From contig VXMJ01000020.1 in the NCBI GenBank assembly GCA_009841145.1, forward strand, positions 87,128-151,127: a DNA stretch of 64,000 nt. The letters are read 5' to 3'. Of this stretch, positions 1-64,000 are shown in pieces. The stretch is from Caldilineaceae bacterium SB0661_bin_34 (GTDB taxonomy: Bacteria; Chloroflexota; Anaerolineae; Caldilineales; Caldilineaceae). The notes beneath the pieces were generated by a model. The model saw only the letters and a program-made list of their open reading frames with translations. It had not been told where the DNA came from and did not search any database. How positions within the stretch are numbered: position 1 is the first letter of the stretch; each line of letters begins with the position of its first letter. Both the position numbers and the translations under genes were made by a program.

Positions 1-45
1 GTACCCGCGTGGCCAAGTGAATCTCCGGTTTCGATGCCATGGCAC

Positions 46-921
46 TCAGGAAGCAAGAAGCTCGTGTTCGATGAAATCGGCCAGGGCCGGCAACTGCCAG
101 CCCGTGTCCGGGCGCTGGACGGCAAAGACGTCGGTGGCATTGCCCACGGCGGCCACCTGTCCAAAGTGCTGGCTGCGTCGACCAAGGCCATCCAGGAACG
201 ACTGGTTGAAAGTGTACTTCACAAGCGTCCTCAGTTTCGCCACGGCATCCAGCTTGCGCATGCGCACGCGGTCCACGGCGGACGGCTCCAGCAACACGGC
301 GGCCTTCAGGGGCAGCCGCCGGCGGTGGAACCGATCATGGCTGAGAATGCTCAATTTGGCCTCGCCGGGACGGACCCGGGCCACGCCGGCCTGCGGCTGG
401 TCCAGATGTTCCGCGGCATCCAAGGCCAGTTTCAACTGCGGGAATCCCGGCACCACTTCGGGTCGGCCGCTGTCCAGCACAATGGGCGCAATGTCGTCGG
501 CCTGGAGGGGATGGCCCCTGCGCACCAGCTCCGCGGCCAGGGTCGACTTGCCGGCACCGGAGGGCCCCATGAACAGGACGGCTCCGTCGTGCGCCGCAAC
601 CGCGCTGGCATGCATGGGCAGAATGTCCCTCTGCAACAGCAAGGCCGTCATGACGATGGACAGGAACGTGTAGCGGACCTCGTCGTCGTGCACCCAGGGA
701 ACGCGCTGCAGGACGATGCGGCGACCGTCGCTGACCAGTGCCCGCGTGACACCGGTCTTGTTGTACAGGAAAGCCCCGTCAACAAACTGGATCTGATTCC
801 AAGAGCCGTTGAACACCGGTTGGGTGATGGACGGCACAGGTCCGTAAACCACCTCCACATCCGGTTCCGACGGGGGGATCGCAAACAACTCGGGGCAGGG
901 AAAGGGGGTGACGAACACCAA
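46..921 (-). CDS. HPr kinase-like P-loop protein
   Basis: The protein has a P-loop GPSGAGKST at residues 119-127, preceded by an LPMHASAVAAHDGAVLFMG stretch typical of HPr kinase/phosphorylase C-terminal domains and of the HPrK-like kinases found beside peptide-modifying clusters. A DD pair (about residue 142) follows. It probably phosphorylates a protein or peptide serine; the substrate is unknown. It is the last gene of a minus-strand run that begins with a MacAB-like transporter. The nominal start is a TTG at 921. The frame stays open upstream with protein-like sequence (LALFDPDRGRHLP and further) but without ATG, GTG or TTG, so the true N-terminus may lie nearer the ABC gene stop at 1029 or use an unusual start. 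The family call is fairly safe; the role is inferred. Confidence 0.7.
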   Translation of the reverse strand: MVFVTPFPCPELFAIPPSEPDVEVVYGPVPSITQPVFNGSWNQIQFVDGAFLYNKTGVTRALVSDGRRIVLQRVPWVHDDEVRYTFLSIVMTALLLQRDILPMHASAVAAHDGAVLFMGPSGAGKSTLAAELVRRGHPLQADDIAPIVLDSGRPEVVPGFPQLKLALDAAEHLDQPQAGVARVRPGEAKLSILSHDRFHRRRLPLKAAVLLEPSAVDRVRMRKLDAVAKLRTLVKYTFNQSFLDGLGRRSQHFGQVAAVGNATDVFAVQRPDTGWQLPALADFIEHELLAS

Positions 922-1028
922 CCCGAACGCCTCGTGGAAATGCCGCCCGCGGTCGAGCAGCGTGGGCAGGTGCCTGCCCCGGTCGGGATCGAACAGCGCC
1001 AGCCCGTCAGGCCTGGCGGCGTTGGCGT

Positions 1029-1877
1029 TCAGGACTCGGTTGGCCCGGATGGTGGGTCCGGCGCCTCTTCGGTGTCGGCCGCGGCCGCCTGCACGTCGGC
1101 GACAGGCAGGACCCTGACATCGGCAGGATTGGGAATCGCGGGATCCCGTTCCCGGACGGTCGGCTGTTGTTCAGCGATCGCGCCATCGCTGAGATACAGA
1201 ATTTCATCGACGTATTCATCGGACAGGCCGTCGTGCGTGACCATGAGCACCGTCACCTGCTGCTCGCGCACAATCTTCTGGAACAGGCCCAGGATTTCGC
1301 GGGCCGTCTGCGTATCGAGTTCCCCGGTGGGCTCGTCCGCCAGAATCAACCGGGGGGAGTTGGCCAGGGAGCGGGCGATCGCCACGCGCTGCTGCTGTCC
1401 GCCGGACAGTTCGAAGGGCCGATGGTGCATCCAGCGCGTCAGCCCCACGAGTTCGAGACACTCCACGGCCTTGGCCCGGCGCTGTCGGCCCTTGACACCC
1501 GACATCCGCAGCATCAGCTCCACGTTCTCGTAGGCGGAGAGCGACGGCATGAGACCAAAGGACTGGAAGACGAAACCGACCGTCATGCGCCGCCACATGG
1601 TGAGCTTGCGTTCGGTCCACTGGTCAATGGATTCACCGAAGATCCGGACCACGCCGGAGGTGGGCGTATCCAGGCCGCCAATGCAGTTAAGCAGGGTGGT
1701 CTTGCCGCTGCCGGAGCGGCCCTTGAGGGACATGTAGCGTCCCTCCGGCACCACCAGATTGACGCCGCGCAGGGCCGGAATGTCCTGTCCCCCCATGCGG
1801 TAGGTGCGGGTCAGTTCCTCCGTCAGGATGGCGGGGACGGTGCCCTCCATATCGTGGTCGCCGTTCATGTCCGTCAT
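1029..1877 (-). CDS. ABC transporter ATP-binding protein, MacB/LolD type
   Basis: This is a cytoplasmic ATPase that would power the FtsX-type permease at 2938-5832. Visible motifs are Walker A GRSGSGKTT (residues 53-61), Q-loop near FVFQSFG (103-109), signature LSGGQQQR (157-164), Walker B LILADEPTGELD (177-188) and H-loop T-H-D at 214-216. The LADEPTGELD form and the length (282 aa) are typical of the LolD/MacB/FtsE clade. Its ATG overlaps the stop of the preceding ATPase gene by 4 bases (1874-1877), so the two are translationally coupled and may form a heterodimer. The last ~35 residues, rich in A, E and P, are a low-complexity tail. Confidence 0.93.
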   Translation of the reverse strand: MTDMNGDHDMEGTVPAILTEELTRTYRMGGQDIPALRGVNLVVPEGRYMSLKGRSGSGKTTLLNCIGGLDTPTSGVVRIFGESIDQWTERKLTMWRRMTVGFVFQSFGLMPSLSAYENVELMLRMSGVKGRQRRAKAVECLELVGLTRWMHHRPFELSGGQQQRVAIARSLANSPRLILADEPTGELDTQTAREILGLFQKIVREQQVTVLMVTHDGLSDEYVDEILYLSDGAIAEQQPTVRERDPAIPNPADVRVLPVADVQAAAADTEEAPDPPSGPTES

Positions 1878-2926
1878 TCCTGTCCTGTGTCGACTTCGCC
1901 CGCCCCGGTCTCGGCCGGCCGCCGACGTCGTCCGAACATGCGGCCGAAGAAACCGCGGCGCCGGGTACCCATCGTGGCTTCCTCCAGGAACCGGCGCTCA
2001 TCCTCCAAGTGCGCCTCCAGTTCCGGAGCGTCAATGTGCTCTTCGGCCGGCCGGATGAGGATGCCCTCGTCGGAAATGTCGATGGTGGCCCGGCCCTTGA
2101 TCGAGAAGTGCTCCAGTACTTCCTTGGGAATTGTCAGGCGGCCGGCGGAGTCCAGAATGACCAGTTCATCGAAGGCCATGCCCGGTTCGCTCTCCTCATC
2201 GGTCTCCTCGTCGAACACCATCTGGCGCCGCGTCTCACTGGCCAGCATGCCGTCGCGGATGGCCACCACCCGGTTGACCTGACGCGCGATTTCCGGATCA
2301 TGGCTCACGATCATGGTCGTGAGGTTGAACTCCTGGTTGAGGTGGGCAATCGTGTCGTAGATCATCTGGGCCGTTGCCGAATCCACCTCGCCCGTCGGCT
2401 CATCGGCCAAGAGCAGTACTGGATCGTTGGCCAGGGCCACCGCAATCGCCACGCGCTGCTGTTCGCCGCCCGACAGTTCCCGCAACGAATGCCGCATGCG
2501 ATCCCCGAGGCCGACGGCCGCCAGCAGGTACTCGGATCGCTCCCGCTTCACGCGGCCGCCGATGCCGGCCAGCGTCATGGGCAGCTTGACGTTCTCGATG
2601 GCGTTAAGGTAGGGCACCAGATTGCGCGCGCTCTGCTGCCAGACGAACCCAACCTGTTCCCGGCGGTACCGGTTGAGGCCGCGGTCGGAGAGCTTCAGAA
2701 GGTCAGTGTCAGCCACCTTGACCTGGCCGGCCGTGGGACGGTCCAGGCCGCCCAGAATGCTCATGAGGGTGGACTTGCCGGAGCCTGACACGCCCACGAT
2801 GCCCATCAATTCGCCCTCGCCAACCGTCAGGTTGAGGCCCTGCAGGGCCACCACCTCCAGATCGGCCATCTTGTAGATCTTGACCAGGCCGTCGCAGGCG
2901 ATGTAGTTGTGGATATTGCCAGACAT
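1874..2926 (-). CDS. ABC ATPase fused to a C-terminal AbrB-like domain
   Basis: Residues 1-230 are a complete MacB/LolD-type ATPase: Walker A GVSGSGKST (45-53), signature LSGGEQQR (151-158), Walker B LLLADEPTGEVD (171-182), H-loop SHD (208-210). Beyond an acidic linker (239-249) comes a stretch, about residues 255-295, with the pattern of SpoVT/AbrB swapped-hairpin domains: LDSAGRLTIPKEVLEHF, then a short beta-rich GRATIDISDEGILIRPA. A basic/acidic tail (RRRGFFGRMFGRRRR) ends the protein. AbrB-like domains dimerise and often bind DNA, so the fusion could dimerise the ATPase or link transport to transcription; this is inference. The gene starts 11 bases after the permease stop and overlaps the next ATPase gene by 4. 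Confidence 0.88.
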   Translation of the reverse strand: MSGNIHNYIACDGLVKIYKMADLEVVALQGLNLTVGEGELMGIVGVSGSGKSTLMSILGGLDRPTAGQVKVADTDLLKLSDRGLNRYRREQVGFVWQQSARNLVPYLNAIENVKLPMTLAGIGGRVKRERSEYLLAAVGLGDRMRHSLRELSGGEQQRVAIAVALANDPVLLLADEPTGEVDSATAQMIYDTIAHLNQEFNLTTMIVSHDPEIARQVNRVVAIRDGMLASETRRQMVFDEETDEESEPGMAFDELVILDSAGRLTIPKEVLEHFSIKGRATIDISDEGILIRPAEEHIDAPELEAHLEDERRFLEEATMGTRRRGFFGRMFGRRRRPAETGAGEVDTGQE

Positions 2927-2937
2927 GGTCCACTCCG

Positions 2938-5832
2938 TCAGACGGTTTCACCCAGCTTGATGGCTTGGAAAATCCGCATGCGCAGCAGCGAAACCACCAG
3001 GGCCATGAGCGCCGAGACGAAGAGGAGTCCAAACAGGGCGTAGACGCGGGTGATGGCGTCCCAGGCGATGTTCACCTGATAGGGCGGCGTCACGTCCTCC
3101 GGGCTGGTACCCACCTGCAGGTAGGGGATGAAGGAATCGCTCATGAAGTAGCCCAGCAGGGTTCCGATGCCGATGCCGACACCAATCAGGAACGCCAGTT
3201 CCCAGGCCAGGAACAGACTCATCTGCCGGCGCGACAATCCGACCGCACGCAGGGTGCCCAGTTCGATGAAGCGGCGGCGGAAGGAAAACAGCGTATACAG
3301 CAGGAACCCCAGAATGGTCAGGATGGCAGACGCCACGAAGCCGACCGACAGGACCCCGAACAAACCCTGGCGCTGCGGCTGCGCCTGCTCGGACGCGATG
3401 TTCTGCCGCGCCGAATAGTAGTTGAGGACATTGATGTCGAACTTGTACAGGTCGCGCTGCATGATTTCGAAGTCGGTGTTGGGCAGCGTCTCAACCAGCA
3501 CGTCGTACGGGAACTGGCCACCCATGATTTCGAACAGGTAGTCCAGGTTCCCGACGATCAGGGCACCATCCTCCGGGTACCAGCCCGGGAAGTAGTCGAA
3601 CTCGCCCAGAACCGTCATGTCCGCCTCGCCCCGCATCCCGTAGCGGATGAAGCGCATGCGCACCGTGTCCCCGACCCGAATTGTGTTGCGTCGCATGAAC
3701 GGCCCATGCATGAGCACGCCGGCCGAATCAAGCGCCAGCGAATTCATCAGCGAGCCGAGGTTGGCGGAGGCAAAGTCGCTGCGCCAGAAGGCCACGGTCG
3801 GGAAATCCAAGCGGTCGAGGCCGCGGTACTGCACGGGCCGCCAGTCCCCCTGCAGCTGGATGGCCGCCTCAAACTCGGCCAGACGCGTCGCCTTGGTGAT
3901 GTTCTCGTGCCGAAGGTGCTCCGACACCGGCACAAAGGTCCAGCTCTGCTGGGCATTCGGATCCGCCAGAACCGCATCTCCGCCGCCCCCGCCTGGCGCC
4001 CCACCGCCGGCGTCGGGGAAGTAGCCCAGTTCCACCAGGCGGGAGTTGGCGCCCACCTCGTAGTGGATCTGGTCCCACAGGTGGTTGTCCAGGGTTTGGG
4101 CCAGTGAGGTCGTGAAGGTGGACAGGGACAGGGTCAGGACCAGCAGCACCATGGGCGCCGTGTAGAGGCCGCGGTTGCGCGACAGATGCCGCGTCGCCAG
4201 CAGGATGCCAACCCCGCGCGTGCGGGACACGATCCAGGCCAACAGGGCCATGAAATAGGGCAGGAAGCGCAGGGCCACCAGGGTCAGGGCAAAGAGCCCC
4301 AGGGCCGGCACCAGGAACAACAGCGGATTGTCGAAGAGCGTGGCGCCGGTCAAGGGACCAGGCCCGGCGATGTTGCCCTGCTGCTGCAGCAGGTAGATGC
4401 CGTAGGCCGCGGGCACCAACAGGAAAACGTCCATGTAGGCGCGCTGCCACCAGGGCGGTCGCAACGTGCGCGCCTGTTCCTGCTTGTAGGTCACGATAGT
4501 GAAGCGGGAAGCCCCGACGGTTGGCAGCAGCTGGGCCACAACCGTCACGGCCACGGCGAACCCGCCGATGCGCCAGGTGTTGGCGTTGAACACGAGCCGC
4601 AGATCGGCATCGGTTGCAAAGTTGAGGAACGTCTGCGTCGAGCCGATGATCTGGGCCACGAAGGGAGCGCCGTAGTAGGCCGCCGCCAACGCGATGCCGG
4701 CCAACAGCACCGATTCGATGAAGGAAATGCCGACCACCTGCATGGAGGTGGCGCCACGGCTGCGCAGGACCGCCACCTCGTTGCGCTGGCGCGCCACGGA
4801 CAGGCCGACCACGAGGCCGATGAAGGCCAACAGCAGCCCCATGATGGGAACGCTGAAGGCATAGAGCAGGACCGTCAGCTGGCCCGACTGCAACTGGTAG
4901 CGATCGAGGGCATCGCTGGGAGAGACCCCGAGTCGGGTATTGGACAGCAGCGCGGCCGTCTCCTGCTCCACTTCCGTGGTGTTGGCGATGAGCTGGGGCA
5001 CGGTGGATGCCGTGACATCCGTGCCGTCCATGATCAGGTACCACAGTCCCAGATAAACATCGTTGGCGTAGGTCGGGGCAATCCGGCTGACATAGGTCTG
5101 CTCCGGGATGATCAGGACCGTCTCGAAGGTGTTCGGGTTGTAGAACCAGAACTCGCTGGTTGGGTCCCGCGGTTCCCAGACCCCCGTCACCACCACCGGC
5201 ACCTGGATGGTGCGCGTGCCCTCGTCGGTACGGGCGCGGCGGAAGGTCATGAAGTTCTCGCCGCTCTGAATCCCGATTTCGTCGGCCATGGCCGCGGAAA
5301 TCAGGACCTCGATCGGAACGGTCGGATCACCGGAGGTGGTCGGATCCGGGAACCGGCCCTCCACGATGTCGATGTTGTTCTCGAAGTCGGTGACGAACCC
5401 GAAACTGACCCACTCGAGCGGATCGGTGATGTCCGAATAGACGATGTTGTCGGCCGGGAAGAGGCGCACATTGTCCGTCTTGAAGTGCCGGACAGTGCGC
5501 ACATGGGGCAGGCCCAGCTTGCCGGCAGCCGGACCGGACAGGTAGGTGTCAACCGGCTGCATGGCTTCCCACTCCTGGGCCCCGTAGGTGGAACCCACGT
5601 AGCGGAACATGTAGGAGAAGGGCGGCCGCCGGATGCTGCCGGTGCCCGCCGGCCCTTCCAGTTCGTCCTTGAGCAGCTTGTAGTAGACGGCATCCGCGTA
5701 GAGCGGAATGCTCATGATCAGGGAAATCGATACCATCAGGCCCACCAGAATCGCGACCGTCAGCCCGCGCTGGGCAAACAGCCGCTTCAGTGCGACCGCG
5801 AAAATGGATGTGTATCGATTGAAGAGCTTCAC
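2938..5832 (-). CDS. FtsX-like ABC permease, 964 aa
   Basis: This inner-membrane permease pairs with the two downstream ATPases. It has an N-terminal membrane segment (about residues 25-47), a large extracytoplasmic region (about 50-310), a block of membrane helices from about 320 to 580, a second extracytoplasmic region, and three C-terminal helices (about 815 to 950). Two copies of the FtsX coupling signature are visible: RQRNEVAVLRSRGAT after the second helix and RRRFIELGTLRAVGLSRRQM near residue 865. The duplicated architecture is that of large ABC3-type permeases, which move lipoproteins, peptides or drugs or act as mechanotransmitters rather than as pores. A glycine-rich loop (GGGAPGGGGG) lies in the second extracellular part. 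The substrate cannot be read from the sequence. Confidence 0.92.
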   Translation of the reverse strand: MKLFNRYTSIFAVALKRLFAQRGLTVAILVGLMVSISLIMSIPLYADAVYYKLLKDELEGPAGTGSIRRPPFSYMFRYVGSTYGAQEWEAMQPVDTYLSGPAAGKLGLPHVRTVRHFKTDNVRLFPADNIVYSDITDPLEWVSFGFVTDFENNIDIVEGRFPDPTTSGDPTVPIEVLISAAMADEIGIQSGENFMTFRRARTDEGTRTIQVPVVVTGVWEPRDPTSEFWFYNPNTFETVLIIPEQTYVSRIAPTYANDVYLGLWYLIMDGTDVTASTVPQLIANTTEVEQETAALLSNTRLGVSPSDALDRYQLQSGQLTVLLYAFSVPIMGLLLAFIGLVVGLSVARQRNEVAVLRSRGATSMQVVGISFIESVLLAGIALAAAYYGAPFVAQIIGSTQTFLNFATDADLRLVFNANTWRIGGFAVAVTVVAQLLPTVGASRFTIVTYKQEQARTLRPPWWQRAYMDVFLLVPAAYGIYLLQQQGNIAGPGPLTGATLFDNPLLFLVPALGLFALTLVALRFLPYFMALLAWIVSRTRGVGILLATRHLSRNRGLYTAPMVLLVLTLSLSTFTTSLAQTLDNHLWDQIHYEVGANSRLVELGYFPDAGGGAPGGGGGDAVLADPNAQQSWTFVPVSEHLRHENITKATRLAEFEAAIQLQGDWRPVQYRGLDRLDFPTVAFWRSDFASANLGSLMNSLALDSAGVLMHGPFMRRNTIRVGDTVRMRFIRYGMRGEADMTVLGEFDYFPGWYPEDGALIVGNLDYLFEIMGGQFPYDVLVETLPNTDFEIMQRDLYKFDINVLNYYSARQNIASEQAQPQRQGLFGVLSVGFVASAILTILGFLLYTLFSFRRRFIELGTLRAVGLSRRQMSLFLAWELAFLIGVGIGIGTLLGYFMSDSFIPYLQVGTSPEDVTPPYQVNIAWDAITRVYALFGLLFVSALMALVVSLLRMRIFQAIKLGETV

Positions 5833-5866
5833 GGCGAGAGCGCCCCGACCGTCCCACAGCCGGCGG

Positions 5867-7084
5867 CTAGGGACCGATGACCACGTCGTTGAGCTCCAGG
5901 CCCTCTACGATTTCAACCCTGTCAATGGTCTGGATGCCCACCTTGACATCCACGCGCTGGTCGCGGCCGTCCACACTCTTGACCACGAACCGGCGGCCGT
6001 CGAAGACGCGGATAGCCTGCGGCGGTAGCCAGAGAACGTTTTCCTTGCGCTCCAGCTCAGCCGAAACCCGCACCAGGTCCCCCAGCCGCATGCCGACGTC
6101 GGCCGCGGGCACGTTCAGCGAAATCCGGGTGGACTTGTCCAATTCCTCGACCGTGGCGCCGGAGCCGCCGCTGCCGTAGGGATAGGGGAGCTTGCGAATG
6201 CTGCCCGTGACCGGGTCGCCGGGGCGGCCCAGCAACAGGACGTTGACCGGCATTTCCTCGGCCAGGTCGGCCAGCTGGTTGCTGATCAGGTCGGCGGACA
6301 CCTCAAGGTCGTCCGGATCGGCCAGCACCACCACCGGCCGGAACTCTTCCACACCGCGGCCCACCGACAGCGACAGCGACAGGATCATGCCGTCGAAGGG
6401 GGCTATGATCTGTGAATCGGCCACGCGCTTGTCGATCCGCTCGAGGGCCAACTCGGCCTGGGCCACGTTGTTGACCAGGATGGGATCCACGGTCGTGCTG
6501 ATGTTGGCCAGTTCGAGCTGGGCCCGTTCGACGTTCTTGCGCTGGATGGCGATCTCAACCGAGCCTTCGGGTTGGGTGCGGATGGTCTCGATCAGGGCGA
6601 GTTCCGCGATGTCCAGGTTGATCTGGGCCATCGAGACCGCGAACTCCACCTCCTTTTGCACCGCGTCGAGGCCGGCCTGTGCACGCGCGAGGTCAAGCCG
6701 GCGCGCCTCCCGTTCGGCTTCCAGGCCCTCGATCTCGAGTTCGGCAATCACATCGCCGGCCTGGACCAGATCGTTGCGCGCGAAGTAGACGGCCTTGAGG
6801 CGGCCGGAGGTCCGGAAGAACAATCCTTCCTCGCGCACCGGCGCGATGCGGCCGTTGAATACCAGGTCCTTGACAATCTCCCCCTCCATCACCGTATAGG
6901 TCGGCTTGAGGGGCACGATGCGCGTTGGAATTGGCGTTGGGGTGGCTTCACTGGACGCCACCTCCGACGAACGGCCCTCCGGCAGCAGCGAGAACTCGCA
7001 ACCGGCGAGCAGCAAGCCGGCCAACAGGACCGGAATCAGGACGCGCACAGACAACCGTAGTTGTCCCAAGGGTTTTGAAGGCAT
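5867..7084 (-). CDS. MacA/HlyD-family periplasmic adaptor lipoprotein
   Basis: A signal peptide with lipobox LLAGC near residue 29 predicts a membrane-anchored lipoprotein. The rest follows the adaptor plan: a first beta strand block (EGEIVKDLVFNGRIAPV), a lipoyl half (NDLVQAGDVIAELE), a long alpha-helical hairpin (about residues 120-225, RRLDLARAQAGLDAVQKEV and onward), the second lipoyl half with FDGMILSLSLSVG, and a beta-barrel and membrane-proximal domain. MacA-type adaptors join FtsX-type permeases to form MacAB-like exporters. The gene is 34 bases upstream of the permease on the same strand and is likely co-transcribed. If the host is monoderm, as expected for Chloroflexota, the adaptor would act outside the membrane without a TolC partner. 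Confidence 0.88.
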   Translation of the reverse strand: MPSKPLGQLRLSVRVLIPVLLAGLLLAGCEFSLLPEGRSSEVASSEATPTPIPTRIVPLKPTYTVMEGEIVKDLVFNGRIAPVREEGLFFRTSGRLKAVYFARNDLVQAGDVIAELEIEGLEAEREARRLDLARAQAGLDAVQKEVEFAVSMAQINLDIAELALIETIRTQPEGSVEIAIQRKNVERAQLELANISTTVDPILVNNVAQAELALERIDKRVADSQIIAPFDGMILSLSLSVGRGVEEFRPVVVLADPDDLEVSADLISNQLADLAEEMPVNVLLLGRPGDPVTGSIRKLPYPYGSGGSGATVEELDKSTRISLNVPAADVGMRLGDLVRVSAELERKENVLWLPPQAIRVFDGRRFVVKSVDGRDQRVDVKVGIQTIDRVEIVEGLELNDVVIGP

Positions 7085-7098
7085 GGAATGATGGTCCC

Positions 7099-7422
7099 CT
7101 ACTGGACCACGGACTTGGGCGTGGCAAGGATCTTCTTCACATCGATCCCCTTCTTGCGGTCCAGCATCTCGTCGGCCAACGGCTTGAGTTCGTTCTTCCA
7201 GACACTGTCCTCGTAGACGGCCCGGTAGAGCTGGTCGCGCTGTTCATCACTTTCGAACCGGCGGATCCATACATACAGATCCTCTTCGTCCTCGCCGATG
7301 AAACTACCGACAACCACCATGCCCTTGGAGATCTGGAACGGGATGATCCTCTCGTCCATCACCTTGGCCCACTGGTCCAGCATGCCAGGCTTGGTGCGAT
7401 AGGTGCGTAGTTCAAAAAACAT
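7099..7422 (-). CDS. NIPSNAP family protein
   Basis: This small protein (107 aa) begins MFFELRTYRTKPGM, the hallmark of NIPSNAP-family dimeric ferredoxin-like (alpha/beta barrel) proteins. The middle has the matching YVWIRRFES followed by a helical stretch with the family W (VYEDSVWKN). An ORF extends 13 codons further upstream, but the family N-terminus aligns with the ATG at 7422. Function is unknown for the bacterial members; some act as small dimeric barrels. It lies 14 bases upstream of the adaptor gene and may be the first gene of the transporter operon. Confidence 0.82.
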   Translation of the reverse strand: MFFELRTYRTKPGMLDQWAKVMDERIIPFQISKGMVVVGSFIGEDEEDLYVWIRRFESDEQRDQLYRAVYEDSVWKNELKPLADEMLDRKKGIDVKKILATPKSVVQ

Positions 7423-7646
7423 GCAGGCAATCCTCTCCGTAAGTGCGCAGGCACCGGACACAACATGTCACACTGCCGCGGCAGGGCAGGACACGGCAAC
7501 CGATGCCGGACCGGGAACGGGGCAATGTCAATCGGCGCGATCGAACCAGCGGACAGCGTCGCGCGTGGCGGACTCTCGCCCAAGTCTACACCGAAAACAT
7601 CGATTCCGCTCAACCGACTCCCTAAATCGGTGTCGACTAAAGCGGT

Positions 7647-8027
7647 CTACAGCAGCGGCTGCTGGCGCTGAACGAGCTGGAACGGTGTGCCGTAGGGGTC
7701 GCGCAGGAAGAGCAGCCTGTCGCCGGCCGGCGAGGTTCGACCCGCAACCACTTCCGCACCCCCTTCCTCCAGCCGGGCCTGCTCCGCGTCCATGTCCCTG
7801 GTGGTGAAGGCAAAGTGGATGCTTTGGGGATCGATGTTTGCCCAGTCGGGAACCTCCGCCTCCGCCATGGCATAAATCTCCATCATGGCACCATCGTCGT
7901 CGGCCAGAAAGTGCATGAAAGGCGGTTCGTCGCTCTCCATGACGATGCGCATGCCCAGGTGCTCGCTCCACCATTGGGCAACCGCCTTGGCATCCTTGAC
8001 GTTGATGGCCGAATGTTCGAGTTTCAT
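7647..8027 (-). CDS. Glyoxalase/VOC superfamily protein
   Basis: The 126-aa product starts MKLEHSAINVKDAKAVAQWW and contains the two beta-alpha-beta-beta-beta halves of a vicinal oxygen chelate domain: metal ligand candidates are H5, E at MMEIYAM, H at SIHFAFTTRD and the terminal region RDPYGTPFQLVQ. Such proteins catalyse glyoxalase, dioxygenase or resistance reactions; the substrate cannot be told. An ORF extends 129 codons upstream, but the ATG at 8027 has a strong Shine-Dalgarno (GGCAGGAG) about ten bases before it and matches family length, so the longer start is rejected. Confidence 0.85.
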   Translation of the reverse strand: MKLEHSAINVKDAKAVAQWWSEHLGMRIVMESDEPPFMHFLADDDGAMMEIYAMAEAEVPDWANIDPQSIHFAFTTRDMDAEQARLEEGGAEVVAGRTSPAGDRLLFLRDPYGTPFQLVQRQQPLL

Positions 8028-8487
8028 GTAGGGAACTCCTGCCGCCACAACCTGCGGCATTGAAAACAGAACGGACTCTGCTTGTCGGGGTAACGGTTCA
8101 TTGTAGGTTTGGCAAGGACCGCCGATCAAAACGATTGGCCAAGGATTCGCAGTAGGGTGACCACCAGGGGCTCCCGGCGCCACCGGCCAACCACGCTTGA
8201 CGAGGCACGGTGCCCGCGGTCTTGTGCAGTCCCGAACCAGCCGGATATCGCGCTGTAGGCAGTCTGTGGTTCCGCACCGCCGAGCAAGCCGATTCACGCA
8301 AGCCGCATCGAGTTGCTCCGGCTTCCGGATTGCGGGCCCCGGCCAGGATCGCCCGTTCGCGGACGGACAGACCAACTCCGGACCGAACCGCGTCCGGTTT
8401 CGGGCCGGGAACACTCCTACAATGTTCCGCCGTCATGTTGGCGGTCCCACGATTCGCCGCGTCCAACAGCACCATTCCTTTGTCCCG
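8028..8487. other. Divergent intergenic region
   Basis: About 460 bases lie between the divergent glyoxalase and glycosidase-like genes. Apart from the glyoxalase ribosome binding site (about 8030-8040) I see no gene, convincing promoter or repeat. Open frames crossing it have no family resemblance. Confidence 0.4.
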
Positions 8488-10152
8488 ATGTTGTTCCGCA
8501 AGTCCGTGTCCACCATGCAGAAAGCCGTCTCGCTCGGGTGGCTGGCATCACTGCTCCTTGCCGCCTGTCAAGCGGGCCCGCAGAACACGCCTGCATCTGC
8601 CGCGAACCAGCCTCAGGCCCCGGTGCCCGTGCCCACCTTTACCGCGACTCCCCGGCCGACGACCATCACCGTGGCCGAGCCGGTACCAACCCGAGCGCCT
8701 GTCCATACCGCAACTCCAACCCCTACGGCTACCGTGGAAGAAGACGCGGATGGTCCGGCAACCAATCGGGTTTCCAACCTGCGGGAAGGCCCCGGTACCG
8801 GTTTCCCAAGGGCCGGATGGTTGGAAGCGGACACGCCCGTAACACCGGTGGCACGCAATCAGGACAGTTCCTGGCTGGTACTCGCCGACGGCCATTGGAT
8901 TTGGGCGCCGCTGGTGCGCAATGTCCCAAGGAACCTTCCAGTGGCCGACATCATTCCCGAACCGCCTGCTCGGCCTGTTGCGTCCAACCCCGTTGCGGAT
9001 ACGGGCAGTTCCGCCGAGCCCGTGGCCACTCCAAGCGGATCCCCTCAGACGCCAACCGGCGGATCCCCGCTGCCATCGGGTCTGCAATTCGCCTACGGCA
9101 TTCAGGCTCACGTAATCGATGTGGGCACCCGGAATCGCAGGCAAATCCTCGACGCGGTCCAGGACCTGGGCTTCACGTGGCTGAAGACCCAGATCCGCTG
9201 GGAGGACTTCGAACGCACCCCCGGCTACTACCAGTTCACGAGCAGTCGCACGGAGCTGGACGCGCTGGTGGCCGATGCCGGCCGCCGCAACATCAATCTG
9301 CTGCTCAGCGTCACAGCCACCCCGCGCTGGGCCCGCGAACTCAACGACGACAAATTCGTGGCGGGCTTTCCCAAGGACCCGGCCGCCCTGGCCGGATTCA
9401 TCGGCGAACTGGCCCGGCGCTATTGCGGCAAGGTGGCGGCCATCGAGGTTTGGAACGAGCAGAACTACTACGTGGAAACCGGTGATCGGGACATGCACGG
9501 CAGAGACTACCTAGCCGTACTGATTCCAGCCTCACAGGCGATCCGCCAACACTGTCCCGGCATGTACATCATTTCGGGCGCCTTGACCCCTGCGGCCAGC
9601 ATCACCGGCAAGTCGGTTGATGATTTCGTCTACCTGGAGCAGATGCTGGAGGGAGGCCTGGCCGAATACGTGGATGCCGTCGGAGCCCATCCGCACGGGT
9701 TCAATGTTCCGCCCCAAGCCACGTGGGAGGAGGCCTGTACGGCCATCCAGACGACGGGCAACGAGTTCTTCAACGGCCCCTGCGACAATCCCCACCATTC
9801 CTGGAGCTTCCGCTCCACCATGGAAGGTTACCGGGAACTGCTGGTGCGCTACGGAGCGGGCCACCTACCGATCGTTCCGACCGAATTCGGCTGGCCATCG
9901 TTCCAAAACAGCGCGGACAACATCCACGCGGCCTACCTGTACGCCAACGACAACAGCGAGGACGAACAAGCGGAATGGACGGTGCAGGCCTTCCGGATAA
10001 TGGAGGCATGGGGCTGGACGGGGCCCGCCTTCCTCTGGAACCTGAACTTCCGGGTGGTCGCCCCGACTACCGAACTAGCCTTGTGGGGCATTGTGAGCAA
10101 CCAGTGGGAACCGCTCCCGGTCTATAACGCCCTGCAACAACTGACCCGTTGA
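8488..10152 (+). CDS. Secreted glycoside-hydrolase-like lipoprotein with SH3-like domain
   Basis: The N-terminus has a lipoprotein signal (hydrophobic GWLASLLLAAC, lipobox cysteine). It is followed by a Pro/Thr-rich linker (TPRPTTITV, TPTPTATVEE), a bacterial SH3-like segment (NRVSNLREGPGTGFPRAG through WVLADGHWIWAPLV-like) and a second Pro/Ser-rich linker. The C-terminal ~330 residues are a TIM-barrel of the GH39/GH5 clan: FTWLKTQIRWEDFE, SVTATPRWA, IEVWNEQNY with the usual acid/base NE pair, DAVGAHPHG, and VPTEFGWPS with the nucleophile glutamate. It is probably an exported or surface glycosidase. ATG 8488 gives a charged n-region; ATG 8515 (MQKAVSLGW) is equally possible. Upstream in-frame codons have no signal character. 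Confidence 0.8.
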   Translation: MLFRKSVSTMQKAVSLGWLASLLLAACQAGPQNTPASAANQPQAPVPVPTFTATPRPTTITVAEPVPTRAPVHTATPTPTATVEEDADGPATNRVSNLREGPGTGFPRAGWLEADTPVTPVARNQDSSWLVLADGHWIWAPLVRNVPRNLPVADIIPEPPARPVASNPVADTGSSAEPVATPSGSPQTPTGGSPLPSGLQFAYGIQAHVIDVGTRNRRQILDAVQDLGFTWLKTQIRWEDFERTPGYYQFTSSRTELDALVADAGRRNINLLLSVTATPRWARELNDDKFVAGFPKDPAALAGFIGELARRYCGKVAAIEVWNEQNYYVETGDRDMHGRDYLAVLIPASQAIRQHCPGMYIISGALTPAASITGKSVDDFVYLEQMLEGGLAEYVDAVGAHPHGFNVPPQATWEEACTAIQTTGNEFFNGPCDNPHHSWSFRSTMEGYRELLVRYGAGHLPIVPTEFGWPSFQNSADNIHAAYLYANDNSEDEQAEWTVQAFRIMEAWGWTGPAFLWNLNFRVVAPTTELALWGIVSNQWEPLPVYNALQQLTR

Positions 10153-10259
10153 GGATCCGTCCTCCCGTTGCCGTCCGCAAGCCACCTCCCTTCAGGCAGG
10201 CTACAATTCCTGCGGAACACACGTTGCACTGCCTTCCCCGCACACACAGGAACCCAGCC

Positions 10260-11378
10260 ATGGCCGAGATAGTACGAATGGGCGTTGTAGGCGCCGGCAG
10301 CATCGCCGTGCGCGGCATCATGCCTCATCTGGCGATGGAGGATGTCCATGACCGGGTGCGTATGACGGCGGTCTGCGATCCAGCGCCGGGGCGGGCCGCG
10401 GCGGCATCGGAGCGGTTCGACATTCCCAACCACTTCGAAACCTACGAGGAACTGCTGGCGTCCGGAACCGTGGACGCGGTCTCCATCGCATCGCCCATCG
10501 GCCTGCACTTCGAACAGGGCATACAAGCGGTCGAGGCGGGAGTGCACATGCACTTCAACAAGACCATGACCACGACCAAGGCCGAAGCCGACACGCTGAT
10601 GGCGGCGGCTGAGGCCAAGGGGGTCAAAATCGTGGCCAGCCCCGGCGAGATGATTCGTCCGGTGCACCAGGAAATCAAGCGCATGATTGAGCGCGGGGAC
10701 CTGGGCACGCTCACCTGGGCCATTTGCGGTTCGGCCTTCAGCACCTACCACGAACAGGAAAGGGTCCGCCACGGCGACGATCCCCTCTCGAACATCAATC
10801 CGGCCTGGTACTTCCGCAAGCCGGGCGGCGGGCCGCTCTACGACATGACGGTCTATGGGCTGCATGCCACAACCGGCATCCTGGGACCCGTGAAGCGGGT
10901 CACCGCCATGTCCGGCGTGCGCATCCACGAGCGGGAATTCAGGGGCGAAATGTTGCCAACCGACATGGACGACAGCACGCTGATCGTGGTCGACTTCGGT
11001 GACAACCTCTTCGGCTTCGTCTACGGTGTGGCCGCGGGCGCGCCGCGGGCGGACGGCCGCATCACGCTGTTCGGCACCAAGGGCACCATTTCGGGCCCCA
11101 TGTTCAACGGCGAGATGATCGACTATCCCGGCCGGGACGAGGACACCAAGCACGGCGGCTACAACCTGAATGGATCCCTGCCCCATGTCGTGGGTCCGCA
11201 TCAGGAGCAGGAGGAGGCCCACGTCTACGAGGACATCATGCAGCTCGTGGACCTGCTGCTGTACGACAAGCCCACCCTGTCCACGCCGGAGCACGCCCGG
11301 CACGTGATCGAGGTCTTCGACAAGGCCTACCTGTCCGCCGAGACCGGCACTGTGCAGGAAGTCGTTACGACCTTCTAA
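10260..11378 (+). CDS. Gfo/Idh/MocA family oxidoreductase
   Basis: Residues from MGVVGAGSIAVRGI form the Rossmann dinucleotide-binding motif (GxGxxA-like), followed by the NAD(P)-binding half, and then the C-terminal alpha/beta domain (GGGPLYDMTVYGLHA, the substrate-side motif with catalytic His). The usual EKP motif is NKT here (HFNKTMTTTKAEAD), keeping a lysine. Members oxidise sugars, inositols or related polyols with NAD(P). The ATG at 10260 is the family start; the longer frame upstream is not conserved-looking. It precedes three sugar/solute MFS genes, suggesting uptake plus oxidation of one substrate class. Confidence 0.9.
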   Translation: MAEIVRMGVVGAGSIAVRGIMPHLAMEDVHDRVRMTAVCDPAPGRAAAASERFDIPNHFETYEELLASGTVDAVSIASPIGLHFEQGIQAVEAGVHMHFNKTMTTTKAEADTLMAAAEAKGVKIVASPGEMIRPVHQEIKRMIERGDLGTLTWAICGSAFSTYHEQERVRHGDDPLSNINPAWYFRKPGGGPLYDMTVYGLHATTGILGPVKRVTAMSGVRIHEREFRGEMLPTDMDDSTLIVVDFGDNLFGFVYGVAAGAPRADGRITLFGTKGTISGPMFNGEMIDYPGRDEDTKHGGYNLNGSLPHVVGPHQEQEEAHVYEDIMQLVDLLLYDKPTLSTPEHARHVIEVFDKAYLSAETGTVQEVVTTF

Positions 11379-11387
11379 TGCCCCTTC

Positions 11388-11411
11388 CCGGCCGGATCGC
11401 GGTCCGGCCGG
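11388..11411 (+). terminator. GC-rich hairpin between dehydrogenase and MFS genes
   Basis: A perfect 9-bp stem CCGGCCGGA/TCCGGCCGG with a 6-base loop begins nine bases after the dehydrogenase stop codon. No T-tract follows, so it may be a weak or factor-assisted terminator, or an mRNA-stabilising stem within one operon. Confidence 0.45.
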
Positions 11412-11454
11412 TCCACCCCTACGGAGCGGGTTTCCGGCCCGGCTGCGCGCCCTC

Positions 11455-12648
11455 ATGCTGACACGCCTTGGCCTGACACCCTACTCCTTCCGCGCCACGG
11501 CCGCCTACTACCTTTCCTTCATCGGCCTGGGCGTGGTCAGCGCATCGATCGGCCCTGCGCTGCCCTTTCTGAGTGCCCAGGTGCAGGTTACGGTGGCCGA
11601 AGCCAGCAGCCTGGTCGTGGCCAAATCGGCCGGGTTCATGCTGGGCTCGTTCCTGATGGGTCGCCTGGCGGACCGGGTCCGGGCCCACGGCCTGTTGCAG
11701 ATTTGCCTGCTGGCCAGCGCCGCCTGCACGTTGACCATCCCCAACCTCCCGGACCTCGCGGCCCTGCTGGCATGCCTGTTCCTGCTGGGCACCTTTGTGG
11801 GCGGGGTGGACGTGGGAGCCAACATCGTGATTGTCTGGGTGTTCCGGGAGAAATTCGCTCCCTATCTAACCGGTCTCCACTTCATCTGGGGGGTTGGCGC
11901 CCTGGCCTCACCCCTGATCATTGTCACCTTCGTGGAACTCACAGGCGATCTGCGCCTGTCCTACACGATCATCACGGGCGTGCTGCTGGTCATGTCACTG
12001 CTGTTCGTCCGGCTGCCCAGTCCCGAACCTATTCGGGACCGCGAGGAGGCGCAGTATCCGATCCCGCCCCGGCCGATGTTCATGATGGTGACGATGTTGT
12101 TTTTGGCGGGCACCATTGAACTGGTGGTGGCCACCTGGATTCTCACCTATGTCCTGGAGCTGGGGCTGGCCGACAAAATCACCGGCGGCTACCTCAACTC
12201 CAGCTTTTTCCTGGGGATCATTGGCGCGCGCCTCGTCAGCATCTTCCTCGTCCGGCGGTTTTCCATCTCGCAGGTTCTGTACGGCAGCCTGATCACCATC
12301 ACCGTCGGCTGCCTGTTGCCGCTGATCATGCCTACTTCGCTGGCGGTCCTCTGGGTTGCGGTCGTCCTGGCCGGCATCGGGGTTGCATCCCTGTTTCCCT
12401 TCTGCCTGAACCTAGCCCCGACCTATCTGCCACCCGAAGGGCGCGTGACCAGTTGGATGTATGCCGGCGCCTCCTTTGGCTTTCTAGTCATGCCGTGGAT
12501 TACAGGCCAGTTGTTCGAGTCGGTGGGGCCACACATCATTTGGCACTTCGCCCTTGGTGGCGCCCTGCTCAAACTTGGGCTGTTGTATGCATTGGAAAAG
12601 ATGCCGCGCTACGTCCTGCCCGGATTGAAGGCCGGCGCCGCTGCGTGA
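11455..12648 (+). CDS. MFS transporter, copy 1 of a tandem triplet
   Basis: This 397-aa integral membrane protein has twelve hydrophobic segments and the MFS loop 2-3 signature GSFLMGRLADRVRAHG. It lacks any soluble domain. The central loop (PSPEPIRDREEAQYPIPPRP) separates the two six-helix halves. The family resembles the FucP/sugar-type and YfkF-like proton-linked carriers; the substrate is not known. It is very close in sequence to the next gene (identical starts LGLTPYSFRATAAYYLSFIG) and more distant from the third. The ATG at 11455 is in the context conserved at the start of all three copies. Confidence 0.92.
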   Translation: MLTRLGLTPYSFRATAAYYLSFIGLGVVSASIGPALPFLSAQVQVTVAEASSLVVAKSAGFMLGSFLMGRLADRVRAHGLLQICLLASAACTLTIPNLPDLAALLACLFLLGTFVGGVDVGANIVIVWVFREKFAPYLTGLHFIWGVGALASPLIIVTFVELTGDLRLSYTIITGVLLVMSLLFVRLPSPEPIRDREEAQYPIPPRPMFMMVTMLFLAGTIELVVATWILTYVLELGLADKITGGYLNSSFFLGIIGARLVSIFLVRRFSISQVLYGSLITITVGCLLPLIMPTSLAVLWVAVVLAGIGVASLFPFCLNLAPTYLPPEGRVTSWMYAGASFGFLVMPWITGQLFESVGPHIIWHFALGGALLKLGLLYALEKMPRYVLPGLKAGAAA

Positions 12649-12682
12649 TCGCCCCGACGGCGGTTCCCCAACGGCTTTTCCC

Positions 12683-13861
12683 ATGCTGGCGCGCCTAGGG
12701 TTGACTCCCTACTCGTTCCGCGCCACGGCCGCCTACTACCTGTCCTTCATCGGCCTGGGAGTCGTCACCGCCTCCGTCGGACCGGCGTTGCCCTTCCTGA
12801 GTGAGCAGGTTCAGGTCACGCTGGCCGAAGCCAGCGGCCTGGTGGTCGCCCAGTCGGCCGGGTTCATGCTGGGCTCCTTCCTGGCAGGGCCCCTGACCGA
12901 CCGCCTCCGGGCCCATGGCCTGTTTCAGGTCTGCCTGCTGGTCAGCGCCGCCTGCGCCCTGGCGGTCCCCAACATGCCCGACTTTCCCCTCCTGCTGGTG
13001 TGCCTGTTCCTGATGGGGACATTCGTGGGCGGGATTGACGTAGGGGGCAACATCGTGATCGTCTGGCTATTCCGGGAGAAGTTCGCGCCCTTCCTGACCG
13101 GTCTCCACTTCATCTGGGGTCTCGGTGCCTTGGCAGCACCCCTGATCATTGTCACGTTCGAGGAGCTCACGGGCGACCTGCGCCTGTCCTACACGATCAT
13201 CGCGGGCATCCTGCTGGTCATGTTGCTCCTGTTCATCCGCCTGCCCAGTCCCGCCCCGATCCGCGATCGGAAGGAGACGCGCTATCACATCCCGCCCCGG
13301 CCGATGTTCATGCTGATCGCCATGATGTTTCTGGCAGCCACCAGCGAGATTGTCGTGGCCACCTGGCTGCTCGCATACGTGCTCCAGAGGGACCTGGCCG
13401 ACGCGATCACCGGGGGCTATCTCAACTCCAGCCTCTTCCTAGGGATGCTTGGCGCGCGCCTCGCAAGCATATTCCTCCTACGGCGGTTCACCATTGCGCA
13501 GGTTCTCTACGGAGGCCTGTTCGCCTTGGCCGCAGGCTGCCTGTTGGCCTTGGCCATGCCGACGTCGCTGGCGGTGCTCTGGATTGCAGCCATCCTGGTC
13601 GGTGTAGGATTTGCACCCCTCATCCCCGGCTGCCTTAGCCTGGCCCCAAACCATCTGCCGCCCGAAGGACGCGTTACCAGCTGGATGTACGCAGGGGCCT
13701 CGTTGGGTTTTCTGGCCATGCCGTGGATCACCGGGCAGTTGTTCGAGTCGGTGGGCCCGCAGATCATTTGGCACTTCTCCCTTGGCGGGACCATACTCAG
13801 CCTGCTGCTGCTGTATGCATTGGAACAAATGCCGCGCTATGTCCTGAAGGCCGCCGCGTGA
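12683..13861 (+). CDS. MFS transporter, copy 2 of a tandem triplet
   Basis: A 392-aa twelve-helix carrier, the closest relative of copy 1: both begin MLxRLGLTPYSFRATAAYY and share ITGGYLNSS, GRVTSWMYAGAS and ITGQLFESVGP. The loop 2-3 motif reads GSFLAGPLTDRLRAHG, so the arginine of the usual RLADR is replaced by PLTDR. Differences cluster in the helices and could shift specificity. It probably imports or exports a solute together with its neighbours; no substrate is inferable. Confidence 0.92.
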   Translation: MLARLGLTPYSFRATAAYYLSFIGLGVVTASVGPALPFLSEQVQVTLAEASGLVVAQSAGFMLGSFLAGPLTDRLRAHGLFQVCLLVSAACALAVPNMPDFPLLLVCLFLMGTFVGGIDVGGNIVIVWLFREKFAPFLTGLHFIWGLGALAAPLIIVTFEELTGDLRLSYTIIAGILLVMLLLFIRLPSPAPIRDRKETRYHIPPRPMFMLIAMMFLAATSEIVVATWLLAYVLQRDLADAITGGYLNSSLFLGMLGARLASIFLLRRFTIAQVLYGGLFALAAGCLLALAMPTSLAVLWIAAILVGVGFAPLIPGCLSLAPNHLPPEGRVTSWMYAGASLGFLAMPWITGQLFESVGPQIIWHFSLGGTILSLLLLYALEQMPRYVLKAAA

Positions 13862-13895
13862 CCACCCCGGCGGCGGCTTCCCAACGGCAATCCCC

Positions 13896-15080
13896 ATGCT
13901 GGCGCGCCTGGGCCTGACCCCCTACGCCTTCCGAGCCACGACGGCCTACTACTGGTCGTTCACCGCGCTCGGCGTGAGCCAGATCGCGCTGGGGCCGGCC
14001 CTGCCCTTTCTGGCGGATCAAATGCAGGTCTCCCTGGCCCAGGTCAGCCTGCTGGCCACGGCGCGGGCGGCCGGCTTCCTGGTCGGCTCGTTCCTGGCCG
14101 GACGCCTGGCCGACCGTGGCCGGCCCCACGGCATGCTGCAGGTCTGTGCCGCGATGGCCGCCGTCGTGACCTTGGCGATTCCCCACGTTCCCCTCTTCTG
14201 GTGGCTGGTCGGCCTCCTGATCGTCGTGGGGTTGTTGGAAGGCCCGCTGGACATCGGGTTCAACGTCCTGATCGTCTGGCTGTTCCGCAACCGCGTCGCG
14301 CCGTACATGACCGGCCTCCACTTCGTATGGGGCATCGGCGCGCTGCTCGCCCCGCTGGTGATTGTCCTCTTCCACGACCTGACCGGCGACCTCGCCGCGT
14401 CCTACGCGGTCATCGCCCTGGCACTGCTGTCGATATCCTTCGCCTACGTCCGCCTGCCCAGTCCCGAGCCGGTACGCCAGCGGCATGAGGCACGCTATCC
14501 TCTGTCACCGTGGCCCATGTTCCTGTTGACCGCCATGCTGTTCATGGCCGCTGCCCTCCAGTTGTCGGTGTCCACCTGGCTGTTGGCCTACATCCTCGAA
14601 CTGGACCTGGCCGACGAAATCACGGGCGGCCTGATCAATTCCGAGTTCTTTCTCGGGATCATCGTGACCCGGCTCGCGAGCGTGCCCCTGCTGCGGCGCG
14701 TGTCCATCGCCCGACTGCTTGCCGTCAGCCTCCTGTTCGTGACCTTGGGCTGCCTGGCTGTCCTGGCCTTTCCGCAATCGCTACCGGTCCTGCATGCAGC
14801 CATGATCGTGATTGGAGCCGGGTTTGCCAACCTGTTTCCCGGTGCCCTCAACCTGGCTCCCCGGTACCTGCCGGCCGAGGGCCGGGTCACCAGCTACATG
14901 TACATGGGCTCCGGGATTGCTTTCTTCGTAACGCCGTGGATCACCGGACAGATGTTCGACTACATCGGCCCGTACGTCATCTGGTTCTTCGCGCTCGGCG
15001 GCACAGCGGCGTTGATGCTGCTGCTGGTCCTGCTGGTGCGCGTCCCGCGGTACCGGGGACCGGGCGCCGCCGGGGTCTGA
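13896..15080 (+). CDS. MFS transporter, copy 3 of a tandem triplet
   Basis: The most diverged copy (394 aa): it keeps LGLTPYAFRATTAYYWSF, the motif GSFLAGRLADRGRPHG, the loop PSPEPVRQRHEARYPLSP and the tail GRVTSYMYMGSGIAFFVTPW. It is followed 87 bases later by a dehydrogenase, so the triplet sits inside a Gfo - MFS x3 - Gfo cluster on one strand and may be a single transcription unit. Confidence 0.92.
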   Translation: MLARLGLTPYAFRATTAYYWSFTALGVSQIALGPALPFLADQMQVSLAQVSLLATARAAGFLVGSFLAGRLADRGRPHGMLQVCAAMAAVVTLAIPHVPLFWWLVGLLIVVGLLEGPLDIGFNVLIVWLFRNRVAPYMTGLHFVWGIGALLAPLVIVLFHDLTGDLAASYAVIALALLSISFAYVRLPSPEPVRQRHEARYPLSPWPMFLLTAMLFMAAALQLSVSTWLLAYILELDLADEITGGLINSEFFLGIIVTRLASVPLLRRVSIARLLAVSLLFVTLGCLAVLAFPQSLPVLHAAMIVIGAGFANLFPGALNLAPRYLPAEGRVTSYMYMGSGIAFFVTPWITGQMFDYIGPYVIWFFALGGTAALMLLLVLLVRVPRYRGPGAAGV

Positions 15081-15167
15081 CAGTAGAATTGATTCCCGGC
15101 GCGGGACTCCCAACCCATAGTGCGCCTTCATATCCAAGTCCAGACCCTGAACCGGGAGGAACCACCC

Positions 15168-16358
15168 ATGCAGAACGTTGCCATGCTGGGAACCGGCCTG
15201 ATCGGCATGTTCTACACCCAATCCCTGAACGGCCAGCGCAATCGGGACCGAGTCACCATCCTGCAATCCCGCTCAGAGGAAAGGGCCCGGCAGTCCGCCG
15301 CGGACTGGGGCGTGCCGGCCTGGACCACCGACATCGACGAGGCGCTGCGCCACCCCGGGGTTACGACAGTCGTGATCGGCCTGCCGAACTTCATGCACCT
15401 GGAAGCAGTGCAGAAAGCAGTCGAGGCCCCCAACATCAAGGCGATCCTGTGTACCAAGCCGCTAGCCCGCAATGGTGCCGAAGCGGCGGAGATCCTGAAG
15501 GTGGTCGAGGATGCCGGCGTCTTTCATGGATACTTGGAGGATCTGGTCTACGCCCCCAAGGCCCTGAAGGCGATCAAGTCCGTGCAGGACGGTGCCATCG
15601 GGGATGTCCTGGTGGCGCGCTCGCGGGAGACGCACCCCGGTCCCCACAGCGCCTGGTTCTTCGATGCCGAGAAGGCCGGCGGCGGCGCGGTCATCGATCT
15701 GGGGTGCCACTGCATCGAGATCATCCGCAGCTATGTGGGCAAGCACAACCGACCGGTCGAGGTGATGTGCTGGCACGACACAATGGTGCACCCCATCCAG
15801 GCCGAGGACACGGCGCTGGTCTGGATCCGCTTCGAGAACGGCGCGGTCGGCCAGTTCGAGGTCAGCTGGACCTTCCGCGGCGGCATGGACCTGCGCGACG
15901 AAATCTCGGGCACCGAGGGCACCATTTGGCTCAACCATTTCCTGCGCACCGGCTTCGAGATGTTCACCTCCGGCGAGGGCTCCGGCTATGTGGCGGAGAA
16001 GTCGGAGGTGGAGAGCGGCTGGCTCTTCCCGGTCGGCGACGAGATTGTCGAGCTGGGCTACACCGACATGTTCACGGACATGTTCAACAGCCTGGAGCAG
16101 GGGACCTCGCCCACCGAGGACTTCTACGACGGCTACGTGGTGAACTGCGTCATGGACGCCTGCTATCGGTCGGCCAAGGAACGCACATGGGTGCCGGTGG
16201 AGGTCGACTGGCGGCACGGCAAGGCGGATCCGATTCGCCGCGAGATTACGGAGTACGACGGCAAGAACATCGTCAAACAGGAGACCATGCCGGACGGCCG
16301 GGTCAAGATGATCCTGATGGAAAAGGACACGGGCCGGATCGTGGACATCACGGTCTGA
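15168..16358 (+). CDS. Gfo/Idh/MocA family oxidoreductase
   Basis: A 396-aa NAD(P)-dependent dehydrogenase: Rossmann start [19 protein letters not shown], the EKP-equivalent TKPLARN with lysine retained, and the C-terminal substrate motif [22 protein letters not shown] Shine-Dalgarno (GGGAGGA) lies seven bases before the ATG at 15168, which decides the start over the longer frame from 15120. The last ~60 residues ([20 protein letters not shown]) extend beyond the usual fold and may make oligomer contacts. It likely oxidises a sugar or polyol handled by the MFS carriers upstream. Confidence 0.92.
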
Positions 16359-16560
16359 CCGCGCCGATGCCGGACAACGGGGCAGGATGGGATCGCTTGG
16401 CGGTTGGTTTGACTGCACCTGCCAATCGAGCAGGTCTTTCGAGATCGACGCCAGACTTGAACTACCGAACCCCCACACCGGGAAACCCAACGCAGCATGC
16501 TGGCCGGTGCACGCCGTTTCCTGGCGGATACAAGTACTCCGCTCGCATGGGAGGTGCCCG

Positions 16561-17730
16561 ATGACTGTCACCAAACCCTGGACAGCACCGGAGGACAAAC
16601 CAGTACTCCCGGTCGACCTGTCCAAGCCGATCCCTTCCTGGGACAGCCCGGAATACCCTGCCGAATGGCCCAAGAACGATCCGGGGAGGACCGTCGGGCA
16701 CGCCTACATCCTCCATTACCTGTCCAACGCCCTGCTCTCGCTCCTGAGGCGGCGCGGCCGGCCCTTCGCGGTCAACCAGGACATCGGACTCCACTTCGTC
16801 GATGACCGCGGCCAGGCCCAGCGGTGCGACCCGGACCTGATGGTCATGCCCTTCCCCAACACCGGCAAGGGATCCCTGCGCCACCGGGACATGCCCTGCC
16901 CACCGGACTGCGTCATCGAGGTCGCATCTCGGTCCACCGTGGACAATGACCTGGGGATCAAGAAGGAATGGTATGCCTGGATGGGGGTCCGCGAGTACTG
17001 GATCCTGGATCCGGTCGACTCCGACGACCCCGCCCACTTCGAGCACGGCCTGCTGCTGCCGGACGGCCCCCTGATGGGCTGGCGGCTGGAACAGGACCGC
17101 TACGAGCCGCTGGCTACGTTTTGGGACGCAGCCGCCCGCACGTGGTCCGCCCACGCGCCGGCCCTGGCCTGCGACATTCTCATGTCGCAGGCATTGCACA
17201 AGGAGGAAACCGATGGCGGTTACCGGCTTGTGGCCCCCGAGACGGGCGGGCCGCTGCCCAGTAGCAGCGAGAAGGACCAACTCCTAGCGGAAAAGGACAA
17301 ACTGCTGGCAGAAAAAGATGTCCAGCTGGCGGAGAAGGAGAGGGCAATCCAGAAAGTGGTCAGAACCATGGCACAGTTGCGATACGACGACTCCACCGCC
17401 GACCGACTACGGTCGATGATGCAGCGGACCTCCACTCCCGTGCCGGCAATTGATGTGGTCCGAGGATGGATGGCGAAACCGTCATCCGAAGAATTCCTGG
17501 ACTTGGCACGCCAACACTTCGGATTGTCCGAGTCAAGCCGTCCAGGGTTTCAGGTCGCCGTTCCGTACCGGTTCGATCCCGGCTGCCTTGCACAATCCCG
17601 ATGCACCGCGGGAACAGATGGATGCTTCACCCGAGGCTTCCAGACAGTGGCAGGGGCATGCAGACTCCTTGGCACTGCCAGCAACGAATGCGCTTTGACA
17701 TTCCCGGAGTGTGAAGCCGCGCATCCATGA
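16561..17730 (+). CDS. Uma2 (DUF820) PD-(D/E)XK-fold protein with coiled-coil tail
   Basis: Residues about 45-215 are a Uma2 domain: DPDLMVMPFP, CVIEVASRSTVDNDLGIKK and GVREYWILDP supply the D, E and K of the restriction-endonuclease fold. A heptad run follows (EKDQLLAEKDKLLAEKD, about residues 238-262). The last ~50 residues, rich in C, R and G, look unlike a folded domain and may be read-through of former non-coding DNA. Uma2 proteins are expanded in cyanobacteria and Chloroflexota; function is not established. The ATG at 16561 is the first start giving a Uma2-like N-terminus. A second gene of this kind lies at 45407-46681. Confidence 0.82.
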   Translation: MTVTKPWTAPEDKPVLPVDLSKPIPSWDSPEYPAEWPKNDPGRTVGHAYILHYLSNALLSLLRRRGRPFAVNQDIGLHFVDDRGQAQRCDPDLMVMPFPNTGKGSLRHRDMPCPPDCVIEVASRSTVDNDLGIKKEWYAWMGVREYWILDPVDSDDPAHFEHGLLLPDGPLMGWRLEQDRYEPLATFWDAAARTWSAHAPALACDILMSQALHKEETDGGYRLVAPETGGPLPSSSEKDQLLAEKDKLLAEKDVQLAEKERAIQKVVRTMAQLRYDDSTADRLRSMMQRTSTPVPAIDVVRGWMAKPSSEEFLDLARQHFGLSESSRPGFQVAVPYRFDPGCLAQSRCTAGTDGCFTRGFQTVAGACRLLGTASNECALTFPECEAAHP

Positions 17731-17783
17731 CAGCACCTACCCATCCCCACACTGATTGAATCAGTCTTGGCGTGGTTGGTTTC

Positions 17784-17812
17784 TGCACTCTCGGGCGATC
17801 CGCGCCTATAAT
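17784..17812 (+). promoter_or_regulatory. Promoter of tRNA-Glu
   Basis: A perfect -10 hexamer TATAAT (17807-17812) lies 22 bases before the mature tRNA 5' end. The -35 is weak: TGCACT at 17784-17789 gives a 17-bp spacer. Confidence 0.55.
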
Positions 17813-17834
17813 GCCGGGTCCTGGACCGGGATAT

Positions 17835-17912
17835 GCCCCCATCGTCTAGTCTGGCCTAGGACACCAGCCTTTCAAGCTGGCGACAGGGGTTCGAATCCCC
17901 TTGGGGGTACCA
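17835..17912 (+). tRNA. tRNA-Glu (anticodon TTC)
   Basis: Acceptor GCCCCCA (17835-17841) pairs with TGGGGGT (17902-17908), discriminator A, and CCA is encoded (17910-17912). The anticodon arm CCAGC-CTTTCAA-GCTGG presents TTC. The T arm is AGGGG-TTCGAAT-CCCCT. The D arm begins TCTAGTCTGGCCTAGGA. All arms fold, so the tRNA should be functional. Confidence 0.95.
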
Positions 17913-17916
17913 ATGG

Positions 17917-17946
17917 CAGCCGCCAAACCTCACGGTTTGGCGGCTG
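17917..17946. terminator. Bidirectional hairpin terminator between tRNA-Glu and converging gene
   Basis: A perfect 13-bp stem (CAGCCGCCAAACC / GGTTTGGCGGCTG) with a TCAC loop begins four bases after the tRNA CCA and ends six bases before the stop of the minus-strand dehydrogenase. It can serve both transcripts; T-tracts on either side are short. Confidence 0.75.
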
Positions 17947-17952
17947 TTGGCG

Positions 17953-19032
17953 TTAACCGGCCCAAGCCTGCGGACGCGACCGGACCGCTGCCCCAGTTCG
18001 CATCGATTCCTCGATGAGCAGGGTCAGGTACTGGTCCTGGGCACCCTGCGCGAGGTCGTAGAAGCGTCCGCCTGCGCGTACGTTCGCACCCATGCGCAGT
18101 AGACAGTCAGCCGCGGCGATTTCGTCGTCGGACAGCCGCGCCGGCACCGTCGGATTGCGATAAATCCACTCTTCACCGACCTGAATCCCGTGGTGATGAT
18201 ACCCCTCCAAGAATCCCAAACGGCCGCCATCCACGCGCTCCAGGGGTAGAGACATGGGTGTCTGCGAATCCCTGAGCCATGCAATGCGATCCTGCACAAT
18301 TTCACCGCGCGTGCCGCGGATCAGGACGCGCGGCGCCCGCACCCAGGACCAGTACTGATCCCAAGTGAAGTCGAAGAGACCGGACTGCCCCGAGTCGAAC
18401 TCGAACAGGGCCAGGATCTGGTGGGAGGCCTCAAATTGGTCGGCAGCGGGACGGGCCGATCGTCGGCGACTGGCCAACAGGCTGGACTCGACGCCGAAGG
18501 CGTGTATCGTCGCGTCCTGGAAGCCCACGCCAAGCATGCGCCGCATCAAACTGACACCATGATAGCCATGCGCCGCGGACACCTGCGCCTGCGTAATGTC
18601 ACCCAGACGCCCGTCGCGGGCCAACGCAATGCGGGCCGCATGCAGGGGCTGAAACTGGTACTGCTCCGCCACCTGAATATGGGCACCGTTGTGCGTCAGG
18701 GCCGTGAGCTGTTCCAATTCGGCCACGGTCTGGCCCGGAGGGGTTTCGGTCAGGACCGGCATGCCGGTTGACGCCACCGACGCGATCACCTCCGCAGCGG
18801 CGGGTTGGCTGACCGATACGAGCACGAACTCCAGCTCCTCCCGTTCCAACAGTTCCGGCAGGGTGTTGACCACGGAGACCTGCCAACGGTTGGCATAGGC
18901 CTGCCCCTTGACCGGATCCCGGACCTGTATGCACACCACCTCGAAATGTTTCGGCATCCGACGGGCAATGCGCAGAAAGAAATCGGAACGCCCACCGGCC
19001 CCAACCAGCCCGAAGCGAATCCGGTCGGTCAT
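17953..19032 (-). CDS. Gfo/Idh/MocA family oxidoreductase, divergent active-site motif
   Basis: A 359-aa protein with Rossmann start RIRFGLVGAGGRSDFFLRIA and Gfo/Idh/MocA layout. The normally invariant EKP lysine motif is TETPPG (MPVLTETPPGQTV), so the lysine that positions the substrate is absent; the family histidine region is AHGYHGVSLMRRMLG. It may bind sugar without the usual oxidation or use another residue. Two bases separate it from the upstream dehydrogenase gene, so both form one operon. Confidence 0.88.
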   Translation of the reverse strand: MTDRIRFGLVGAGGRSDFFLRIARRMPKHFEVVCIQVRDPVKGQAYANRWQVSVVNTLPELLEREELEFVLVSVSQPAAAEVIASVASTGMPVLTETPPGQTVAELEQLTALTHNGAHIQVAEQYQFQPLHAARIALARDGRLGDITQAQVSAAHGYHGVSLMRRMLGVGFQDATIHAFGVESSLLASRRRSARPAADQFEASHQILALFEFDSGQSGLFDFTWDQYWSWVRAPRVLIRGTRGEIVQDRIAWLRDSQTPMSLPLERVDGGRLGFLEGYHHHGIQVGEEWIYRNPTVPARLSDDEIAAADCLLRMGANVRAGGRFYDLAQGAQDQYLTLLIEESMRTGAAVRSRPQAWAG

Positions 19033-19034
19033 AT

Positions 19035-20102
19035 TCAGGGGCTCTCGGGCAGCTTTCGTCCGTTTCGACCGCCGCCCGTGCCTGTGTAGGGCTGGCCGGG
19101 ATGCCAGTCCCGGGCGGGTGGCGGCACGAAGTCATCCAACGGCAGGTTTACGCGGCATCGGTGGAAACTCGACTGGTAGGCGGCATCGCAGATCTCGAGT
19201 GCCTTGAGCGAATCCTCCGCAATCGTGTAGTCCGCCGTGCCGTCATCGATCTGAAGGGCCAAATTGTCAAGGTGTATCTGATGCGGGGTACGGGTTTCGC
19301 GGTTCTCGGGAGCAAGGTTCACCCCACCGGGATGGTCGGCGTTCACGATGCGATACTCTTCAGACCAAGGCCAGAACTCAATCGTGCCTTTGTCACCGCA
19401 GAAGCGCATCAGCGTGTCCCGTCCCGGCCGTCCGATGTGCACAAAGTCCCCGGTTTGCATCACGATGCGGGTTCCCTCGCGGGTCACCGCGTAGGTCGCG
19501 GCCACCGTCTCCACCTGCAGGCCGTCCCGATAGGTCCGGCTGGAGATGTCACACAGGGCCATCACGTGGTCCATATCCGGCGAGTCCAGGGCCGCCATGC
19601 AGAAATCCAGCCAATGGATGCCGGCATTGATGATGTCCCAGCCGGTGCAACGGATTTCGATTAGCTGGACCTGACCGATGTCACCGGCGGAAACATGGGC
19701 CAGAACCTTTCGTGGCGTCGTCTGCACCAACAGACCGTGCGGCACGCAAATCGGCAAACCACGTGCCCGGATGGCGTTCAGGATGGCGCGGCCGTCGGTC
19801 AGGCAATGTCCCAACGGCTTTTCGACCAGAATGCCCCGCAGCGGCAGTTCAAGAGCATCCATGACTGCAGACCGGTGCAGGGCAGGAGGCACGGAGACCA
19901 CGACCACATCCGTGGGACATTCTCTGAACATCGACTGCCAGTCGCCAAACGTGTCGACATCGGCAAACTGCTTGCGGACTTGGGCACGGGCGGCTTCAGA
20001 AATGTCCGCCACAGCGCGCAGGTCGTAGTGGAGCGAATTCTCCAGGGCCTTCAGGCTGGCATTGCCACCCATACCGGCTCCAATCACGGATGTTGTCAAC
20101 AT
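19035..20102 (-). CDS. Gfo/Idh/MocA family oxidoreductase
   Basis: A 355-aa dehydrogenase: MLTTSVIGAGMGGNASLKAL is the nucleotide-binding start, ILVEKPLGHCLTDG keeps the EKP lysine, and GWDIINAGIHWLDFCMAAL is the substrate-side motif with histidine. It is the first gene of a two-gene unit with the lysine-less paralogue, suggesting that the pair acts on related substrates or as a hetero-oligomer (inference). No transporter is adjacent on this strand. Confidence 0.9.
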   Translation of the reverse strand: MLTTSVIGAGMGGNASLKALENSLHYDLRAVADISEAARAQVRKQFADVDTFGDWQSMFRECPTDVVVVSVPPALHRSAVMDALELPLRGILVEKPLGHCLTDGRAILNAIRARGLPICVPHGLLVQTTPRKVLAHVSAGDIGQVQLIEIRCTGWDIINAGIHWLDFCMAALDSPDMDHVMALCDISSRTYRDGLQVETVAATYAVTREGTRIVMQTGDFVHIGRPGRDTLMRFCGDKGTIEFWPWSEEYRIVNADHPGGVNLAPENRETRTPHQIHLDNLALQIDDGTADYTIAEDSLKALEICDAAYQSSFHRCRVNLPLDDFVPPPARDWHPGQPYTGTGGGRNGRKLPESP

Positions 20103-20285
20103 GGGCGGTGTAGGGCAAAGCTGGGATTTTGATGCATGACCGATCGTACCAATCGAACTTCGGCAGTCGGATACCGCACTTCACAGACCGCGTCCATAGA
20201 GAATTCCTTGAGCATCCGGCGATGGACTTCAAGTCACCGCGCGGATCAGGCTGAAAACTAGACGTAACATGAATATGGACAGAGA

Positions 20286-20622
20286 TCAATATCCGCGTTT
20301 CACCCATGGAGATTGCCCCTGGCGTGGTCCCGGTGCATGAGGCAGTCGTTCCCTCGGATCTACACCGCCCAGCACATGGTGCAAGTTGGTCGCGTCCCTC
20401 CGGTGGCCGCGAACACGGCACCGTGCAAGTGCAGGTCTCCGACTGTCGATGTTCCTGTCTGCAGTCCTCTTGCCGGTACCGTGCCTTTGACGTGAAAGCA
20501 CTTGGGCCAACACATGGCGTTGCAGGGCGCTGAACCAGTGCGCAATCGGGTTCAGCCAGGAGGAATAGGTGGTGATGCAGTGGAAGTGATAACGAGGATG
20601 GGATTCAGCCAGAACTGTGTCA
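20286..20622 (-). pseudogene. IS630-family transposase remnant (C-terminal end)
   Basis: The minus strand reads AESHPRYHFHCITTYSSWLNPIAHWFSALQRHVLAQ when joined from pieces of fewer than 20 residues; this is the well-known IS630/Tc1 DDE segment around the last acidic residue (usually SWLNQIE). Here the catalytic glutamate is gone (NPIAHWF). The N-terminal two thirds are missing and the tail is arginine-rich out-of-family sequence. It is a decayed copy lying between the dehydrogenase pair and the NYN gene. Confidence 0.7.
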
Positions 20623-20632
20623 GATGAAGAGC

Positions 20633-21274
20633 CTACGGTTTCTTGGGCTCCTCTCGGTAGTCTCGAAGGTCACGGCACTGGTCGTAGAGTTTCCGGTGGA
20701 TCCTGATCCAGTCGGTCTTGTTGATCCCTCTCCGGTTCCGGCTGTCGGAACTCTGCGGAAAGGCGCAGGCGATCTTGATCCACCGTCGCTGTTCCCGTGC
20801 GATGGTTCGAATCTCTCCGGCGACCTCCGAGAGATCCTGATCTTGGCTCATGACCAGTGCCACGTCGTATTCGCAACGATGAGCAAGAGCAATCACATCA
20901 AGCGCGATCCGTACGTCGATCCCCTTCTCCTCCCTTGTCAAAAAAGAGTGTTGTGTGCCGTCGGGTAAACGCGCCGTGCGTTTCCGGTATCGAAGCGGCC
21001 GGCTATATACGATGACCCCTTGTCGTCCCATCACCGCGAGCTTGCGAGTCCAGAAGGAGTGTCATCTGCGATCCTTGTGGACATCAGGATCAGGAATCCC
21101 AGTGTAAAAGCGTACCTGGACCAGTTGCCATCCCTGGTTTGTACAAACTTGCTTGGCGAGGGCTGAAACGTCGTAGTTGGGGTAGGTATAGCCGAACGCT
21201 TCGCGAGCAGCATGGAACAGGTTCTGACCATCCACAAAGACGACTGCACGCTTGAAGGGAGGTTCGCTGTTCAT
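20633..21274 (-). pseudogene. NYN-domain (PIN-like RNase) gene interrupted by one in-frame TGA
   Basis: The N-terminal half reads MNSEPPFKRAVVFVDGQNLF, with the NYN aspartate and asparagine. The C-terminal half (from about 21034) has REEKGIDVRIALDVIALA and VALVMSQDQDLSEV, with the remaining acidic residues. Both halves are in the same frame, separated only by a TGA at 21062-21064 in the context HKDRR-stop-HSFWTRKLAV. A TGG-to-TGA change of a tryptophan would explain it. NYN/LabA-like proteins are metal-dependent ribonucleases or DNA/RNA-binding regulators. It is either a recent pseudogene, a read-through gene or a sequencing error; the otherwise intact frame (213 codons) argues the event is recent. 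Confidence 0.75.
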
Positions 21275-21280
21275 TGCCCA

Positions 21281-21326
21281 ATAAAAAAATAACCCCGCTC
21301 GAGGCCTTTCGGCGTGTCGGGCGGGG
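21281..21326 (-). terminator. Stem plus T-run just upstream of the NYN start
   Basis: On the minus strand CCCCGC (21321-21326) pairs with GCGGGG (21293-21298) around an imperfect inner stem, followed by TTATTTTTTT (to 21281). This has the form of an intrinsic terminator. It ends about seven bases before the NYN ATG, so it either stops upstream transcription or acts as a leader attenuator. Confidence 0.45.
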
Positions 21327-21334
21327 AGCAAGTA

Positions 21335-21697
21335 GACGGCAGTGTATCACATTGGAATTTACCTCAATGCGAGAAACGCAAAGGCATTCACATTCTGTAT
21401 TGACAGGTCCTTGGGCCTACAAATCCGGCCCCAACCGACCTAAGCGTAGCCGCGATGCTCCAAATCGACGTGTTTCACCGGTGCAGTGATGAATCGCAGT
21501 CTTTCAGCACATCGATCCTTCCCGCCGGTGGCACAACCAAAATGAGAATGCGATTGCCCTGATACCCAACCACGGTACGGCGGGACCGCGCGGTTTTGTG
21601 GTACCTGATCCGACGATCTACTCGGGGACACGGCCAAGTGGCGCAATTGGCACGGCGGACTGGTTGAATCGCCTACCTTGAGGACGAGCAGGCCTTC
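21335..21697. other. Intergenic region upstream of recO
   Basis: About 360 bases between the divergent NYN and recO genes. A TTGACA hexamer occurs near 21399, but no matching -10 follows at 16-18 bases. I see no gene, and short open frames here have no recognisable family. Confidence 0.35.
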
Positions 21698-21733
21698 ATG
21701 CCAATATGGGACAGGATGCCAATATGGGACATG
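21698..21733 (+). repeat. Two tandem 18-bp repeats
   Basis: atgccaatatgggacagg (21698-21715) is followed directly by atgccaatatgggacatg (21716-21733), differing at one base. The pair lies about 95 bases upstream of the recO start and could be a double regulator site or simple slippage. Confidence 0.7.
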
Positions 21734-21828
21734 CAATTAGCCCGTTTCATTTGACACCACCGACGTGCCACTGGAAGATCCGCATAGCCCAGAGGCCATG
21801 TTGCCGGTTGTTCGCCCAGAGCTTTTCG

Positions 21829-22605
21829 ATGCTTCCAAGCCGCCTGCACACCTGCGAATCCTTGATCCTGCGTTCCCGCGACCATCGCGAGGCGGATCGC
21901 ATATTGACTTTGCTGACCCCGGACCTTGGCCGACTGGATGTTCTCGCCCGCGGCGCACGCAAGCCGGCCAGCCGCAAGTCGGGCAAGGTGGAGCCCTTCA
22001 TGCTGGTCCGCATCCAGCTGCAGCAGTCCAAGTTCCTGCCGTTCGTGGGTGAAGTTCAGCTTCTGAATCCGTTTCAGGGATGCCGGGAATCCCTGCAGGC
22101 CATTGTGGCCTCGAGCTACGCTTGCGAACTGGTCTACAACCTGACCGTCGAGGGCGAGGAATCGGACTTAGCTGAAGAGGTGTTCGGATCCCTGATAACG
22201 GTCCTGACGGAGATCGATGCCGAGCCGGATCGCCCGGACCTGCCCCTGTGTTGGCTGGAACTGCACATGCTGTCGGCTGCCGGCTTTGAGCCGGCCTTGG
22301 AGTTTTGTGTCGGATGCGGTGCGGAAGCCCGTCCGGAACCCTGGGGATTTTCCGTCGCGGAGGGCGGCATCCTATGCCCGGACTGTCTTGGTGCCATGCC
22401 CGGCGGCCAACCATTGCCGCTGGAAGTATTCAAGATTTTGCGGTTCCTACAACGAAGCACCTGGGAGCAGGTAAGGGCTCGACGCGTCGCGCAACCGGCG
22501 CTTTCGGAGGCCCGTAGCATCATGCGCGAGTACCTGAACCATACATTGGAGCGCCCCTTGCGTACCGCGCAATTCGAACGGCGGTCCGGCCGCGGCCTCA
22601 AGTGA
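21829..22605 (+). CDS. recO: DNA repair protein RecO
   Basis: A 258-aa protein with an N-terminal OB-fold (LILRSRDHREADRILTLLTP, then RLDVLARGARKPASR) and a C-terminal helical domain. A zinc site is formed by C160xxC163 and C183xxC186 (CVGCG and CPDC). RecO works in RecF-pathway recombination, loading RecA on SSB-coated gaps and annealing strands. Family length is 240-260 aa. The ATG at 21829 matches the family start; the 41 codons of frame upstream overlap the 18-bp repeats and are not RecO-like. Confidence 0.93.
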   Translation: MLPSRLHTCESLILRSRDHREADRILTLLTPDLGRLDVLARGARKPASRKSGKVEPFMLVRIQLQQSKFLPFVGEVQLLNPFQGCRESLQAIVASSYACELVYNLTVEGEESDLAEEVFGSLITVLTEIDAEPDRPDLPLCWLELHMLSAAGFEPALEFCVGCGAEARPEPWGFSVAEGGILCPDCLGAMPGGQPLPLEVFKILRFLQRSTWEQVRARRVAQPALSEARSIMREYLNHTLERPLRTAQFERRSGRGLK

Positions 22606-22755
22606 TCCCCTGCCAAGCCGCTGAGGGACGCATCCACGGTTTCACCCGCGAAGGAAACCATCCACGGAATCGGATCGTAGAATGGCCTTCCCGCCGGTGC
22701 CCAATCCGGCCATGAACCCCGAATCCAGTTGCCCCGACAGGGCTTGGAGCCGTTG

Positions 22756-24489
22756 ATGTCCTCCAGTCTCAAGCACTTGACCGCCGTCGCCCGCGGCGAA
22801 GCCGCACCGGACCTGGTGTTGGCCAACGGGCGCATCCTCAATGTCTTCACCGGCGGGTTCGAGGAAGCGAACGTCGCGGTGGCCAACGGACTCATCGCAG
22901 GCATCGCGCCCGACTATCAAGGCCCGCGCACCATCGACTGCAAGGGTCTAACCATCTCCCCCGGCCTGATCGACGCGCATGTCCATATCGAGAGCAGCCT
23001 GTGCACGCCGGGAGAGTTCAGCAGGGCGGTCACGGCCCGAGGCGTCACCACGGTCATGGCCGATCCCCACGAGATTGCCAATGTTTGCGGCGTCCAAGGC
23101 GTTGTCTTCATGCACGAACGCAGCCAGGCCACCGACCTGGACATCAAGCTGATGGCCCCTTCCTGCGTGCCGGCGTGTCACTTGGAGACCAGCGGAGCCG
23201 ACCTGGATGCGGTCGTCCTGCAGGAACTGCACGAGGAAGGCCTTGTGCACGGTCTGGCCGAGATGATGAACTATCCCGGGGTGTACCTGGGCGACGATCG
23301 CTGCCTGGCCATTCTGGAGGCGTTCCAAGAGGAGGTAATCGACGGACATGCACCGCGCCTGTCGGGAAAGGAACTCAATGCCTACCTGGCCACCGGCATC
23401 GGCAGCGACCACGAATGCACCACGGCCGAGGAGGCCCTTGAGAAGCTGGCGCGCGGGATGTACATCCTGATCAGGGAAGGCACGATCACCCGCGATTTGG
23501 ATGCCCTGCTGCCCATCGTGGACGAATACAACAGACGCAGAATCTGCTTCTGCACCGATGATCGCATTCCGGACGACCTGCTGACCGAAGGAAGTGTGGA
23601 CTTTCCCGTGCGCAGGGCCATTGCGGGTGGTCTGGACCCGGTTGCCGCCCTGACCATGGCCACCTTGAACCCCGCGGAATGGTTCGGCATGCGGGACCGG
23701 GGCGCCATTGCACCGGGCCGCCGTGCGGACCTGATCGTCTGGCGCGACCTGGAGAGTCTGGAACCAGCCTGGGTCGTGGCCGGCGGCAAGGTGGTGCTGG
23801 ACGACGGCAATGTCCCGGACGCATCCGATCCGGCTTCCGCGACCCTACCGGACGGAGTCGGCGGAACCGTAAGGATTGATTGGGACGGCGTGGACTTTGC
23901 CGTGCCCGCGCCCGCAGGCGCAAGCGAGGCAACCGTGCGCGTCATCGGGTCCATCGAGAACCAGATCGTTACCGAGGCACGGCACTTCACATTGCGCGTA
24001 ACCGACGGTTGTCTGGAAGCGGACCCGAGCCAGGACGTGCTCAAGATAGCCGTAATCGAACGGCATGGGCGCAAAGGGACGATGGCCACGGGCTTCATTC
24101 AGGGGTTCGGGCTCAAGTCGGGCGCCATGGCCGGCACGATTGCCCACGATCACCACAACCTGGTCGTGATCGGTGCATCCGACGCGGCCATGCACACCGC
24201 GGCCCGTGCGGCCGCCGAACTTCAGGGCGGCATTGTGGTGACTTCGGAAAGTCAGGTTCTGGCCAACATGCCCCTGCCGGTGGCGGGCCTTATGACCGAC
24301 GCACCCATGGCGCAGGTCAGGGAGCAGTACCGCGAACTTCAGGCGGCCGCCTCAAACCTGGGTTGCCGCATGCATGATCCGCTGATGGCGATGAGCTTCA
24401 TGGGTTTGGAGGTCATCCCGTCGCTCAAGATCACGGACCTCGGCCTGGTCGATGTCGACCGATTTGACTTTGTTCCCGTGGTGGTCTGA
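22756..24489 (+). CDS. ade: Adenine deaminase
   Basis: A 577-aa amidohydrolase that converts adenine to hypoxanthine. Metal-binding motif HVHIESSLCTPGEF, ADPHEIANVCG, GSDHECTT and the late FCTDDR aspartate are all present, as is the adenine-deaminase-specific C-terminal domain (KGTMATGFIQGFGLKSGAMAG, TIAHDHHNLVVIG). Length and order agree with the Ade/AdeC family. The ATG at 22756 is chosen; a TTG nine codons upstream (22729) is less likely. It belongs to purine salvage or nitrogen recovery; an 8-oxoguanine-deaminase-like gene is at 57647-59026. Confidence 0.95.
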   Translation: MSSSLKHLTAVARGEAAPDLVLANGRILNVFTGGFEEANVAVANGLIAGIAPDYQGPRTIDCKGLTISPGLIDAHVHIESSLCTPGEFSRAVTARGVTTVMADPHEIANVCGVQGVVFMHERSQATDLDIKLMAPSCVPACHLETSGADLDAVVLQELHEEGLVHGLAEMMNYPGVYLGDDRCLAILEAFQEEVIDGHAPRLSGKELNAYLATGIGSDHECTTAEEALEKLARGMYILIREGTITRDLDALLPIVDEYNRRRICFCTDDRIPDDLLTEGSVDFPVRRAIAGGLDPVAALTMATLNPAEWFGMRDRGAIAPGRRADLIVWRDLESLEPAWVVAGGKVVLDDGNVPDASDPASATLPDGVGGTVRIDWDGVDFAVPAPAGASEATVRVIGSIENQIVTEARHFTLRVTDGCLEADPSQDVLKIAVIERHGRKGTMATGFIQGFGLKSGAMAGTIAHDHHNLVVIGASDAAMHTAARAAAELQGGIVVTSESQVLANMPLPVAGLMTDAPMAQVREQYRELQAAASNLGCRMHDPLMAMSFMGLEVIPSLKITDLGLVDVDRFDFVPVVV

Positions 24490-24820
24490 AACCGATCTCC
24501 GCAACCCCAACTTGGGCGCAGAGGTTCCGGACACGACAGCGTGCGATGGTCCGGCACATGTGAGGACACGACCGGCAGGCATCAGCGCTCGTTGAGTTGA
24601 TCTCGCTCACCCCCCAATGTCGGGCACAGCGTAGTCGCGAAGTCCACCCATCTGGTCCAAAACCGGCAATGGAACCGGTGTGCGCACCGAGATTAAGTGA
24701 CCTGCACGCTAGTGGTACTCTGGGTTGAGCCGACTTGCGAATGTTGCCCGATTGCAGTTCGTTCCGAGATCGGCGTCCTTGGTTTCCGCTTCACGGTTGG
24801 GGTTGCCGCAACCGACTTCG
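24490..24820 (+). other. Intergenic leader of the first sugar ABC operon
   Basis: About 330 bases between adenine deaminase and the permease. This must hold the operon promoter, but I cannot pick a convincing -35/-10 pair or operator palindrome. Confidence 0.35.
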
Positions 24821-25729
24821 ATGAATCCTGCGCAAAACCTCTGGTCGGAACTCAGGAAGTCCTGGCACTTGTACCTCTTCCTTCTGCCGACCTTCGCCTT
24901 CATCCTGATCTTCCGCTACTACCCGGCCGGTTCCGCGGTGTTTCATGCCTTCACGCGCTGGAACGGTGCCGGCATTGCCACCTGGGTCGGCCTGGAAAAC
25001 TTCCGAACCCTTCTCACGGACTTCATCTTTGTCGCATCCCTCAAGAACATCGGGATCATCCTGGCCGCGGCCCTGATCAAGGTTCTCATCTTCCCGATGC
25101 TGGCGGCGGAGTTCATTTTCAATCTGCGCAGCGAGCGGGGTCAGTACTGGTACCGTTTTCTGCTGATCCTCCCCATCGTGGTGCCGGGCATCGTGGTCAC
25201 CCTGGTCTGGCGCTTCATCATGGGGCCCAAGCCCTTGGGCGTCCTGAATGCACTGCTGGAACTGTTGGGCCTGACCGAGTGGCAGCATGCATGGCTGGCG
25301 GACCCGAAGATCGCCCTGATTGCGGTCCTGCTAGTGGGTTTCCCCTGGATCGACGCCATCGCCATGCTGATTTACTATGCCGGCCTGCAGAACATCTCGG
25401 GTGATGTCCTGGACGCGTCCAAGATCGATGGCGCCAGCATCTGGGAACGGGTGATGCGCGTGGATCTGCCGCTGCTGTTCGGCCAGTTCAAGCTCCTGAT
25501 CATCATTACCACCATCTTCACGCTCCAGAACTTTGGCGGCATGCTGGTCCTGACCAATGGCGGCCCGGGGTACGCCACCATGGTGCCGGGCCTGTGGATG
25601 TACCAGCGCGCGTTCCAGGCAGATCGGTTCGGCTACGCCTCGGCCATTGGCGTGGTGCTGCTGGTCGTCATGCTGGCCCTGACCTGGATCAACAACAAGC
25701 TTCTCAAGGAAACCGACGTCACCTACTGA
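24821..25729 (+). CDS. Carbohydrate ABC transporter permease, MalF/UgpA type
   Basis: A 302-aa inner-membrane protein with six hydrophobic segments and the EAA cytoplasmic loop DASKIDGASIWERVMRVDLP that docks the ATPase. It ends in a helix and short tail (INNKLLKETDVTY). It forms the translocation pore with the next gene. ATG 24821 gives a normal short cytoplasmic N-terminus before the first helix; 32 more in-frame codons upstream are not family-like. Confidence 0.94.
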   Translation: MNPAQNLWSELRKSWHLYLFLLPTFAFILIFRYYPAGSAVFHAFTRWNGAGIATWVGLENFRTLLTDFIFVASLKNIGIILAAALIKVLIFPMLAAEFIFNLRSERGQYWYRFLLILPIVVPGIVVTLVWRFIMGPKPLGVLNALLELLGLTEWQHAWLADPKIALIAVLLVGFPWIDAIAMLIYYAGLQNISGDVLDASKIDGASIWERVMRVDLPLLFGQFKLLIIITTIFTLQNFGGMLVLTNGGPGYATMVPGLWMYQRAFQADRFGYASAIGVVLLVVMLALTWINNKLLKETDVTY

Positions 25730-25751
25730 CCGACCGGTCCATTCTCCCTTC

Positions 25752-26636
25752 ATGTCCACAATCTCCACTTCGGATACCGCTTCGGCCTTGACGTTGCGGC
25801 CCAGTCGAACCCGGCAACCGCGCCACGTCAGCAACTTTGTCGTATCCATGGTGCTGGTGCTGCTGGTCATCCTCACCCTCTATCCGTTCGTCTTCATGGC
25901 GATCACGTCCACCAAGTCCTATGCCCAGTTCCTGCACAGCTACTGGATTCCCGCATGGCCCCCCCATATCGTTGAGAACTACGTGGCGGCCTGGAATCAA
26001 ACCCGCGGCTACCTGCTCAACACCATCTACGTGGGTGTGCTCACCGTCGTGGGTTTTCTCTTCACCACGACGCTGGCGGCTTTCGTCTTTGCCCGCTTTC
26101 GCTTCCCGGGCAAGGAAATCCTGTTCGGCAGCCTGATGATTCTGATGATGATCCCGCAGATCCTGCAGTTGATTCCGGCCTTCATGTGGGTGCGGAAACT
26201 GCAGCTGCTCAACACCTATTGGGTTTTGATCCTGCCTTATATCGCCGGCGGGCAGGCCTATGCGGTGTTCATCCTGCGCACCTTCTTCAGCTCCCTGCCA
26301 CAGGGCCTGTTCGATGCGGCACGCATTGACGGCGCGCGGGACTTCCAAACCTACTACATGGTGGCCCTGCCGCTCTCCAAGGGCATTCTCGCCACCCTCG
26401 CCATTCTGCGCGTGCAACAAGTCTGGAACGACCTGATCTGGCCCCTGATCACCCTGGCGGACGACTCGAAGCGGACGATCACTGTCGGCCTGTATTATTT
26501 CCAGGGTGAGACCCAGACCCAATACGGGGCCATGTTCGCGGGCTACCTGATCGCATCGGTACCGCTGTTCCTGCTGTTCCTTGTGGGAATGAAGCAGTTC
26601 ATGGCCGGCGTCACCTCGGGTGCCATCAAGGCTTAG
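25752..26636 (+). CDS. Carbohydrate ABC transporter permease, MalG/UgpE type
   Basis: A 294-aa partner permease with six membrane helices and the EAA loop DAARIDGARDFQTYYMVALP. It contains the MalG-type ITSTKSYAQF extracytoplasmic start and ends FLVGMKQFMAGVTSGAIKA, the standard MalG tail. It starts 22 bases after the MalF-type gene. No ATPase is encoded nearby, so a shared MsmK/UgpC-type ATPase elsewhere is expected. Confidence 0.94.
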   Translation: MSTISTSDTASALTLRPSRTRQPRHVSNFVVSMVLVLLVILTLYPFVFMAITSTKSYAQFLHSYWIPAWPPHIVENYVAAWNQTRGYLLNTIYVGVLTVVGFLFTTTLAAFVFARFRFPGKEILFGSLMILMMIPQILQLIPAFMWVRKLQLLNTYWVLILPYIAGGQAYAVFILRTFFSSLPQGLFDAARIDGARDFQTYYMVALPLSKGILATLAILRVQQVWNDLIWPLITLADDSKRTITVGLYYFQGETQTQYGAMFAGYLIASVPLFLLFLVGMKQFMAGVTSGAIKA

Positions 26637-26708
26637 GCAGCCGAAGGGGTCCTAAACCCTGCCTTAGAATTCCTGTTCACAACATCGGAGATTTGGGAGG
26701 AAAACTCA

Positions 26709-28184
26709 ATGACTACACAGTTGAGCAGACGTGCGTTCCTACAGGGCCTGTCCGGAGCCGCCGCCCTGGCAGGCCTGGCAGCCTGTGTGCAACCTGGTGG
26801 CCCACAAGGGGACGATGTGGATTCCGCAAGGCAGACGATCGAACTGTATGTCGGAGGCACGTTCCAGCCGGAAGTGGCACGCGGCGAAGGCTTGGACCAC
26901 CTGTTGGAAGCCCGCAATCTGGCGGACGAATGGGAAGCGGAACATCCGGATTACGCCCTGGAGTTCGTGGCGGGCCCCGGCGGCGAAGGCATCGAGCAAT
27001 GGGTGAAGTCCCTGCAGGCCGCGGGCACCATGCCCGACATCCTAAATGCCGTGGACAACTGGCTGAACCGGGACATCGGCACGGACTACTGGGTCATCGT
27101 CGACGACTACGTGGAGGAACCCAACCACTACATTCCCCAAGGCGAACTGGGCCATGATCGCTGGCGGGACGCCTTCATCGCCGGCTTCGATGCCCGCAAC
27201 CGCATGATTGACAGCCATTACTACGGAGTGCCCCAGGCCATCAACGGGGTGCAGATCTTCTGCAATCTGGACATCCTGGAAGCCTCCGGGGTCGACTTCG
27301 AGTCGGAGATCATCGACCCGCGCTGGACCTTCGACGACATGCTGGGGATCTCCCAGCGCATTGCCGACGCGGGCCACACCCCCTGGTCGCTGGCCTGGGC
27401 CCCTCCCTACTGGAACTGGATCCAGACCACGTCCCTTTCCGGCTTCCTCAAGTCCACGGGCAAGTGGTCGGTGCTGGACACCAACAACGACGACTTCGTG
27501 ACGTCCATCGAGCGTTTCAAGGCCATTGACCGAGGCGACTGGACCGCCGACTCCGTGGAGTTCCGGGCCATGCACCAGATGGCGCAGGATTGGACGAAGT
27601 ACTGGAGCGAAGGCTTCCTGGGCCTGACTTCAGCAGAAATGTCGGCGTTGTTCGCGCGCGGCGAAGCCGCCTTCTGGTGGAGTACCAGCAACTCGTATCC
27701 GGTGGTGCAGAACGATCCATTGCGGGAATTCGATTTCGCCATCGCCCGTTTCCCCCTCTGCTTCGACCGCATGGCCACGATTGGCCAAGGCGGTCCCACC
27801 CAGTACCCGGGCGGAGCCTACAACACAATCGCCATGACGGCCACGGCCACCAGGAACGGCACACTGGATCCCTGTGTCGACTTCATGAAGCTGTTCACAT
27901 CCTGTGAGGGTCAGGGCCGCCTGAGCCGCGAACACGGTGGTGTCGTGCCGGCCGTCTTCTGCGCCCAAGGCCGTCCCGAGCTGGAGCAGTTCAAGCCCGA
28001 TGTGGGTGAAACGTTCCTGCTGACAATCCACATGAGATCCATGCACTTCGACTATGGCGAGACCTACTGGCGGATCACCAGTGAATGGCTGGGAGGAACC
28101 CTGAGCTACGACGAGGCCATGGCCAAGTTCCAGCCGGTCATGGAGCAGTTTGCCAAGGACGCGATAGAAAGGGCCGACGCCTGA
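26709..28184 (+). CDS. Sugar ABC transporter substrate-binding lipoprotein
   Basis: The 491-aa protein starts with a Tat-like signal (SRRAFLQGLSGAAALAG) ending in a lipobox LAAC near residue 26, so it is anchored outside the membrane. The body is a type-1 extracellular solute-binding protein: AGTMPDILNAVDNWL, SALFARGEAAFWWS and FMKLFTSCEGQGRLS are characteristic places. A strong Shine-Dalgarno GGGAGGA lies eight bases before the ATG. It delivers sugar to the two permeases just upstream. The binding protein being last in the operon is less common than first. Confidence 0.93.
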   Translation: MTTQLSRRAFLQGLSGAAALAGLAACVQPGGPQGDDVDSARQTIELYVGGTFQPEVARGEGLDHLLEARNLADEWEAEHPDYALEFVAGPGGEGIEQWVKSLQAAGTMPDILNAVDNWLNRDIGTDYWVIVDDYVEEPNHYIPQGELGHDRWRDAFIAGFDARNRMIDSHYYGVPQAINGVQIFCNLDILEASGVDFESEIIDPRWTFDDMLGISQRIADAGHTPWSLAWAPPYWNWIQTTSLSGFLKSTGKWSVLDTNNDDFVTSIERFKAIDRGDWTADSVEFRAMHQMAQDWTKYWSEGFLGLTSAEMSALFARGEAAFWWSTSNSYPVVQNDPLREFDFAIARFPLCFDRMATIGQGGPTQYPGGAYNTIAMTATATRNGTLDPCVDFMKLFTSCEGQGRLSREHGGVVPAVFCAQGRPELEQFKPDVGETFLLTIHMRSMHFDYGETYWRITSEWLGGTLSYDEAMAKFQPVMEQFAKDAIERADA

Positions 28185-28200
28185 ACACATACCGATTGGG

Positions 28201-28276
28201 GCAGGCCGCAATCACTCTATGTGGCCTGCTCCGGTCCACATCAACATAACTTGTCGGTTCGCCTTGGGGCGAACCG
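28201..28276 (+). terminator. Terminator region of the first sugar ABC operon
   Basis: The main stem is CGGTTCGCC (28255-28263), loop TTGG, GGCGAACCG (28268-28276), followed by GCTCTCGTTTTT: a 9-bp perfect hairpin with five T's eight bases later. A weaker 7-bp stem GCAGGCC/GGCCTGC (28201-28229, 15-base loop) comes first. Confidence 0.75.
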
Positions 28277-28707
28277 GCTCTCGTTTTTCCTGTCCTTGGC
28301 TTGACGGCAACCCCTGGTTCCGTTTCTCAAAACCTGCCGGTTTCAGGCAACTTCGCTCCTGGTAGATCAGAGCCGGGTTGCATCCCCTGCAACTCCAGGT
28401 CGGGTGAAGCCGTCTCCACCCACCCCCGCCTGGCTTGCTCCGCGAGCAGGGCATCAGCCAGTGCAGCCTTGTCCCGAAGCAAACGCAAGTCGCCTGGGAT
28501 GGACGGATCGGAGCTGACCAGGAACTCTGAACCGTCACACACCCCCATCCCGTTGCACCATTCAGGCAATATCCTTCTTGAAGATCCCTTGCAAGATCCG
28601 AATGCATGGTGATGGACAACACAAGTGATGGAGACAACCGGGCCTTGAACGGGGACAAACTCATAATCGAAGGGCAGGCAGGTACCGGAGCCTACCCCGC
28701 CAATGCC
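28277..28707 (+). other. Leader of the MmeI-like gene
   Basis: About 430 bases without a recognisable gene. An in-frame ATG at 28606 would lengthen the following protein by 34 residues, but these are not family-like. No controller-protein gene or C-box repeat was seen. Confidence 0.35.
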
Positions 28708-31548
28708 ATGACACCACACGACTTTATCGACAAGTGGCGCGGGTCGGAATTGAAGGAGAGTTCCGGCAGCCAAGAGCACTTCATCAACCTGTGCCATCTG
28801 CTGGGTGAACCCACACCAGCCGAAGCAGACCCGACCGGTCAGACCTACTGCTTTGAGCGCGGTGCGCGCAAGGATTCGGGCCGGGCGGGATGGGCCGACG
28901 TGTGGAAGCGGGGCCACTTCGCATGGGAGTACAAGGGCAAGCATGCCAATCTCGATAGGGCCTTTGATCAATTGCGGCAGTACGCCCTGGCCCTCGAGAA
29001 TCCCCCGCTGCTGATCGTCTCGGACATGGTTCGGTTCCGCATCCGCACCAACTGGACCAACAGCGTCAGTGAGACCCACGAGTTCGAGCTGGAGGACCTG
29101 ACCCGTGCCGAGGTTCGGGAGAAACTCAAGTGGGCAATGTCGGAACCCGAGCGTCTGCGTCCGGGTGTCAGCCGCCAGATGCTTACCGAGCAAACTGCAA
29201 CGACGTTCGCGACCCTGGCTCAAACCTTGCGGCAACGCGGCAACGATCCCAGGGTAGTGGCGCAGTTCGTGAACCGGCTCGTGTTCTGCATGTTTGCCGA
29301 GGACGTGGACTTACTGCCGGACAACATGTTCACGCGCATGCTGGAACGGGCAGTCCAGACACCCAACAACTTTGTGCGATACGCCCAGCAGCTCTTTCGA
29401 GCGATGGCAGAAGGCAGCGAAGTAGGGTTCGAATCAGTAGCTTGGTTCAACGGTGGACTGTTTGACGACGACACCGCTTTGCCCTTGGAGAAAGCCGAAA
29501 TCACCACGGTGCTGGAAACGGCCTCCCTCGACTGGGCGGATATCGATCCCGCCATTCTAGGCACGCTGTTCGAGCGCGGTCTCGATCCCGACAAGCGTTC
29601 GCAACTGGGGGCGCACTACACGGGCCGCGACATGATCATGCGGATTATCAAACCGGTGGTCTCCGATCCCTGGCTGGCGGAGTGGGAGGCAACCAAGACG
29701 GACATTCAGCGCCATCTGGAACGGGCAGAATCAGCCAAGACGGCATCGACCCGCAACCGACGCCGCGGGCAAGCGGACAGTGCCCTCAACACCTTTCTGG
29801 AACGGCTCAGGAAGTTCACCGTCCTGGATCCGGCGTGCGGCTCGGGCAACTTCCTCTATCTGGCACTCCATGCCCTCAAGGATCTGGAACATCTCGTTCA
29901 GTTGGAGGCGGAGGAATTGGGCCTTGCACCTGGACTTCGGTTTGTGGGACCCGTCAACGTCAAGGGCATTGAGATCAACCCCTATGCCGCCGAACTGGCC
30001 CGGGTTTCCGTTTGGGTCGGAGAGATCCAGTGGATGCGCCACAACGGTTTCCCCGTCTCCCGAGATCCCATCCTGAAACCTCTGGACACCATCGAGTGCC
30101 GTGATGCACTCATCAACACGAACAGGACCGAATATGAGTGGCCCGAAGCAGACGTAATTGTGGGCAATCCTCCATTCCTGGGTGACAAACTCATGCGTGG
30201 CCGGCTGGGCGACGACTATGTTGATGCACTTCGCCAACTGTACGGGGATCAGGTCCCGGGAGGTGCCGACCTCGTCTGTTTTTGGTTTGCCAAAGCTACC
30301 CAGTCACTGGCCAAGGCCCGGACACACCGAGCCGGGCTTGTCGCGACCAATTCGATACGCGAAGGCCGCAATCGAACCGTGCTGGACCGCATCGTACAGC
30401 AGGCAATCATCTTCGACGCGTGGTCCGATGAACCCTGGGTGTTGGATGGCGCGGCCGTTCGCGTTTCACAGGTTTGCTTTGGAGCCAAAGCTGACAGAAA
30501 ACCTCAGAGCATCGTCTTGAATGGTCAACGTGTGGACTGTATTCATGCGGATCTGACAGCAGACACGTTTGACCTAACGAGAGCGACCAGACTCAAGAGC
30601 AACTCTGGGGTTGCATTTCGGGGGAATTCAAAAGCGGGAGCCTTCGATATTCCTGGGGATCTGGCACGGGAATGGCTGCAACTCCCCGCCAATCCAAACG
30701 GACGGACGAATGCGGACGTACTGAAGCCCCTGGTCAACGGAGCTGATCTGATGGGCCGATCGTCTGATCGCTGGATCGTCGATTTTGGTCCATCCATGAG
30801 CGAAGAGGAGGCTGCACTCTACGAAGTGCCCTTCTCCCATGTCGTGCACAAGGTCAAGCCATCACGCCTGAGGAACCGAAGAAAGAGCCGGCGGGAACGT
30901 TGGTGGATACACGGTGAGGCCCGCCCAAACATGTGGCGTGCGATTCAGGAGCTTCCTCGTTTCATCGTTACCCCGGAGACTTCCCGCCACAGGGTGTTTG
31001 CATGGCTGGACAGGGGTTCGTGTCCAGACCACCAACTGATTGTCATTGCCCGTGACGACGACGCGGTATTGGGGATCTTGCATAGCCGATTCCACGAAGC
31101 TTGGTCGCTTCGATTGGGATCAACCTTGGAAGATCGTCCCCGGTACCCCACTGCCGCGGCATTTTATACGTTTCCCTTTCCCGATGGGCTCAACCTCAAC
31201 GTACATACGGATGGAAGCATGATGGCCCCACGCGCGCTTGCAATCAAGGATGCAGCCAGGAACTTGGTAATACTGCGCGACCGCTGGTTAAACCCACCCG
31301 AATGGGTTGAGTGGATCGAGGAACCCGTACCTGGCTACCCGAAGCGACCGGTGCCGCGTAACCCCTCCGCAGCTTCTGCCCTGAAGCAGCGAACGTTGAC
31401 CAAGCTTTATAACGAGCGGCCTGCATGGCTGTCCCATGCCCACGAAACTTTGGATACCGTTGTGGCAGAGGCATACGGATGGCCCGTGGACATCTCGGAG
31501 GACGACGCTCTCGCAGCACTTCTAGCTCTCAACCTGGAACGCTCCTGA
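28708..31548 (+). CDS. MmeI-like (type IIL/IIG) restriction-methyltransferase
   Basis: A single 946-aa chain that should cut and methylate DNA. The N-terminus MTPHDFIDKWRGSELKES is typical of the MmeI group, followed by the nuclease signature D64-X9-E74-Y-K76 (ADVW...WEYK), the same D-X9-EXK spacing as MmeI. A helical spacer leads to the methyltransferase core: motif I DPACGSGNFLYLAL (about 374-387) and motif IV NPPF (487-490), the adenine-N6 type. The target-recognition region (about 640-800) and C-terminal helices follow. Such enzymes modify one strand and need no separate S or R subunit. Being next to an Avs-like gene supports a defence role. ATG 28606 is an alternative start. Confidence 0.87.
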   Translation: MTPHDFIDKWRGSELKESSGSQEHFINLCHLLGEPTPAEADPTGQTYCFERGARKDSGRAGWADVWKRGHFAWEYKGKHANLDRAFDQLRQYALALENPPLLIVSDMVRFRIRTNWTNSVSETHEFELEDLTRAEVREKLKWAMSEPERLRPGVSRQMLTEQTATTFATLAQTLRQRGNDPRVVAQFVNRLVFCMFAEDVDLLPDNMFTRMLERAVQTPNNFVRYAQQLFRAMAEGSEVGFESVAWFNGGLFDDDTALPLEKAEITTVLETASLDWADIDPAILGTLFERGLDPDKRSQLGAHYTGRDMIMRIIKPVVSDPWLAEWEATKTDIQRHLERAESAKTASTRNRRRGQADSALNTFLERLRKFTVLDPACGSGNFLYLALHALKDLEHLVQLEAEELGLAPGLRFVGPVNVKGIEINPYAAELARVSVWVGEIQWMRHNGFPVSRDPILKPLDTIECRDALINTNRTEYEWPEADVIVGNPPFLGDKLMRGRLGDDYVDALRQLYGDQVPGGADLVCFWFAKATQSLAKARTHRAGLVATNSIREGRNRTVLDRIVQQAIIFDAWSDEPWVLDGAAVRVSQVCFGAKADRKPQSIVLNGQRVDCIHADLTADTFDLTRATRLKSNSGVAFRGNSKAGAFDIPGDLAREWLQLPANPNGRTNADVLKPLVNGADLMGRSSDRWIVDFGPSMSEEEAALYEVPFSHVVHKVKPSRLRNRRKSRRERWWIHGEARPNMWRAIQELPRFIVTPETSRHRVFAWLDRGSCPDHQLIVIARDDDAVLGILHSRFHEAWSLRLGSTLEDRPRYPTAAAFYTFPFPDGLNLNVHTDGSMMAPRALAIKDAARNLVILRDRWLNPPEWVEWIEEPVPGYPKRPVPRNPSAASALKQRTLTKLYNERPAWLSHAHETLDTVVAEAYGWPVDISEDDALAALLALNLERS

Positions 31549-31585
31549 GCAGACGCGTCGTCATGGACATGAAAGAACTCGTCGA

Positions 31586-31616
31586 CACTGTTTCACTTTC
31601 GTTGAAAACCGTTCAG
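31586..31616 (+). repeat. Left terminal inverted repeat of the IS
   Basis: CACTGTTTCACTTTCGTTGA and the following 11 bases match the reverse complement of 32755-32785 with two mismatches. The transposase stop codon (31613-31615) lies inside it. Confidence 0.85.
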
Positions 31617-32719
31617 GTGGACCTGAATAGCTCCTTTTGCACGGTCCTGGTTGGCCGGCCGGCTTCACGCCAGGTGGCCGGCCAGCAAGTGCAGGAAGGC
31701 CTGTGCCCCTGCGGCGTCTTCAGGCCGCGGGCCAGCCGCGCCTGGGGCTTGAAGCGTCCAAACCATCCCTCCAGCAGGTTCGTACTGGAGGGGATGGAGG
31801 GGTCGCGCACGTAGCGTATGAGGTCGTTCCAGCGCTCCATGACATACTCCACCAGGGCCAGCACGGGTGGTGACGGCTGGATCACGCCCTGGTGGGCCCA
31901 CTCGCAGCAGACCAGCAGCAGCTGGCCGCCCCACAGAGGCAGTTGGCACACCCGTTGCACCATCCCCCGTAGCACGGTTGCGTCCGCCCGGGTCCGCAGG
32001 CCCGTGCGCAGGTGCTGCAGCCGCCGGCGCACCGTGCGCCGCATGTGCACCACGCACAGCTGCCGGTCCAGCCCGCAGCCCTGCAGGGCCTTGCGGAAGG
32101 CGGGGTCGTCGTCGGTGACCAGTGTGTGCACGCCGCGGACCTCCAACTCCCGGAAATAGGCCGTCCAGTTGAAGCCCGACCCCGTGCGGCGTAGGTCGCA
32201 CGGGCGACCGTCGGTGTCCAGGACCACGGCCACCGGCTGCCGCCGGCCCTCCAGCGGCAGCCAGGTCTCGCCCACCAGGACCACCCCGAGCAGCTTCTCC
32301 GTCGTGTCCCAAGGTGCCTCCGCCTGCCACCGCTGCACATCCCGCCACAAGCTGGCGGGGCTGACGAAGCAGCCCAGGACCTCCAGGCTGGCCGCGGTCG
32401 CGCGCAGGCTGACGCCGAGCACGTACAGGCTCATCAGGATCTCCTGCCAGGGCCGCGTGCGCTGCTAGCGGGTCACTCCGTCCGGCGGACGCGAGTGTGT
32501 GCGGCCGCAGGTCTGGCAGCGCCAGAGCTGCACGCGGCAGGGCCCCAGCAGCAGCAGATGGCGCTCGTAGCAGCCGTTGCGCCAAAAGGCGCGTCGGCCG
32601 CAGTAGGGACACGCCTCCGGCGGACCGGGGTCCGCGAGTTGACGCGCGGGATGGTCAAGAGGGACTACGGTAAAAGAAAAGACATGACGAGAAGCCCTTT
32701 TCTTGGTTGAATGTGTCAA
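31613..32719 (-). pseudogene. IS transposase interrupted by an in-frame TAG
   Basis: The N-terminal part has a zinc ribbon (CPYCGRRAFWRNGCYERHL, then RCQTCGRTHSRPP). After a TAG at 32465-32467 the same frame continues QRTRPWQEILMSLYVLGVSL into a DDE core: VLDTDGRP, HTLVTDDDPAFRKAL and NLLEGWFGRFKPQARLARG give the three acidic residues. Nothing else is broken and the repeats survive, so the stop is probably recent (for instance CAG to TAG) or is read through at low level. The start codon is uncertain: TTG 32719 is the first in-frame candidate inside the inverted repeats. The C-terminal ~20 residues reach into the left inverted repeat. Confidence 0.75.
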
Positions 32720-32754
32720 ACCAAGGCTACAGGGCCTCTTGTCTCGTTCCGGGA

Positions 32755-32785
32755 CTGAACCGTTTTCAACGAAAGTAAAACAGTG
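32755..32785 (-). repeat. Right terminal inverted repeat of the IS
   Basis: CTGAACCGTTTTCAACGAAA plus the next 11 bases form the inverted partner of 31586-31616, two mismatches in 31. Confidence 0.85.
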
Positions 32786-32787
32786 CC

Positions 32788-33280
32788 CCTTCTGACACAG
32801 AAGTGCACGTTCGTGCCCACTTGTTGCTACAATGGGAAGACTGACGCCCTGAATATCCGGGACCTCGCGCGCCATAGCCAAGTGTTCCTGCCGCCGCCTC
32901 ACTATACCTAAGAGAATGAGGATGAACGCGAGTTGTTGCAACCAACGGGCCCGCGACCGGCTCCAGAGCCGAGACCGATGTTGGTGACCATCCTACGAGG
33001 GCAGTCGAATTGAGCTCCAACGCTTGCTCAGTACACCACCCTAGGACATCCCCTCGTTTTTGGCGATCCAACGCTGTGCCACGAAAATTTCCATGAGCGC
33101 AAATTTTTCACCAACATGCGGTTTCCGTCGGAACAAGACCCAGCATAAGAATTCCCAGTACACTCCAGACGTTAGGTCCAGAACCAACAAACCCGTTTGC
33201 CATCGAGGTTTCCAAATGGCCAGCCGAGCACATTGTTAGAATACCATTAAGAAAACATTACCTGAACTATACAAGGTATC
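32788..33280 (+). other. AT-richer leader before the Avs-like gene
   Basis: About 490 bases with no gene. Composition falls from the GC-rich surroundings to AT-rich DNA from about 33060. A TATACA hexamer (about 33262) with TTAAGA 15 bases upstream is a possible but imperfect promoter; AAGG precedes the ATG by five bases. Confidence 0.4.
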
Positions 33281-36200
33281 ATGAATTCCTCAGTGAACCA
33301 AAACATTACCACCGAAACATCAACAAGCTTAGGCCGCACCGCACCAGGAGAAGGCGAACGCGGAGCTGCCGCTGGTTACTACAAACAATATCAATATTCT
33401 GCAGTCATCATCCTCAAGCAACTCAGGCATGGCCAACTCGATTGGATACGCGTAGCAGATCCTCAGGCAGGTCGCGTAGACGACATTTTGATCGGAACAG
33501 CAGAACGGATTGACGCATACCAAGTGAAAACCGAGCAATATCCCGGCCTTTTCACTTTTAACGACTTGACAACCCCCAAAGGCAAACCGCCATTGATCAC
33601 GCAATTGGCACAAGGATGGTTTACACTGCGCGAGCGATATCCCAACAAATTGGTGGTAGTCCATCTGGTAACCAACCAGACACCGTCAAATTCTCCCAAT
33701 GCCAACATCCCACTAGGTCCAACTCAGCCGACACCGAAACACTTCGCAGCGTTTTTGCACCAAGTTTGGGAACCAGCCCATCGCACGCGTATGGACTCCG
33801 ACATCAACATCCCTGATGAATGGTTACACGCGTGGAATGCACTCCAGCAACAAAGTGACCTTCCCGCAATTGCTTTCGACAATTTCGTCCGGGATTGCAA
33901 ATTGGAATTCAGGGCTAGACCGCATCTAGACATAGACATACCATCCACGCGAGAGCAGCAATTTGCAACCGAAGCGGTAGATAATATCGCGAACTTGATT
34001 TTTTCAACCGTAGCCGGCCCCGAACATGAGATCGAGATGTCACGCGAGCAGTTGCTCGAACGGCTCAATTGGACTGACAATTTTGAATACAGAAGCAGTC
34101 ATCATTTCCCTTTGCAAAATCACATTTATCAAGAGATTGAATCTTCTGCAACCGAACTCATGGTTTCCATTGAAACCTATGCTGGAGGTTACATTGCCGT
34201 GATGGGTTCACCTGGCTCCGGCAAGTCAACCTTATTAACTAACATTCGCACAAGATTAAAACTTCGTTGGATTTCATATTACGCATACATTCCAGATGAC
34301 CCACATTCTCGGAATCTCCGCGGCGAGTCAGTGAGTTTTTTGCACGACGTAACCCTTGCACTAGAACGAAGTGGATTTCAGGTTGGGATTACTCCAAATC
34401 GATTCGACCGAAGTCTACTGCTTGAAAGATTTCATCGACTACTCAAACAGTTGAATGAGGACTGGCGCACAACTGGACGCAAGACTGTCATAGTGATTGA
34501 TGGGCTTGATTTTATTGAACGCGAACTCTCACCAACTCAATCGTTATTGAATGACCTGCCTGATCCCGATCAAGTACCGGACGGAGTATATTTCGTTCTC
34601 GGCACTCAAACTGATACACTGTTGAAACCTAATATACGAGCCATGTTGCACCGCAAATGCCAACCTGGCCGCACAGTCTACATGTCTCCACTGACACGTC
34701 CTCAAGTAAATGAAGTGGTTGATGCTGCCAATTTATCTACTGAATTGGACGTCACACAACGACGGCGAATATATGATGTATCAGATGGACATCCGCTGTA
34801 TTTGAACTATTTGATCAAGGAAATTAGGTTGCGTAAAAATCCAACAGCACTCGTGGAGACTCTTCAATCAGCTACACAGTATAGTGACGACATTGAGACT
34901 GTCTATTATGGTCATTGGCAGCGGTTTTCTGATGACATGACATTGGTAATACTTCTTGGAATGTTTGCTAGAGTCAAAGGCGTAATAGATATCACTTGGG
35001 TCAGAACATGGGCCGATTTTCCAACACTTCAGAAACTCATTAGGCAGTTTTCGCATTATTTCAGAATTGAAAACTCAACTCGCTGGTATTTTTTTCATGA
35101 CAGTTTTCGGCAATTTTTGACGGACAGAACCTGCGAAGCCCCTCTTGGCGACTCCGATTCTGACGTAGATCGTCATTACCATGCAAAGTTGGCGTTGCAC
35201 TGCGCAGACTCGGCACCCGAACATATATTACAACGATGGAACGAGTTGCATCATCGCGCTGCAGCGGGTGAGCACAGCAAAGTGCTTACGTTAGCCACTC
35301 AACTGCACTTTCGAACACAGTTCTTGGAGTTCCGGCCATTGGATGCTATCCGGGCGGACATCCTCAACTCAATTGCGGTAGCTGTGGAGTGTAAAGACTT
35401 GATCGCCATGATCCGTCTTTGTTTGGTAGGGTCCGAGATGTGTCAAAGGGGGGAATATCATCAGCCTGCAAGACTTGCCAGTGTGTTGTTAAGAACTGCA
35501 TCGCATGAGTTGGCACTGTTGCAATTGCGGGATGGGTTGCGGTTGCGCGTTGACGCGGTGACGGCGCTTAGGGTTGTTAAGCCGCTCATTCAGGCTGGTC
35601 TGACCTCAGAAGCTCGGCGTATTTTCGAAATTGCGGAACCACTTGACTTGCTGGCTGGTGTTGCATCGAATTTGACAAATGAACCTTTTGACCAGAATCC
35701 ATCTGATTTGCGCCAAGTGCTACAAGAGTGGGTGAAAGCAGCGGCTTGTGTCAAAGATGTTGCTAAGACCATCGATGTGATCCAAGCCATTCCGTTTGAC
35801 AGTCCTGACATGGTGGAGTTGCTGGAAATGAAGCTGTCGAGCGGATTCTGTGGGCGACTGCTTTTTGATTTCGGTGTGGAGCTGATAGCCCAAGAACGTT
35901 CGTCCGACTTAGACATTGTGCTGAATACACTTGATTCAGGCGATCCACAGTACCGTGAACCACTATTTTGGCTCCTGTTCCGAGCTTACGAACAAAGCTA
36001 CAATGTAGGTAAACTTAGGGAAGCATCAAGTTACTGCACACGTTTGTTGGGATTAGATCGCCAGTGTTTCCACAAGGAGCATTACATTGCACTTGCTGAT
36101 TGTGCGTGTCGCTTGCGGCAGAGCTACGACCTCGCAACAGGTTTGTTGACTAACGCAGTAGCAGCATCAGATGCCCAAGTGCATGACATGACCTGGAGCG

Positions 36201-39200
36201 AGTTGCCTTCGCATGACTTCCTGTTCAGGAAATTGCGCTTGATGCAATATCTGAGATTCAAAGGCCATTTGCCAGACGATTTCGCTACCACAACCGTCTC
36301 TGGCTCTGATTCTGACATTCGAGTCGAACGCGCGCTGAATGCCATTGCGTACATTTGGGAGTCTGCATTGGCCGGCCAGAAGATGGCCGCTTCGTCCATA
36401 CGCCAATGGGCATGGCTGCTTCGCCTGTACTACCACCACCCTGTGGACATGGCAAACCATGAACAGTCACCCTTTCAGATGTATGGAAGCAAAACCAAGT
36501 TTTATCAATTGCTTGTGATGGCGGTTGCTCCCCATGGTACCGATGCACTTGGCGAACTTCGGACAATGTTTGTCCAAGAGTGGAACGACCCGCGCCAATC
36601 TCAATTTTGGCCGCCAGAGGTCAAGCGATCACTGATCTGCGAATTCATCGGAGTTGCAGACTCCAACAATTGGATCGTCGAAACATTGTGGGACATTGAC
36701 GAAACTATTCCGAGCGAACAAGACATACAAAGTTGGGTAGAGGAAGGTTTCAACCAGTCCGAGGCGTGGATTCGCTGTGGCAATTTTGACAACGGGATGA
36801 ACTCCCTGCGCAAGGCGCTAGAAAAAAGTTTCGGTGTTGGATATCGAAAAGATTATCAGATGGAGCGGTGGATTGACCGTCTCGACAAAGTCAATCGCGT
36901 CGAGCCACATCTTGCGCTTGATCGGATTCGCAGTTTTTCCGTTGGCACAATGCACCTTTACGAGAGTACTGAAGGCAGAGCTGCCTACCGAGCCGCGCGG
37001 CAGTTACTTGCAATTGCGTTCCGACATAGTCCTGCATGCGCACCAGAGTTGCTCACTTGGTTTGAACATCAGAACCTCTTGAGCCATTGGGGGGGGATTA
37101 GCGTCCTCATCGAGGAAGCAATGCAGTTAGCAACGCCACCATTGCCGCAAGTCTCACAATTGGTGACCGAGTTCTTGCTACCATACAATGCAACAGCCGA
37201 TTCCCGCGTTTTGCGTGACTTGGTGACACAGCTTAGCGCGCAGTTGAACCACAGCGAAGTCATTAAGGGAATACGGCTCCTTGTCAACCGAGTGAGATCG
37301 GACACAGTCCCATCCCAACGGTCCGAATGGTTGAGCGGCTTGGTCGAAGGTTTGGCTCGGGCGAACATTGCAAATTCAGACGCCGGACTGACAATCCAAG
37401 AAGTCGAAGCCGCGAGCCATTCCGATGTAATTTCAAACACTTTGGAGTTGGAAGGGGAACCTGAACATTTGCAAGTAGATGAAGTACTCACACGAGTGAA
37501 CTCAGTATTGGATGTCCGCGAATTGCTGGCTAAAGAGACGCACAACTCATATTTCAATTGGTTGCCTGTGGTAAAGGAGTTATGCCATTCGTTACGCGAT
37601 GTTGATGACTTGACCGAACTAGCGCAGACGTTCGGATGTCAACGCAACGCAAGTAGGATCCTCACTGCAATCAGCGCGCGCTTGGACCAGTTGGGGTTTA
37701 AACAACACGCGTGGCAAATTGGGACAGATGCACTCAACCGATCAAGTTTCTTGGGGTGGTATATCTGGTCAGAGGAAACCAGAGTTGAAACATTTCGAGC
37801 ATTGAACCAGATCGACAGAACCCGCACCTCTGAATTGATTTGGCAAACTTTGCTAACGGATCTCAGAGAACATTTCGACATTGTTGTTGCAATTATCAGT
37901 GCTTTAGATGACATATGTGAGCTGCTGGACCCCACAGCAAGATACGACGTTATCTGGCCAGAGATTGACATACATATTAAGCCACTATTACAAACTACAG
38001 ACTTTGATCGTCTCCCAACGTTATTTCAGCATGATGTCTCTGAAGTGCTCCCTGGTGAGATGTTTCTTGAATTGATTCTTGGGCATATTGATCATCCTTG
38101 TCAGGTTCTGCAACAAGCGACGCAGCGGAGTATCTGTAATCTCCTCCTGGATAATGCAAGCCAAGTTTTTGAGGTTGTTCAAACCGGTTTGTCTCTTTCA
38201 GAAACACATCAAGAAGGAATCCTCATCGCATTGGATGCTGTTAGTTTGTCCAATCCCAACATCATTGATTTCTTTCGGAGCCAAATATATGCACTTTATA
38301 ATTCTCCAAATTTTCAGATCAGATCAATAGCAAAGTCAATCGGGCAGCGGTTGAATTGGCCAGCTCCAAGTCACGCCAGGAAGTTGGAATCTCCCCATCC
38401 TACATATATGCTGACGTTTCCCGATCATGAGTTTGTCGACTTGGCGCACACTGGGCCTAACGATGATCCATCCCAATTCATATCTTTATTTCAAACCGAA
38501 ATCACGCGCATTGCTACAGCTGCCAATGTTCCGATAGAGAATGTAGTCCAACGTGTGATCAGCATCATTCATTCTCTGGTCCCACATCCGTCAGTGTTGT
38601 CTATGCAAGCAGAGAAAGAGCTTCAATCAACTTTGAATTCGGTTGGAGTACGTTTAGCATATCACAGACCTCGATTTTGCATTGCTCGCAGGGCTATATT
38701 TCACACTCTTGCTGAGTTGATAGATTGTGGCATGGTCACTGCTCAGTCGGCTGGCGATATCGGAGTTGACTTAAGGACATACGATCCCTACTTCGTACGG
38801 GCAGAATCCAAGCAACGCCCTTCGCAAATCTCGCGAATGTCAGTTTCGTCGATTAGGTCCAGCCCTAAAGATTGGGTTATGAGTGCGAGTGATTCCTTAC
38901 CTCATATTGTGTGGTGCCCAAATGGCAACCGCAAATTGGTGGCTGAAGTCACTTGTCTTAGCAAGAAAAGTATTGGACGTTCATCAATTGAAGAGCGCTA
39001 TAGCGCTTTGGTAGTTGAGCAGGAATTTCCCCTCGGTCAAGGAAAAAGCCTAGACAGTATATTTGCTTCGGCGACTAACGCAATTGTGACTGAGTACCCA
39101 TCGTTGAGTGGGACTCGGAAGCCCCATCATATTATTGTTCGCAACCAGACGTTTGGTTTTAACTCGCCGGGCTCCAATTGGCTTGCACTAGATCCCATCG

Positions 39201-39484
39201 TGGGCTATCAATGTGGTTGGAAAGTTTCCGATTCTGGCATGTTCAGATGGGTTGATTGTGATAATAATGTTATGGTTGAAAGTATTTGGTGGCGGGAAGG
39301 AAGGTCATCAGTGTATTCGGCGTCAGAGTATGCTGATGAAACAAGCGAAGGTTGGCTGGTTGTTGCTTCGGAACCAGCTTTGGCTCAAATCCAGCGCGAT
39401 TGTGGTCAGGTAGTGAGGAAGGCGATTGTTGTAAGGCAATTCGATGAACGTGGGAATGTGGTCAAGCACCGAGCGGATGCTTAA
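33281..39484 (+). CDS. Avs-like STAND NTPase with N-terminal Cap4-like nuclease
   Basis: A single 2,067-residue protein. Residues 30-200 resemble the Cap4-type PD-(D/E)XK nuclease of antiphage proteins: GYYKQYQYSAVIILKQL, then D67-D68 and Q81-V-K83 (VDDILIG, AYQVKTEQ). Residues 295-560 are a STAND/AAA NTPase: Walker A GSPGSGKST (309-317), Walker B VIVIDGLD (403-410), then a winged-helix-like part (WYFFHDSFRQFL). The remaining ~1,450 residues are helical, repeat-like sensor sequence, ending in a more beta-rich domain after about 1,890. Size and order match Avs (AVAST) pattern-recognition proteins, which tetramerise on phage terminase or portal and then cut DNA. Its GC is visibly lower than that of neighbours, indicating transfer. 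The exact Avs type is not assignable by eye. Confidence 0.8.
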   Translation: MNSSVNQNITTETSTSLGRTAPGEGERGAAAGYYKQYQYSAVIILKQLRHGQLDWIRVADPQAGRVDDILIGTAERIDAYQVKTEQYPGLFTFNDLTTPKGKPPLITQLAQGWFTLRERYPNKLVVVHLVTNQTPSNSPNANIPLGPTQPTPKHFAAFLHQVWEPAHRTRMDSDINIPDEWLHAWNALQQQSDLPAIAFDNFVRDCKLEFRARPHLDIDIPSTREQQFATEAVDNIANLIFSTVAGPEHEIEMSREQLLERLNWTDNFEYRSSHHFPLQNHIYQEIESSATELMVSIETYAGGYIAVMGSPGSGKSTLLTNIRTRLKLRWISYYAYIPDDPHSRNLRGESVSFLHDVTLALERSGFQVGITPNRFDRSLLLERFHRLLKQLNEDWRTTGRKTVIVIDGLDFIERELSPTQSLLNDLPDPDQVPDGVYFVLGTQTDTLLKPNIRAMLHRKCQPGRTVYMSPLTRPQVNEVVDAANLSTELDVTQRRRIYDVSDGHPLYLNYLIKEIRLRKNPTALVETLQSATQYSDDIETVYYGHWQRFSDDMTLVILLGMFARVKGVIDITWVRTWADFPTLQKLIRQFSHYFRIENSTRWYFFHDSFRQFLTDRTCEAPLGDSDSDVDRHYHAKLALHCADSAPEHILQRWNELHHRAAAGEHSKVLTLATQLHFRTQFLEFRPLDAIRADILNSIAVAVECKDLIAMIRLCLVGSEMCQRGEYHQPARLASVLLRTASHELALLQLRDGLRLRVDAVTALRVVKPLIQAGLTSEARRIFEIAEPLDLLAGVASNLTNEPFDQNPSDLRQVLQEWVKAAACVKDVAKTIDVIQAIPFDSPDMVELLEMKLSSGFCGRLLFDFGVELIAQERSSDLDIVLNTLDSGDPQYREPLFWLLFRAYEQSYNVGKLREASSYCTRLLGLDRQCFHKEHYIALADCACRLRQSYDLATGLLTNAVAASDAQVHDMTWSELPSHDFLFRKLRLMQYLRFKGHLPDDFATTTVSGSDSDIRVERALNAIAYIWESALAGQKMAASSIRQWAWLLRLYYHHPVDMANHEQSPFQMYGSKTKFYQLLVMAVAPHGTDALGELRTMFVQEWNDPRQSQFWPPEVKRSLICEFIGVADSNNWIVETLWDIDETIPSEQDIQSWVEEGFNQSEAWIRCGNFDNGMNSLRKALEKSFGVGYRKDYQMERWIDRLDKVNRVEPHLALDRIRSFSVGTMHLYESTEGRAAYRAARQLLAIAFRHSPACAPELLTWFEHQNLLSHWGGISVLIEEAMQLATPPLPQVSQLVTEFLLPYNATADSRVLRDLVTQLSAQLNHSEVIKGIRLLVNRVRSDTVPSQRSEWLSGLVEGLARANIANSDAGLTIQEVEAASHSDVISNTLELEGEPEHLQVDEVLTRVNSVLDVRELLAKETHNSYFNWLPVVKELCHSLRDVDDLTELAQTFGCQRNASRILTAISARLDQLGFKQHAWQIGTDALNRSSFLGWYIWSEETRVETFRALNQIDRTRTSELIWQTLLTDLREHFDIVVAIISALDDICELLDPTARYDVIWPEIDIHIKPLLQTTDFDRLPTLFQHDVSEVLPGEMFLELILGHIDHPCQVLQQATQRSICNLLLDNASQVFEVVQTGLSLSETHQEGILIALDAVSLSNPNIIDFFRSQIYALYNSPNFQIRSIAKSIGQRLNWPAPSHARKLESPHPTYMLTFPDHEFVDLAHTGPNDDPSQFISLFQTEITRIATAANVPIENVVQRVISIIHSLVPHPSVLSMQAEKELQSTLNSVGVRLAYHRPRFCIARRAIFHTLAELIDCGMVTAQSAGDIGVDLRTYDPYFVRAESKQRPSQISRMSVSSIRSSPKDWVMSASDSLPHIVWCPNGNRKLVAEVTCLSKKSIGRSSIEERYSALVVEQEFPLGQGKSLDSIFASATNAIVTEYPSLSGTRKPHHIIVRNQTFGFNSPGSNWLALDPIVGYQCGWKVSDSGMFRWVDCDNNVMVESIWWREGRSSVYSASEYADETSEGWLVVASEPALAQIQRDCGQVVRKAIVVRQFDERGNVVKHRADA

Positions 39485-39559
39485 TAAGCAAGCTGTACTC
39501 TCTTTCTCGATTGACAGCAAAATCGCGTCCAGTTAGGATAGAATTTCCTCGGTGTGCTG

Positions 39560-40094
39560 GAATCGAGACACACGTCCTGCACAACGGACCCCGAAGCGCC
39601 CCTGCTGGACAAGGTGTTGTGCAAGGAGGTCTGGCTCGCGTTCCTGGGCCATGCCCTGTGGAGGACCGTAATGGTCTGCTGATGGACCTCACGGTCAGCA
39701 CGGCCGAAAGGGAAGCGGTGTTGGAGCTCCTGGATGGGCTACAAGAACGGGCCTACCGACCGCGCACGCTGGGTGCCGATCGCGGCTACGACTCCAAGGA
39801 CTGCGTGCGGGACATCCGGGCGCGACGGGTGACCCCGCATGTGACCCGGAAGAAGCACTTGACCATCGACGGTCGCACGACGCGGCATACCGGCTATGCC
39901 GTGAACCTGCGCCTCCGCAAGCGGGTGGAGGTGGTCTTCGGCTGGATGAAGACGGTGGGCGATTTGCAGCGCACCCGCTACAGAGGCGTGGACCGTACCG
40001 GGTGGGTCGGCTACCTGATGGCGACCGCCTACAACTTGCATGACCAAACTCCTGGCCGAGCCGGAGACCGCGGCGGGCCCACAAGAGCTTTAGG
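39560..40094 (+). pseudogene. IS5-family transposase remnant, frameshifted
   Basis: Three frame pieces give parts of an IS5-type DDE transposase: SCTTDPEAPLLDK and KEVWLAFLGHAL (39575-39660), then VEDRNGLLMDLTVSTAER, GADRGYDSKDCVRDIRAR and RVEVVFGWMKTVGDLQRTR (39655-40040), then MTKLLAEPE to a TAG at 40094. The N-terminal third is missing and there are two frameshifts. It lies directly downstream of the Avs-like gene, so it marks a past insertion at the edge of the low-GC segment. Confidence 0.8.
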
Positions 40095-40413
40095 GGCCTA
40101 CGGACCCCAAAAAAACTCACACGTGCGAACCACGCTGGGGATTTCAGGGTCCATCGGACTGCCTAAACACCGCTTCCGCGCACCTTCGGGTTGCCGATGT
40201 CTTCCAAAACCCATTCTTCAGCAGCCTGTTAGTGCACCAGGAGAGACTGAGCGCAAACAAGGAAGCTGGGTTGGAATGAACAGAACCCTAGCGGATCCCG
40301 TCGAATGGGCCTGCGATTACCCTGATGGTACGCCGTGGGTGGATAGTGACCCATCACTCCTTCCTGATAGAATCGGGCAGTAGTGTCGGCCACCGGTATT
40401 GGGCAAGAGAGCC
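40095..40413 (+). other. IS tail and spacer before the TA-like pair
   Basis: The first part probably is the 3' end of the IS5-type remnant (frame VADVFQNPFFSSLL to a stop near 40227). The segment 40187-40227 has an inverted near-copy at about 45175-45216. The remainder holds no recognisable gene. Confidence 0.5.
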
Positions 40414-40977
40414 ATGACCGAACACAATGCGCCCCGCCAGGCAAAATCGCAGACACAGAAAACGACGCATATTCATTATCCGGCACTGGATATTGGAGCG
40501 CCCACCCACATCACCTACACCCATGGTGGGTTGATGATGGTCAACTGGCATGAATGCACCTACGTGGAAGCGGCACGGAGGCTAAACCAACTGGGGTCAA
40601 GGACGGTGCGGGGACGGCTGTGGACGGCCTCGAACCTGCGATCCTTTACCCGTCGTCACGGAATTACCCGAGAATTGCACATGCCCCCCATGCAGAAAGT
40701 GGTGGATGTGCCGGGCATACCCAAGGAATACGCCATACCTTCCCTGGTGCCGGTTCTGGAGGTGACCGACGGCCTGCGGTCGCCTCACGTCATCACCCGC
40801 ATCATTGAGAAAGGCGACGAGGATGCCCTGGCGTGCTTGCGCGATGCCGTCCGCTCCGACCCTGTGGTGCGCTCCGAAGTATTGGCCCTGGCACCCGACC
40901 TGCTGGATCACCCATGGGCTGGTCCGGAGTATCAGGAGTTCCTGGATCTTGCCCGCACCTCGGGCCATTCCGACTGA
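40414..40977 (+). CDS. Probable antitoxin partner with resolvase-like helix region
   Basis: A 187-aa protein not recognised as a known family member. Residues about 45-85 (EAARRLNQLGSRTVRGRLW followed by TASNLRSFTRRHGI) resemble the helical region of serine recombinases that reads ...LN..G..T.rGr.WT..nvr..LR, a plausible DNA-binding element. The C-terminal part (VITRIIEKGDEDALACLRDA) is helical. It overlaps the next, nucleotidyltransferase-like gene by about 29 bases. That arrangement, small DNA-binding protein followed by an AbiEii-type nucleotidyltransferase, is typical of toxin-antitoxin pairs; the assignment rests on this context. Confidence 0.6.
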   Translation: MTEHNAPRQAKSQTQKTTHIHYPALDIGAPTHITYTHGGLMMVNWHECTYVEAARRLNQLGSRTVRGRLWTASNLRSFTRRHGITRELHMPPMQKVVDVPGIPKEYAIPSLVPVLEVTDGLRSPHVITRIIEKGDEDALACLRDAVRSDPVVRSEVLALAPDLLDHPWAGPEYQEFLDLARTSGHSD

Positions 40978-41794
40978 TCCGCAGCACTGGCTGCACGTCC
41001 TGCAGGCTGCAGAACGGCTGCAGCGTGCCTTGGACGGCATCTATGTGGTCGGTGGGACAGCGGCGGCCCTATGGGCGGGACACCGCACATCCCATGATGC
41101 TGATCACTACATGCCGGACCTGGAACACAGGTTTGACGAGGTATTGGACAGATTGGAAACGCTGCCCGGATGGATCACGGTCCGGATACGCAGGCCCCAT
41201 CTGATCCTGGGACAACTGGATGGTGTCATGGCGGGGGTGGCGCAACACCCCACCGTCGCTTCCGGTTCCATGCAGGTAGAGACCACCCAAGTCACCACCC
41301 CGCAGGGTTTGACGATTCGTCTCCCCACCTTTCGCGACACCCTACTTCTCAAAAGCCGTCTGCTGATGACGCGCAACATGGCCCGGGATTACGTTGACTA
41401 CGTTTATCTGGCCATGAGTTTGGAAGATGCCAATTTGGAACAGGCCTTGGCCCCTGCCAAGCGATACAAGCTTCCGTCCTCGGGTCCATGGTCGCACGAC
41501 GGCTCCGAACGTCCCATAGCCTATCTGGAGGAATTGGGGCTTCGTCTTGTTCGTCCCACACCAAAGGACACACGCCAGATCCGATTGCACTGGCATCGGT
41601 TCCAGTCCCTCAATACAGGGGCCTCGTTCCCGTCCTGGGATGAAATCGCATCCTATTGCCAAACCGAGGGCACCCGTGTGTTGGAGGTTTATCGTGCATG
41701 GAATATCTGTGGACCATGCGGGTCCGGGCACGGGCATGAAGGCAGTGACGATGGCGAACTCTCCAGTGACGATACTGACGGGAAGAACACGTAA
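40949..41794 (+). CDS. Nucleotidyltransferase of the AbiEii type (putative toxin)
   Basis: Contains VVGGTAAALWAGHRTSHDAD, the GG...R.S.D.D signature of minimal nucleotidyltransferases of the AbiEii/AbiGii toxin family, followed by LRLPTFRDTLLLKSRLLMTR-like context (IRLPTFRDTLLLKSRLL) where the lysine of the family lies. AbiE-type toxins transfer nucleotides to tRNA and cause abortive infection. The first in-frame start after the antitoxin core is TTG 40949, overlapping the upstream gene; the open frame goes further up (40805) but is only its shadow. The acidic tail GSDDGELSSDDTDGKNT is unusual. Confidence 0.72.
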   Translation: MPAPRAIPTDPQHWLHVLQAAERLQRALDGIYVVGGTAAALWAGHRTSHDADHYMPDLEHRFDEVLDRLETLPGWITVRIRRPHLILGQLDGVMAGVAQHPTVASGSMQVETTQVTTPQGLTIRLPTFRDTLLLKSRLLMTRNMARDYVDYVYLAMSLEDANLEQALAPAKRYKLPSSGPWSHDGSERPIAYLEELGLRLVRPTPKDTRQIRLHWHRFQSLNTGASFPSWDEIASYCQTEGTRVLEVYRAWNICGPCGSGHGHEGSDDGELSSDDTDGKNT

Positions 41795-41799
41795 CCCTT

Positions 41800-42105
41800 A
41801 GTGGATAGGGCCATGAGTGTCGACTTGGCAGGGAGCCACCTGATGGCAGGTGAGGTCCAGATGGCCCGACTGCCCCCGGCCGCCGGCCCGTCCCACAGTG
41901 CAGGCTGCGTCGCCGGCGCCCCGGACCGTCCTGCGAAGGGGCTTGGCCGCTGTTGCTTCTGTCCCGGTGCACCTGCCGACGCAGGTCCTGGATTTTTTCC
42001 TGCAGCCGTCTAACCTGCTTCTCCAACAACATATTCTTCTCCACCAGCATCGCCACCTGCTCGCGCAGGGCGGCCGGTTCGCAGGCCAGGGCTGAAGAAG
42101 GCATG
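41800..42105 (-). pseudogene. IS66-family transposase N-terminal remnant
   Basis: The minus strand reads EPAALREQVAMLVEKNMLLE with EKQVRRLQEKIQDLRRQ and then SNSGQAPSQDGPGRRRR and GRRPGAVGPSGPHLP, the coiled coil plus NSS.PPSsD..GRRPGGQ.GH pattern that begins IS66 TnpC. Nothing of the catalytic core follows. It is a short decayed fragment abutting the nucleotidyltransferase gene. Confidence 0.65.
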
Positions 42106-42529
42106 ACGGGTCCCGCAAACGGAACGGAAGGGCACAGGCCGGCACACGCCGTCATCCTTGACTTGCAGCACGAGAACGCGTCGAACGGATCCGACACCTA
42201 TGTTCTGGTCGGAACACCGTCAGGCAGTGCGTAGAAGGTTACCCCCAGTGCACCTCGCCCTGGACCTACACCAGGTCACAAGCGGAGATTCCGAGTGACA
42301 ACGGTCTCATAGGCGCTGGTTGCAGCTCCCAACTCTCGCTAACAGAAGATCTGAAATTCCCCTCGCACTGACCTCCCTGAACACACCTAACGCAACAACT
42401 CGATACGGGAATCGTCTTATATGGATAAGCAGAGCTACCCCTCCTGTAGGTCGCTCTTGGCCTACAGTTTCCTCTCTTCTGGACTTCACAATGATTTTGC
42501 TTGAAGGCAATCCACCCACTACCTTGAGA
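42106..42529 (+). other. Leader of the LysM-PA14-ankyrin gene
   Basis: About 420 bases of IS66-adjacent and then lower-GC DNA. The downstream gene's frame is open from 42320, with ATGs at 42491 and 42530, but those residues are not domain-like. No promoter could be fixed. Confidence 0.35.
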
Positions 42530-45160
42530 ATGCGCTTGGAGAGCGTGTCCGCTAGTCGCAGCAGCATTCAATTGCGGGTCTTGGGGCTGATTGTTGCGGC
42601 CCTGTTGCTCTTTGCCCATCAAAACGTGGTGGCTGAAGCTCAGAATTCCCATCAGACCCACATCGTTCGGACAGGCGACACCTTGGTCTCCATTGCAGAG
42701 CAATACAAAACGACAGTAGCCCAGTTAAGGCAGCTCAACAATCTGTCGGAAACTGAGGCTCTGTACGTTGGCCACACGTTGATCGTGTCCCAGGTAGGCG
42801 TCTCTACCCCGCCGTCCACTCGCTCGGTGGTGCACTCAGCATGCCCTGTTTTGCACACGGTTCAGAGAGGCGAAACATTATGGGCCATTGCCAACCGCTA
42901 TGACGTAAGCCTGACCGGCATTGCCCAAGCCAACAACCTATCGAACCATCGCCTGATTCGAGTCGGACAATCGCTTTGCATTCCGGGTACCACCAGTCAG
43001 CCGTCTCCTACTCCCGGGCGCACCGGACCTCAACCCCAACCCGGCACAGCCAGCTATACAGTGCTGGGTGGCGACACGCTCTTTTTGATTGCCCGCGCAC
43101 ACGGTGTTTCTGTGCAAGATCTGATCGAGGCCAATGGCATCACCGACCCGAGAAGGTTGTATCCCGGCCAGGTATTGCGGATTCCCGGTTCAAGCATGGT
43201 GGAAACAGGAAGTACCGGAACCACACCTGCTGACACCGATCCAACATCTGGTTTCTTTACGGTCCAGTTTTTCAACAACCTGAGCTTCACCGGATCCCCA
43301 GTCCTGACACAGCAAGTCGCACCAGGCACTCGCTTTGACTGGGGCTTGGCTGCTCCAGGCCCGCAGGTCAATGCCGATCACTTCACCGCCAGGCTGGAAG
43401 GCCAATTCAGTTTCGAAGAAGGCCTGCACCGTTTCAGCGTGACTGTTGACGACGGCATGCGACTGTATGTGGACAACAATCTGGTCCACGAAGCTTGGCA
43501 CGATCAGGCTGCCACCACCCATGAGGTCGATGTGCATTTGACGGCTGGCCTTCATCAGGTGCGTCTGGATTACTACGAACGGGCATCCTCTGCAAGTCTG
43601 TGGCTCCGTTGGCAACGGCTGACTCCTGGGTTGATTGCGGCCCCGCCATTACCCCCCGTTGCTCCTATGCCAGTGCCAAACCCTCCAGCCGATGCTTTCA
43701 ATCTGCAGTTTTTCAACAACGTGGACCTGAGCGGGCCACCTGTGCTAACCCAAGTCGCGCCAGTGGGAAAACGGTTTGACTGGGGTACAGGTTCCCCAGG
43801 TCCTCAAGTCCACAAGGACAATTTCAGTGCCCGCATGGAAGGTAACTTCCACTTCACTGAAGGCACCTATCGCTTTTTTGTAACCACTGATGATGGTTTA
43901 CGTCTATACATTGATGGTGAACTGGTGTTGGATGAATGGGGGGACTCGCCGGAGCTCACCTCCTATAAGGACATCGACCTGGCGTCGGGTTCGCATCACG
44001 TACTGCTGGAATATTACGAAAGTGGCGGCGTCGCGGTCATGTGGCTGCGTTGGCAACCTCTATTCCCCTCAAACACAAGGATTCCACAGACTGCTATCAC
44101 TCCTCCTACACCAGGTTCAGGCACTTACACTGAAGAAGACAAACGGGCATTGTTCCACGCCATTCTGAATAACGACATAGTGACGGTGCGTCGCATGATC
44201 GCCAGTACGGGATTTCCAAGGTTCCGCAACAGATTGAGCGGTACGGCCCTGCACTGGGCAGCCAGAGTGGATGCCTTGGAAATCATGGCCTTGCTACTAA
44301 CTTACCCTGAGGCGGACCCCAACGTTCGTTTTGACAATGCCAATTCAGACCCCTGGAACAAAAACCGGACCCCGCTTCATGAAGCTGCCACGCACGGCAA
44401 TGCGGCAATGTCGGAGCTGTTGCTTGCTCATGGAGCCGATCCTTCGCTTGCCACGAGAAAAGGTTTTACCGCTTTGCACTTTGCCGCGAGCAGCAAACAT
44501 ACGGATGTGGTTGAAATACTCCTGAAACACAATGCCGATCCCAATGTTCAGGAACAGTTTTCAGGGAATTCCCCCTTGCACAGCGCCACAAGATGGAAAC
44601 CCGATCCAGAAGTTCTGGAAATCCTGTTGAGACATCGAAGGATCAGACCCAATCTGAGGAATCACGATGGGCAAACAGCCTTGCATGAGACAATTGTTTT
44701 CGGGCACAGAGCACAGTTGGCGATTTTGCTCGACCATCCTGAGGTCGATCCCAATATAAGGGATGACTCCGGTCGGACCCCACTCTATCAGGCTGTGGCA
44801 AACGAGAACAAGGAACTTGTGAAGTTGCTACTGGACAACAGGGAAACAGATCCCAATAAACGGAATGACATAGGATTCACCGCACTCTACCGGGCCGTGT
44901 ATGATGAAAACGAGGATCTTGTGGAGTTGTTACTTGACCACCGGAAAACAGATCCCAACATCGACACCAAGAAGGAGTGGACTCCATTGTTCAGGGCTGT
45001 TTCGAATGGTGACCGCGACATTGTTAAGCTATTGCTGGAACATGATGATATTGATGCTGAAATCGAAACTCAAGGTTGGACGCCACTGATGTTGGCTTAC
45101 CACGAAGGCTTTGACAGAATCGCAAGATTGTTGGAAAGGCACCTTGGCTACCAGGGTTAG
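42530..45160 (+). CDS. Secreted LysM-PA14-ankyrin repeat protein
   Basis: An 876-aa exported protein: signal peptide (SSIQLRVLGLIVAALLLFA, cleaved near AEAQ); three LysM domains (43-86, 108-152, 176-219; HTVQRGETLWAIANRYDVS is typical) for peptidoglycan or chitin-like glycans; two PA14 beta-barrel domains (242-362, 389-509; TVDDGMRLYVDN and TTDDGLRLYIDGEL carry the DDG); and seven or eight ankyrin repeats (about 535-870; GTALHWAARVDALEIMALLL, TPLHEAATHGNAAMSELLLA). It should sit on the cell wall and bind proteins and glycans. Ankyrin proteins outside the cell often act in host interaction. ATG 42491 (13 residues longer) is an alternative start. Confidence 0.9.
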   Translation: MRLESVSASRSSIQLRVLGLIVAALLLFAHQNVVAEAQNSHQTHIVRTGDTLVSIAEQYKTTVAQLRQLNNLSETEALYVGHTLIVSQVGVSTPPSTRSVVHSACPVLHTVQRGETLWAIANRYDVSLTGIAQANNLSNHRLIRVGQSLCIPGTTSQPSPTPGRTGPQPQPGTASYTVLGGDTLFLIARAHGVSVQDLIEANGITDPRRLYPGQVLRIPGSSMVETGSTGTTPADTDPTSGFFTVQFFNNLSFTGSPVLTQQVAPGTRFDWGLAAPGPQVNADHFTARLEGQFSFEEGLHRFSVTVDDGMRLYVDNNLVHEAWHDQAATTHEVDVHLTAGLHQVRLDYYERASSASLWLRWQRLTPGLIAAPPLPPVAPMPVPNPPADAFNLQFFNNVDLSGPPVLTQVAPVGKRFDWGTGSPGPQVHKDNFSARMEGNFHFTEGTYRFFVTTDDGLRLYIDGELVLDEWGDSPELTSYKDIDLASGSHHVLLEYYESGGVAVMWLRWQPLFPSNTRIPQTAITPPTPGSGTYTEEDKRALFHAILNNDIVTVRRMIASTGFPRFRNRLSGTALHWAARVDALEIMALLLTYPEADPNVRFDNANSDPWNKNRTPLHEAATHGNAAMSELLLAHGADPSLATRKGFTALHFAASSKHTDVVEILLKHNADPNVQEQFSGNSPLHSATRWKPDPEVLEILLRHRRIRPNLRNHDGQTALHETIVFGHRAQLAILLDHPEVDPNIRDDSGRTPLYQAVANENKELVKLLLDNRETDPNKRNDIGFTALYRAVYDENEDLVELLLDHRKTDPNIDTKKEWTPLFRAVSNGDRDIVKLLLEHDDIDAEIETQGWTPLMLAYHEGFDRIARLLERHLGYQG

Positions 45161-45172
45161 GAAAGGTGATTG

Positions 45173-45345
45173 GCTCAAGGAAGCCACTGGCAGGCTGCGG
45201 AAGAATGGGTTTTGGATGACACCGGCCCCTACGCGCGGGTTGTCGAGATCGTCCCCTGGGGGCGGTGGCCCGTCCTTGGCACGGAAGTTCTTGAGGCTGG
45301 CGGCCGCCTCGCTCAGGGTGCCATCCACCCTGAGCAGGCCGCATG
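45173..45345 (-). other. Decayed coding fragment sharing a tail with 40187-40227
   Basis: The minus strand reads TLSEAAASLKNFRAKDGPPP then DDLDNPRV and VIQNPFFRSLPVAS. The last part matches, over about 40 bases, the segment VFQNPFFSSLL at 40187-40227 on the plus strand, which follows an IS5-type remnant. It may be the end of another IS copy or of a small mobile gene; I do not recognise the family. Confidence 0.4.
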
Positions 45346-45406
45346 TCCCGGCCGCTCTCCTTCGGCCGGGGTAGAATTCGGCAACGGCACACGCAGGGAA
45401 CATGCT

Positions 45407-46681
45407 ATGGCCACCGCCATTCGGGAACGGGAACGAATACAGGCGACACCCAACGGGCTCGTGCGGGACCGGTACGCCGACCCAACCATGACACGCGCGG
45501 CGCGGGAAAAGAGGATTGCTTGGCGGCTGGATCATCTGGATGAGTGGCAGCGCGACCTGGAGAACCTGGCCCACTATGATCCGCGCTACGCCTACGATGT
45601 CGCCCACGAGTACGACCATGATTGGACTACCGACCCCGACTATGGCCCCAGGGCCATCGATCTGCTTGAATTCGACGAGGATGGCGTGCAGCACCGCGAG
45701 GATACCCGACCACAGGCCATTGAACTGCACATGCGCGACACCCTCCAGGACCGGTTCGGCCACCGTGTGGTGTACCAGAACCGCTACGGTTTCGTGGAGG
45801 AAATCGCTGAGAACCTTGGGCTGCTAACCCGGCAGGGCCGCCCGTCGAATACCATCAAGCCCGATTTGATGGTGATGCCGTCGGAGGAGGAGCTGCTGAG
45901 TGACCAAGACCCGGACCGCAGGCCCAGACCCGACGATCCCGTCCCCGAGTTGGTGCTGGAAATCCTGTCCGAATCCACGGCAGCACGGGACCTGGGCGAC
46001 AAGAGGCTGCTTTATGAGGCCCTGGGCGTTCACGAGTACCTGGTCTACGACCTTGGTGGCAAGCGGCGACCGGGTTCGCCCCGGTCGCTGCTGTTGTACC
46101 GGCTGGAGGGTGGGATCTACCGACAGATGGCCCCCGAGCCGAAACGATCCTCGTCGGATCCGGACCGGCACTGGAGCGACGTGTTCGGTACGTACATCCG
46201 TTTCTTGCCGGACGTGCGAGAGAACGCCGAGGAGTTTCGCAAGTTGCCGGAAGGGAACCGGCCGCCGCCCCGCTTCCAGTGGTGGGATACCGCGGAGTCT
46301 CGTTGGCGCGACCATGAAACCGATGCCGAGATCGAGCGGGACCGGGTCGTGCAGGAACGAGACCGGATCGTGCAGGAACGAGACCGGGTCGTGCAGGAAA
46401 ATGACCGGATTGCCCAGGAACGAGACCAGGCAGTGCAGGAACGAGACCGGCTCGCTCAGGAAAGGACAAGCATGGCCATCGACCTGCTGCGCGCGCATCT
46501 GGGGTCGGAACTGGCGACAGCACACCGGAATCGAATCGAGGCAGTCTGGCACCGGGACGGTCCGCCAACGGATGTGGTCGACCGCATCCTGCAGGTGCGG
46601 TCAACACCCGACGCGTGGCAGTCGCTGTTACTACCGGACAAACCTGACAACGACACCGGTTCTGCCGTCACCAACACCTGA
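45407..46681 (+). CDS. Uma2 (DUF820) protein with repeat-encoded coiled coil
   Basis: A 424-aa protein. About residues 100-270 are a Uma2 domain of the restriction-endonuclease fold: KPDLMVMPSEEEL, ELVLEILSESTAARDLGDKR and GVHEYLVYDLGG give the D, E and K positions. The N-terminal ~90 residues are charged and helical. Residues about 310-355 are six heptads (RDRVVQERDRIVQERD...) forming a coiled coil; a helical end (MAIDLLRAHLGSELATAHRNR) follows. The start ATG 45407 has AGGGA eight bases upstream. It resembles the gene at 16561-17730 in plan (Uma2 plus heptads). The coil probably makes it oligomeric; function is unknown. Confidence 0.86.
   Translation: MATAIRERERIQATPNGLVRDRYADPTMTRAAREKRIAWRLDHLDEWQRDLENLAHYDPRYAYDVAHEYDHDWTTDPDYGPRAIDLLEFDEDGVQHREDTRPQAIELHMRDTLQDRFGHRVVYQNRYGFVEEIAENLGLLTRQGRPSNTIKPDLMVMPSEEELLSDQDPDRRPRPDDPVPELVLEILSESTAARDLGDKRLLYEALGVHEYLVYDLGGKRRPGSPRSLLLYRLEGGIYRQMAPEPKRSSSDPDRHWSDVFGTYIRFLPDVRENAEEFRKLPEGNRPPPRFQWWDTAESRWRDHETDAEIERDRVVQERDRIVQERDRVVQENDRIAQERDQAVQERDRLAQERTSMAIDLLRAHLGSELATAHRNRIEAVWHRDGPPTDVVDRILQVRSTPDAWQSLLLPDKPDNDTGSAVTNT
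46340..46465 (+). repeat. Six tandem 21-bp repeats encoding heptads
   Basis: Six units of gaccgggtcgtgcaggaacg plus one base, starting at 46340, 46361, 46382, 46403, 46424 and 46445, with increasing divergence in the last three. Each codes one heptad, DRVVQER, so copy-number change alters coil length without breaking the frame. Confidence 0.92.
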
Positions 46682-46704
46682 CGGCGGCACAACCCCCGGA
46701 ATTG

Positions 46705-46729
46705 GCCGCGGGGTCTCAGCCCCCGCGGC
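46705..46729 (+). terminator. GC-rich hairpin after the Uma2 gene
   Basis: A perfect 9-bp stem GCCGCGGGG/CCCCGCGGC with a 7-base loop lies 23 bases after the stop codon. No T-tract follows, so termination efficiency is uncertain. Confidence 0.5.
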
Positions 46730-47060
46730 GAACTTCCATCCCCCACACTCCGCAGACAACGGCCAACTACGAACAGATGTGTCCAGTGGATGTCGCGCTC
46801 ACTCCCGCGCGTCGGTGGTCCCCACCTTCTTCCACGGTTGCTTTTTGAGCGAAACCGGCGTGGTCAGGCAGCGGCTGCAACTCCCACCAACAAACAGTAG
46901 CTACTGCCACCTAACCAACACGGAAAATCGAACCCCCTACGACGTTGTCTGACTTTCTGCCTCAACAACCGCTGCAGACGAGAATCTGTGATCACTACGG
47001 CCTCAAGGTATCCGGTTCCTTGAACACCTGCTTGTCCACTTGACCAGCCACCATCACGTG
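46730..47060 (+). other. Intergenic region
   Basis: About 330 bases between the hairpin and the DHODH-like gene. I see no gene, repeat or clear promoter. Confidence 0.4.
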
Positions 47061-48131
47061 ATGTTGTCCTCCCTTCGCAACCAATTCGTCCCACCCTTGC
47101 TGGACGGCTACGGAGCCCTCTACTCGAGATTGGGCCGCCCCAAGCCTGGAGAAGAGGAAACCTTCAGGGCCAAGCTTCTGCAAGACTACCTTGGCCCCGC
47201 GGACCAACACTCCGACCTGCTCCGCTTAGGTCACAAACTTGGCTCTTTGCTGCTTCCTCAGGCTCCCGTTCAGGTGGGAGGAGTTCAGTTACCCCAGCCT
47301 TTCATTCTGGCGGGAGGCTGGATCAAGGGCAGAGGCTATGCTAACGAGAGCGAAGCTCTGGCCCATGTTGTCCGCTCCGATTCGTTCCTGCCGGGCTGGC
47401 GCATACTGCCCTTGTTGGCCGGGCCGGTGGAGTACGGCTCGTTCAACCGTTGGCCCCGACTCGCACCCGGTGTCTCCGGCAACCCCGGTATCCGCGCCGC
47501 GACAGCCTATTTGTCCTTGCATCAATCGGGCCTTCCTTCCACCTACGGACTCAACATCTCACCCCCTCCGGTACCGGGTGATGATGAAGAAATGCGACAG
47601 GAGATCACCGAGTCCCTGGAGATCATCTTCGCCGCGGACCTCAAACCGTCCTGGCTCACCCTGAACCTCGCGCACATCATGATGGACCCGGAGTTGACTG
47701 CCACAGTCGATAACCTCGTGGAGGTGGCCAGTCAAGCCATGCCCGCCGCCACCCCGCTTTGGTTCAAGGTGAGTCCCGAGCTGACGGCAACCCGTTATCG
47801 AGAACTTCTGGAACTGTGCGATAAATGCAACGTCAGGGCCATCATCGCGACCGATGTCCTTTTCCAGTACCACCCGGATGGCTCGCCGGCTTTCCTGAGT
47901 GGCAAGCCACTCGCCCCCTTGGCACGCAAAGCCCAGATCGCCCTGGCCACCTTGAAACACATCCACGGTCATGAAGTGGACCTCGTGGCCTGTGGTGGAA
48001 TTTTGGCCGGTCGGGATCTGCCCGCATTGGCACGGTTGGGAATCCGAGCCTGGCAATACCATTCGGCTCTGCATCACCGAGGTCCGCTTGCCGCCCCCCT
48101 GATCTGGTGGGAGGCCGAAAGACGACGCTGA
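47061..48131 (+). CDS. Dihydroorotate dehydrogenase-like flavoprotein
   Basis: A 356-aa TIM-barrel protein in the DHODH class. Visible points are the N-terminal FILAGGWIKGRGYANESEA (place of the A.G...k), the central STYGLNISPPPVPGDDEEM, LWFKVSPELTATRYRELLEL, IIATDVLFQ and the flavin phosphate motif LVACGGILAGRDLPALARLG. These resemble class 2 enzymes, which pass electrons to quinone in pyrimidine synthesis. The catalytic Ser/Cys and the NTT-type motif are not clear-cut, so it may be a divergent paralogue rather than the housekeeping PyrD. ATG 47061 is preferred to TTG 47040. Confidence 0.7.
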   Translation: MLSSLRNQFVPPLLDGYGALYSRLGRPKPGEEETFRAKLLQDYLGPADQHSDLLRLGHKLGSLLLPQAPVQVGGVQLPQPFILAGGWIKGRGYANESEALAHVVRSDSFLPGWRILPLLAGPVEYGSFNRWPRLAPGVSGNPGIRAATAYLSLHQSGLPSTYGLNISPPPVPGDDEEMRQEITESLEIIFAADLKPSWLTLNLAHIMMDPELTATVDNLVEVASQAMPAATPLWFKVSPELTATRYRELLELCDKCNVRAIIATDVLFQYHPDGSPAFLSGKPLAPLARKAQIALATLKHIHGHEVDLVACGGILAGRDLPALARLGIRAWQYHSALHHRGPLAAPLIWWEAERRR

Positions 48132-48477
48132 GCCGACATTGGAGGAACGTGGGCGGTACCAGCGGGGCTAGTCTGGCACTACAGTTGTAAAGCAGCAAGC
48201 TGGACACGCTGGCGGTAGTAGCAGCACTGGACGTCCAAGCGCGACTCCGTTCCCAGGTCGGCCAGTGGTCCGTGGTAGGGACGATACACAGCCACATCCA
48301 CCACTGCGGGCGCCGCACTCGGACATGCCGCAATGAAGCGATGAAAACCGACTCAAGACTGTCCAAGCCGGTCAATGCCTACATGTGGATTCCTCGTGAC
48401 CCAAGACTTCTAAAATGATGTATCTTCAACGAACAGTCCCATTCTTACGCGTCCCTGATTAAATTTGCTGGCGCTCC
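48132..48477. other. Intergenic region with a possible coding remnant
   Basis: About 345 bases between two converging genes. On the minus strand, about 48185-48370, a 58-codon stretch reads IAACPSAAPAVVDVAVYRP then LADLGTESRLDVQCCYYRQR without a start codon and preceded by a TGA. It looks more protein-like than chance but I cannot name it. Confidence 0.35.
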
Positions 48478-49338
48478 CTATTTCCCATAACCCATGCGTA
48501 GCCCTTCCACAAAGTAGGGTTGGAAAATTAGATACAGGACCAGAAGTGGCAGCACGGTCAGCACGGACCCGGCCATAACCAAACCATAGTTGATGTTGAA
48601 TTCGCTCTGAACCGTTGCCAACCCCACAACCAGCGTGCGCATTTCGTTCGCGCGCAGGACAATCAGGGGCCAGAGGAAGGCATTCCAGGCATTCATCACG
48701 GTGAAGATGCCCAAGGCTGCCATGCCTGGCGTGGACAGGGGTATGACAATGGACCAAAAAATCCTGAGCTCGCTGGCCCCGTCAATGTTGGCCACTTCAA
48801 TCAGGGCTGTGGGCAGACTGGTTATGTACTGCCGCATCAGGAATATGCCGAAGGGCGTCGCCAAAGCGGGGATGATGAGGGCCCAGTAAGTGTTGAACAG
48901 GCGGAACACACGGATGATTTGGAAGGAAGGCAGTAGTACCACCGCTACCGGTACCATCATGGTGGCGAGGAGCAGGGCGAACACCAAGTCGCGGCCATAA
49001 AACTCCTTCTTGGCGAAGATGTACCCGGACAAGGTGTTTAGCAGCAGGCTGCCCGCCGTGATCAGAGTGGTGGTAAACACCGTATTGAAGAACCAGCGTG
49101 GAAACAGACCCTTTTGAAACCGGAAAATGATCTCAACGTAGTTGTCCAGGGACGGATTGTCCGGAATCAGGGTGGGTGGGTACGTCATCATGGTGAATGA
49201 CTTCGTGAAGGACGTGGATGCCATGAACAGGAATGGCACCACCGTTACCACCGACATGGTGATCATCACGGCATAGAATCCGGCCTGCCACAAGCGGGTG
49301 GCGCGCCGGGTGCGCATGCTACCGAAACTTGTGGTCAT
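48478..49338 (-). CDS. Carbohydrate ABC transporter permease, MalG/UgpE type
   Basis: A 286-aa membrane permease with six hydrophobic segments; EAA loop EVANIDGASELRIFWSIVIP, and FLMRQYITSLPTALIEVA before it. It ends LYLIFQPYFVEGLRMGYGK, the MalG-type tail. It is the last gene of a three-gene importer operon (binding protein 50660-51979, MalF-type 49513-50421, this gene), in the usual order. No ATPase is adjacent, as in the first sugar importer of this window. Confidence 0.93.
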   Translation of the reverse strand: MTTSFGSMRTRRATRLWQAGFYAVMITMSVVTVVPFLFMASTSFTKSFTMMTYPPTLIPDNPSLDNYVEIIFRFQKGLFPRWFFNTVFTTTLITAGSLLLNTLSGYIFAKKEFYGRDLVFALLLATMMVPVAVVLLPSFQIIRVFRLFNTYWALIIPALATPFGIFLMRQYITSLPTALIEVANIDGASELRIFWSIVIPLSTPGMAALGIFTVMNAWNAFLWPLIVLRANEMRTLVVGLATVQSEFNINYGLVMAGSVLTVLPLLVLYLIFQPYFVEGLRMGYGK

Positions 49339-49371
49339 GGACTGCTCCGGCCCTCCTCTGGATGATTATGA

Positions 49372-49420
49372 AGCGGAAGCCCGCGCCACGGAGCGGAAGC
49401 CCGCGCCACGGAGCGGAACC
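49372..49420 (+). repeat. 20-bp tandem repeats between two ABC permease genes
   Basis: agcggaagcccgcgccacgg occurs at 49372-49391 and 49392-49411, with a partial third copy to 49420, in the 174-bp gap between the MalF- and MalG-type genes. It enlarges the spacing where permease genes usually overlap or touch. Confidence 0.85.
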
Positions 49421-49512
49421 CGGACCGCGGTGCGGGTGAATCGGATGCCGGCATGGTGCTGGCGGGCCGGGCTTCACCTGCCTGGCGGACGGGAAATGTG
49501 GGCGGCCATGCA

Positions 49513-50421
49513 TCAATATTCGATGTCGGTGCGGAAAAACCGAAGCTGCATCAGGGACAGGGTCAGGATGACGATCAGGAGCACCACTCCCATGGTGCTG
49601 GCGAAGCCGATGTTGTCCGCCTCGAAAGCCTGCTGGTACACATACCAGCTAACCGTGGAGGTGGACCAGGCGGGCCCACCCTTGGTCAGGACATAGACAG
49701 CGTCGAACAGCTGAAAGTTGAAAATGGTGGCCATGATGAAGCAGAACCCCAGAGCCGGCCGTAACAGGGGCAAGGTTATGCTGCGGATAATGCGCCAGAA
49801 TTGGGCACCGTCGATGCGCGCCGCCTCGTACATCTCGCGCGGTATGGCCTGAAGCGCGGCAAACAGGATGATGACGTAGAACCCAAACCCACGCCAGATT
49901 TCCATCATCACGATGGCGGGGATGGCATAGGTGGGATTTCCAAGCCAGTCGATTCCCGGCACACCGAACCAGCCCAGAATATGGTTCAAGGGGCCGAAAT
50001 CCCGATTGACAATGTAGGCCCAGATGTTGGCCGCGATCACCACCGGAGTGATGAGAGGGAAATAAAACGTGCCGCGGAAGAAGCCTTGGCCCTTGGGCAC
50101 CTGAAAGACGATGATGGCGACCACAATGGACAGCACAATGACGGTGGGCACCGTCATCACGGCATAGAGGACTGTGTTCTGCAGTGTGCGCAGGAAGATG
50201 GGGTGGCTGGCAGCCCGCACGTAGTTGGCAAAGCCCACAAAGGTCTTCGGGCCCAGCATACTGCCCTTCGTCAATGAGTAGTAGATGCTCCAGAAAAGGG
50301 GAACGGTGGAGAATCCAAAAATGATCAGCAGGCTGGGCGACAGCAACAGGTACCAGAACAGGGACCGGCGCACCTTGCGCCAGGTCCGGTGCCGGGCAAT
50401 GCCCGGAGACGAGAGGCTCAT
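49513..50421 (-). CDS. Carbohydrate ABC transporter permease, MalF/UgpA type
   Basis: A 302-aa permease with six membrane helices, EAA loop EAARIDGAQFWRIIRSITLP, and the conserved FSTVPLFWSIYYSLTKGS near the N-terminus. A further conserved stretch is YVLTKGGPAWSTSTVSWYVY. It pairs with the MalG-type gene downstream. The N-terminal LSSPGIARHRTWRKVRRS is a normal basic cytoplasmic segment. Confidence 0.93.
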   Translation of the reverse strand: MSLSSPGIARHRTWRKVRRSLFWYLLLSPSLLIIFGFSTVPLFWSIYYSLTKGSMLGPKTFVGFANYVRAASHPIFLRTLQNTVLYAVMTVPTVIVLSIVVAIIVFQVPKGQGFFRGTFYFPLITPVVIAANIWAYIVNRDFGPLNHILGWFGVPGIDWLGNPTYAIPAIVMMEIWRGFGFYVIILFAALQAIPREMYEAARIDGAQFWRIIRSITLPLLRPALGFCFIMATIFNFQLFDAVYVLTKGGPAWSTSTVSWYVYQQAFEADNIGFASTMGVVLLIVILTLSLMQLRFFRTDIEY

Positions 50422-50659
50422 ACAACTACATCCTGGGCCGAGAGGACCTGCGGGGCAGGCCGGAGGGATGAACGCTCCTTACCTTGTTCCAGGCACGGTG
50501 ACCGGAGAGGAGATGAAAATGGTGCCACCCATCCTTGGCGTGCCTTGGACACTGCTTCCACCACATAGGAAACCAGGATTGGGCTGCAATCCCCACGGCT
50601 TGCCAGACTGGCGGCATGGATGGGGTGCCGCCAGTCCGGAATCATGCAGGTGATTGGGG

Positions 50660-51979
50660 TTATTCGCCGTCCAGAATCGGGTTCACCGTCGCTTCGACAT
50701 CAGCGAGGGCTTCCGCCGACGTTTTGATGCCGCTCATGACAGCATGGGACTCCTGGACCAGCGAGTTGGTCGCGTCGCGCCACCGGATGCTGATCTGCGT
50801 GCCCACGCCATAGCCCTTGCCCAGCCAAGAGACCATTTCGGCCACGATGGGATCAATGTCGTCAAGCGGCGCGATGTCTTTCTTTAGCGGCAGTAGATCG
50901 ACGCTCTTCTGTACATAGTCCACCTGAATTTCGTCGGTGGAGAGGTACTCGAGAAACGTGAACGCGCCGTCATTGCTGGCGGAACTGGAGGCCATGAACA
51001 TGAAGCCCACATTGGCCCAGGCAGCGTTCTGCCCCTCATCGGTCAACTGAAGCATCGGAATGATGTCCAGCTCCAGATCCGGGGCTGTAGTGCGCCACTG
51101 GGCCTTGATGGCTGAATTTTCCTGCCATATCATCCCAACCTGCCCCCCCAGGCTCAGATCCCGGCGCTGGTCGCCCGTGAAGCCCACCGGAATGCTGGAC
51201 TGATCGGCATAGGTAATGTTTTCCAGCAGTGCCTCGAAAGCCGCGCGGCCTCCTTCCGTGTTGGCAGTGACCTCGGTCAGGTCGTCGCTCAGGAGCCTGG
51301 CACCGCCCGCCGCCAGCAAGGGAATCATGGTGACCCAGTTGGTCGAACTGGCAGGCACGTTGATCCCATAGGTGCCCGCATCAAGGTCGGTCATCACCTG
51401 GGCAGCCTGGCGGAACTCCTCCCAATTGGTGGGGACAGAATCCAGCCCCTTTTCCCGGAAGAGGGTCATGTTGCACAGCCAGCCCTGCACCACCCCGAGG
51501 AAGGGGGATCCCCATGTGCTGCCTTTGTAAGTGGCGATCTCCCAAGCGGACTCAAGATAGTTCTCTTCCCAATCAATGATCCGATCAGTCAGATCCAGGA
51601 TTTGGCCCTGCTGCACGTATTTGGGGTACCACTCGTCAGGGAGGTAGAAGACATCAGGCGGTGATCCTCCGGCGAAGGCAGCAGTGAACTGTTCGTCCAC
51701 ATTACCCCAGGGAATAACCTGATGGTCCACAGTGATGCCGGGATTGGCATCCATGAACCGCTGCAGCAACGGCTCCCACACCTCAGCCGCCTTGGCACTG
51801 TGGGGCGGCTTCCAGTACAGCACATCCCAGGTGTCCGCCCCTGCTTCACCCTCAGCGGGGGCACTCGGCGCGGCGCAACCGGCCAACGCCGTCAAACCGG
51901 CGAACGTGCCCAGTGTAGCGGACAGGCGCAGAAATGAACGGCGTGAAATGTGGCTAATTTGACGTTTTTCATTCAACAT
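50660..51979 (-). CDS. Sugar ABC transporter substrate-binding lipoprotein
   Basis: A 439-aa exported binding protein. The signal is Tat-like (SRRSFLRLSATLGTFAG) with lipobox LAGC near residue 35. The body is a type-1 sugar-binding protein: VDEQFTAAFAGGSPPDVFYL, MIWQENSAIKAQWRT and AFTFLEYLSTDEIQVDYVQK. AGAGG lies ten bases before the ATG. First gene of the second importer operon. About 240 bases separate it from the MalF-type gene, with no extra gene in between. Confidence 0.93.
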   Translation of the reverse strand: MLNEKRQISHISRRSFLRLSATLGTFAGLTALAGCAAPSAPAEGEAGADTWDVLYWKPPHSAKAAEVWEPLLQRFMDANPGITVDHQVIPWGNVDEQFTAAFAGGSPPDVFYLPDEWYPKYVQQGQILDLTDRIIDWEENYLESAWEIATYKGSTWGSPFLGVVQGWLCNMTLFREKGLDSVPTNWEEFRQAAQVMTDLDAGTYGINVPASSTNWVTMIPLLAAGGARLLSDDLTEVTANTEGGRAAFEALLENITYADQSSIPVGFTGDQRRDLSLGGQVGMIWQENSAIKAQWRTTAPDLELDIIPMLQLTDEGQNAAWANVGFMFMASSSASNDGAFTFLEYLSTDEIQVDYVQKSVDLLPLKKDIAPLDDIDPIVAEMVSWLGKGYGVGTQISIRWRDATNSLVQESHAVMSGIKTSAEALADVEATVNPILDGE

Positions 51980-52153
51980 AATGTCAAGCCTCTGATTATT
52001 TTGGACAAAAAATATGACGACATGGATACTAATATGGACATGTCCGGGACCGGCAGAAGAATGCAGATCTCAAGCCGCAGTGTAGTTGAGGGAAGTTTTT
52101 CTGTCAATATGGCATTGTGACGGCCAAGGGGATTGAAACAACTGTGCTGAAAG

Positions 52154-52400
52154 TCAAGCTTCAAGGGGAGTAGTTGCAAATCTCGGCTGCTCCGGGACCA
52201 GGTCCCGGAGCGTGGCGTTGAGGACAAGCAGCTTGCCCATGGCTGCGGCCTTGACTACCTGCCCGGGTTTCCCCTGGCAGCACAAGCGGGCGTGGAAGTC
52301 GCGGATGGCGGGGTTGTGTCGGGTGGCGGTCACCGTGACCACGCAGGGGATTTTGTGCTTGGAGCCACGGGCCTCATTGCTGTCCGCGGTCCCGGTTCAA
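52154..52400 (-). pseudogene. IS110-family transposase C-terminal remnant
   Basis: The minus strand reads KHKIPCVVTVTATRHNPAIR then DFHARLCCQGKPGQVVKAAA and MGKLLVLNATLRD, the standard IS110/IS116 end (TA.RHNP.i..F..RL...GKp.KVA..A..RKLL...NA). The catalytic parts are absent. It is a truncated remnant between the sugar importer and the DegT-type gene. Confidence 0.75.
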
Positions 52401-52539
52401 GAGAGACACCAACGGTACTTGGCGACCACCAGCCAACTCCACAACTTTAGAACTGATGTGCCGCGACCTGATCAATCAGGTGCGGAAACTCCTCGGCAGG
52501 CAGAGACAAGAGAAGGGCTCCACGAAATACCCGGGAGAT

Positions 52540-53910
52540 TCAGATCCAAGGCATGCCGGCGGTATCTTCCGTGCAGTACGCCGAAAAGACCTTGTTGATT
52601 CCTGCCGCGATGGCATCGCAGTCCTCGGGAGCCCACCATTGATCCAGGCGAATGGTCACACAACGGGCAAACAGATCATCCGCTACGGGACAGGCACCTC
52701 GGACATACGTGGCCACACCATCGGCAGCATGTGCGAAGGGATGATCGGAGGCCATGGTTCCGGACTGTGTGGTTATGGGGTACATGTCCGAGTAGATGTG
52801 CCAGTCCGGAGGAGCGTTCATCCCCCGTATGCCACAGGGAATGCCTTCCGCGTTGAGCGCTTCGACCAACTTCCGGCCCAGGGCAGTGGATTCAGGGAAG
52901 AACAGCAGCAGGTAACCAATCTCGCCATCGGGGTCGTTGAGCTTCTGCGGCGTGATCTCCCGGTACGTCTTCAGTCCATGCAGAATGGACATCTTGACTG
53001 TATGGTGGCGGTCAACGATTTGGGGCAACTTCTCCAGCTGGACGACATCCACCGCGGCTTCCAACTCGGACATCCGGTAATTGGTACCCGAAAACAGTTC
53101 GCCTTCGTATCTCGGGGGCGCGAAGCGGTCCGTCCGCCAGAGCCCGCCGCATTCCGCCAGTTGGTTGGCCCTTTCCCACAGTCGTCTGTCGCCCGTCAAG
53201 ACCAGGCCTCCCTCGCCGCCGCCGACAATCTTGTAGCAGGAAATGCTGAAGCATCCCAGATCACCGAAGGTACCCACCCATTGGGAGCGGAATCGGCCAC
53301 CTGGAGACTGAGCACAGTCCTCCACGACTTTGAGACCGTGCTTCCGGGCGATCTCCATGACCGACCCCATGTCACAGACACTGCCCATGACATGGGTCGG
53401 TGCGATGGCCACGGTACGGGGCGTGATCAGGGCTTCGATTTGGGTGGGATCGATCCCCAGCGATTCGTCCACATCGCAGAAGACGGGTACCCCCTTCGAC
53501 TGCACCACGGCCGCCGCTGTGGCATAGAAGCCGATGGCCGGGCAGATCACCTCGGTGTCCGGCCCCACCCCTGCCGCCACGAAAGCGCTGTGCAGGGCGG
53601 CGGTGCCCGAACTGACCCCCAAGGCAAACGGCACACCAAACATCCGGCGCGCCAAGGCCTCAAAGGCTTCCCCCTTGGTTTGGGAGGGACGAGCTGTGGC
53701 GTACCGAGCCAGATTGGGGCCCGGACCCAGGTCCTCATTGGAAATGACAGCGCGGATTTCTTCCTGAACCGCGCCGGAGAACCCAAACCGCTGGGCAATG
53801 GACATGAACTCATCCACGCCTATCTTGGGCTGGGGTTGGCCCACGATCTGTGAGACTGCTTTCGGTCCGCCATTCAGGGCCAGGGATGAAGCCAAAGCTT
53901 GCTTCGCCAT
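52540..53910 (-). CDS. DegT/DnrJ/EryC1/StrS-family PLP-dependent enzyme
   Basis: A 456-aa fold-type I PLP enzyme of the sugar-aminotransferase group. ALGVSSGTAALHSAFVAAGV is the phosphate-binding start, KVVEDCAQSPGGRF carries the aspartate that binds the pyridine nitrogen, and SISCYKIVGGGEGG the lysine that forms the aldimine. Such enzymes aminate keto-sugars for antibiotics or glycans, or act on other sugar-like ketones. The ATG at 53910 has AGAGG about nine bases upstream; a longer frame (to 53988) enters the TnpB end. It lies just downstream of tnpB on the same strand. Confidence 0.92.
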   Translation of the reverse strand: MAKQALASSLALNGGPKAVSQIVGQPQPKIGVDEFMSIAQRFGFSGAVQEEIRAVISNEDLGPGPNLARYATARPSQTKGEAFEALARRMFGVPFALGVSSGTAALHSAFVAAGVGPDTEVICPAIGFYATAAAVVQSKGVPVFCDVDESLGIDPTQIEALITPRTVAIAPTHVMGSVCDMGSVMEIARKHGLKVVEDCAQSPGGRFRSQWVGTFGDLGCFSISCYKIVGGGEGGLVLTGDRRLWERANQLAECGGLWRTDRFAPPRYEGELFSGTNYRMSELEAAVDVVQLEKLPQIVDRHHTVKMSILHGLKTYREITPQKLNDPDGEIGYLLLFFPESTALGRKLVEALNAEGIPCGIRGMNAPPDWHIYSDMYPITTQSGTMASDHPFAHAADGVATYVRGACPVADDLFARCVTIRLDQWWAPEDCDAIAAGINKVFSAYCTEDTAGMPWI

Positions 53911-54060
53911 GGGACTACCTCTACAAGGAGTTGGGGGGCGTCGAGAAGCCGTTACGGAGCAGTGCTTGCCTGCACCGTTCGCTCCCACTGGGACTTATAT
54001 ACGATGGTTGACACCACGCATATCCGGTTCACGGGTCGCGGGAGTCCCTGTGGCTGGCCT
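53911..54060 (-). ncRNA. Candidate omega-RNA / right end of the TnpB element
   Basis: TnpB guide RNAs come from the 3' end of tnpB and the element's right end. Here that region on the minus strand folds small stems (TCCC-AGT-GGGA, and GTGC-AGGCAA-GCAC) within about 53945-53990. The element boundary, and hence the guide, must lie in the 84 bases before the DegT-type gene or within its start. No ends were proven. Confidence 0.35.
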
Positions 54061-55341
54061 TGCGGCCGACCAGGGAGGGAGCGCTCCTCGCCGTGCAGCA
54101 GCCCCAGTCCCACGGGCCGGAATGGGTGCGGTCGGAAGTCCCGCCCGCACCAGGATGTTGATCGCCGCGTTGTGGTCGGCGTTCGCTTGGAACCCGCAGG
54201 CCCCGCACGCGAACACCGCCTGCGACGGTCGGTTTGACTGGGCGGTGTGCCCGCATTGGCTGCAGGCTTGCGAAGTGTAGGCCGGGTCCACGAACCGCAA
54301 CTCGCCGGCCTTGTACGCGAACTTGCGCTCCAGCTGGCCCCAGCCGGAGGCCAGGATGGATCGGTTGAGGCCGGCCTTCTGCTTCACGTTCCGACCGGGG
54401 TTCTCGACCGTGCCCTTCGCACTCTTCGTCATGGCCTTGGTGTTCAGGTCCTCCAGCACGACGGTGTGGGCGGTGTCCGCCACCTTGCGACTGATTTGGT
54501 GTGTGGCGTTGTCCCGGCGTCGGGCGCGCTTGCGCTGGAGTTTGCGCAGTTTCCCGCCAGTCCCGCGGCGGCGTTGGGAGCCCTTCTGCTGCCGGGCCAT
54601 CCTGCGCTGGTACCGCTTGATCTTCGCGTCCTCGACGGTCGTGTCGGGGAGGGCATGGACTTCGCCCGTGCTGTCCGTGGCCTGCCCCACGTTGCGGTCG
54701 ATGCCGACCGCTCCGGTCTCCGCGGGCCGGCACACGTCCGGATGGTCTTCCGGCACCTCGAACACGATGTAGGCGTACCACTTCGGCTGCCTGCTTTCGG
54801 ACTCCTGCCGTACGCGGACGGTCAGCGGCTGGCCGTCGGCATACCGGTGGATGGGACCGAGACGCGTCCAGCCCATCTTGGGGATGTACAGGCGGCCGTC
54901 CTCGATGCGCACGCGGGACGGGAGGGTGAAGGCGGGCTTGGTGTAGTGCCTGGCCTTGTACTGCGGACGCCCATGGTCCGGACGGTCCGGGTCGAAGAAC
55001 GCGGCGTAGGCATCGCCCAGGTACTTGCAGGTGTACCGGACGATTTCGTAGCCGTAGTCCTTCAGCCACTCGTTACCGGGTGCGTTCCGCAACTGCGTGA
55101 ACCGCTGGCCCAGCGTGAAGAAGGTCGGACTGCCCGGACCCTCTCCCAACTTCCCGAATGCCTTCCACATGCGGTAGTCCGTCTCGTGCCCGGCCAGCAC
55201 GTGGTTCCAGGCGAACCGGCAGGCACCGGCCAGTTGTTCGAGGTACCGGCCCTTTGCGGCCGTGCCGGGATACAGACGCACGCGCAGGGTCCGTATGACG
55301 GTCGGGGGCTCCTGCGTTGTAGACTGCGGGGTGCTGGTCAC
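53995..55341 (-). CDS. tnpB: TnpB (IS605/IS607-type RNA-guided nuclease)
   Basis: A 448-aa OrfB/TnpB protein. N-terminal RVRLYPGTAAKGRYLEQLAG is the helix-turn entry; the RuvC-like nuclease residues are all present: D215 (AVGIDRNVGQATDS), E297 (VVLEDLNTKAM) and D389 (NADHNAAINIL). A zinc finger is formed by C360xxC363 and C379xxC382 (CSQCG and CGACG). TnpB uses a right-end-derived RNA to cut the empty site and so retain its transposon. No TnpA lies nearby. The C-terminal ~50 residues (A, P, R rich) extend beyond the usual family end. Confidence 0.92.
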   Translation of the reverse strand: MTSTPQSTTQEPPTVIRTLRVRLYPGTAAKGRYLEQLAGACRFAWNHVLAGHETDYRMWKAFGKLGEGPGSPTFFTLGQRFTQLRNAPGNEWLKDYGYEIVRYTCKYLGDAYAAFFDPDRPDHGRPQYKARHYTKPAFTLPSRVRIEDGRLYIPKMGWTRLGPIHRYADGQPLTVRVRQESESRQPKWYAYIVFEVPEDHPDVCRPAETGAVGIDRNVGQATDSTGEVHALPDTTVEDAKIKRYQRRMARQQKGSQRRRGTGGKLRKLQRKRARRRDNATHQISRKVADTAHTVVLEDLNTKAMTKSAKGTVENPGRNVKQKAGLNRSILASGWGQLERKFAYKAGELRFVDPAYTSQACSQCGHTAQSNRPSQAVFACGACGFQANADHNAAINILVRAGLPTAPIPARGTGAAARRGALPPWSAARPATGTPATREPDMRGVNHRI

Positions 55342-55432
55342 GGTGTCCCCACCACTGTGTCCGGTTGAGGGCCCGGTTCACAGTCGGGTCCTCTCCTTCG
55401 CAGTAATTGTAGCACAAGAGTTCGACTGTCCA

Positions 55433-56269
55433 CTATTCGATATAAGCCCCTTCCCATTCGGCTTGATACGTGGTGGTGGGGATGTTGTGCGTCTGGAGAT
55501 GGGTGAACAGAAGTTCAAGCATCTTCATCTCGGGATCGAACCGGGCCAAGGACCACGGATGCAGAATCAGCGAGACGTAGGGCAGGTCCATGTCCACGGC
55601 GCGGTCAATGAACATTCGATGGATGGCGAACTCTTCCTCGGGCGTGGCCACGGGCCGGGCCGGAATGGTTTCGGGATAGGCAGGAGGCCAAGCCAGTATG
55701 CGCTGCATTTTGTCCGTCAGGTTATGGGCTTTGAGCAAATTCTCGTGCCACCCATGTCCCGGCAGTTCCCACAACTCGGGAAACCCGTCTTCAGCATAGG
55801 TGAACGGTGCTTCCAGCAGCGCGGGCAGCGATGTCTCGGGACCCCACAGGACGGAGCTGACATACTGGAAACCCGTTTCCATGACGGATTCGATCAGCCA
55901 AGGATCCCCGCGCAGCCCATTGGCAAACCCACAGCCGGGCCGCAGGCCCACACAGGGGCGATCGAAAGTCCGCTCCACCCACTCTTTGCCCTGCCGCAGT
56001 TCTTCCAGCCGCGTCTCCTTGGCGGGCGCGGGGCCACAAAAAGGATGATCGCGCAGCATCTGATGGGAATAGGTGTGGGATGCGATTTCAAAGGAAGGCA
56101 CATCGCCCAACAACCTGCGATAGGCCTTGCCTTCCTCTTCAAGGCGGACTCCCACAATAAAGAATGTAGCCGGCACGTCGAATTCAACATGAACCTCGCG
56201 AATTCGGACACAGGCCTCCAGGCAGGTTCCAGCCATTTCAGTGTCATAGGCAGCAATAAAACGGGTCAT
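55433..56269 (-). CDS. Polysaccharide deacetylase (NodB-like) family protein
   Basis: A 278-aa NodB-homology protein without a signal peptide. Motif 1 is degenerate (IAAYDTEMAG in place of TFDDG), motif 2 is SHTYSHQMLRDHPF with both metal histidines, motif 3 RPGCGFANG, and motif 5-like LILHPWSLARF. Such enzymes deacetylate N-acetyl sugars or hydrolyse related amides, often with Zn. Only one of the two motif-1 aspartates is visible, so activity may differ. ATG 56269 is taken rather than the TTG three codons upstream. Confidence 0.82.
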   Translation of the reverse strand: MTRFIAAYDTEMAGTCLEACVRIREVHVEFDVPATFFIVGVRLEEEGKAYRRLLGDVPSFEIASHTYSHQMLRDHPFCGPAPAKETRLEELRQGKEWVERTFDRPCVGLRPGCGFANGLRGDPWLIESVMETGFQYVSSVLWGPETSLPALLEAPFTYAEDGFPELWELPGHGWHENLLKAHNLTDKMQRILAWPPAYPETIPARPVATPEEEFAIHRMFIDRAVDMDLPYVSLILHPWSLARFDPEMKMLELLFTHLQTHNIPTTTYQAEWEGAYIE

Positions 56270-56390
56270 GAGAACCAATCCTCAATTGCAGGTGGAGGTG
56301 GCAGGTTACTGCACCATCTACTCTGACACACTCTAATCTATGGTTTGGACAGTTTCATGTTGGGTTGTGTCGGTGTCCCTGCTCATGCCG

Positions 56391-57509
56391 TTACCCGACG
56401 CCGTATTCGTTGGTGGGATCGCGGTAGATCGAGTGGATGTGGCCTTCGGCAGCCCCCAGTGGATCCTGGGTGGAGAATTCGATGAGAACCGTGTCCCCGT
56501 GAATGACATAGTAGATGGAACCCGTGCCGTTGGCGGGGCCATGCCAACCGAAGTAGGCCTGCTCCAACTCCGCCTCGATCTCCTCCAGGCGCACCTGGGC
56601 GCTGTGTTCCGGCATCAGGTTCACCCACAGCGCCGCCGCGTCAAGTACGGCCTGTCGCTGCGCTGCCGAGAAAGATTCTAAGGAGGCGCCTTCAAAAGGC
56701 ACGAAGCCGACCGGCCCCGTGCCACTCTGCAGGGCATTGGGGCGTTCATCGAGCAAAGCCGTTGCTGCGATGTTCCCGTCCAGGCTGTTGATCACGGCCA
56801 ACCCCGCATCCACCCGGTCCATGAACGGGACGTGGATGCCTTCGGCATCTGAAAACCGCGCGGGTTCGATGCCAAGAAAGGTCGGCGACATCGAGACGCG
56901 CCCGTCGCGCACGCTCATGTTGATGGCCAGATGATGGCCGCCGAACTGCCAGCGCCAAGGGTTCGTGGGGGATGGTTCCCCGAAGAAGGCCAGCCAGTAG
57001 TTGCCAGCGCTCCAACCCACTCGCCGGGCGCGCGCAGACTCTTCCAGCACACCTTCCGCTGCCACCACCGCGGCGACTGTTGCATAGCCGTACGGACTCA
57101 TGGCCGTAGCCAGGAAGTCGTGCAGGGCTGCTTGTTGCGTCTCGTCGAGATCCCCGATACGGACACCGTTACGTTCGAACCCGAGGATTCCCGCCGGCAG
57201 GTTGGACCAGTTCCTGATCAGATCGCTGTCGTACGGCAATACGGCTGCTGCGCGCTGCCGTTCATCGAGTTGGGCAAGGAAGTCCGCAGCAGCGACGGCG
57301 GCGGCTTCCGCTTCACCACGGGCATCGTCGGGCCTCGGTTCGCGGCCAGGATTCTGCTCGGCAGAGCCCTCATGCGGAATATCGGGTTCGGTAGCACCTG
57401 CAGAAGCAACCGGCTGAGCCGGTTCGGCAGTCTCCGGCTCCTCGGATACGCCGGCACAGCCGACAACCAACATCACACAGAGCAACAAAAAGGCGGTCGG
57501 TTTCAGCAT
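56391..57509 (-). CDS. DUF3500 family lipoprotein
   Basis: The 372-aa product has a lipoprotein signal (MLKPTAFLLLCVMLVVGCAG; cysteine at 18) and then a Glu/Pro/Ala-rich linker. The remainder is a DUF3500 domain: ERQRAAAVLPYDSDLIRNWS, WQFGGHHLAINMSVRDGRVS, PTFLGIEPARF, and the ending IEFSTQDPLGAAEGHIHSIY-like stretch with histidines that could bind metal. Its biochemical role is not known. The frame is open a further 115 codons upstream, but only the ATG at 57509 gives a signal peptide. Confidence 0.85.
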   Translation of the reverse strand: MLKPTAFLLLCVMLVVGCAGVSEEPETAEPAQPVASAGATEPDIPHEGSAEQNPGREPRPDDARGEAEAAAVAAADFLAQLDERQRAAAVLPYDSDLIRNWSNLPAGILGFERNGVRIGDLDETQQAALHDFLATAMSPYGYATVAAVVAAEGVLEESARARRVGWSAGNYWLAFFGEPSPTNPWRWQFGGHHLAINMSVRDGRVSMSPTFLGIEPARFSDAEGIHVPFMDRVDAGLAVINSLDGNIAATALLDERPNALQSGTGPVGFVPFEGASLESFSAAQRQAVLDAAALWVNLMPEHSAQVRLEEIEAELEQAYFGWHGPANGTGSIYYVIHGDTVLIEFSTQDPLGAAEGHIHSIYRDPTNEYGVG

Positions 57510-57646
57510 GGGCGGCTTTTGGAGATGGACGCCGCGTCTCGATAGCCGGCACGCAACTTCAAACGGAACAATCGTGCCATGCTTGGAATGCATCAACCTG
57601 CCCCATCGCCACATGCCTGTCCCCCTCCACCCGAACACCCCCAACC

Positions 57647-59026
57647 TCAGATACCGGCTGCCGCCCGCCATTCGGACGCGATCCGGCGATGCCGTGCCAA
57701 ATATTCCTCGACGTCGGGCACTGTGAGGCAACCGTTTCGCACCACCGGCTTGCCCGCCACTACGGTATCGCGAGCCGCCACGGGTCCACAGCGAAGCCAG
57801 GCCTCTACCGGATCCGACAGTGCGCCCGCGAACGGAACGCCTTGCAGGGACCATACCGCCAGGTCGGCGGCCTGGCCCGGAGCCAGTGAACCAATGTCGT
57901 CGCGTCCCAAGCAGGCCGCACCCCCAAGGGTGGCCAGTTCCAAGGCATCCCGGGCACCAAAGGTACCTGGCCCGCCGCGCAACCGGGCCAGCAACAGGGC
58001 CGTGCGCGTCTCGAGCCAGAGCGAAGCACTGTCCGCCGAGGCAGAGCCGTCACATCCAAGACCCACGGATACACCCGCGTCGATGAATTCGCGCACCGGT
58101 GCGAGACCCGAACCCAGGATCTGGTTGGAACTTGGGCAATGGGCAACGCCGACGCCCCAGGAGCCGAGCATGCGGATCTCCCGTGCGTTGGGATGCACAC
58201 AGTGTGCGACCCAGGTTCGATCCCCGGCCCACCCGACGCGTTCCAGGTATTCAACCGGACGACAACCAAAGGTACGAAGACAAAACGCGTCCTCATCGGG
58301 AACTTCCGCCAGATGGGTGTGCAGCCGGACATCCAACCGCTCCGCCATGGCAGCCGTCTGCGCCATCAGTTCAGGGGTTACCGAAAACGGCGAACCAGGC
58401 GCCAACGCCACGCGGGTCATGGCACCCGGGGACGGATCGTGGAATGTGGTCACCAACCGTTCCGATTCGGCCAGAATGTCGTCCTCGTTCTCAACCAGGT
58501 CGTCCGGTGGCAGGCCTCCGTCCTTGACCGACAAACTCATCGAGCCACGGGTAGGATGGAACCGCATGCCAAGTTGCGCGGCGGCCGCGATTTCGGCGCT
58601 GATCAGGTCGCCTGCGCCCGGTGGAAAGACGTAAAGATGATCGGTGGTGGTCGTGCAACCACCCAATGCCAGCTCACACAGGCCGATCCATGCCGAGACA
58701 TGGGCAGCCTCCTCATCCAGCCGCGACCAGACGGGATACAGCACCTTTAGCCAATCGAAGAGACCGCCACCAAGCGCCGGAGCGAAGGCGCGTGTCAGGT
58801 TCTGGAACATGTGATGGTGGGTGTTGATCAGCCCGGGCGTGACCAGGCACCCGGAGGCGTCAATCACGTCCCGTGCCTCCGGTTCCTGCCCGGGTTCGCC
58901 CACCGCGGTGACAAACCCGTTGGTTGCCGAGACCCATCCACCCGGGATCTCTCGACGATTGGCATCCATTGTGGCCACCAAGTCTGCTCCCCGCACAAGC
59001 AAATCGCCTGGATTCTGTTCCTGCAT
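57647..59026 (-). CDS. Amidohydrolase, probably 8-oxoguanine deaminase-like
   Basis: A 459-aa cytoplasmic amidohydrolase of the TrzN/AtzB/guanine-deaminase clan. Metal ligands are visible: NTHHHMFQNLTRAFAP, HTHLAEVPDED, WVAHCVHPNARE and GLGCDGSASAD. The NTHHHxFQxLTR version is characteristic of 8-oxoguanine deaminases and hydroxyatrazine-type enzymes. The reaction would be deamination of an oxidised purine to a urate-type product. ATG 59026 starts the family; the longer frame to 60148 is a shadow. It may complement the adenine deaminase at 22756-24489. Confidence 0.85.
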   Translation of the reverse strand: MQEQNPGDLLVRGADLVATMDANRREIPGGWVSATNGFVTAVGEPGQEPEARDVIDASGCLVTPGLINTHHHMFQNLTRAFAPALGGGLFDWLKVLYPVWSRLDEEAAHVSAWIGLCELALGGCTTTTDHLYVFPPGAGDLISAEIAAAAQLGMRFHPTRGSMSLSVKDGGLPPDDLVENEDDILAESERLVTTFHDPSPGAMTRVALAPGSPFSVTPELMAQTAAMAERLDVRLHTHLAEVPDEDAFCLRTFGCRPVEYLERVGWAGDRTWVAHCVHPNAREIRMLGSWGVGVAHCPSSNQILGSGLAPVREFIDAGVSVGLGCDGSASADSASLWLETRTALLLARLRGGPGTFGARDALELATLGGAACLGRDDIGSLAPGQAADLAVWSLQGVPFAGALSDPVEAWLRCGPVAARDTVVAGKPVVRNGCLTVPDVEEYLARHRRIASEWRAAAGI

Positions 59027-59308
59027 GTGTAGATTTCCCCCCACTGGACCGCATCGGATGTGCATCAAGTCACAAGCCAATAAACTATAGGATCCGGATA
59101 CGGCTTCCCGGAAACCAGCCCACCGCTCCGACACCAGCCGTGGCCGTACCAAGCGGAAGGACCTGCCTTCCACACTCGCCGGTGCTAGACTCACGGGGTC
59201 GACAGACTGGCCGGTGGCCGGCGCATTCCGCGGTCCGTTCGGGCACCCCCGGCCCCTACGACCGTTCCTACGGCATTGGAAAACCCAAACGGGACAAGGA
59301 CGGAAATC

Positions 59309-59956
59309 ATGTTGCGGTTCGTTGAGGAAACCCTCTTGCTCCTGATACACGATGATGGGCGCACAACTCACGTTCCCAGTTGGGTGCTGGACTACGCCAT
59401 CGCTGGCGGTGTATTGATGGATCTGGCGCTTGAGAACCGCATCGACACGGATCCCCAACGTCTCATTCTGGTCGACTCCACGCCGGTGGGCGACACCATC
59501 CTGGATCCTGCGCTGGCCGAAATCGCGGCCGGGGACCCGCACGACACCCGCTTCTGGCTGGACCACATTGCCCAGAACGCCCAATCCATTCGGGAAAGGG
59601 CGCTCGCCCGGCTGGTGGAGCACGGCATCCTGGAACAGTCGGAGGGCCGTTTCCTGTGGGTTTTCCGAGCCCGCCGCTACCCCATCATCGACGGCAAGGT
59701 TGAACGCGAAGTGAAGATGCGCATCCTGCGCGTACTCTTCTCCGATGAAATCCCCGACCCGCGCGACGCGATGCTGATCGGTCTGGCGGATGCCTGCGAC
59801 ATCTTCAAGGAACTGCTTTCCGCCCGTGAACTGCATCACGTGTCGGATCGCATCGCCATCGTCGGCAATTTGGACCTGATTGGTCATGAAGTGGGAGAGG
59901 CCATCTTCGACATCCGACGCCTGGTCAGTGCCTCCGTCCAGTCCCACATGTACTAA
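59309..59956 (+). CDS. GOLPH3/Vps74 (GPP34) family protein
   Basis: A 215-aa all-helical protein: MLRFVEETLLLLIHDDGR, LDYAIAGGVLMDLALENRID, LVEHGILEQSEGRFLWVF and DACDIFKELLSARELHHVSD match GPP34. In eukaryotes the family binds phosphatidylinositol-4-phosphate and sorts Golgi enzymes; bacterial relatives are of unknown role, perhaps membrane or lipid binding. ATG 59309 has AAGGA 12 bases upstream; TTG 59276 is a less likely start. Confidence 0.88.
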   Translation: MLRFVEETLLLLIHDDGRTTHVPSWVLDYAIAGGVLMDLALENRIDTDPQRLILVDSTPVGDTILDPALAEIAAGDPHDTRFWLDHIAQNAQSIRERALARLVEHGILEQSEGRFLWVFRARRYPIIDGKVEREVKMRILRVLFSDEIPDPRDAMLIGLADACDIFKELLSARELHHVSDRIAIVGNLDLIGHEVGEAIFDIRRLVSASVQSHMY

Positions 59957-60128
59957 TTCGCCGTAACGTGGCTGTGGCAGTCGTTGGCCGCGGTATGACG
60001 CGAGGTGCGCGACGGCCTCAATCCCCGGGTTTCGCCCCTCACGGGACGTTGCCCTCCTCTCTTTGCCCGGCTTCCACTCACCCGATCGCAATTTGATCCC
60101 CTGATCCATCGGTGTATCGCACAGCCTC

Positions 60129-61325
60129 ATGCACATCTTCACCGACATCCAAGCGGTCCCGCCCGATCCGATCTACAACCTCACCACCGCGTGCAACGCG
60201 GATCCCAATCCGCAGAAGCTGAATCTGGGCGTGGGGGTCTACAAGGATGCCGCCGGCCACATTCCGGTACTGGACACGGTCAAAACCGCAGAGCAGCGCA
60301 TCCTGACCGACGAGGACACCAAGAACTATCTGCCGATCGACGGCACCCCCGACTTCGGCGAAGCGGTGCGCAGCCTCCTGCTGGGTGCGGATCATTCCCT
60401 GGCTACCGCCCCGGACAGCATCACGCTGCACACACCGGGCGGCACCGGCGCCTTGCGCCTGGCCTGCGAACTGGTGGCCAAGAACAGGTCGGACGCCACG
60501 GTGTGGCTGAGCGATCCAACCTGGACCAACCACGCCCAGATTGCGCAACAGGCCGGCTTGGCGGTGCGCACATATCCGTACCTCGATCCCGAAACCCACT
60601 CGATCCTGCGGGAGAAGATGTTCGCAGCGTGGGCCGCGGTTCCGGCCGGTGATGTGGTATTGGTGCACGGATGCTGCCACAACCCGACGGGCCTGGACCT
60701 GGAACCGGACGACTGGCAACGCCTGGCCGGATTGTCCCAGGAACGCGGCTTCCAGGTATTGGTGGACTTGGCCTACCAGGGATTCGGCAGGGGCTTGGAC
60801 CTCGATGCAGCCGGGGTGCGCGTGCTGGCCGATGCCGGCCTGCCAATCCTGATTGCCAGTTCCTACTCCAAGAACTTCGGCCTGTACAACGAACGAACTG
60901 GGGCCTTGACCGCCTTCGGCTTCGGTCCGGCATCCGACGCCATGCTGAGCCAGTTGAAAGTGCATGCCCGTTCCCTGTGGTCGAGTCCTCCCGCCCACGG
61001 AGCCCGAATTGTGTCGAGCATCCTGACAGACCGGGAACTGCACACGGCCTGGACTGTCGAACTCGCCGCCATGCGCGACCGCATCAACGAAATGCGCAGC
61101 TTGCTGGCCGAGTCCATGCACCAGCACGGGGCCGACCGGGACTTTTCCTTCATCACGCGCCAGTACGGACTCTTTTCCCTGACCGGCATCGACGCGGAAA
61201 CCAATGCCCGAATGCGGGCGAACCAAAGCATCTACTTCATGTCCACGGGCCGCATCAACGTGGCCGGCCTGTCCGCGGCCACCATCGAGTATTTTTGCCA
61301 GGCCTACGTTGCCACCCTGAACTAA
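60129..61325 (+). CDS. Aspartate/aromatic aminotransferase (class I, AspC/TyrB type)
   Basis: A 398-aa PLP enzyme of the dimeric aspartate aminotransferase I-alpha group: IYNLTTACNADPNPQKLNLG, LGVGVYKD, TPGGTGALRLACELVAKN, HGCCHNPTGLDLEPDDW, DLAYQGFGRG and the lysine in SSYSKNFGLYNERTGAL. It moves the amino group between aspartate or aromatic amino acids and 2-oxoglutarate or oxaloacetate. It is the first of two aminotransferases in tandem (next starts 19 bases later). Confidence 0.93.
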   Translation: MHIFTDIQAVPPDPIYNLTTACNADPNPQKLNLGVGVYKDAAGHIPVLDTVKTAEQRILTDEDTKNYLPIDGTPDFGEAVRSLLLGADHSLATAPDSITLHTPGGTGALRLACELVAKNRSDATVWLSDPTWTNHAQIAQQAGLAVRTYPYLDPETHSILREKMFAAWAAVPAGDVVLVHGCCHNPTGLDLEPDDWQRLAGLSQERGFQVLVDLAYQGFGRGLDLDAAGVRVLADAGLPILIASSYSKNFGLYNERTGALTAFGFGPASDAMLSQLKVHARSLWSSPPAHGARIVSSILTDRELHTAWTVELAAMRDRINEMRSLLAESMHQHGADRDFSFITRQYGLFSLTGIDAETNARMRANQSIYFMSTGRINVAGLSAATIEYFCQAYVATLN

Positions 61326-61344
61326 TCCAACTCGGTTGACCAAC

Positions 61345-62514
61345 ATGCGCGAACTGTCACGTCTACTGTCTTCGATGCCGCCATCCCCCACGGCGGCCAT
61401 GATGCAGAAGGGGCGGGAACTGTCCCTGGCCGGTCACGACGTCATCAACCTGGCCGGCGGCGACCCGGACTTCGACACGCCGGTCCATATCCAGGAAGCG
61501 GCCTTCGACGCCATCCGCAGCGGGGACACGCACTACCCCACGTCGCACGGGTCCCCGGAACTGCTGGAGGCCATCTGCGCCAAGCTGGCGCGGGAGAACG
61601 GAGTCGAGGCAACCCCGGACCGTGTCATCGCCACACCGGGCGGCAAGTGGGCCCTGTACGTGGTGCTGATGTCCATCCTGAACCCGGGCGACGAGGTGTT
61701 GATCCTCGATCCCGTCTGGGTCAGCTACGACCCCATGGTGCGCCTTACGGGAGGGGTGCCGGTGCACGTGGCCCTCGATTACGGCGACGATTTCGCGGTT
61801 CACAAGTCCGCCCTGGAAGCGGTGGTGACCGAGAAGACCAAGCTGGTCATGCTCAATTCGCCGAACAACCCCACCGGCTATGTCATGTCCATGGCATCGA
61901 TGCAGGCGGCCGCGGAGGTGTGCCGGGACCACGACCTGTACCTGCTCAGCGACGAAATCTACGAGCACATCCTGTACGACGGCCACACCCACGTGTCACC
62001 GGCCACACTGCCGGACATGGCCGAGCGCACGTTCATCGTCAACGGATTCAGCAAGGCCTACGCCATGACTGGCTGGCGGCTGGCTTGGATTTGGGGACCT
62101 CCGGACGCCATCCGCAACGGCCGCAGCTACATGACGAACTCCGTCACGTCCGCCGCCAGCTTCACCATGGCGGCCGGTGTCGTGGCCCTGAACGGTCCCC
62201 AGGAATGCGTGTCCGAGATGACCGCCGCCTATGCCCGGCGGCGCGCCTTCCTGTTGGACGCCCTCGACGAATTGGAAGGGGTGGAGGCATTCGCGCCGCA
62301 AGGGGCCTTCTACTTGTTCATGCGCTTCCCAAACACGCCACGCAACAGCCTTGAACTGGCGAACTTCCTGCTGGACGAAGTCCATATGGCCACGACTCCC
62401 GGCAGCGCCTTCGGTGAGGCCGGGGAACAGCACATCCGCATCAGCTTCGCGGCCGCCGACGACCAGTTGCACGGATTCGTTGATCGGCTTGCCCGGCTCG
62501 CGCCCGATTTCTAG
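61345..62514 (+). CDS. Class I/II aminotransferase (AspB-like)
   Basis: A 389-aa I-gamma-type aminotransferase, unlike its neighbour: VINLAGGDPDFDTPVHI, TPGGKWALYVVLMSILNPGD, LNSPNNPTGYVMS, LLSDEIYEHILYDG, and VNGFSKAYAMTGWRLAW with the PLP lysine. Substrates are usually aspartate, an aromatic or a branched oxo acid. The ATG at 61345 is used; TTG 61336 would add three residues. The two aminotransferases belong to different subgroups, so this is not a duplication. Confidence 0.92.
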   Translation: MRELSRLLSSMPPSPTAAMMQKGRELSLAGHDVINLAGGDPDFDTPVHIQEAAFDAIRSGDTHYPTSHGSPELLEAICAKLARENGVEATPDRVIATPGGKWALYVVLMSILNPGDEVLILDPVWVSYDPMVRLTGGVPVHVALDYGDDFAVHKSALEAVVTEKTKLVMLNSPNNPTGYVMSMASMQAAAEVCRDHDLYLLSDEIYEHILYDGHTHVSPATLPDMAERTFIVNGFSKAYAMTGWRLAWIWGPPDAIRNGRSYMTNSVTSAASFTMAAGVVALNGPQECVSEMTAAYARRRAFLLDALDELEGVEAFAPQGAFYLFMRFPNTPRNSLELANFLLDEVHMATTPGSAFGEAGEQHIRISFAAADDQLHGFVDRLARLAPDF

Positions 62515-62568
62515 CCTGCCCGAGGATTCGTTGCCGACCTGACCGGCATCCGGGCGCGGCACACGCCG

Positions 62569-63369
62569 ATGGAGGATCTTTCCCTGCTCAAGGCCGGCCT
62601 GGCCATCGTTGCCGGCATTTTGGCCGGCATCATCAATACGCTGGCCGGCTCGGGGTCCACCATCACGCTGCCGATGCTGGTCTTCCTGGGCGTTCCCGCC
62701 CACGAAGCCAACGCCACCAACCGCATCGGCGTGACGTTTCAGAACACCGCGGCGGTGATCACGCTGCGCAGCCGCAAGGCACTGGATATGGACGGCCGCG
62801 ATTGGTGGCTGACCGGTGCCATGGTTGTAGGCTCAGTCGGCGGAGCCGCCATTGCCGCCGAACTGTCGGAGCAGGTCACCAACTGGGTGATCGTGGTGGT
62901 CCTCGCCGTGGTGCTGATCACCATCCTTTGGAAACCGGAGAAATGGCTCAGGGAACAGTCCGAACCCGTGACCGGTGTCCGACCGTCGTTGCCCCAACTG
63001 CTTCTGTTCGCGTTGATTGGCGTCTACGGGGGATTTATTCAGGCGGGAGTGGGGTTGTTCATTCTGTCCGGCATGGTGCTGGTCGCCGGCTCGACGATGG
63101 TCAAGGGCAACATCCTCAAACTGGTGGCCGTCCTAGTGTTCACCTTGGCCGCCATGGCCGTGTTCATGGCTCAGGGCGTGCGCATGTGGTGGTATCTCGG
63201 CCTAGTCCTGGCAGTGGGCCAAAGCATCGGCGCCTGGCTGGCAGCCCGTTTCATGACCGGAAGCGACATGGCGAAGGTCTGGATGCGCTGGCTTCTAATC
63301 GTGGTGATCTGCTACTCCATCGTGCGGTTCAGCGGCCTGCAGGACTGGCTGTTGCAAACCCTGGTTTGA
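62569..63369 (+). CDS. TauE/SafE (TSUP) family membrane permease
   Basis: A 266-aa integral membrane protein of seven or eight helices with the TSUP N-terminal motif GILAGIINTLAGSGSTITLP, and its repeat GVYGGFIQAGVGLFILSGMV. Family members export sulfite, sulfonates or organosulfur compounds, or take up sulfur and acids. It follows the second aminotransferase by 54 bases, so the three genes may be one unit for amino-sulfonate or amino-acid metabolism (inference). Confidence 0.9.
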   Translation: MEDLSLLKAGLAIVAGILAGIINTLAGSGSTITLPMLVFLGVPAHEANATNRIGVTFQNTAAVITLRSRKALDMDGRDWWLTGAMVVGSVGGAAIAAELSEQVTNWVIVVVLAVVLITILWKPEKWLREQSEPVTGVRPSLPQLLLFALIGVYGGFIQAGVGLFILSGMVLVAGSTMVKGNILKLVAVLVFTLAAMAVFMAQGVRMWWYLGLVLAVGQSIGAWLAARFMTGSDMAKVWMRWLLIVVICYSIVRFSGLQDWLLQTLV

Positions 63370-63728
63370 GGGCGTTGTCAATTTTCCGTCGCCATCCCAA
63401 CGAGACGGGAACCTGACAGTACAGGTCAAAGCGATGACCTTCCGGCTCCACGTTCCGAGCGCAGGTCCGGTGTCCGAACAGCCCGGCAGCCTCGGCCTCT
63501 AATAGTCACGGATCCTCAGCGACATCCCCATCCGGAAGCCAAGAGGATCACTGCTTCCCAACTCGTTCGAATCCCCGGGATCGTTCCGCCCGAAAGTCTC
63601 GCGCGGCGAAGGGACAGGTGGGGCTTACGCCTTTATGGCGAACGGGTTTGCCCGGAGGCATCGGAGTCCGGATGGAACCCGCGCGGGTTGGCAAGTCGAT
63701 GCTGTCCGGTTGGGAGCGGCCGTGCAGT
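63370..63728. other. Intergenic region
   Basis: About 360 bases between converging genes. I see no gene, RNA or clear terminator. Confidence 0.4.
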
Positions 63729-63995
63729 TCAAGCCGCGGATCCGGTGCGGCCATTGGTACCCAGGCGCGGACGACGGCCGGCCGCCTGGTCCGCCAGCAG
63801 GCCCGCGATGTCGGGCAGGTCGTCGAGTGCGGCCGCGTCCAACTCTCGGGCACATCGGTCCGCCTCCGCCTCGCCCCATACCTGCCGGATGAATGCAAGG
63901 AGGATCTCCTTCTTGCCGCGCGCTTCACCCAACGCTTCACCCTCGGCCTTGGCATCCTTCTTCTCGTCTTCCACGTATTGGCCGAATGTGTACAT
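63729..63995 (-). CDS. C-terminal part of an Rpn/DUF4351-like protein (window edge)
   Basis: Eighty-eight residues ending the gene are seen: VEDEKKDAKAEGEALGEARG followed by KKEILLAFIRQVWGEAEADR and a helical tail. The basic/acidic E-G-x repeat followed by a helical domain is usual at the C-terminus of Rpn-type putative transposase/nuclease proteins and relatives. The rest of the gene lies past 64000, so the nominal ATG at 63995 is probably internal. Confidence 0.5.
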   Translation of the reverse strand: MYTFGQYVEDEKKDAKAEGEALGEARGKKEILLAFIRQVWGEAEADRCARELDAAALDDLPDIAGLLADQAAGRRPRLGTNGRTGSAA

Positions 63996-64000
63996 GACTT

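Follow-up and report, generated by a model that had tools for sequence, protein, structure and literature searches.

A Cap4-headed Avs-like STAND protein of a Caldilineaceae bacterium, probably from an unnamed clade related to Avs1 and Avs3

The window analysed here, a stretch of 64,000 nucleotides from a Caldilineaceae genome, contains an intact gene for a protein with the general plan of the Avs proteins, i.e. an N-terminal effector, a STAND NTPase and a long helical sensor in a single chain (Table 1). The reading frame begins with ATG and has no internal stop codon. A sequence-only reading had proposed that one protein joins a PD-(D/E)XK-type head (D67-D68 and Q81-V-K83), a STAND NTPase (GSPGSGKST and VIVIDGLD) and a long helical sensor. 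This plan is found in the one chain, and the translation places all the quoted motifs at the residues given for them. The gene has a GC content of 0.478 and a GC3 of 0.473, compared with 0.53-0.64 and 0.57-0.81 for nine other genes measured nearby, so the low GC content remarked upon earlier is borne out.

The gene is flanked by remnants of insertion sequences, with restriction-modification and toxin genes beyond them. At the three sister-genome loci that were read the whole block is missing. In the first (G001) about 0.3 kb lies between the MmeI gene and the AbiE gene, in the second (G002) the MmeI gene is followed about 1.1 kb on by sequence matching window position 45332, and in the third (G003) position 28715 is joined to 40232 by a deletion that has also taken most of the MmeI gene. 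The missing block at these sites fits with a variable defence spot that gained the block recently.

Table 1. Features of the locus, numbered by position in the window; residue numbers are those of the Avs-like protein.
Feature	Position	Strand	Basis
MmeI-like type IIL restriction-modification enzyme, upstream	28606..31548	+	Pfam MmeI_Mtase 2e-29
Block with the Avs gene and flanking IS remnants, unmatched in three sister-genome loci read	31553..40231		Sister comparison
Transposase remnants: DDE_Tnp_IS66 match and zinc-ribbon ORF	31613..32941	-	Profile match
Cap4-STAND Avs-like protein, 2,067 aa	33281..39484	+	ORF and translation; full-length collinear relatives
Effector: PD-(D/E)XK (Cap4/Avs3-like) nuclease head, ~residues 1-210	33281..33910	+	AF2 topology; Avs3a N-terminus profile match
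Putative active site, D67-D68 ... Q81-x-K83	33479..33529	+	Conservation in 49 sequences
STAND/NACHT-like NTPase, ~residues 286-560	34136..34960	+	Avs1b models; AAA_22 and NACHT matches
Walker A, GSPGSGKST (309-317)	34205..34231	+	G309, G312, G314, K315, S316 invariant in 49
Walker B, VIVIDGLD (403-410)	34487..34510	+	D407-D410 invariant in 49
Helical/winged-helix-like module after NTPase (560-790)	34958..35650	+	Avs1b profile match prob 99%; conservation
Long alpha-solenoid sensor (790-1883)	35648..38929	+	AF2; Avs1b and Avs3a profile matches
C-terminal beta-rich domain (1884-2067)	38930..39481	+	AF2; conserved residues
IS5-family transposase remnant	39511..40383	+	NF033581 E 9e-23
AbiEii-like nucleotidyltransferase toxin, downstream, resident in sister genomes	40805..41794	+	Pfam AbiEii 6e-6

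The protein was modelled by AF2 as two halves, the first comprising residues 1-868; both were built with 46 sequences and have a mean pLDDT of 85. Residues 22-131 of the model follow the order α1-β1-β2-β3-α2-β4, as in PD-(D/E)XK nucleases. D67 and D68 lie immediately before β2, with Q81 and K83 at the end of β3. In 49 divergent full-length relatives D67, D68 and K83 are invariant and Q81 is present in 47. Invariance of these residues and of those of the Walker motifs across such a set indicates that the motifs have not arisen by chance. The head also matches the N-terminus of Avs3a in profile comparison (probability 96%). In its N-terminal PD-(D/E)XK topology and D...QxK motif it resembles the Cap4/DUF4297 nuclease effectors, but differs from them in that its match to the Pfam Cap4_nuclease model (PF14130) is below threshold, with E = 0.07-0.23 and 12-14 bits against a gathering score of 26.2. 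Topology, invariant residues and the Avs3a match together place the N-terminus within the PD-(D/E)XK superfamily, and the proposal of a Cap4-like nuclease is upheld despite the sub-threshold Pfam score.

The NTPase region is matched by the Avs1b models of PADLOC (PDLC02159, E = 1e-32) and NCBIfam (NF041810, E = 4e-29). No Avs model other than Avs1b is matched, and the same holds for all eight members of the family scanned; the query's NF041810 score of 100.6 bits is far below the curated cut-off of 1500 for Avs1. In the module that follows the NTPase, H606, S608 and F609 of the sequence H606-x-S608-F609 are invariant in the 49 full-length relatives. Conservation within the family is highest in the nuclease and NTPase motifs and lowest in the sensor.

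In the AF2 model residues 869-1883 are nearly all helical, and the first strands occur at 1884, in good agreement with the beta-rich end that had been noted from about residue 1,890. Profile-profile comparison of sensor residues 790-1790 gave probabilities of 96.6% with Avs1b and 97.3% with Avs3a; the controls (Avs2, Dsr1, eight other STAND proteins and reversed profiles) gave 4.4% or less. A Foldseek search of the PDB with the sensor half returned generic alpha-solenoids only, Avs3 being absent from the top 50, and the ligand therefore cannot be read from the structure.

Within the C-terminal region W1865, E1904, W1980, W1990 and G2007 are invariant in the 49 full-length relatives. The beta domain found no sequence match in the PDB and no stand-alone copy among 400 genomes of the phylum; it is conserved across the family and was seen in no other. 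Residues 1790-2067 have a weak in-register match to the C-terminus of Avs3a (probability 69%), falling to 1% for residues 1870-2067 alone. This end had not been recognised as part of the standard plan; given its conservation across the family, where alone it was seen, and the weak Avs3a match, it is not clearly outside that plan.

When the PDB was searched by Foldseek with residues 1-868 the complex of Avs3 with terminase (8dgc) came first with E = 1.4e-16, and that of Avs4 with portal (8dgf) was fourth and fifth with E = 8.8e-7; the folds of MalT and Apaf-1 were ranked lower. A structural search, of the kind suggested in the sequence-only reading, thus found named Avs proteins for the NTPase-containing half and generic solenoids for the sensor. 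A search of PDB sequences with the single query sequence gave nothing useful, and the corresponding profile search gave P-loop and chance matches only.

The relationship with named types was examined by profile comparison. The comparison sets were authentic Avs1b proteins that have avs1a/avs1c alongside, Avs3a with Avs3a-like proteins, and Avs2. E-values from single templates are uncalibrated, and we have therefore relied upon reversed and unrelated controls. The family aligned with Avs3a from end to end (columns 5-2021 to 6-2059, 1,826 columns, probability 99.9%), compared with 0.1% for the reversed profile. Each segment is in register with Avs3a when taken alone, with probabilities of 96% for the head, 97% for the NTPase, 63% for the helical module, 97% for the sensor and 69% for residues 1790-2067. 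With Avs1b the family aligned over 1,392 columns (probability 100%), running from the NTPase almost to where the sensor ends; no match to the Avs1b profile was found in the head or C-terminal region of the family. By contrast, when Avs1b and Avs3a are compared directly their match is confined to the NTPase and adjoining module, and no homology is detectable between their sensors. The family therefore links the two types.

The query is like Avs3a (AVAST type 3; 8dgc; NF041816) in the order and length of its parts, i.e. a Cap4-type nuclease, STAND NTPase, long alpha sensor and C-terminal region. It differs in sequence, identity being about 14-18% over the alignments examined, and in the separate branching of the family NTPase, and model NF041816 found no match in this genome at E = 0.001. 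Moreover, the downstream Avs3b partner of Avs3 loci is missing, an IS5 remnant coming after the query gene instead; of the Avs3 loci compared, L121 and L122 have a named avs3b, and L161, L163 and L164 have an overlapping downstream ORF. The query shares with Avs1b (AVAST type 1; NF041810, PDLC02159) a homologous NTPase, helical module and sensor, but its head is a nuclease rather than a trypsin-like protease and its C-terminal domain found no match there. Neither Avs1a (an MBL nuclease) nor Avs1c lies beside the query, where IS remnants, MmeI and AbiE are found instead. The NTPase-containing half is also alike in predicted fold to that of Avs4, although that match is weaker, Avs4 is a shorter protein and it is not among the top matches of the query's sensor half. 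The query lacks the sequence homology that would place it with Avs2, and it differs from Avs5 in having a nuclease rather than a SIR2 head; the Avs5 model was unmatched in this genome and indeed anywhere in that search. The best structural match, the end-to-end Avs3a alignment and the exclusive match to Avs1b models all agree with the earlier assignment as an Avs-type STAND protein.

A tree of the NTPase-plus-module region of 61 sequences places the 41 family members in a separate clade (support 99/99), apart from Avs1b (98/98), Avs3, Avs2 and generic STAND proteins. The nearest sequence to the query is a SAR202 Chloroflexota protein, with 47% identity in this region. The deepest joins of the tree are weak, and long branches meet; with this qualification the tree, the leading position of 8dgc and the Avs1b model matches all put the NTPase with Avs proteins over generic STAND proteins. 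On our best reading of the sequence comparisons and predicted models, the query would be an Avs-type STAND protein in an unnamed clade between Avs1 and Avs3. The earlier reading could not tie it to a named Avs type; it can be placed within a broad clade that has kinship with Avs1 as well as with Avs3.

The larger proposition, that this is an unnamed and widespread Avs type bridging Avs1 and Avs3 with a sensor homologous to both, we consider evenly balanced. If true, the sensors of Avs1 and Avs3, both of which sense terminase, would go back to a common ancestral one whose effectors (Cap4 nuclease, protease with Avs1a, NNH5, transmembrane) have been exchanged, and the family's C-terminal beta domain may set a different mode of contact with the ligand. 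A slightly less than even chance is given to the possibility that the proteins are merely divergent members of Avs1 or Avs3, already within the original Avs surveys. The full collinearity with Avs3a and the Avs1-like NTPase would fit this, and the clade may already be included in the trees of the founding surveys. Against it are the separate NTPase clade, the lack of Avs1a, Avs1c or Avs3b partners, and nomenclature. PADLOC, NCBIfam and PGAP gave no name to any Cap4-headed relative read, though they name Avs1a, b and c and Avs3a and b, and where such relatives are annotated it is only as 'ATP-binding protein' or 'hypothetical protein'. The clade is thus nameless in current models and annotation.

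A first scan of genomes with the single protein as query found nothing useful. A scan of species-level genomes with an alignment-based query gave 184 relatives confirmed by tblastn, most of them full length and collinear, and 79 of the loci were read. Full-length collinear relatives occur in Chloroflexota, Pseudomonadota, Bacteroidota, Actinomycetota, Planctomycetota, Cyanobacteriota and other phyla, with one partial relative in an Archaeoglobales MAG, so that Avs-based immunity is under-counted by defence-annotation models that miss the clade. Many relatives, including full-length collinear ones, are carried on plasmids. Among 301 genomes sampled from the phylum there was one further close relative (G245), and none was found within the family to which the window belongs. 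No homologs were found in phage records, and three IMG/VR contigs carry diverged relatives. The distribution is patchy and horizontal. Profile HMMs recover both halves of the sensor, as well as the C-terminal domain, in distant relatives such as the E. coli version, and the idea that these have unrelated sensors was accordingly rejected.

Effector modularity is a known property of Avs proteins, and exchangeable N-terminal effectors are found here on one chassis. Locus L091, in a Bacteroidia MAG, has the same NTPase, sensor and C-terminal domain with a trypsin-like protease head, and its upstream overlapping gene matches Avs1a with E = 2e-91. The head of L093 is NNH5 (E = 1e-39), and that of L096 is hydrophobic and transmembrane-like as judged from its sequence. 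L093 and L096 lie inside the Cap4-headed clade, indicating that their heads have been replaced. Unrelated systems are reported to have gained nuclease-protease pairs on repeated occasions (PMC12799240), so the state of L091 may be acquired and not ancestral. The clade contains natural examples of one sensor carrying different effectors.

In separate relatives Dsr1 is adjacent, AbiEi/AbiEii is adjacent, and Lit lies within about 6 kb. Among 149 proteins flanking relatives, PADLOC matches at 1e-15 were led by restriction-modification components; among 110 control proteins, taken from arbitrary stretches of genomes in the window's phylum, they were led by kinase-like and other generic models, and since this control was not phylum-matched to the relatives and lacks per-protein counts, the comparison serves as supporting evidence only. 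No recurrent partner gene was found near the relatives. Neither of the outcomes that had been named as overturning the assignment was observed: the head falls within the PD-(D/E)XK superfamily, the NTPase has a clade of its own apart from generic STAND proteins, and relatives lie beside Dsr1, AbiE and Lit.

Avs proteins correspond in prokaryotes to the NLR immune receptors, and the oligomer formed by Avs3 and Avs4 is a tetramer. From the homology we think it probable that the query acts as a single-gene Avs-type antiphage system, most likely sensing terminase, cleaving DNA and aborting infection. The solenoid and C-terminal beta domain would bind a conserved protein that the phage makes in the course of infection, with the large subunit of terminase as the most likely candidate. 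Upon binding the STAND NTPase would take up ATP and oligomerise, so drawing the Cap4/PD-(D/E)XK heads together, and the clustered heads could then cut double-stranded DNA of both phage and host, whereby the infection would be aborted. Terminase is favoured because the query sensor is homologous to those of both Avs1 and Avs3; terminase activates Avs1 (EpiAvs; PMC12799240) and, according to the title of 8dgc, is the partner with which Avs3 was solved. PMC12931631 describes Avs1-4 as recognising terminase, portal or Ksap1 and killing through nucleases.

The same machine might be set off by another trigger, such as portal, a nucleus-forming phage protein, Ksap1-like factors or an incoming plasmid; this we rate as a real possibility, if somewhat short of evens. 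Ligands vary even inside Avs types, including portal and Ksap1, with JADA for Avs5 (PMC12931631). The C-terminal domain is specific to the family, conservation is much lower in the sensor than in the NTPase and many relatives are plasmid-borne, all of which would suit a different trigger, but the sensor is homologous to those of Avs1 and Avs3, for which terminase is the ligand reported or the partner in the solved structure, and this speaks for terminase. It is very unlikely that the query is a non-defence STAND regulator (e.g. MalT/AfsR-like) lacking an active nuclease, as the MalT and Apaf-1 folds further down the Foldseek list and the sub-threshold Cap4 score might suggest, given the invariant PD-(D/E)XK residues, the natural exchange of the head for protease with Avs1a, the best structural matches to Avs3 and Avs4 and the separate clade of generic STAND proteins.

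The clade offers a link through which to ask whether Avs1 and Avs3 owe terminase sensing to a single origin. Near-identical copies (99% or more) of the E. coli version (WP_072643907.1, locus L030:7875-13940) are present in 11 of 5,426 genomes; nine of the copies are chromosomal and two are plasmid-borne. As the version is already present in that host, both ligand and effector are directly testable.

The locus in a Bacteroidia MAG (L091) encodes a protease head and Avs1a on the chassis of the window Avs-like family, i.e. its NTPase, sensor and C-terminal domain. This is a hybrid, in which an Avs1 effector module is joined to the sensor of the family. In two Vibrio loci the family protein is divided between two overlapping ORFs; the break point is identical in both, lying in the sensor at about residue 1250, and the ORFs overlap by only a few bases. 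The split corresponds either to two coupled subunits or to a frameshift. Plasmid copies in Vibrio and Klebsiella are truncated within the sensor, adjoining IS elements, as if the gene were often lost or costly.

An Avs3a-like protein (E 3e-257 to the Avs3a model NF041816) is encoded by a genome of the window's phylum, and another by a related genome (G137).

Two sister genomes carry the MmeI-like gene of the window next to the matching site, and a third has a truncated form of it there, which marks this site as a variable defence spot. The ORF adjoining the AbiE locus has a lower GC (0.534), and contains LysM and ankyrin repeats as well as two PA14-like ones, all identified by eye only.

Window genes and related loci
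Feature	Location	Length
MmeI-like single-chain restriction-modification gene	window 28606-31548	
LysM/PA14-like/ankyrin ORF	window 42320-45160	946 aa
Hybrid	L091:8163-15115	
Split protein, Vibrio cholerae W6G plasmid	L022:9923-16070	
Split protein, V. rotiferianus	L066:9983-16125	
Truncated copy, Vibrio plasmid	L027:10997-12171	
Truncated copy, Klebsiella plasmid	L029:11123-12137	
Avs3a-like protein	L119:738-7220

What the first reader, a model, noticed from the sequence alone, without database searches (positions are those of the whole stretch)
42530..45160. Exported LysM(3)-PA14(2)-ankyrin(7-8) protein
Ankyrin arrays are mostly cytoplasmic or secreted effectors of symbionts; anchoring them to the wall by LysM with two carbohydrate-binding PA14 domains is an uncommon order. 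The gene is in lower-GC DNA next to an IS66 fragment, hinting at acquisition. It could mediate host or cell contact.
Basis: partly seen in the sequence, partly recalled or inferred. Interest (0 to 1): 0.6.

Follow-up and report, generated by a model that had tools for sequence, protein, structure and literature searches.

The report
Surface-displayed ankyrin-repeat fusion protein
A bacterium of a probably sponge-associated lineage carries a secreted protein that looks built to hold a protein-grabbing "ankyrin" arm on the cell wall next to two sugar-binding domains, which could let it touch and influence its animal host without an injection machine; the arrangement is rare but made entirely of known parts.

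Summary
Window 42530-45160 (+) encodes one 876-residue protein: a Sec signal peptide, three LysM domains, two PA14 domains and an ankyrin array. The model (pLDDT 93) gives a cap plus nine repeats, not 7-8. It is one gene: a 92% orthologue in a second assembly and a 60% full-length paralogue shared by three genomes keep the same order, under purifying selection.

The architecture is uncommon. In 396 genomes sampled from the class it occurs only in this genus (3 of 4 genomes). The LysM-PA14-PA14 chassis without ankyrin is common. The genus is rich in ankyrin repeats, and about 23 of 32 complete ankyrin ORFs carry a rule-predicted export signal (many lipoproteins). Markers of type III, IV and VI secretion, contractile sheaths and an outer membrane were not found.

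Best reading: a wall-anchored display protein whose ankyrin arm binds a protein of the host, probably a sponge, and whose PA14 pair binds glycans. Anchoring and binding are inferred from family knowledge; host origin rests on one relative's MAG name. The gene sits in a variable island with defence genes, absent from that place in two sister genomes. New variant of a known kind.

The parts
42530..45160 (+). LysM(3)-PA14(2)-ANK(cap+9) coding sequence, 876 aa; alternative start ATG at 42491 (889 aa)
   Evidence: open frame and Pfam; alternative start aligns with start of paralogue
42530..42643 (+). Sec-type signal peptide, ...VLGLIVAALLLFAHQNVVAEA/Q
   Evidence: rule-based scan, conserved in orthologue and paralogues; SignalP not available
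42656..43180 (+). three LysM domains (about residues 43-86, 109-152, 175-217)
   Evidence: Pfam PF01476 E 2.1e-49, three stretches; second and third modelled with a LysM-like fold; the first was poorly modelled
43247..43624 (+). PA14 domain 1, with conserved DDG
   Evidence: Pfam PF07691; DDG invariant in 19 sequences
43691..44065 (+). PA14 domain 2, with conserved DDG
   Evidence: dyad matches RsgI3 6qe7, E 3e-27
44066..44134 (+). linker between chassis and ankyrin cargo; relatives without ankyrin end here
44135..44236 (+). non-canonical ankyrin N-cap (LFHAIxxxDxxTVxxMIxxxGFPxF), shared with SH3b/FN3-type ankyrin proteins of the same genome
   Evidence: alignment A1, model
44237..45142 (+). 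nine ankyrin repeats; the paralogue lacks one whole repeat
   Evidence: Pfam, model, alignment
41613..42197 (-). weak IS66-type transposase N-terminal remnant (DUF6444)
   Evidence: just below cut-off

Best explanation
The protein is exported by Sec, held on the outside of a single-membrane cell by its three LysM domains, and presents two glycan-binding PA14 domains followed by a ten-unit ankyrin arm. The PA14 pair probably binds polysaccharide, of the host matrix or of the cell's own coat; the ankyrin arm binds a protein ligand, most likely on or in host cells such as sponge phagocytes or matrix, to help the bacterium to be tolerated or retained. It arose by adding an ankyrin module, which also occurs on other exported carriers in this genome, to a LysM-PA14-PA14 carrier that is common in the class. 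Shown: domain order, intact coding, purifying selection, restriction to the genus in the sample, no hit to the injector and outer-membrane markers tested. Inferred: export, wall anchoring, ligands, host role.
For: Domains and signal peptide. Orthologue and paralogue with the same order and dN/dS 0.2-0.3 over the whole protein, 0.16-0.35 in the ankyrin part. PA14 pair matches the RsgI3 PA14 dyad in sequence (E 3e-27) and fold (E 1.7e-20), and next the sugar-binding PA14 of an RTX adhesin (6m8m and sugar complexes). Carrier without ankyrin in 21 other class genomes (LysM2-PA14x2 confirmed by Pfam in three of them); carrier with other cargo: glycosidase-like (L040, L052) and RCC1 repeats (L055). 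Ankyrin N-cap shared with SH3b/FN3-type exported proteins L041 and L046. Ankyrin enrichment in the genus: 30, 51, 7 and 73 Ank_2 matches against 0-8 in 33 other family genomes. About 23 of 32 complete ankyrin ORFs in three genomes have export signals. No VirB4, FliP/SctR, phage-sheath, VipB or Omp85 hit in four genomes, with positive controls ringing. In the paralogue, ankyrin substitutions between species concentrate on the ligand-facing positions (23 of 63 against 16 of 99 other non-core positions, p 0.004). Sponge Caldilineae carry abundant LysM and ankyrin proteins (PMC6306507).
Against: No ligand is known for any domain. The face-biased substitution pattern is not seen in the orthologue pair of the window gene itself (9 of 63 against 11 of 99, p 0.63). 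The host link rests on one MAG name (IRC1_bin_30) that I read as Ircinia, and on published enrichment, not on metadata seen here. G002 of the same genus lacks the protein and has only 7 ankyrin matches. Export was called with a simple rule, not SignalP. Five single marker families cannot exclude every secretion route.
Confidence: 0.55

Rival explanations
1. The protein serves the bacteria themselves: PA14 and ankyrin domains cross-link envelope proteins, exopolysaccharide and secreted enzymes or neighbouring cells, as an adhesin or scaffold without a host target.
For: The LysM-PA14(2) carrier is widespread in the class, and the same carrier holds a glycosidase-like domain or RCC1 repeats. PA14 dyads of this kind sense or bind polysaccharide in a free-living clostridium (RsgI3; function from general knowledge).
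Against: The ankyrin cargo is limited to one genus that is rich in ankyrin genes.
Confidence: 0.25
2. LysM binds chitin or other GlcNAc polymers of the host instead of the bacterium's own wall, so that the released protein coats host matrix.
For: LysM fold matches include the chitin-oligomer-binding fungal effector Ecp6 (4b8v). CBM50 (LysM) is described as linked to chitin or peptidoglycan cleavage in sponge Chloroflexi (PMC6306507).
Against: A bacterial cell-wall endopeptidase LysM (4uz2) is the better fold match; tandem N-terminal LysM after a signal peptide is the usual wall-binding layout (general knowledge).
Confidence: 0.12
3. A part of a defence island, acting against phage at the cell surface.
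For: Neighbours include an Avs1b-like STAND protein, an MmeI-type restriction-modification gene, an AbiEii-like gene and a Uma2 nuclease; PADLOC models PDC-M72A and 'Ankyrin' match the ankyrin part.
Against: PADLOC matches cover only ankyrin repeats; a LysM-anchored ankyrin defence protein is not known to me; the paralogue lies at a different place.
Confidence: 0.05
4. A passing acquired or decaying gene without selected function.
For: Variable island, insertion-sequence remnants, lower GC3.
Against: Intact in two species with dN/dS 0.32; paralogue intact in three with 0.2-0.3.
Confidence: 0.03

Closest known systems
LysM(2)-PA14(2) secreted proteins of the same class (e.g. L109, L112, L121)
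   Same: N-terminal signal, LysM then a PA14 dyad, 32-37% identity
   Different: they stop after the second PA14 and have two LysM; no ankyrin
RsgI3-type PA14 dyad (PDB 6qe7, 6qdi)
   Same: tandem PA14 of the same fold and spacing
   Different: RsgI3 is an anti-sigma factor with a membrane helix; here LysM and ankyrin flank the dyad
Exported ankyrin proteins of sponge symbionts and the secreted phage ankyrin protein of sponge symbionts (Jahn et al. 2019, as cited in PMC7064744)
   Same: exported ankyrin array, association with animal-hosted bacteria
   Different: here a LysM wall anchor and PA14 domains; anti-phagocytic activity untested
Dot/Icm ankyrin effectors (AnkH, AnkY, AnkG, AnkX)
   Same: ankyrin repeats only
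   Different: scores 62-89 bits against cut-offs of 500-1400; no injection system found; this protein has a Sec signal

Membership tests
Exported eukaryotic-like ankyrin proteins of sponge symbionts | ankyrin repeat array | tested here: met
   Pfam and AlphaFold2 model, cap plus nine repeats
Exported eukaryotic-like ankyrin proteins of sponge symbionts | export signal | tested here: met
   rule-based signal peptide, conserved in homologues; not SignalP
Exported eukaryotic-like ankyrin proteins of sponge symbionts | host is a sponge symbiont | tested here: inconclusive
   congener G001 matches Caldilineaceae isolate IRC1_bin_30; the name suggests Ircinia; no metadata for G000
Exported eukaryotic-like ankyrin proteins of sponge symbionts | modulates phagocytosis | not testable with these tools
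   needs expression and uptake assay
LysM wall-anchored surface proteins | LysM domains after a signal peptide | tested here: met
   three LysM; fold match to 4uz2
LysM wall-anchored surface proteins | binds peptidoglycan and stays on the wall | not testable with these tools
   absence of Omp85 agrees with exposure on a monoderm cell
RsgI-type anti-sigma factor | PA14 dyad | tested here: met
   E 3e-27 over the whole dyad
RsgI-type anti-sigma factor | N-terminal anti-sigma domain and central membrane helix | tested here: not met
   LysM and signal peptide instead
Type IV secreted (Dot/Icm) ankyrin effectors | equivalog model score over cut-off | tested here: not met
   89 bits against 600
Type IV secreted (Dot/Icm) ankyrin effectors | secretion apparatus in genome | tested here: not met
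   no VirB4-type ATPase (PF03135) in four genomes

The most novel reading that the evidence does not exclude
This genus replaces injection systems by a surface display platform: interchangeable exported carriers (LysM-PA14, SH3b-FN3, RCC1, WD40, plain lipoproteins) hold eukaryotic-like ankyrin arms outside the cell, so host proteins are met at the surface. That would answer how eukaryotic-like repeat proteins reach sponge cells in lineages without secretion systems.
Probability: 0.3. Interest if true: 0.65.

Novelty: new variant of a known kind. Interest (0 to 1): 0.45.

Why it matters
Sponge symbionts are rich in ankyrin and other eukaryotic-like repeat proteins, yet few have secretion systems, and how these proteins meet the host is called largely unknown (PMC8163846). 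Poribacteria and PAUC34f were already noted to have signal peptides on some such proteins. A carrier with an explicit wall anchor and sugar-binding domains gives a concrete, testable route: display at the surface.

Tried and rejected
Ankyrin as a separate or frameshifted protein: rejected by the intact frame in two assemblies and by the paralogue. Low GC only from ankyrin amino-acid usage: rejected, GC3 is low over the whole gene. Secreted type IV effector: rejected. Phage origin: viral contigs gave only two weak ankyrin relatives; no viral LysM-PA14-ANK was found. Plasmids gave no record covering 80% of the query. Binding-face excess in the window gene itself: not significant. First LysM could not be modelled with the alignment used. 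Several paper searches returned nothing on LysM with PA14 and ankyrin or on Caldilineaceae ankyrin proteins in sponges.

Full report
The frame at window 42530-45160 codes for 876 residues. Pfam finds three LysM, two PA14 and a long ankyrin region. A hydrophobic stretch followed by AEA-Q gives a Sec-type signal peptide by a simple rule. The true start may be the ATG at 42491, which lines up with the start of the paralogue.

AlphaFold2 of the ankyrin part has mean pLDDT 93.4 and shows ten helix pairs, a cap plus nine repeats; its nearest solved structures are ankyrin arrays such as those of ankyrin-1, ankyrin-B, MIB1 and designed DARPins. The carrier model is good for the two PA14 domains (about 80-90) and poor for the first LysM. 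The PA14 pair is closest to the RsgI3 dyad in fold and sequence, and next to the sugar-binding PA14 of the Marinomonas RTX adhesin. The DDG motif, which I recall as part of the calcium and sugar site in other PA14 proteins, is invariant in both domains over 19 sequences.

The gene is real and maintained. A 60% paralogue lies elsewhere in G000, G001 and G003. dN/dS is 0.32 for the orthologues and 0.21-0.28 for the paralogue pairs; the ankyrin part gives 0.35, 0.16 and 0.28. The paralogue has one ankyrin repeat fewer. Between species its substitutions favour hairpin and inner-helix positions (p 0.004 against other non-core positions), but the window gene does not show this.

Distribution. In 61 relatives and in 396 genomes sampled from the class, full-length relatives occur only in the genus, in three of its four genomes. 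Twenty-one other class genomes have LysM-PA14-PA14 proteins whose frames end after the second PA14 (Pfam in three of them). So the carrier is common and the ankyrin cargo is the novelty. In the genus the LysM-PA14 carrier also bears a glycosidase-like domain, present in all four genomes (L040, L052, L053, L054), or RCC1 repeats (L055). Conversely an ankyrin module with the same N-cap is found on SH3b/FN3-type exported proteins (L041, L046; FN3 by Pfam, SH3b by eye).

Ankyrin genes are many here: 30, 51, 7 and 73 Ank_2 matches in the four genus members against 0-8 in 33 others of the family. By a rule-based scan plus reading of N-termini, 7 of 9 complete ankyrin ORFs in G000, 11 of 12 in G001 and 5 of 11 in G003 have a signal peptide, lipobox or N-terminal membrane anchor. 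Carriers include WD40 and RCC1 repeats. The controls are not zero: several ankyrin proteins of other members of the family (L130, L131, L133, L141) and of a more distant family (L155, L158) are also lipoprotein-like, so exported ankyrin is wider than this genus; the LysM anchor was seen only here.

Machinery. Profiles for VirB4 (PF03135), FliP/SctR (PF00813), phage sheath (PF04984), VipB (PF05943) and Omp85 (PF01103) gave no match in any of the four genomes while control genomes rang. This argues against injection by these systems and for a monoderm cell, in which LysM-bound proteins would face outside.

Locus. G003 joins sequence equivalent to window 41811 to 47048 with about 0.9 kb between; G002 has window 45332-51602 and then, after about 1.1 kb, window 31552 and below. 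Neither has the gene here (tblastn negative). The island also holds an MmeI-type gene, an Avs1b-like STAND protein, a transposase, an AbiEii-like gene and a Uma2 nuclease. GC3 of the gene is 0.58. Gain in the G000/G001 ancestor or loss in the others cannot be separated.

Comparison with what is known. Bayer et al. describe sponge Caldilineae rich in ankyrin proteins and LysM (PMC6306507). Robbins et al. state that the way such repeat proteins reach sponge cells is largely unknown and that few symbionts have secretion systems (PMC8163846). Signal peptides on such proteins were noted in Poribacteria and PAUC34f (PMC3909097, PMC7081726). A secreted phage-encoded ankyrin protein lowers phagocytosis (reviewed in PMC7064744). 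The present protein fits this picture and adds a wall anchor with a glycan-binding pair. It is not a Dot/Icm effector.

Verdict: observation confirmed; interpretation plausible and sharpened; function inferred. The decisive unknowns are the source of the genomes, localisation and the ligands.

Noticed in passing
window 33281-39484: 2067-aa low-GC (0.48) STAND NTPase matching Avs1b in PADLOC, with a QVK nuclease-like N-terminus; missing from sister genome G002 at this place.
   Followed up: partly
window 28606-31548: MmeI-type restriction-modification enzyme at the edge of the variable island.
   Followed up: no
window 53995-55341 (-): IS605 OrfB/TnpB-type protein with a Cas12f1-like TNB domain.
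   Followed up: no
L043, L045, L105: Lipoprotein-like proteins with an ankyrin block set between RCC1 repeats; an unusual nested arrangement in three genomes of the genus (partial copies in L091 and L093).
   Followed up: partly
L094, L095: Lipoprotein-like giants of 1445 and 2372 aa combining WD40 and ankyrin repeats.
   Followed up: no
L102:4981-9258 (-): Ser/Thr protein kinase fused to more than 30 ankyrin repeats, apparently cytoplasmic.
   Followed up: no
L099:1-1731 (-): Swt1-like HEPN domain fused to ankyrin repeats.
   Followed up: no
window 42444-42467 (+): Ten-pair stem-loop with T-rich tail just upstream of the gene, nearly identical in G001; terminator or leader element.
   Followed up: no
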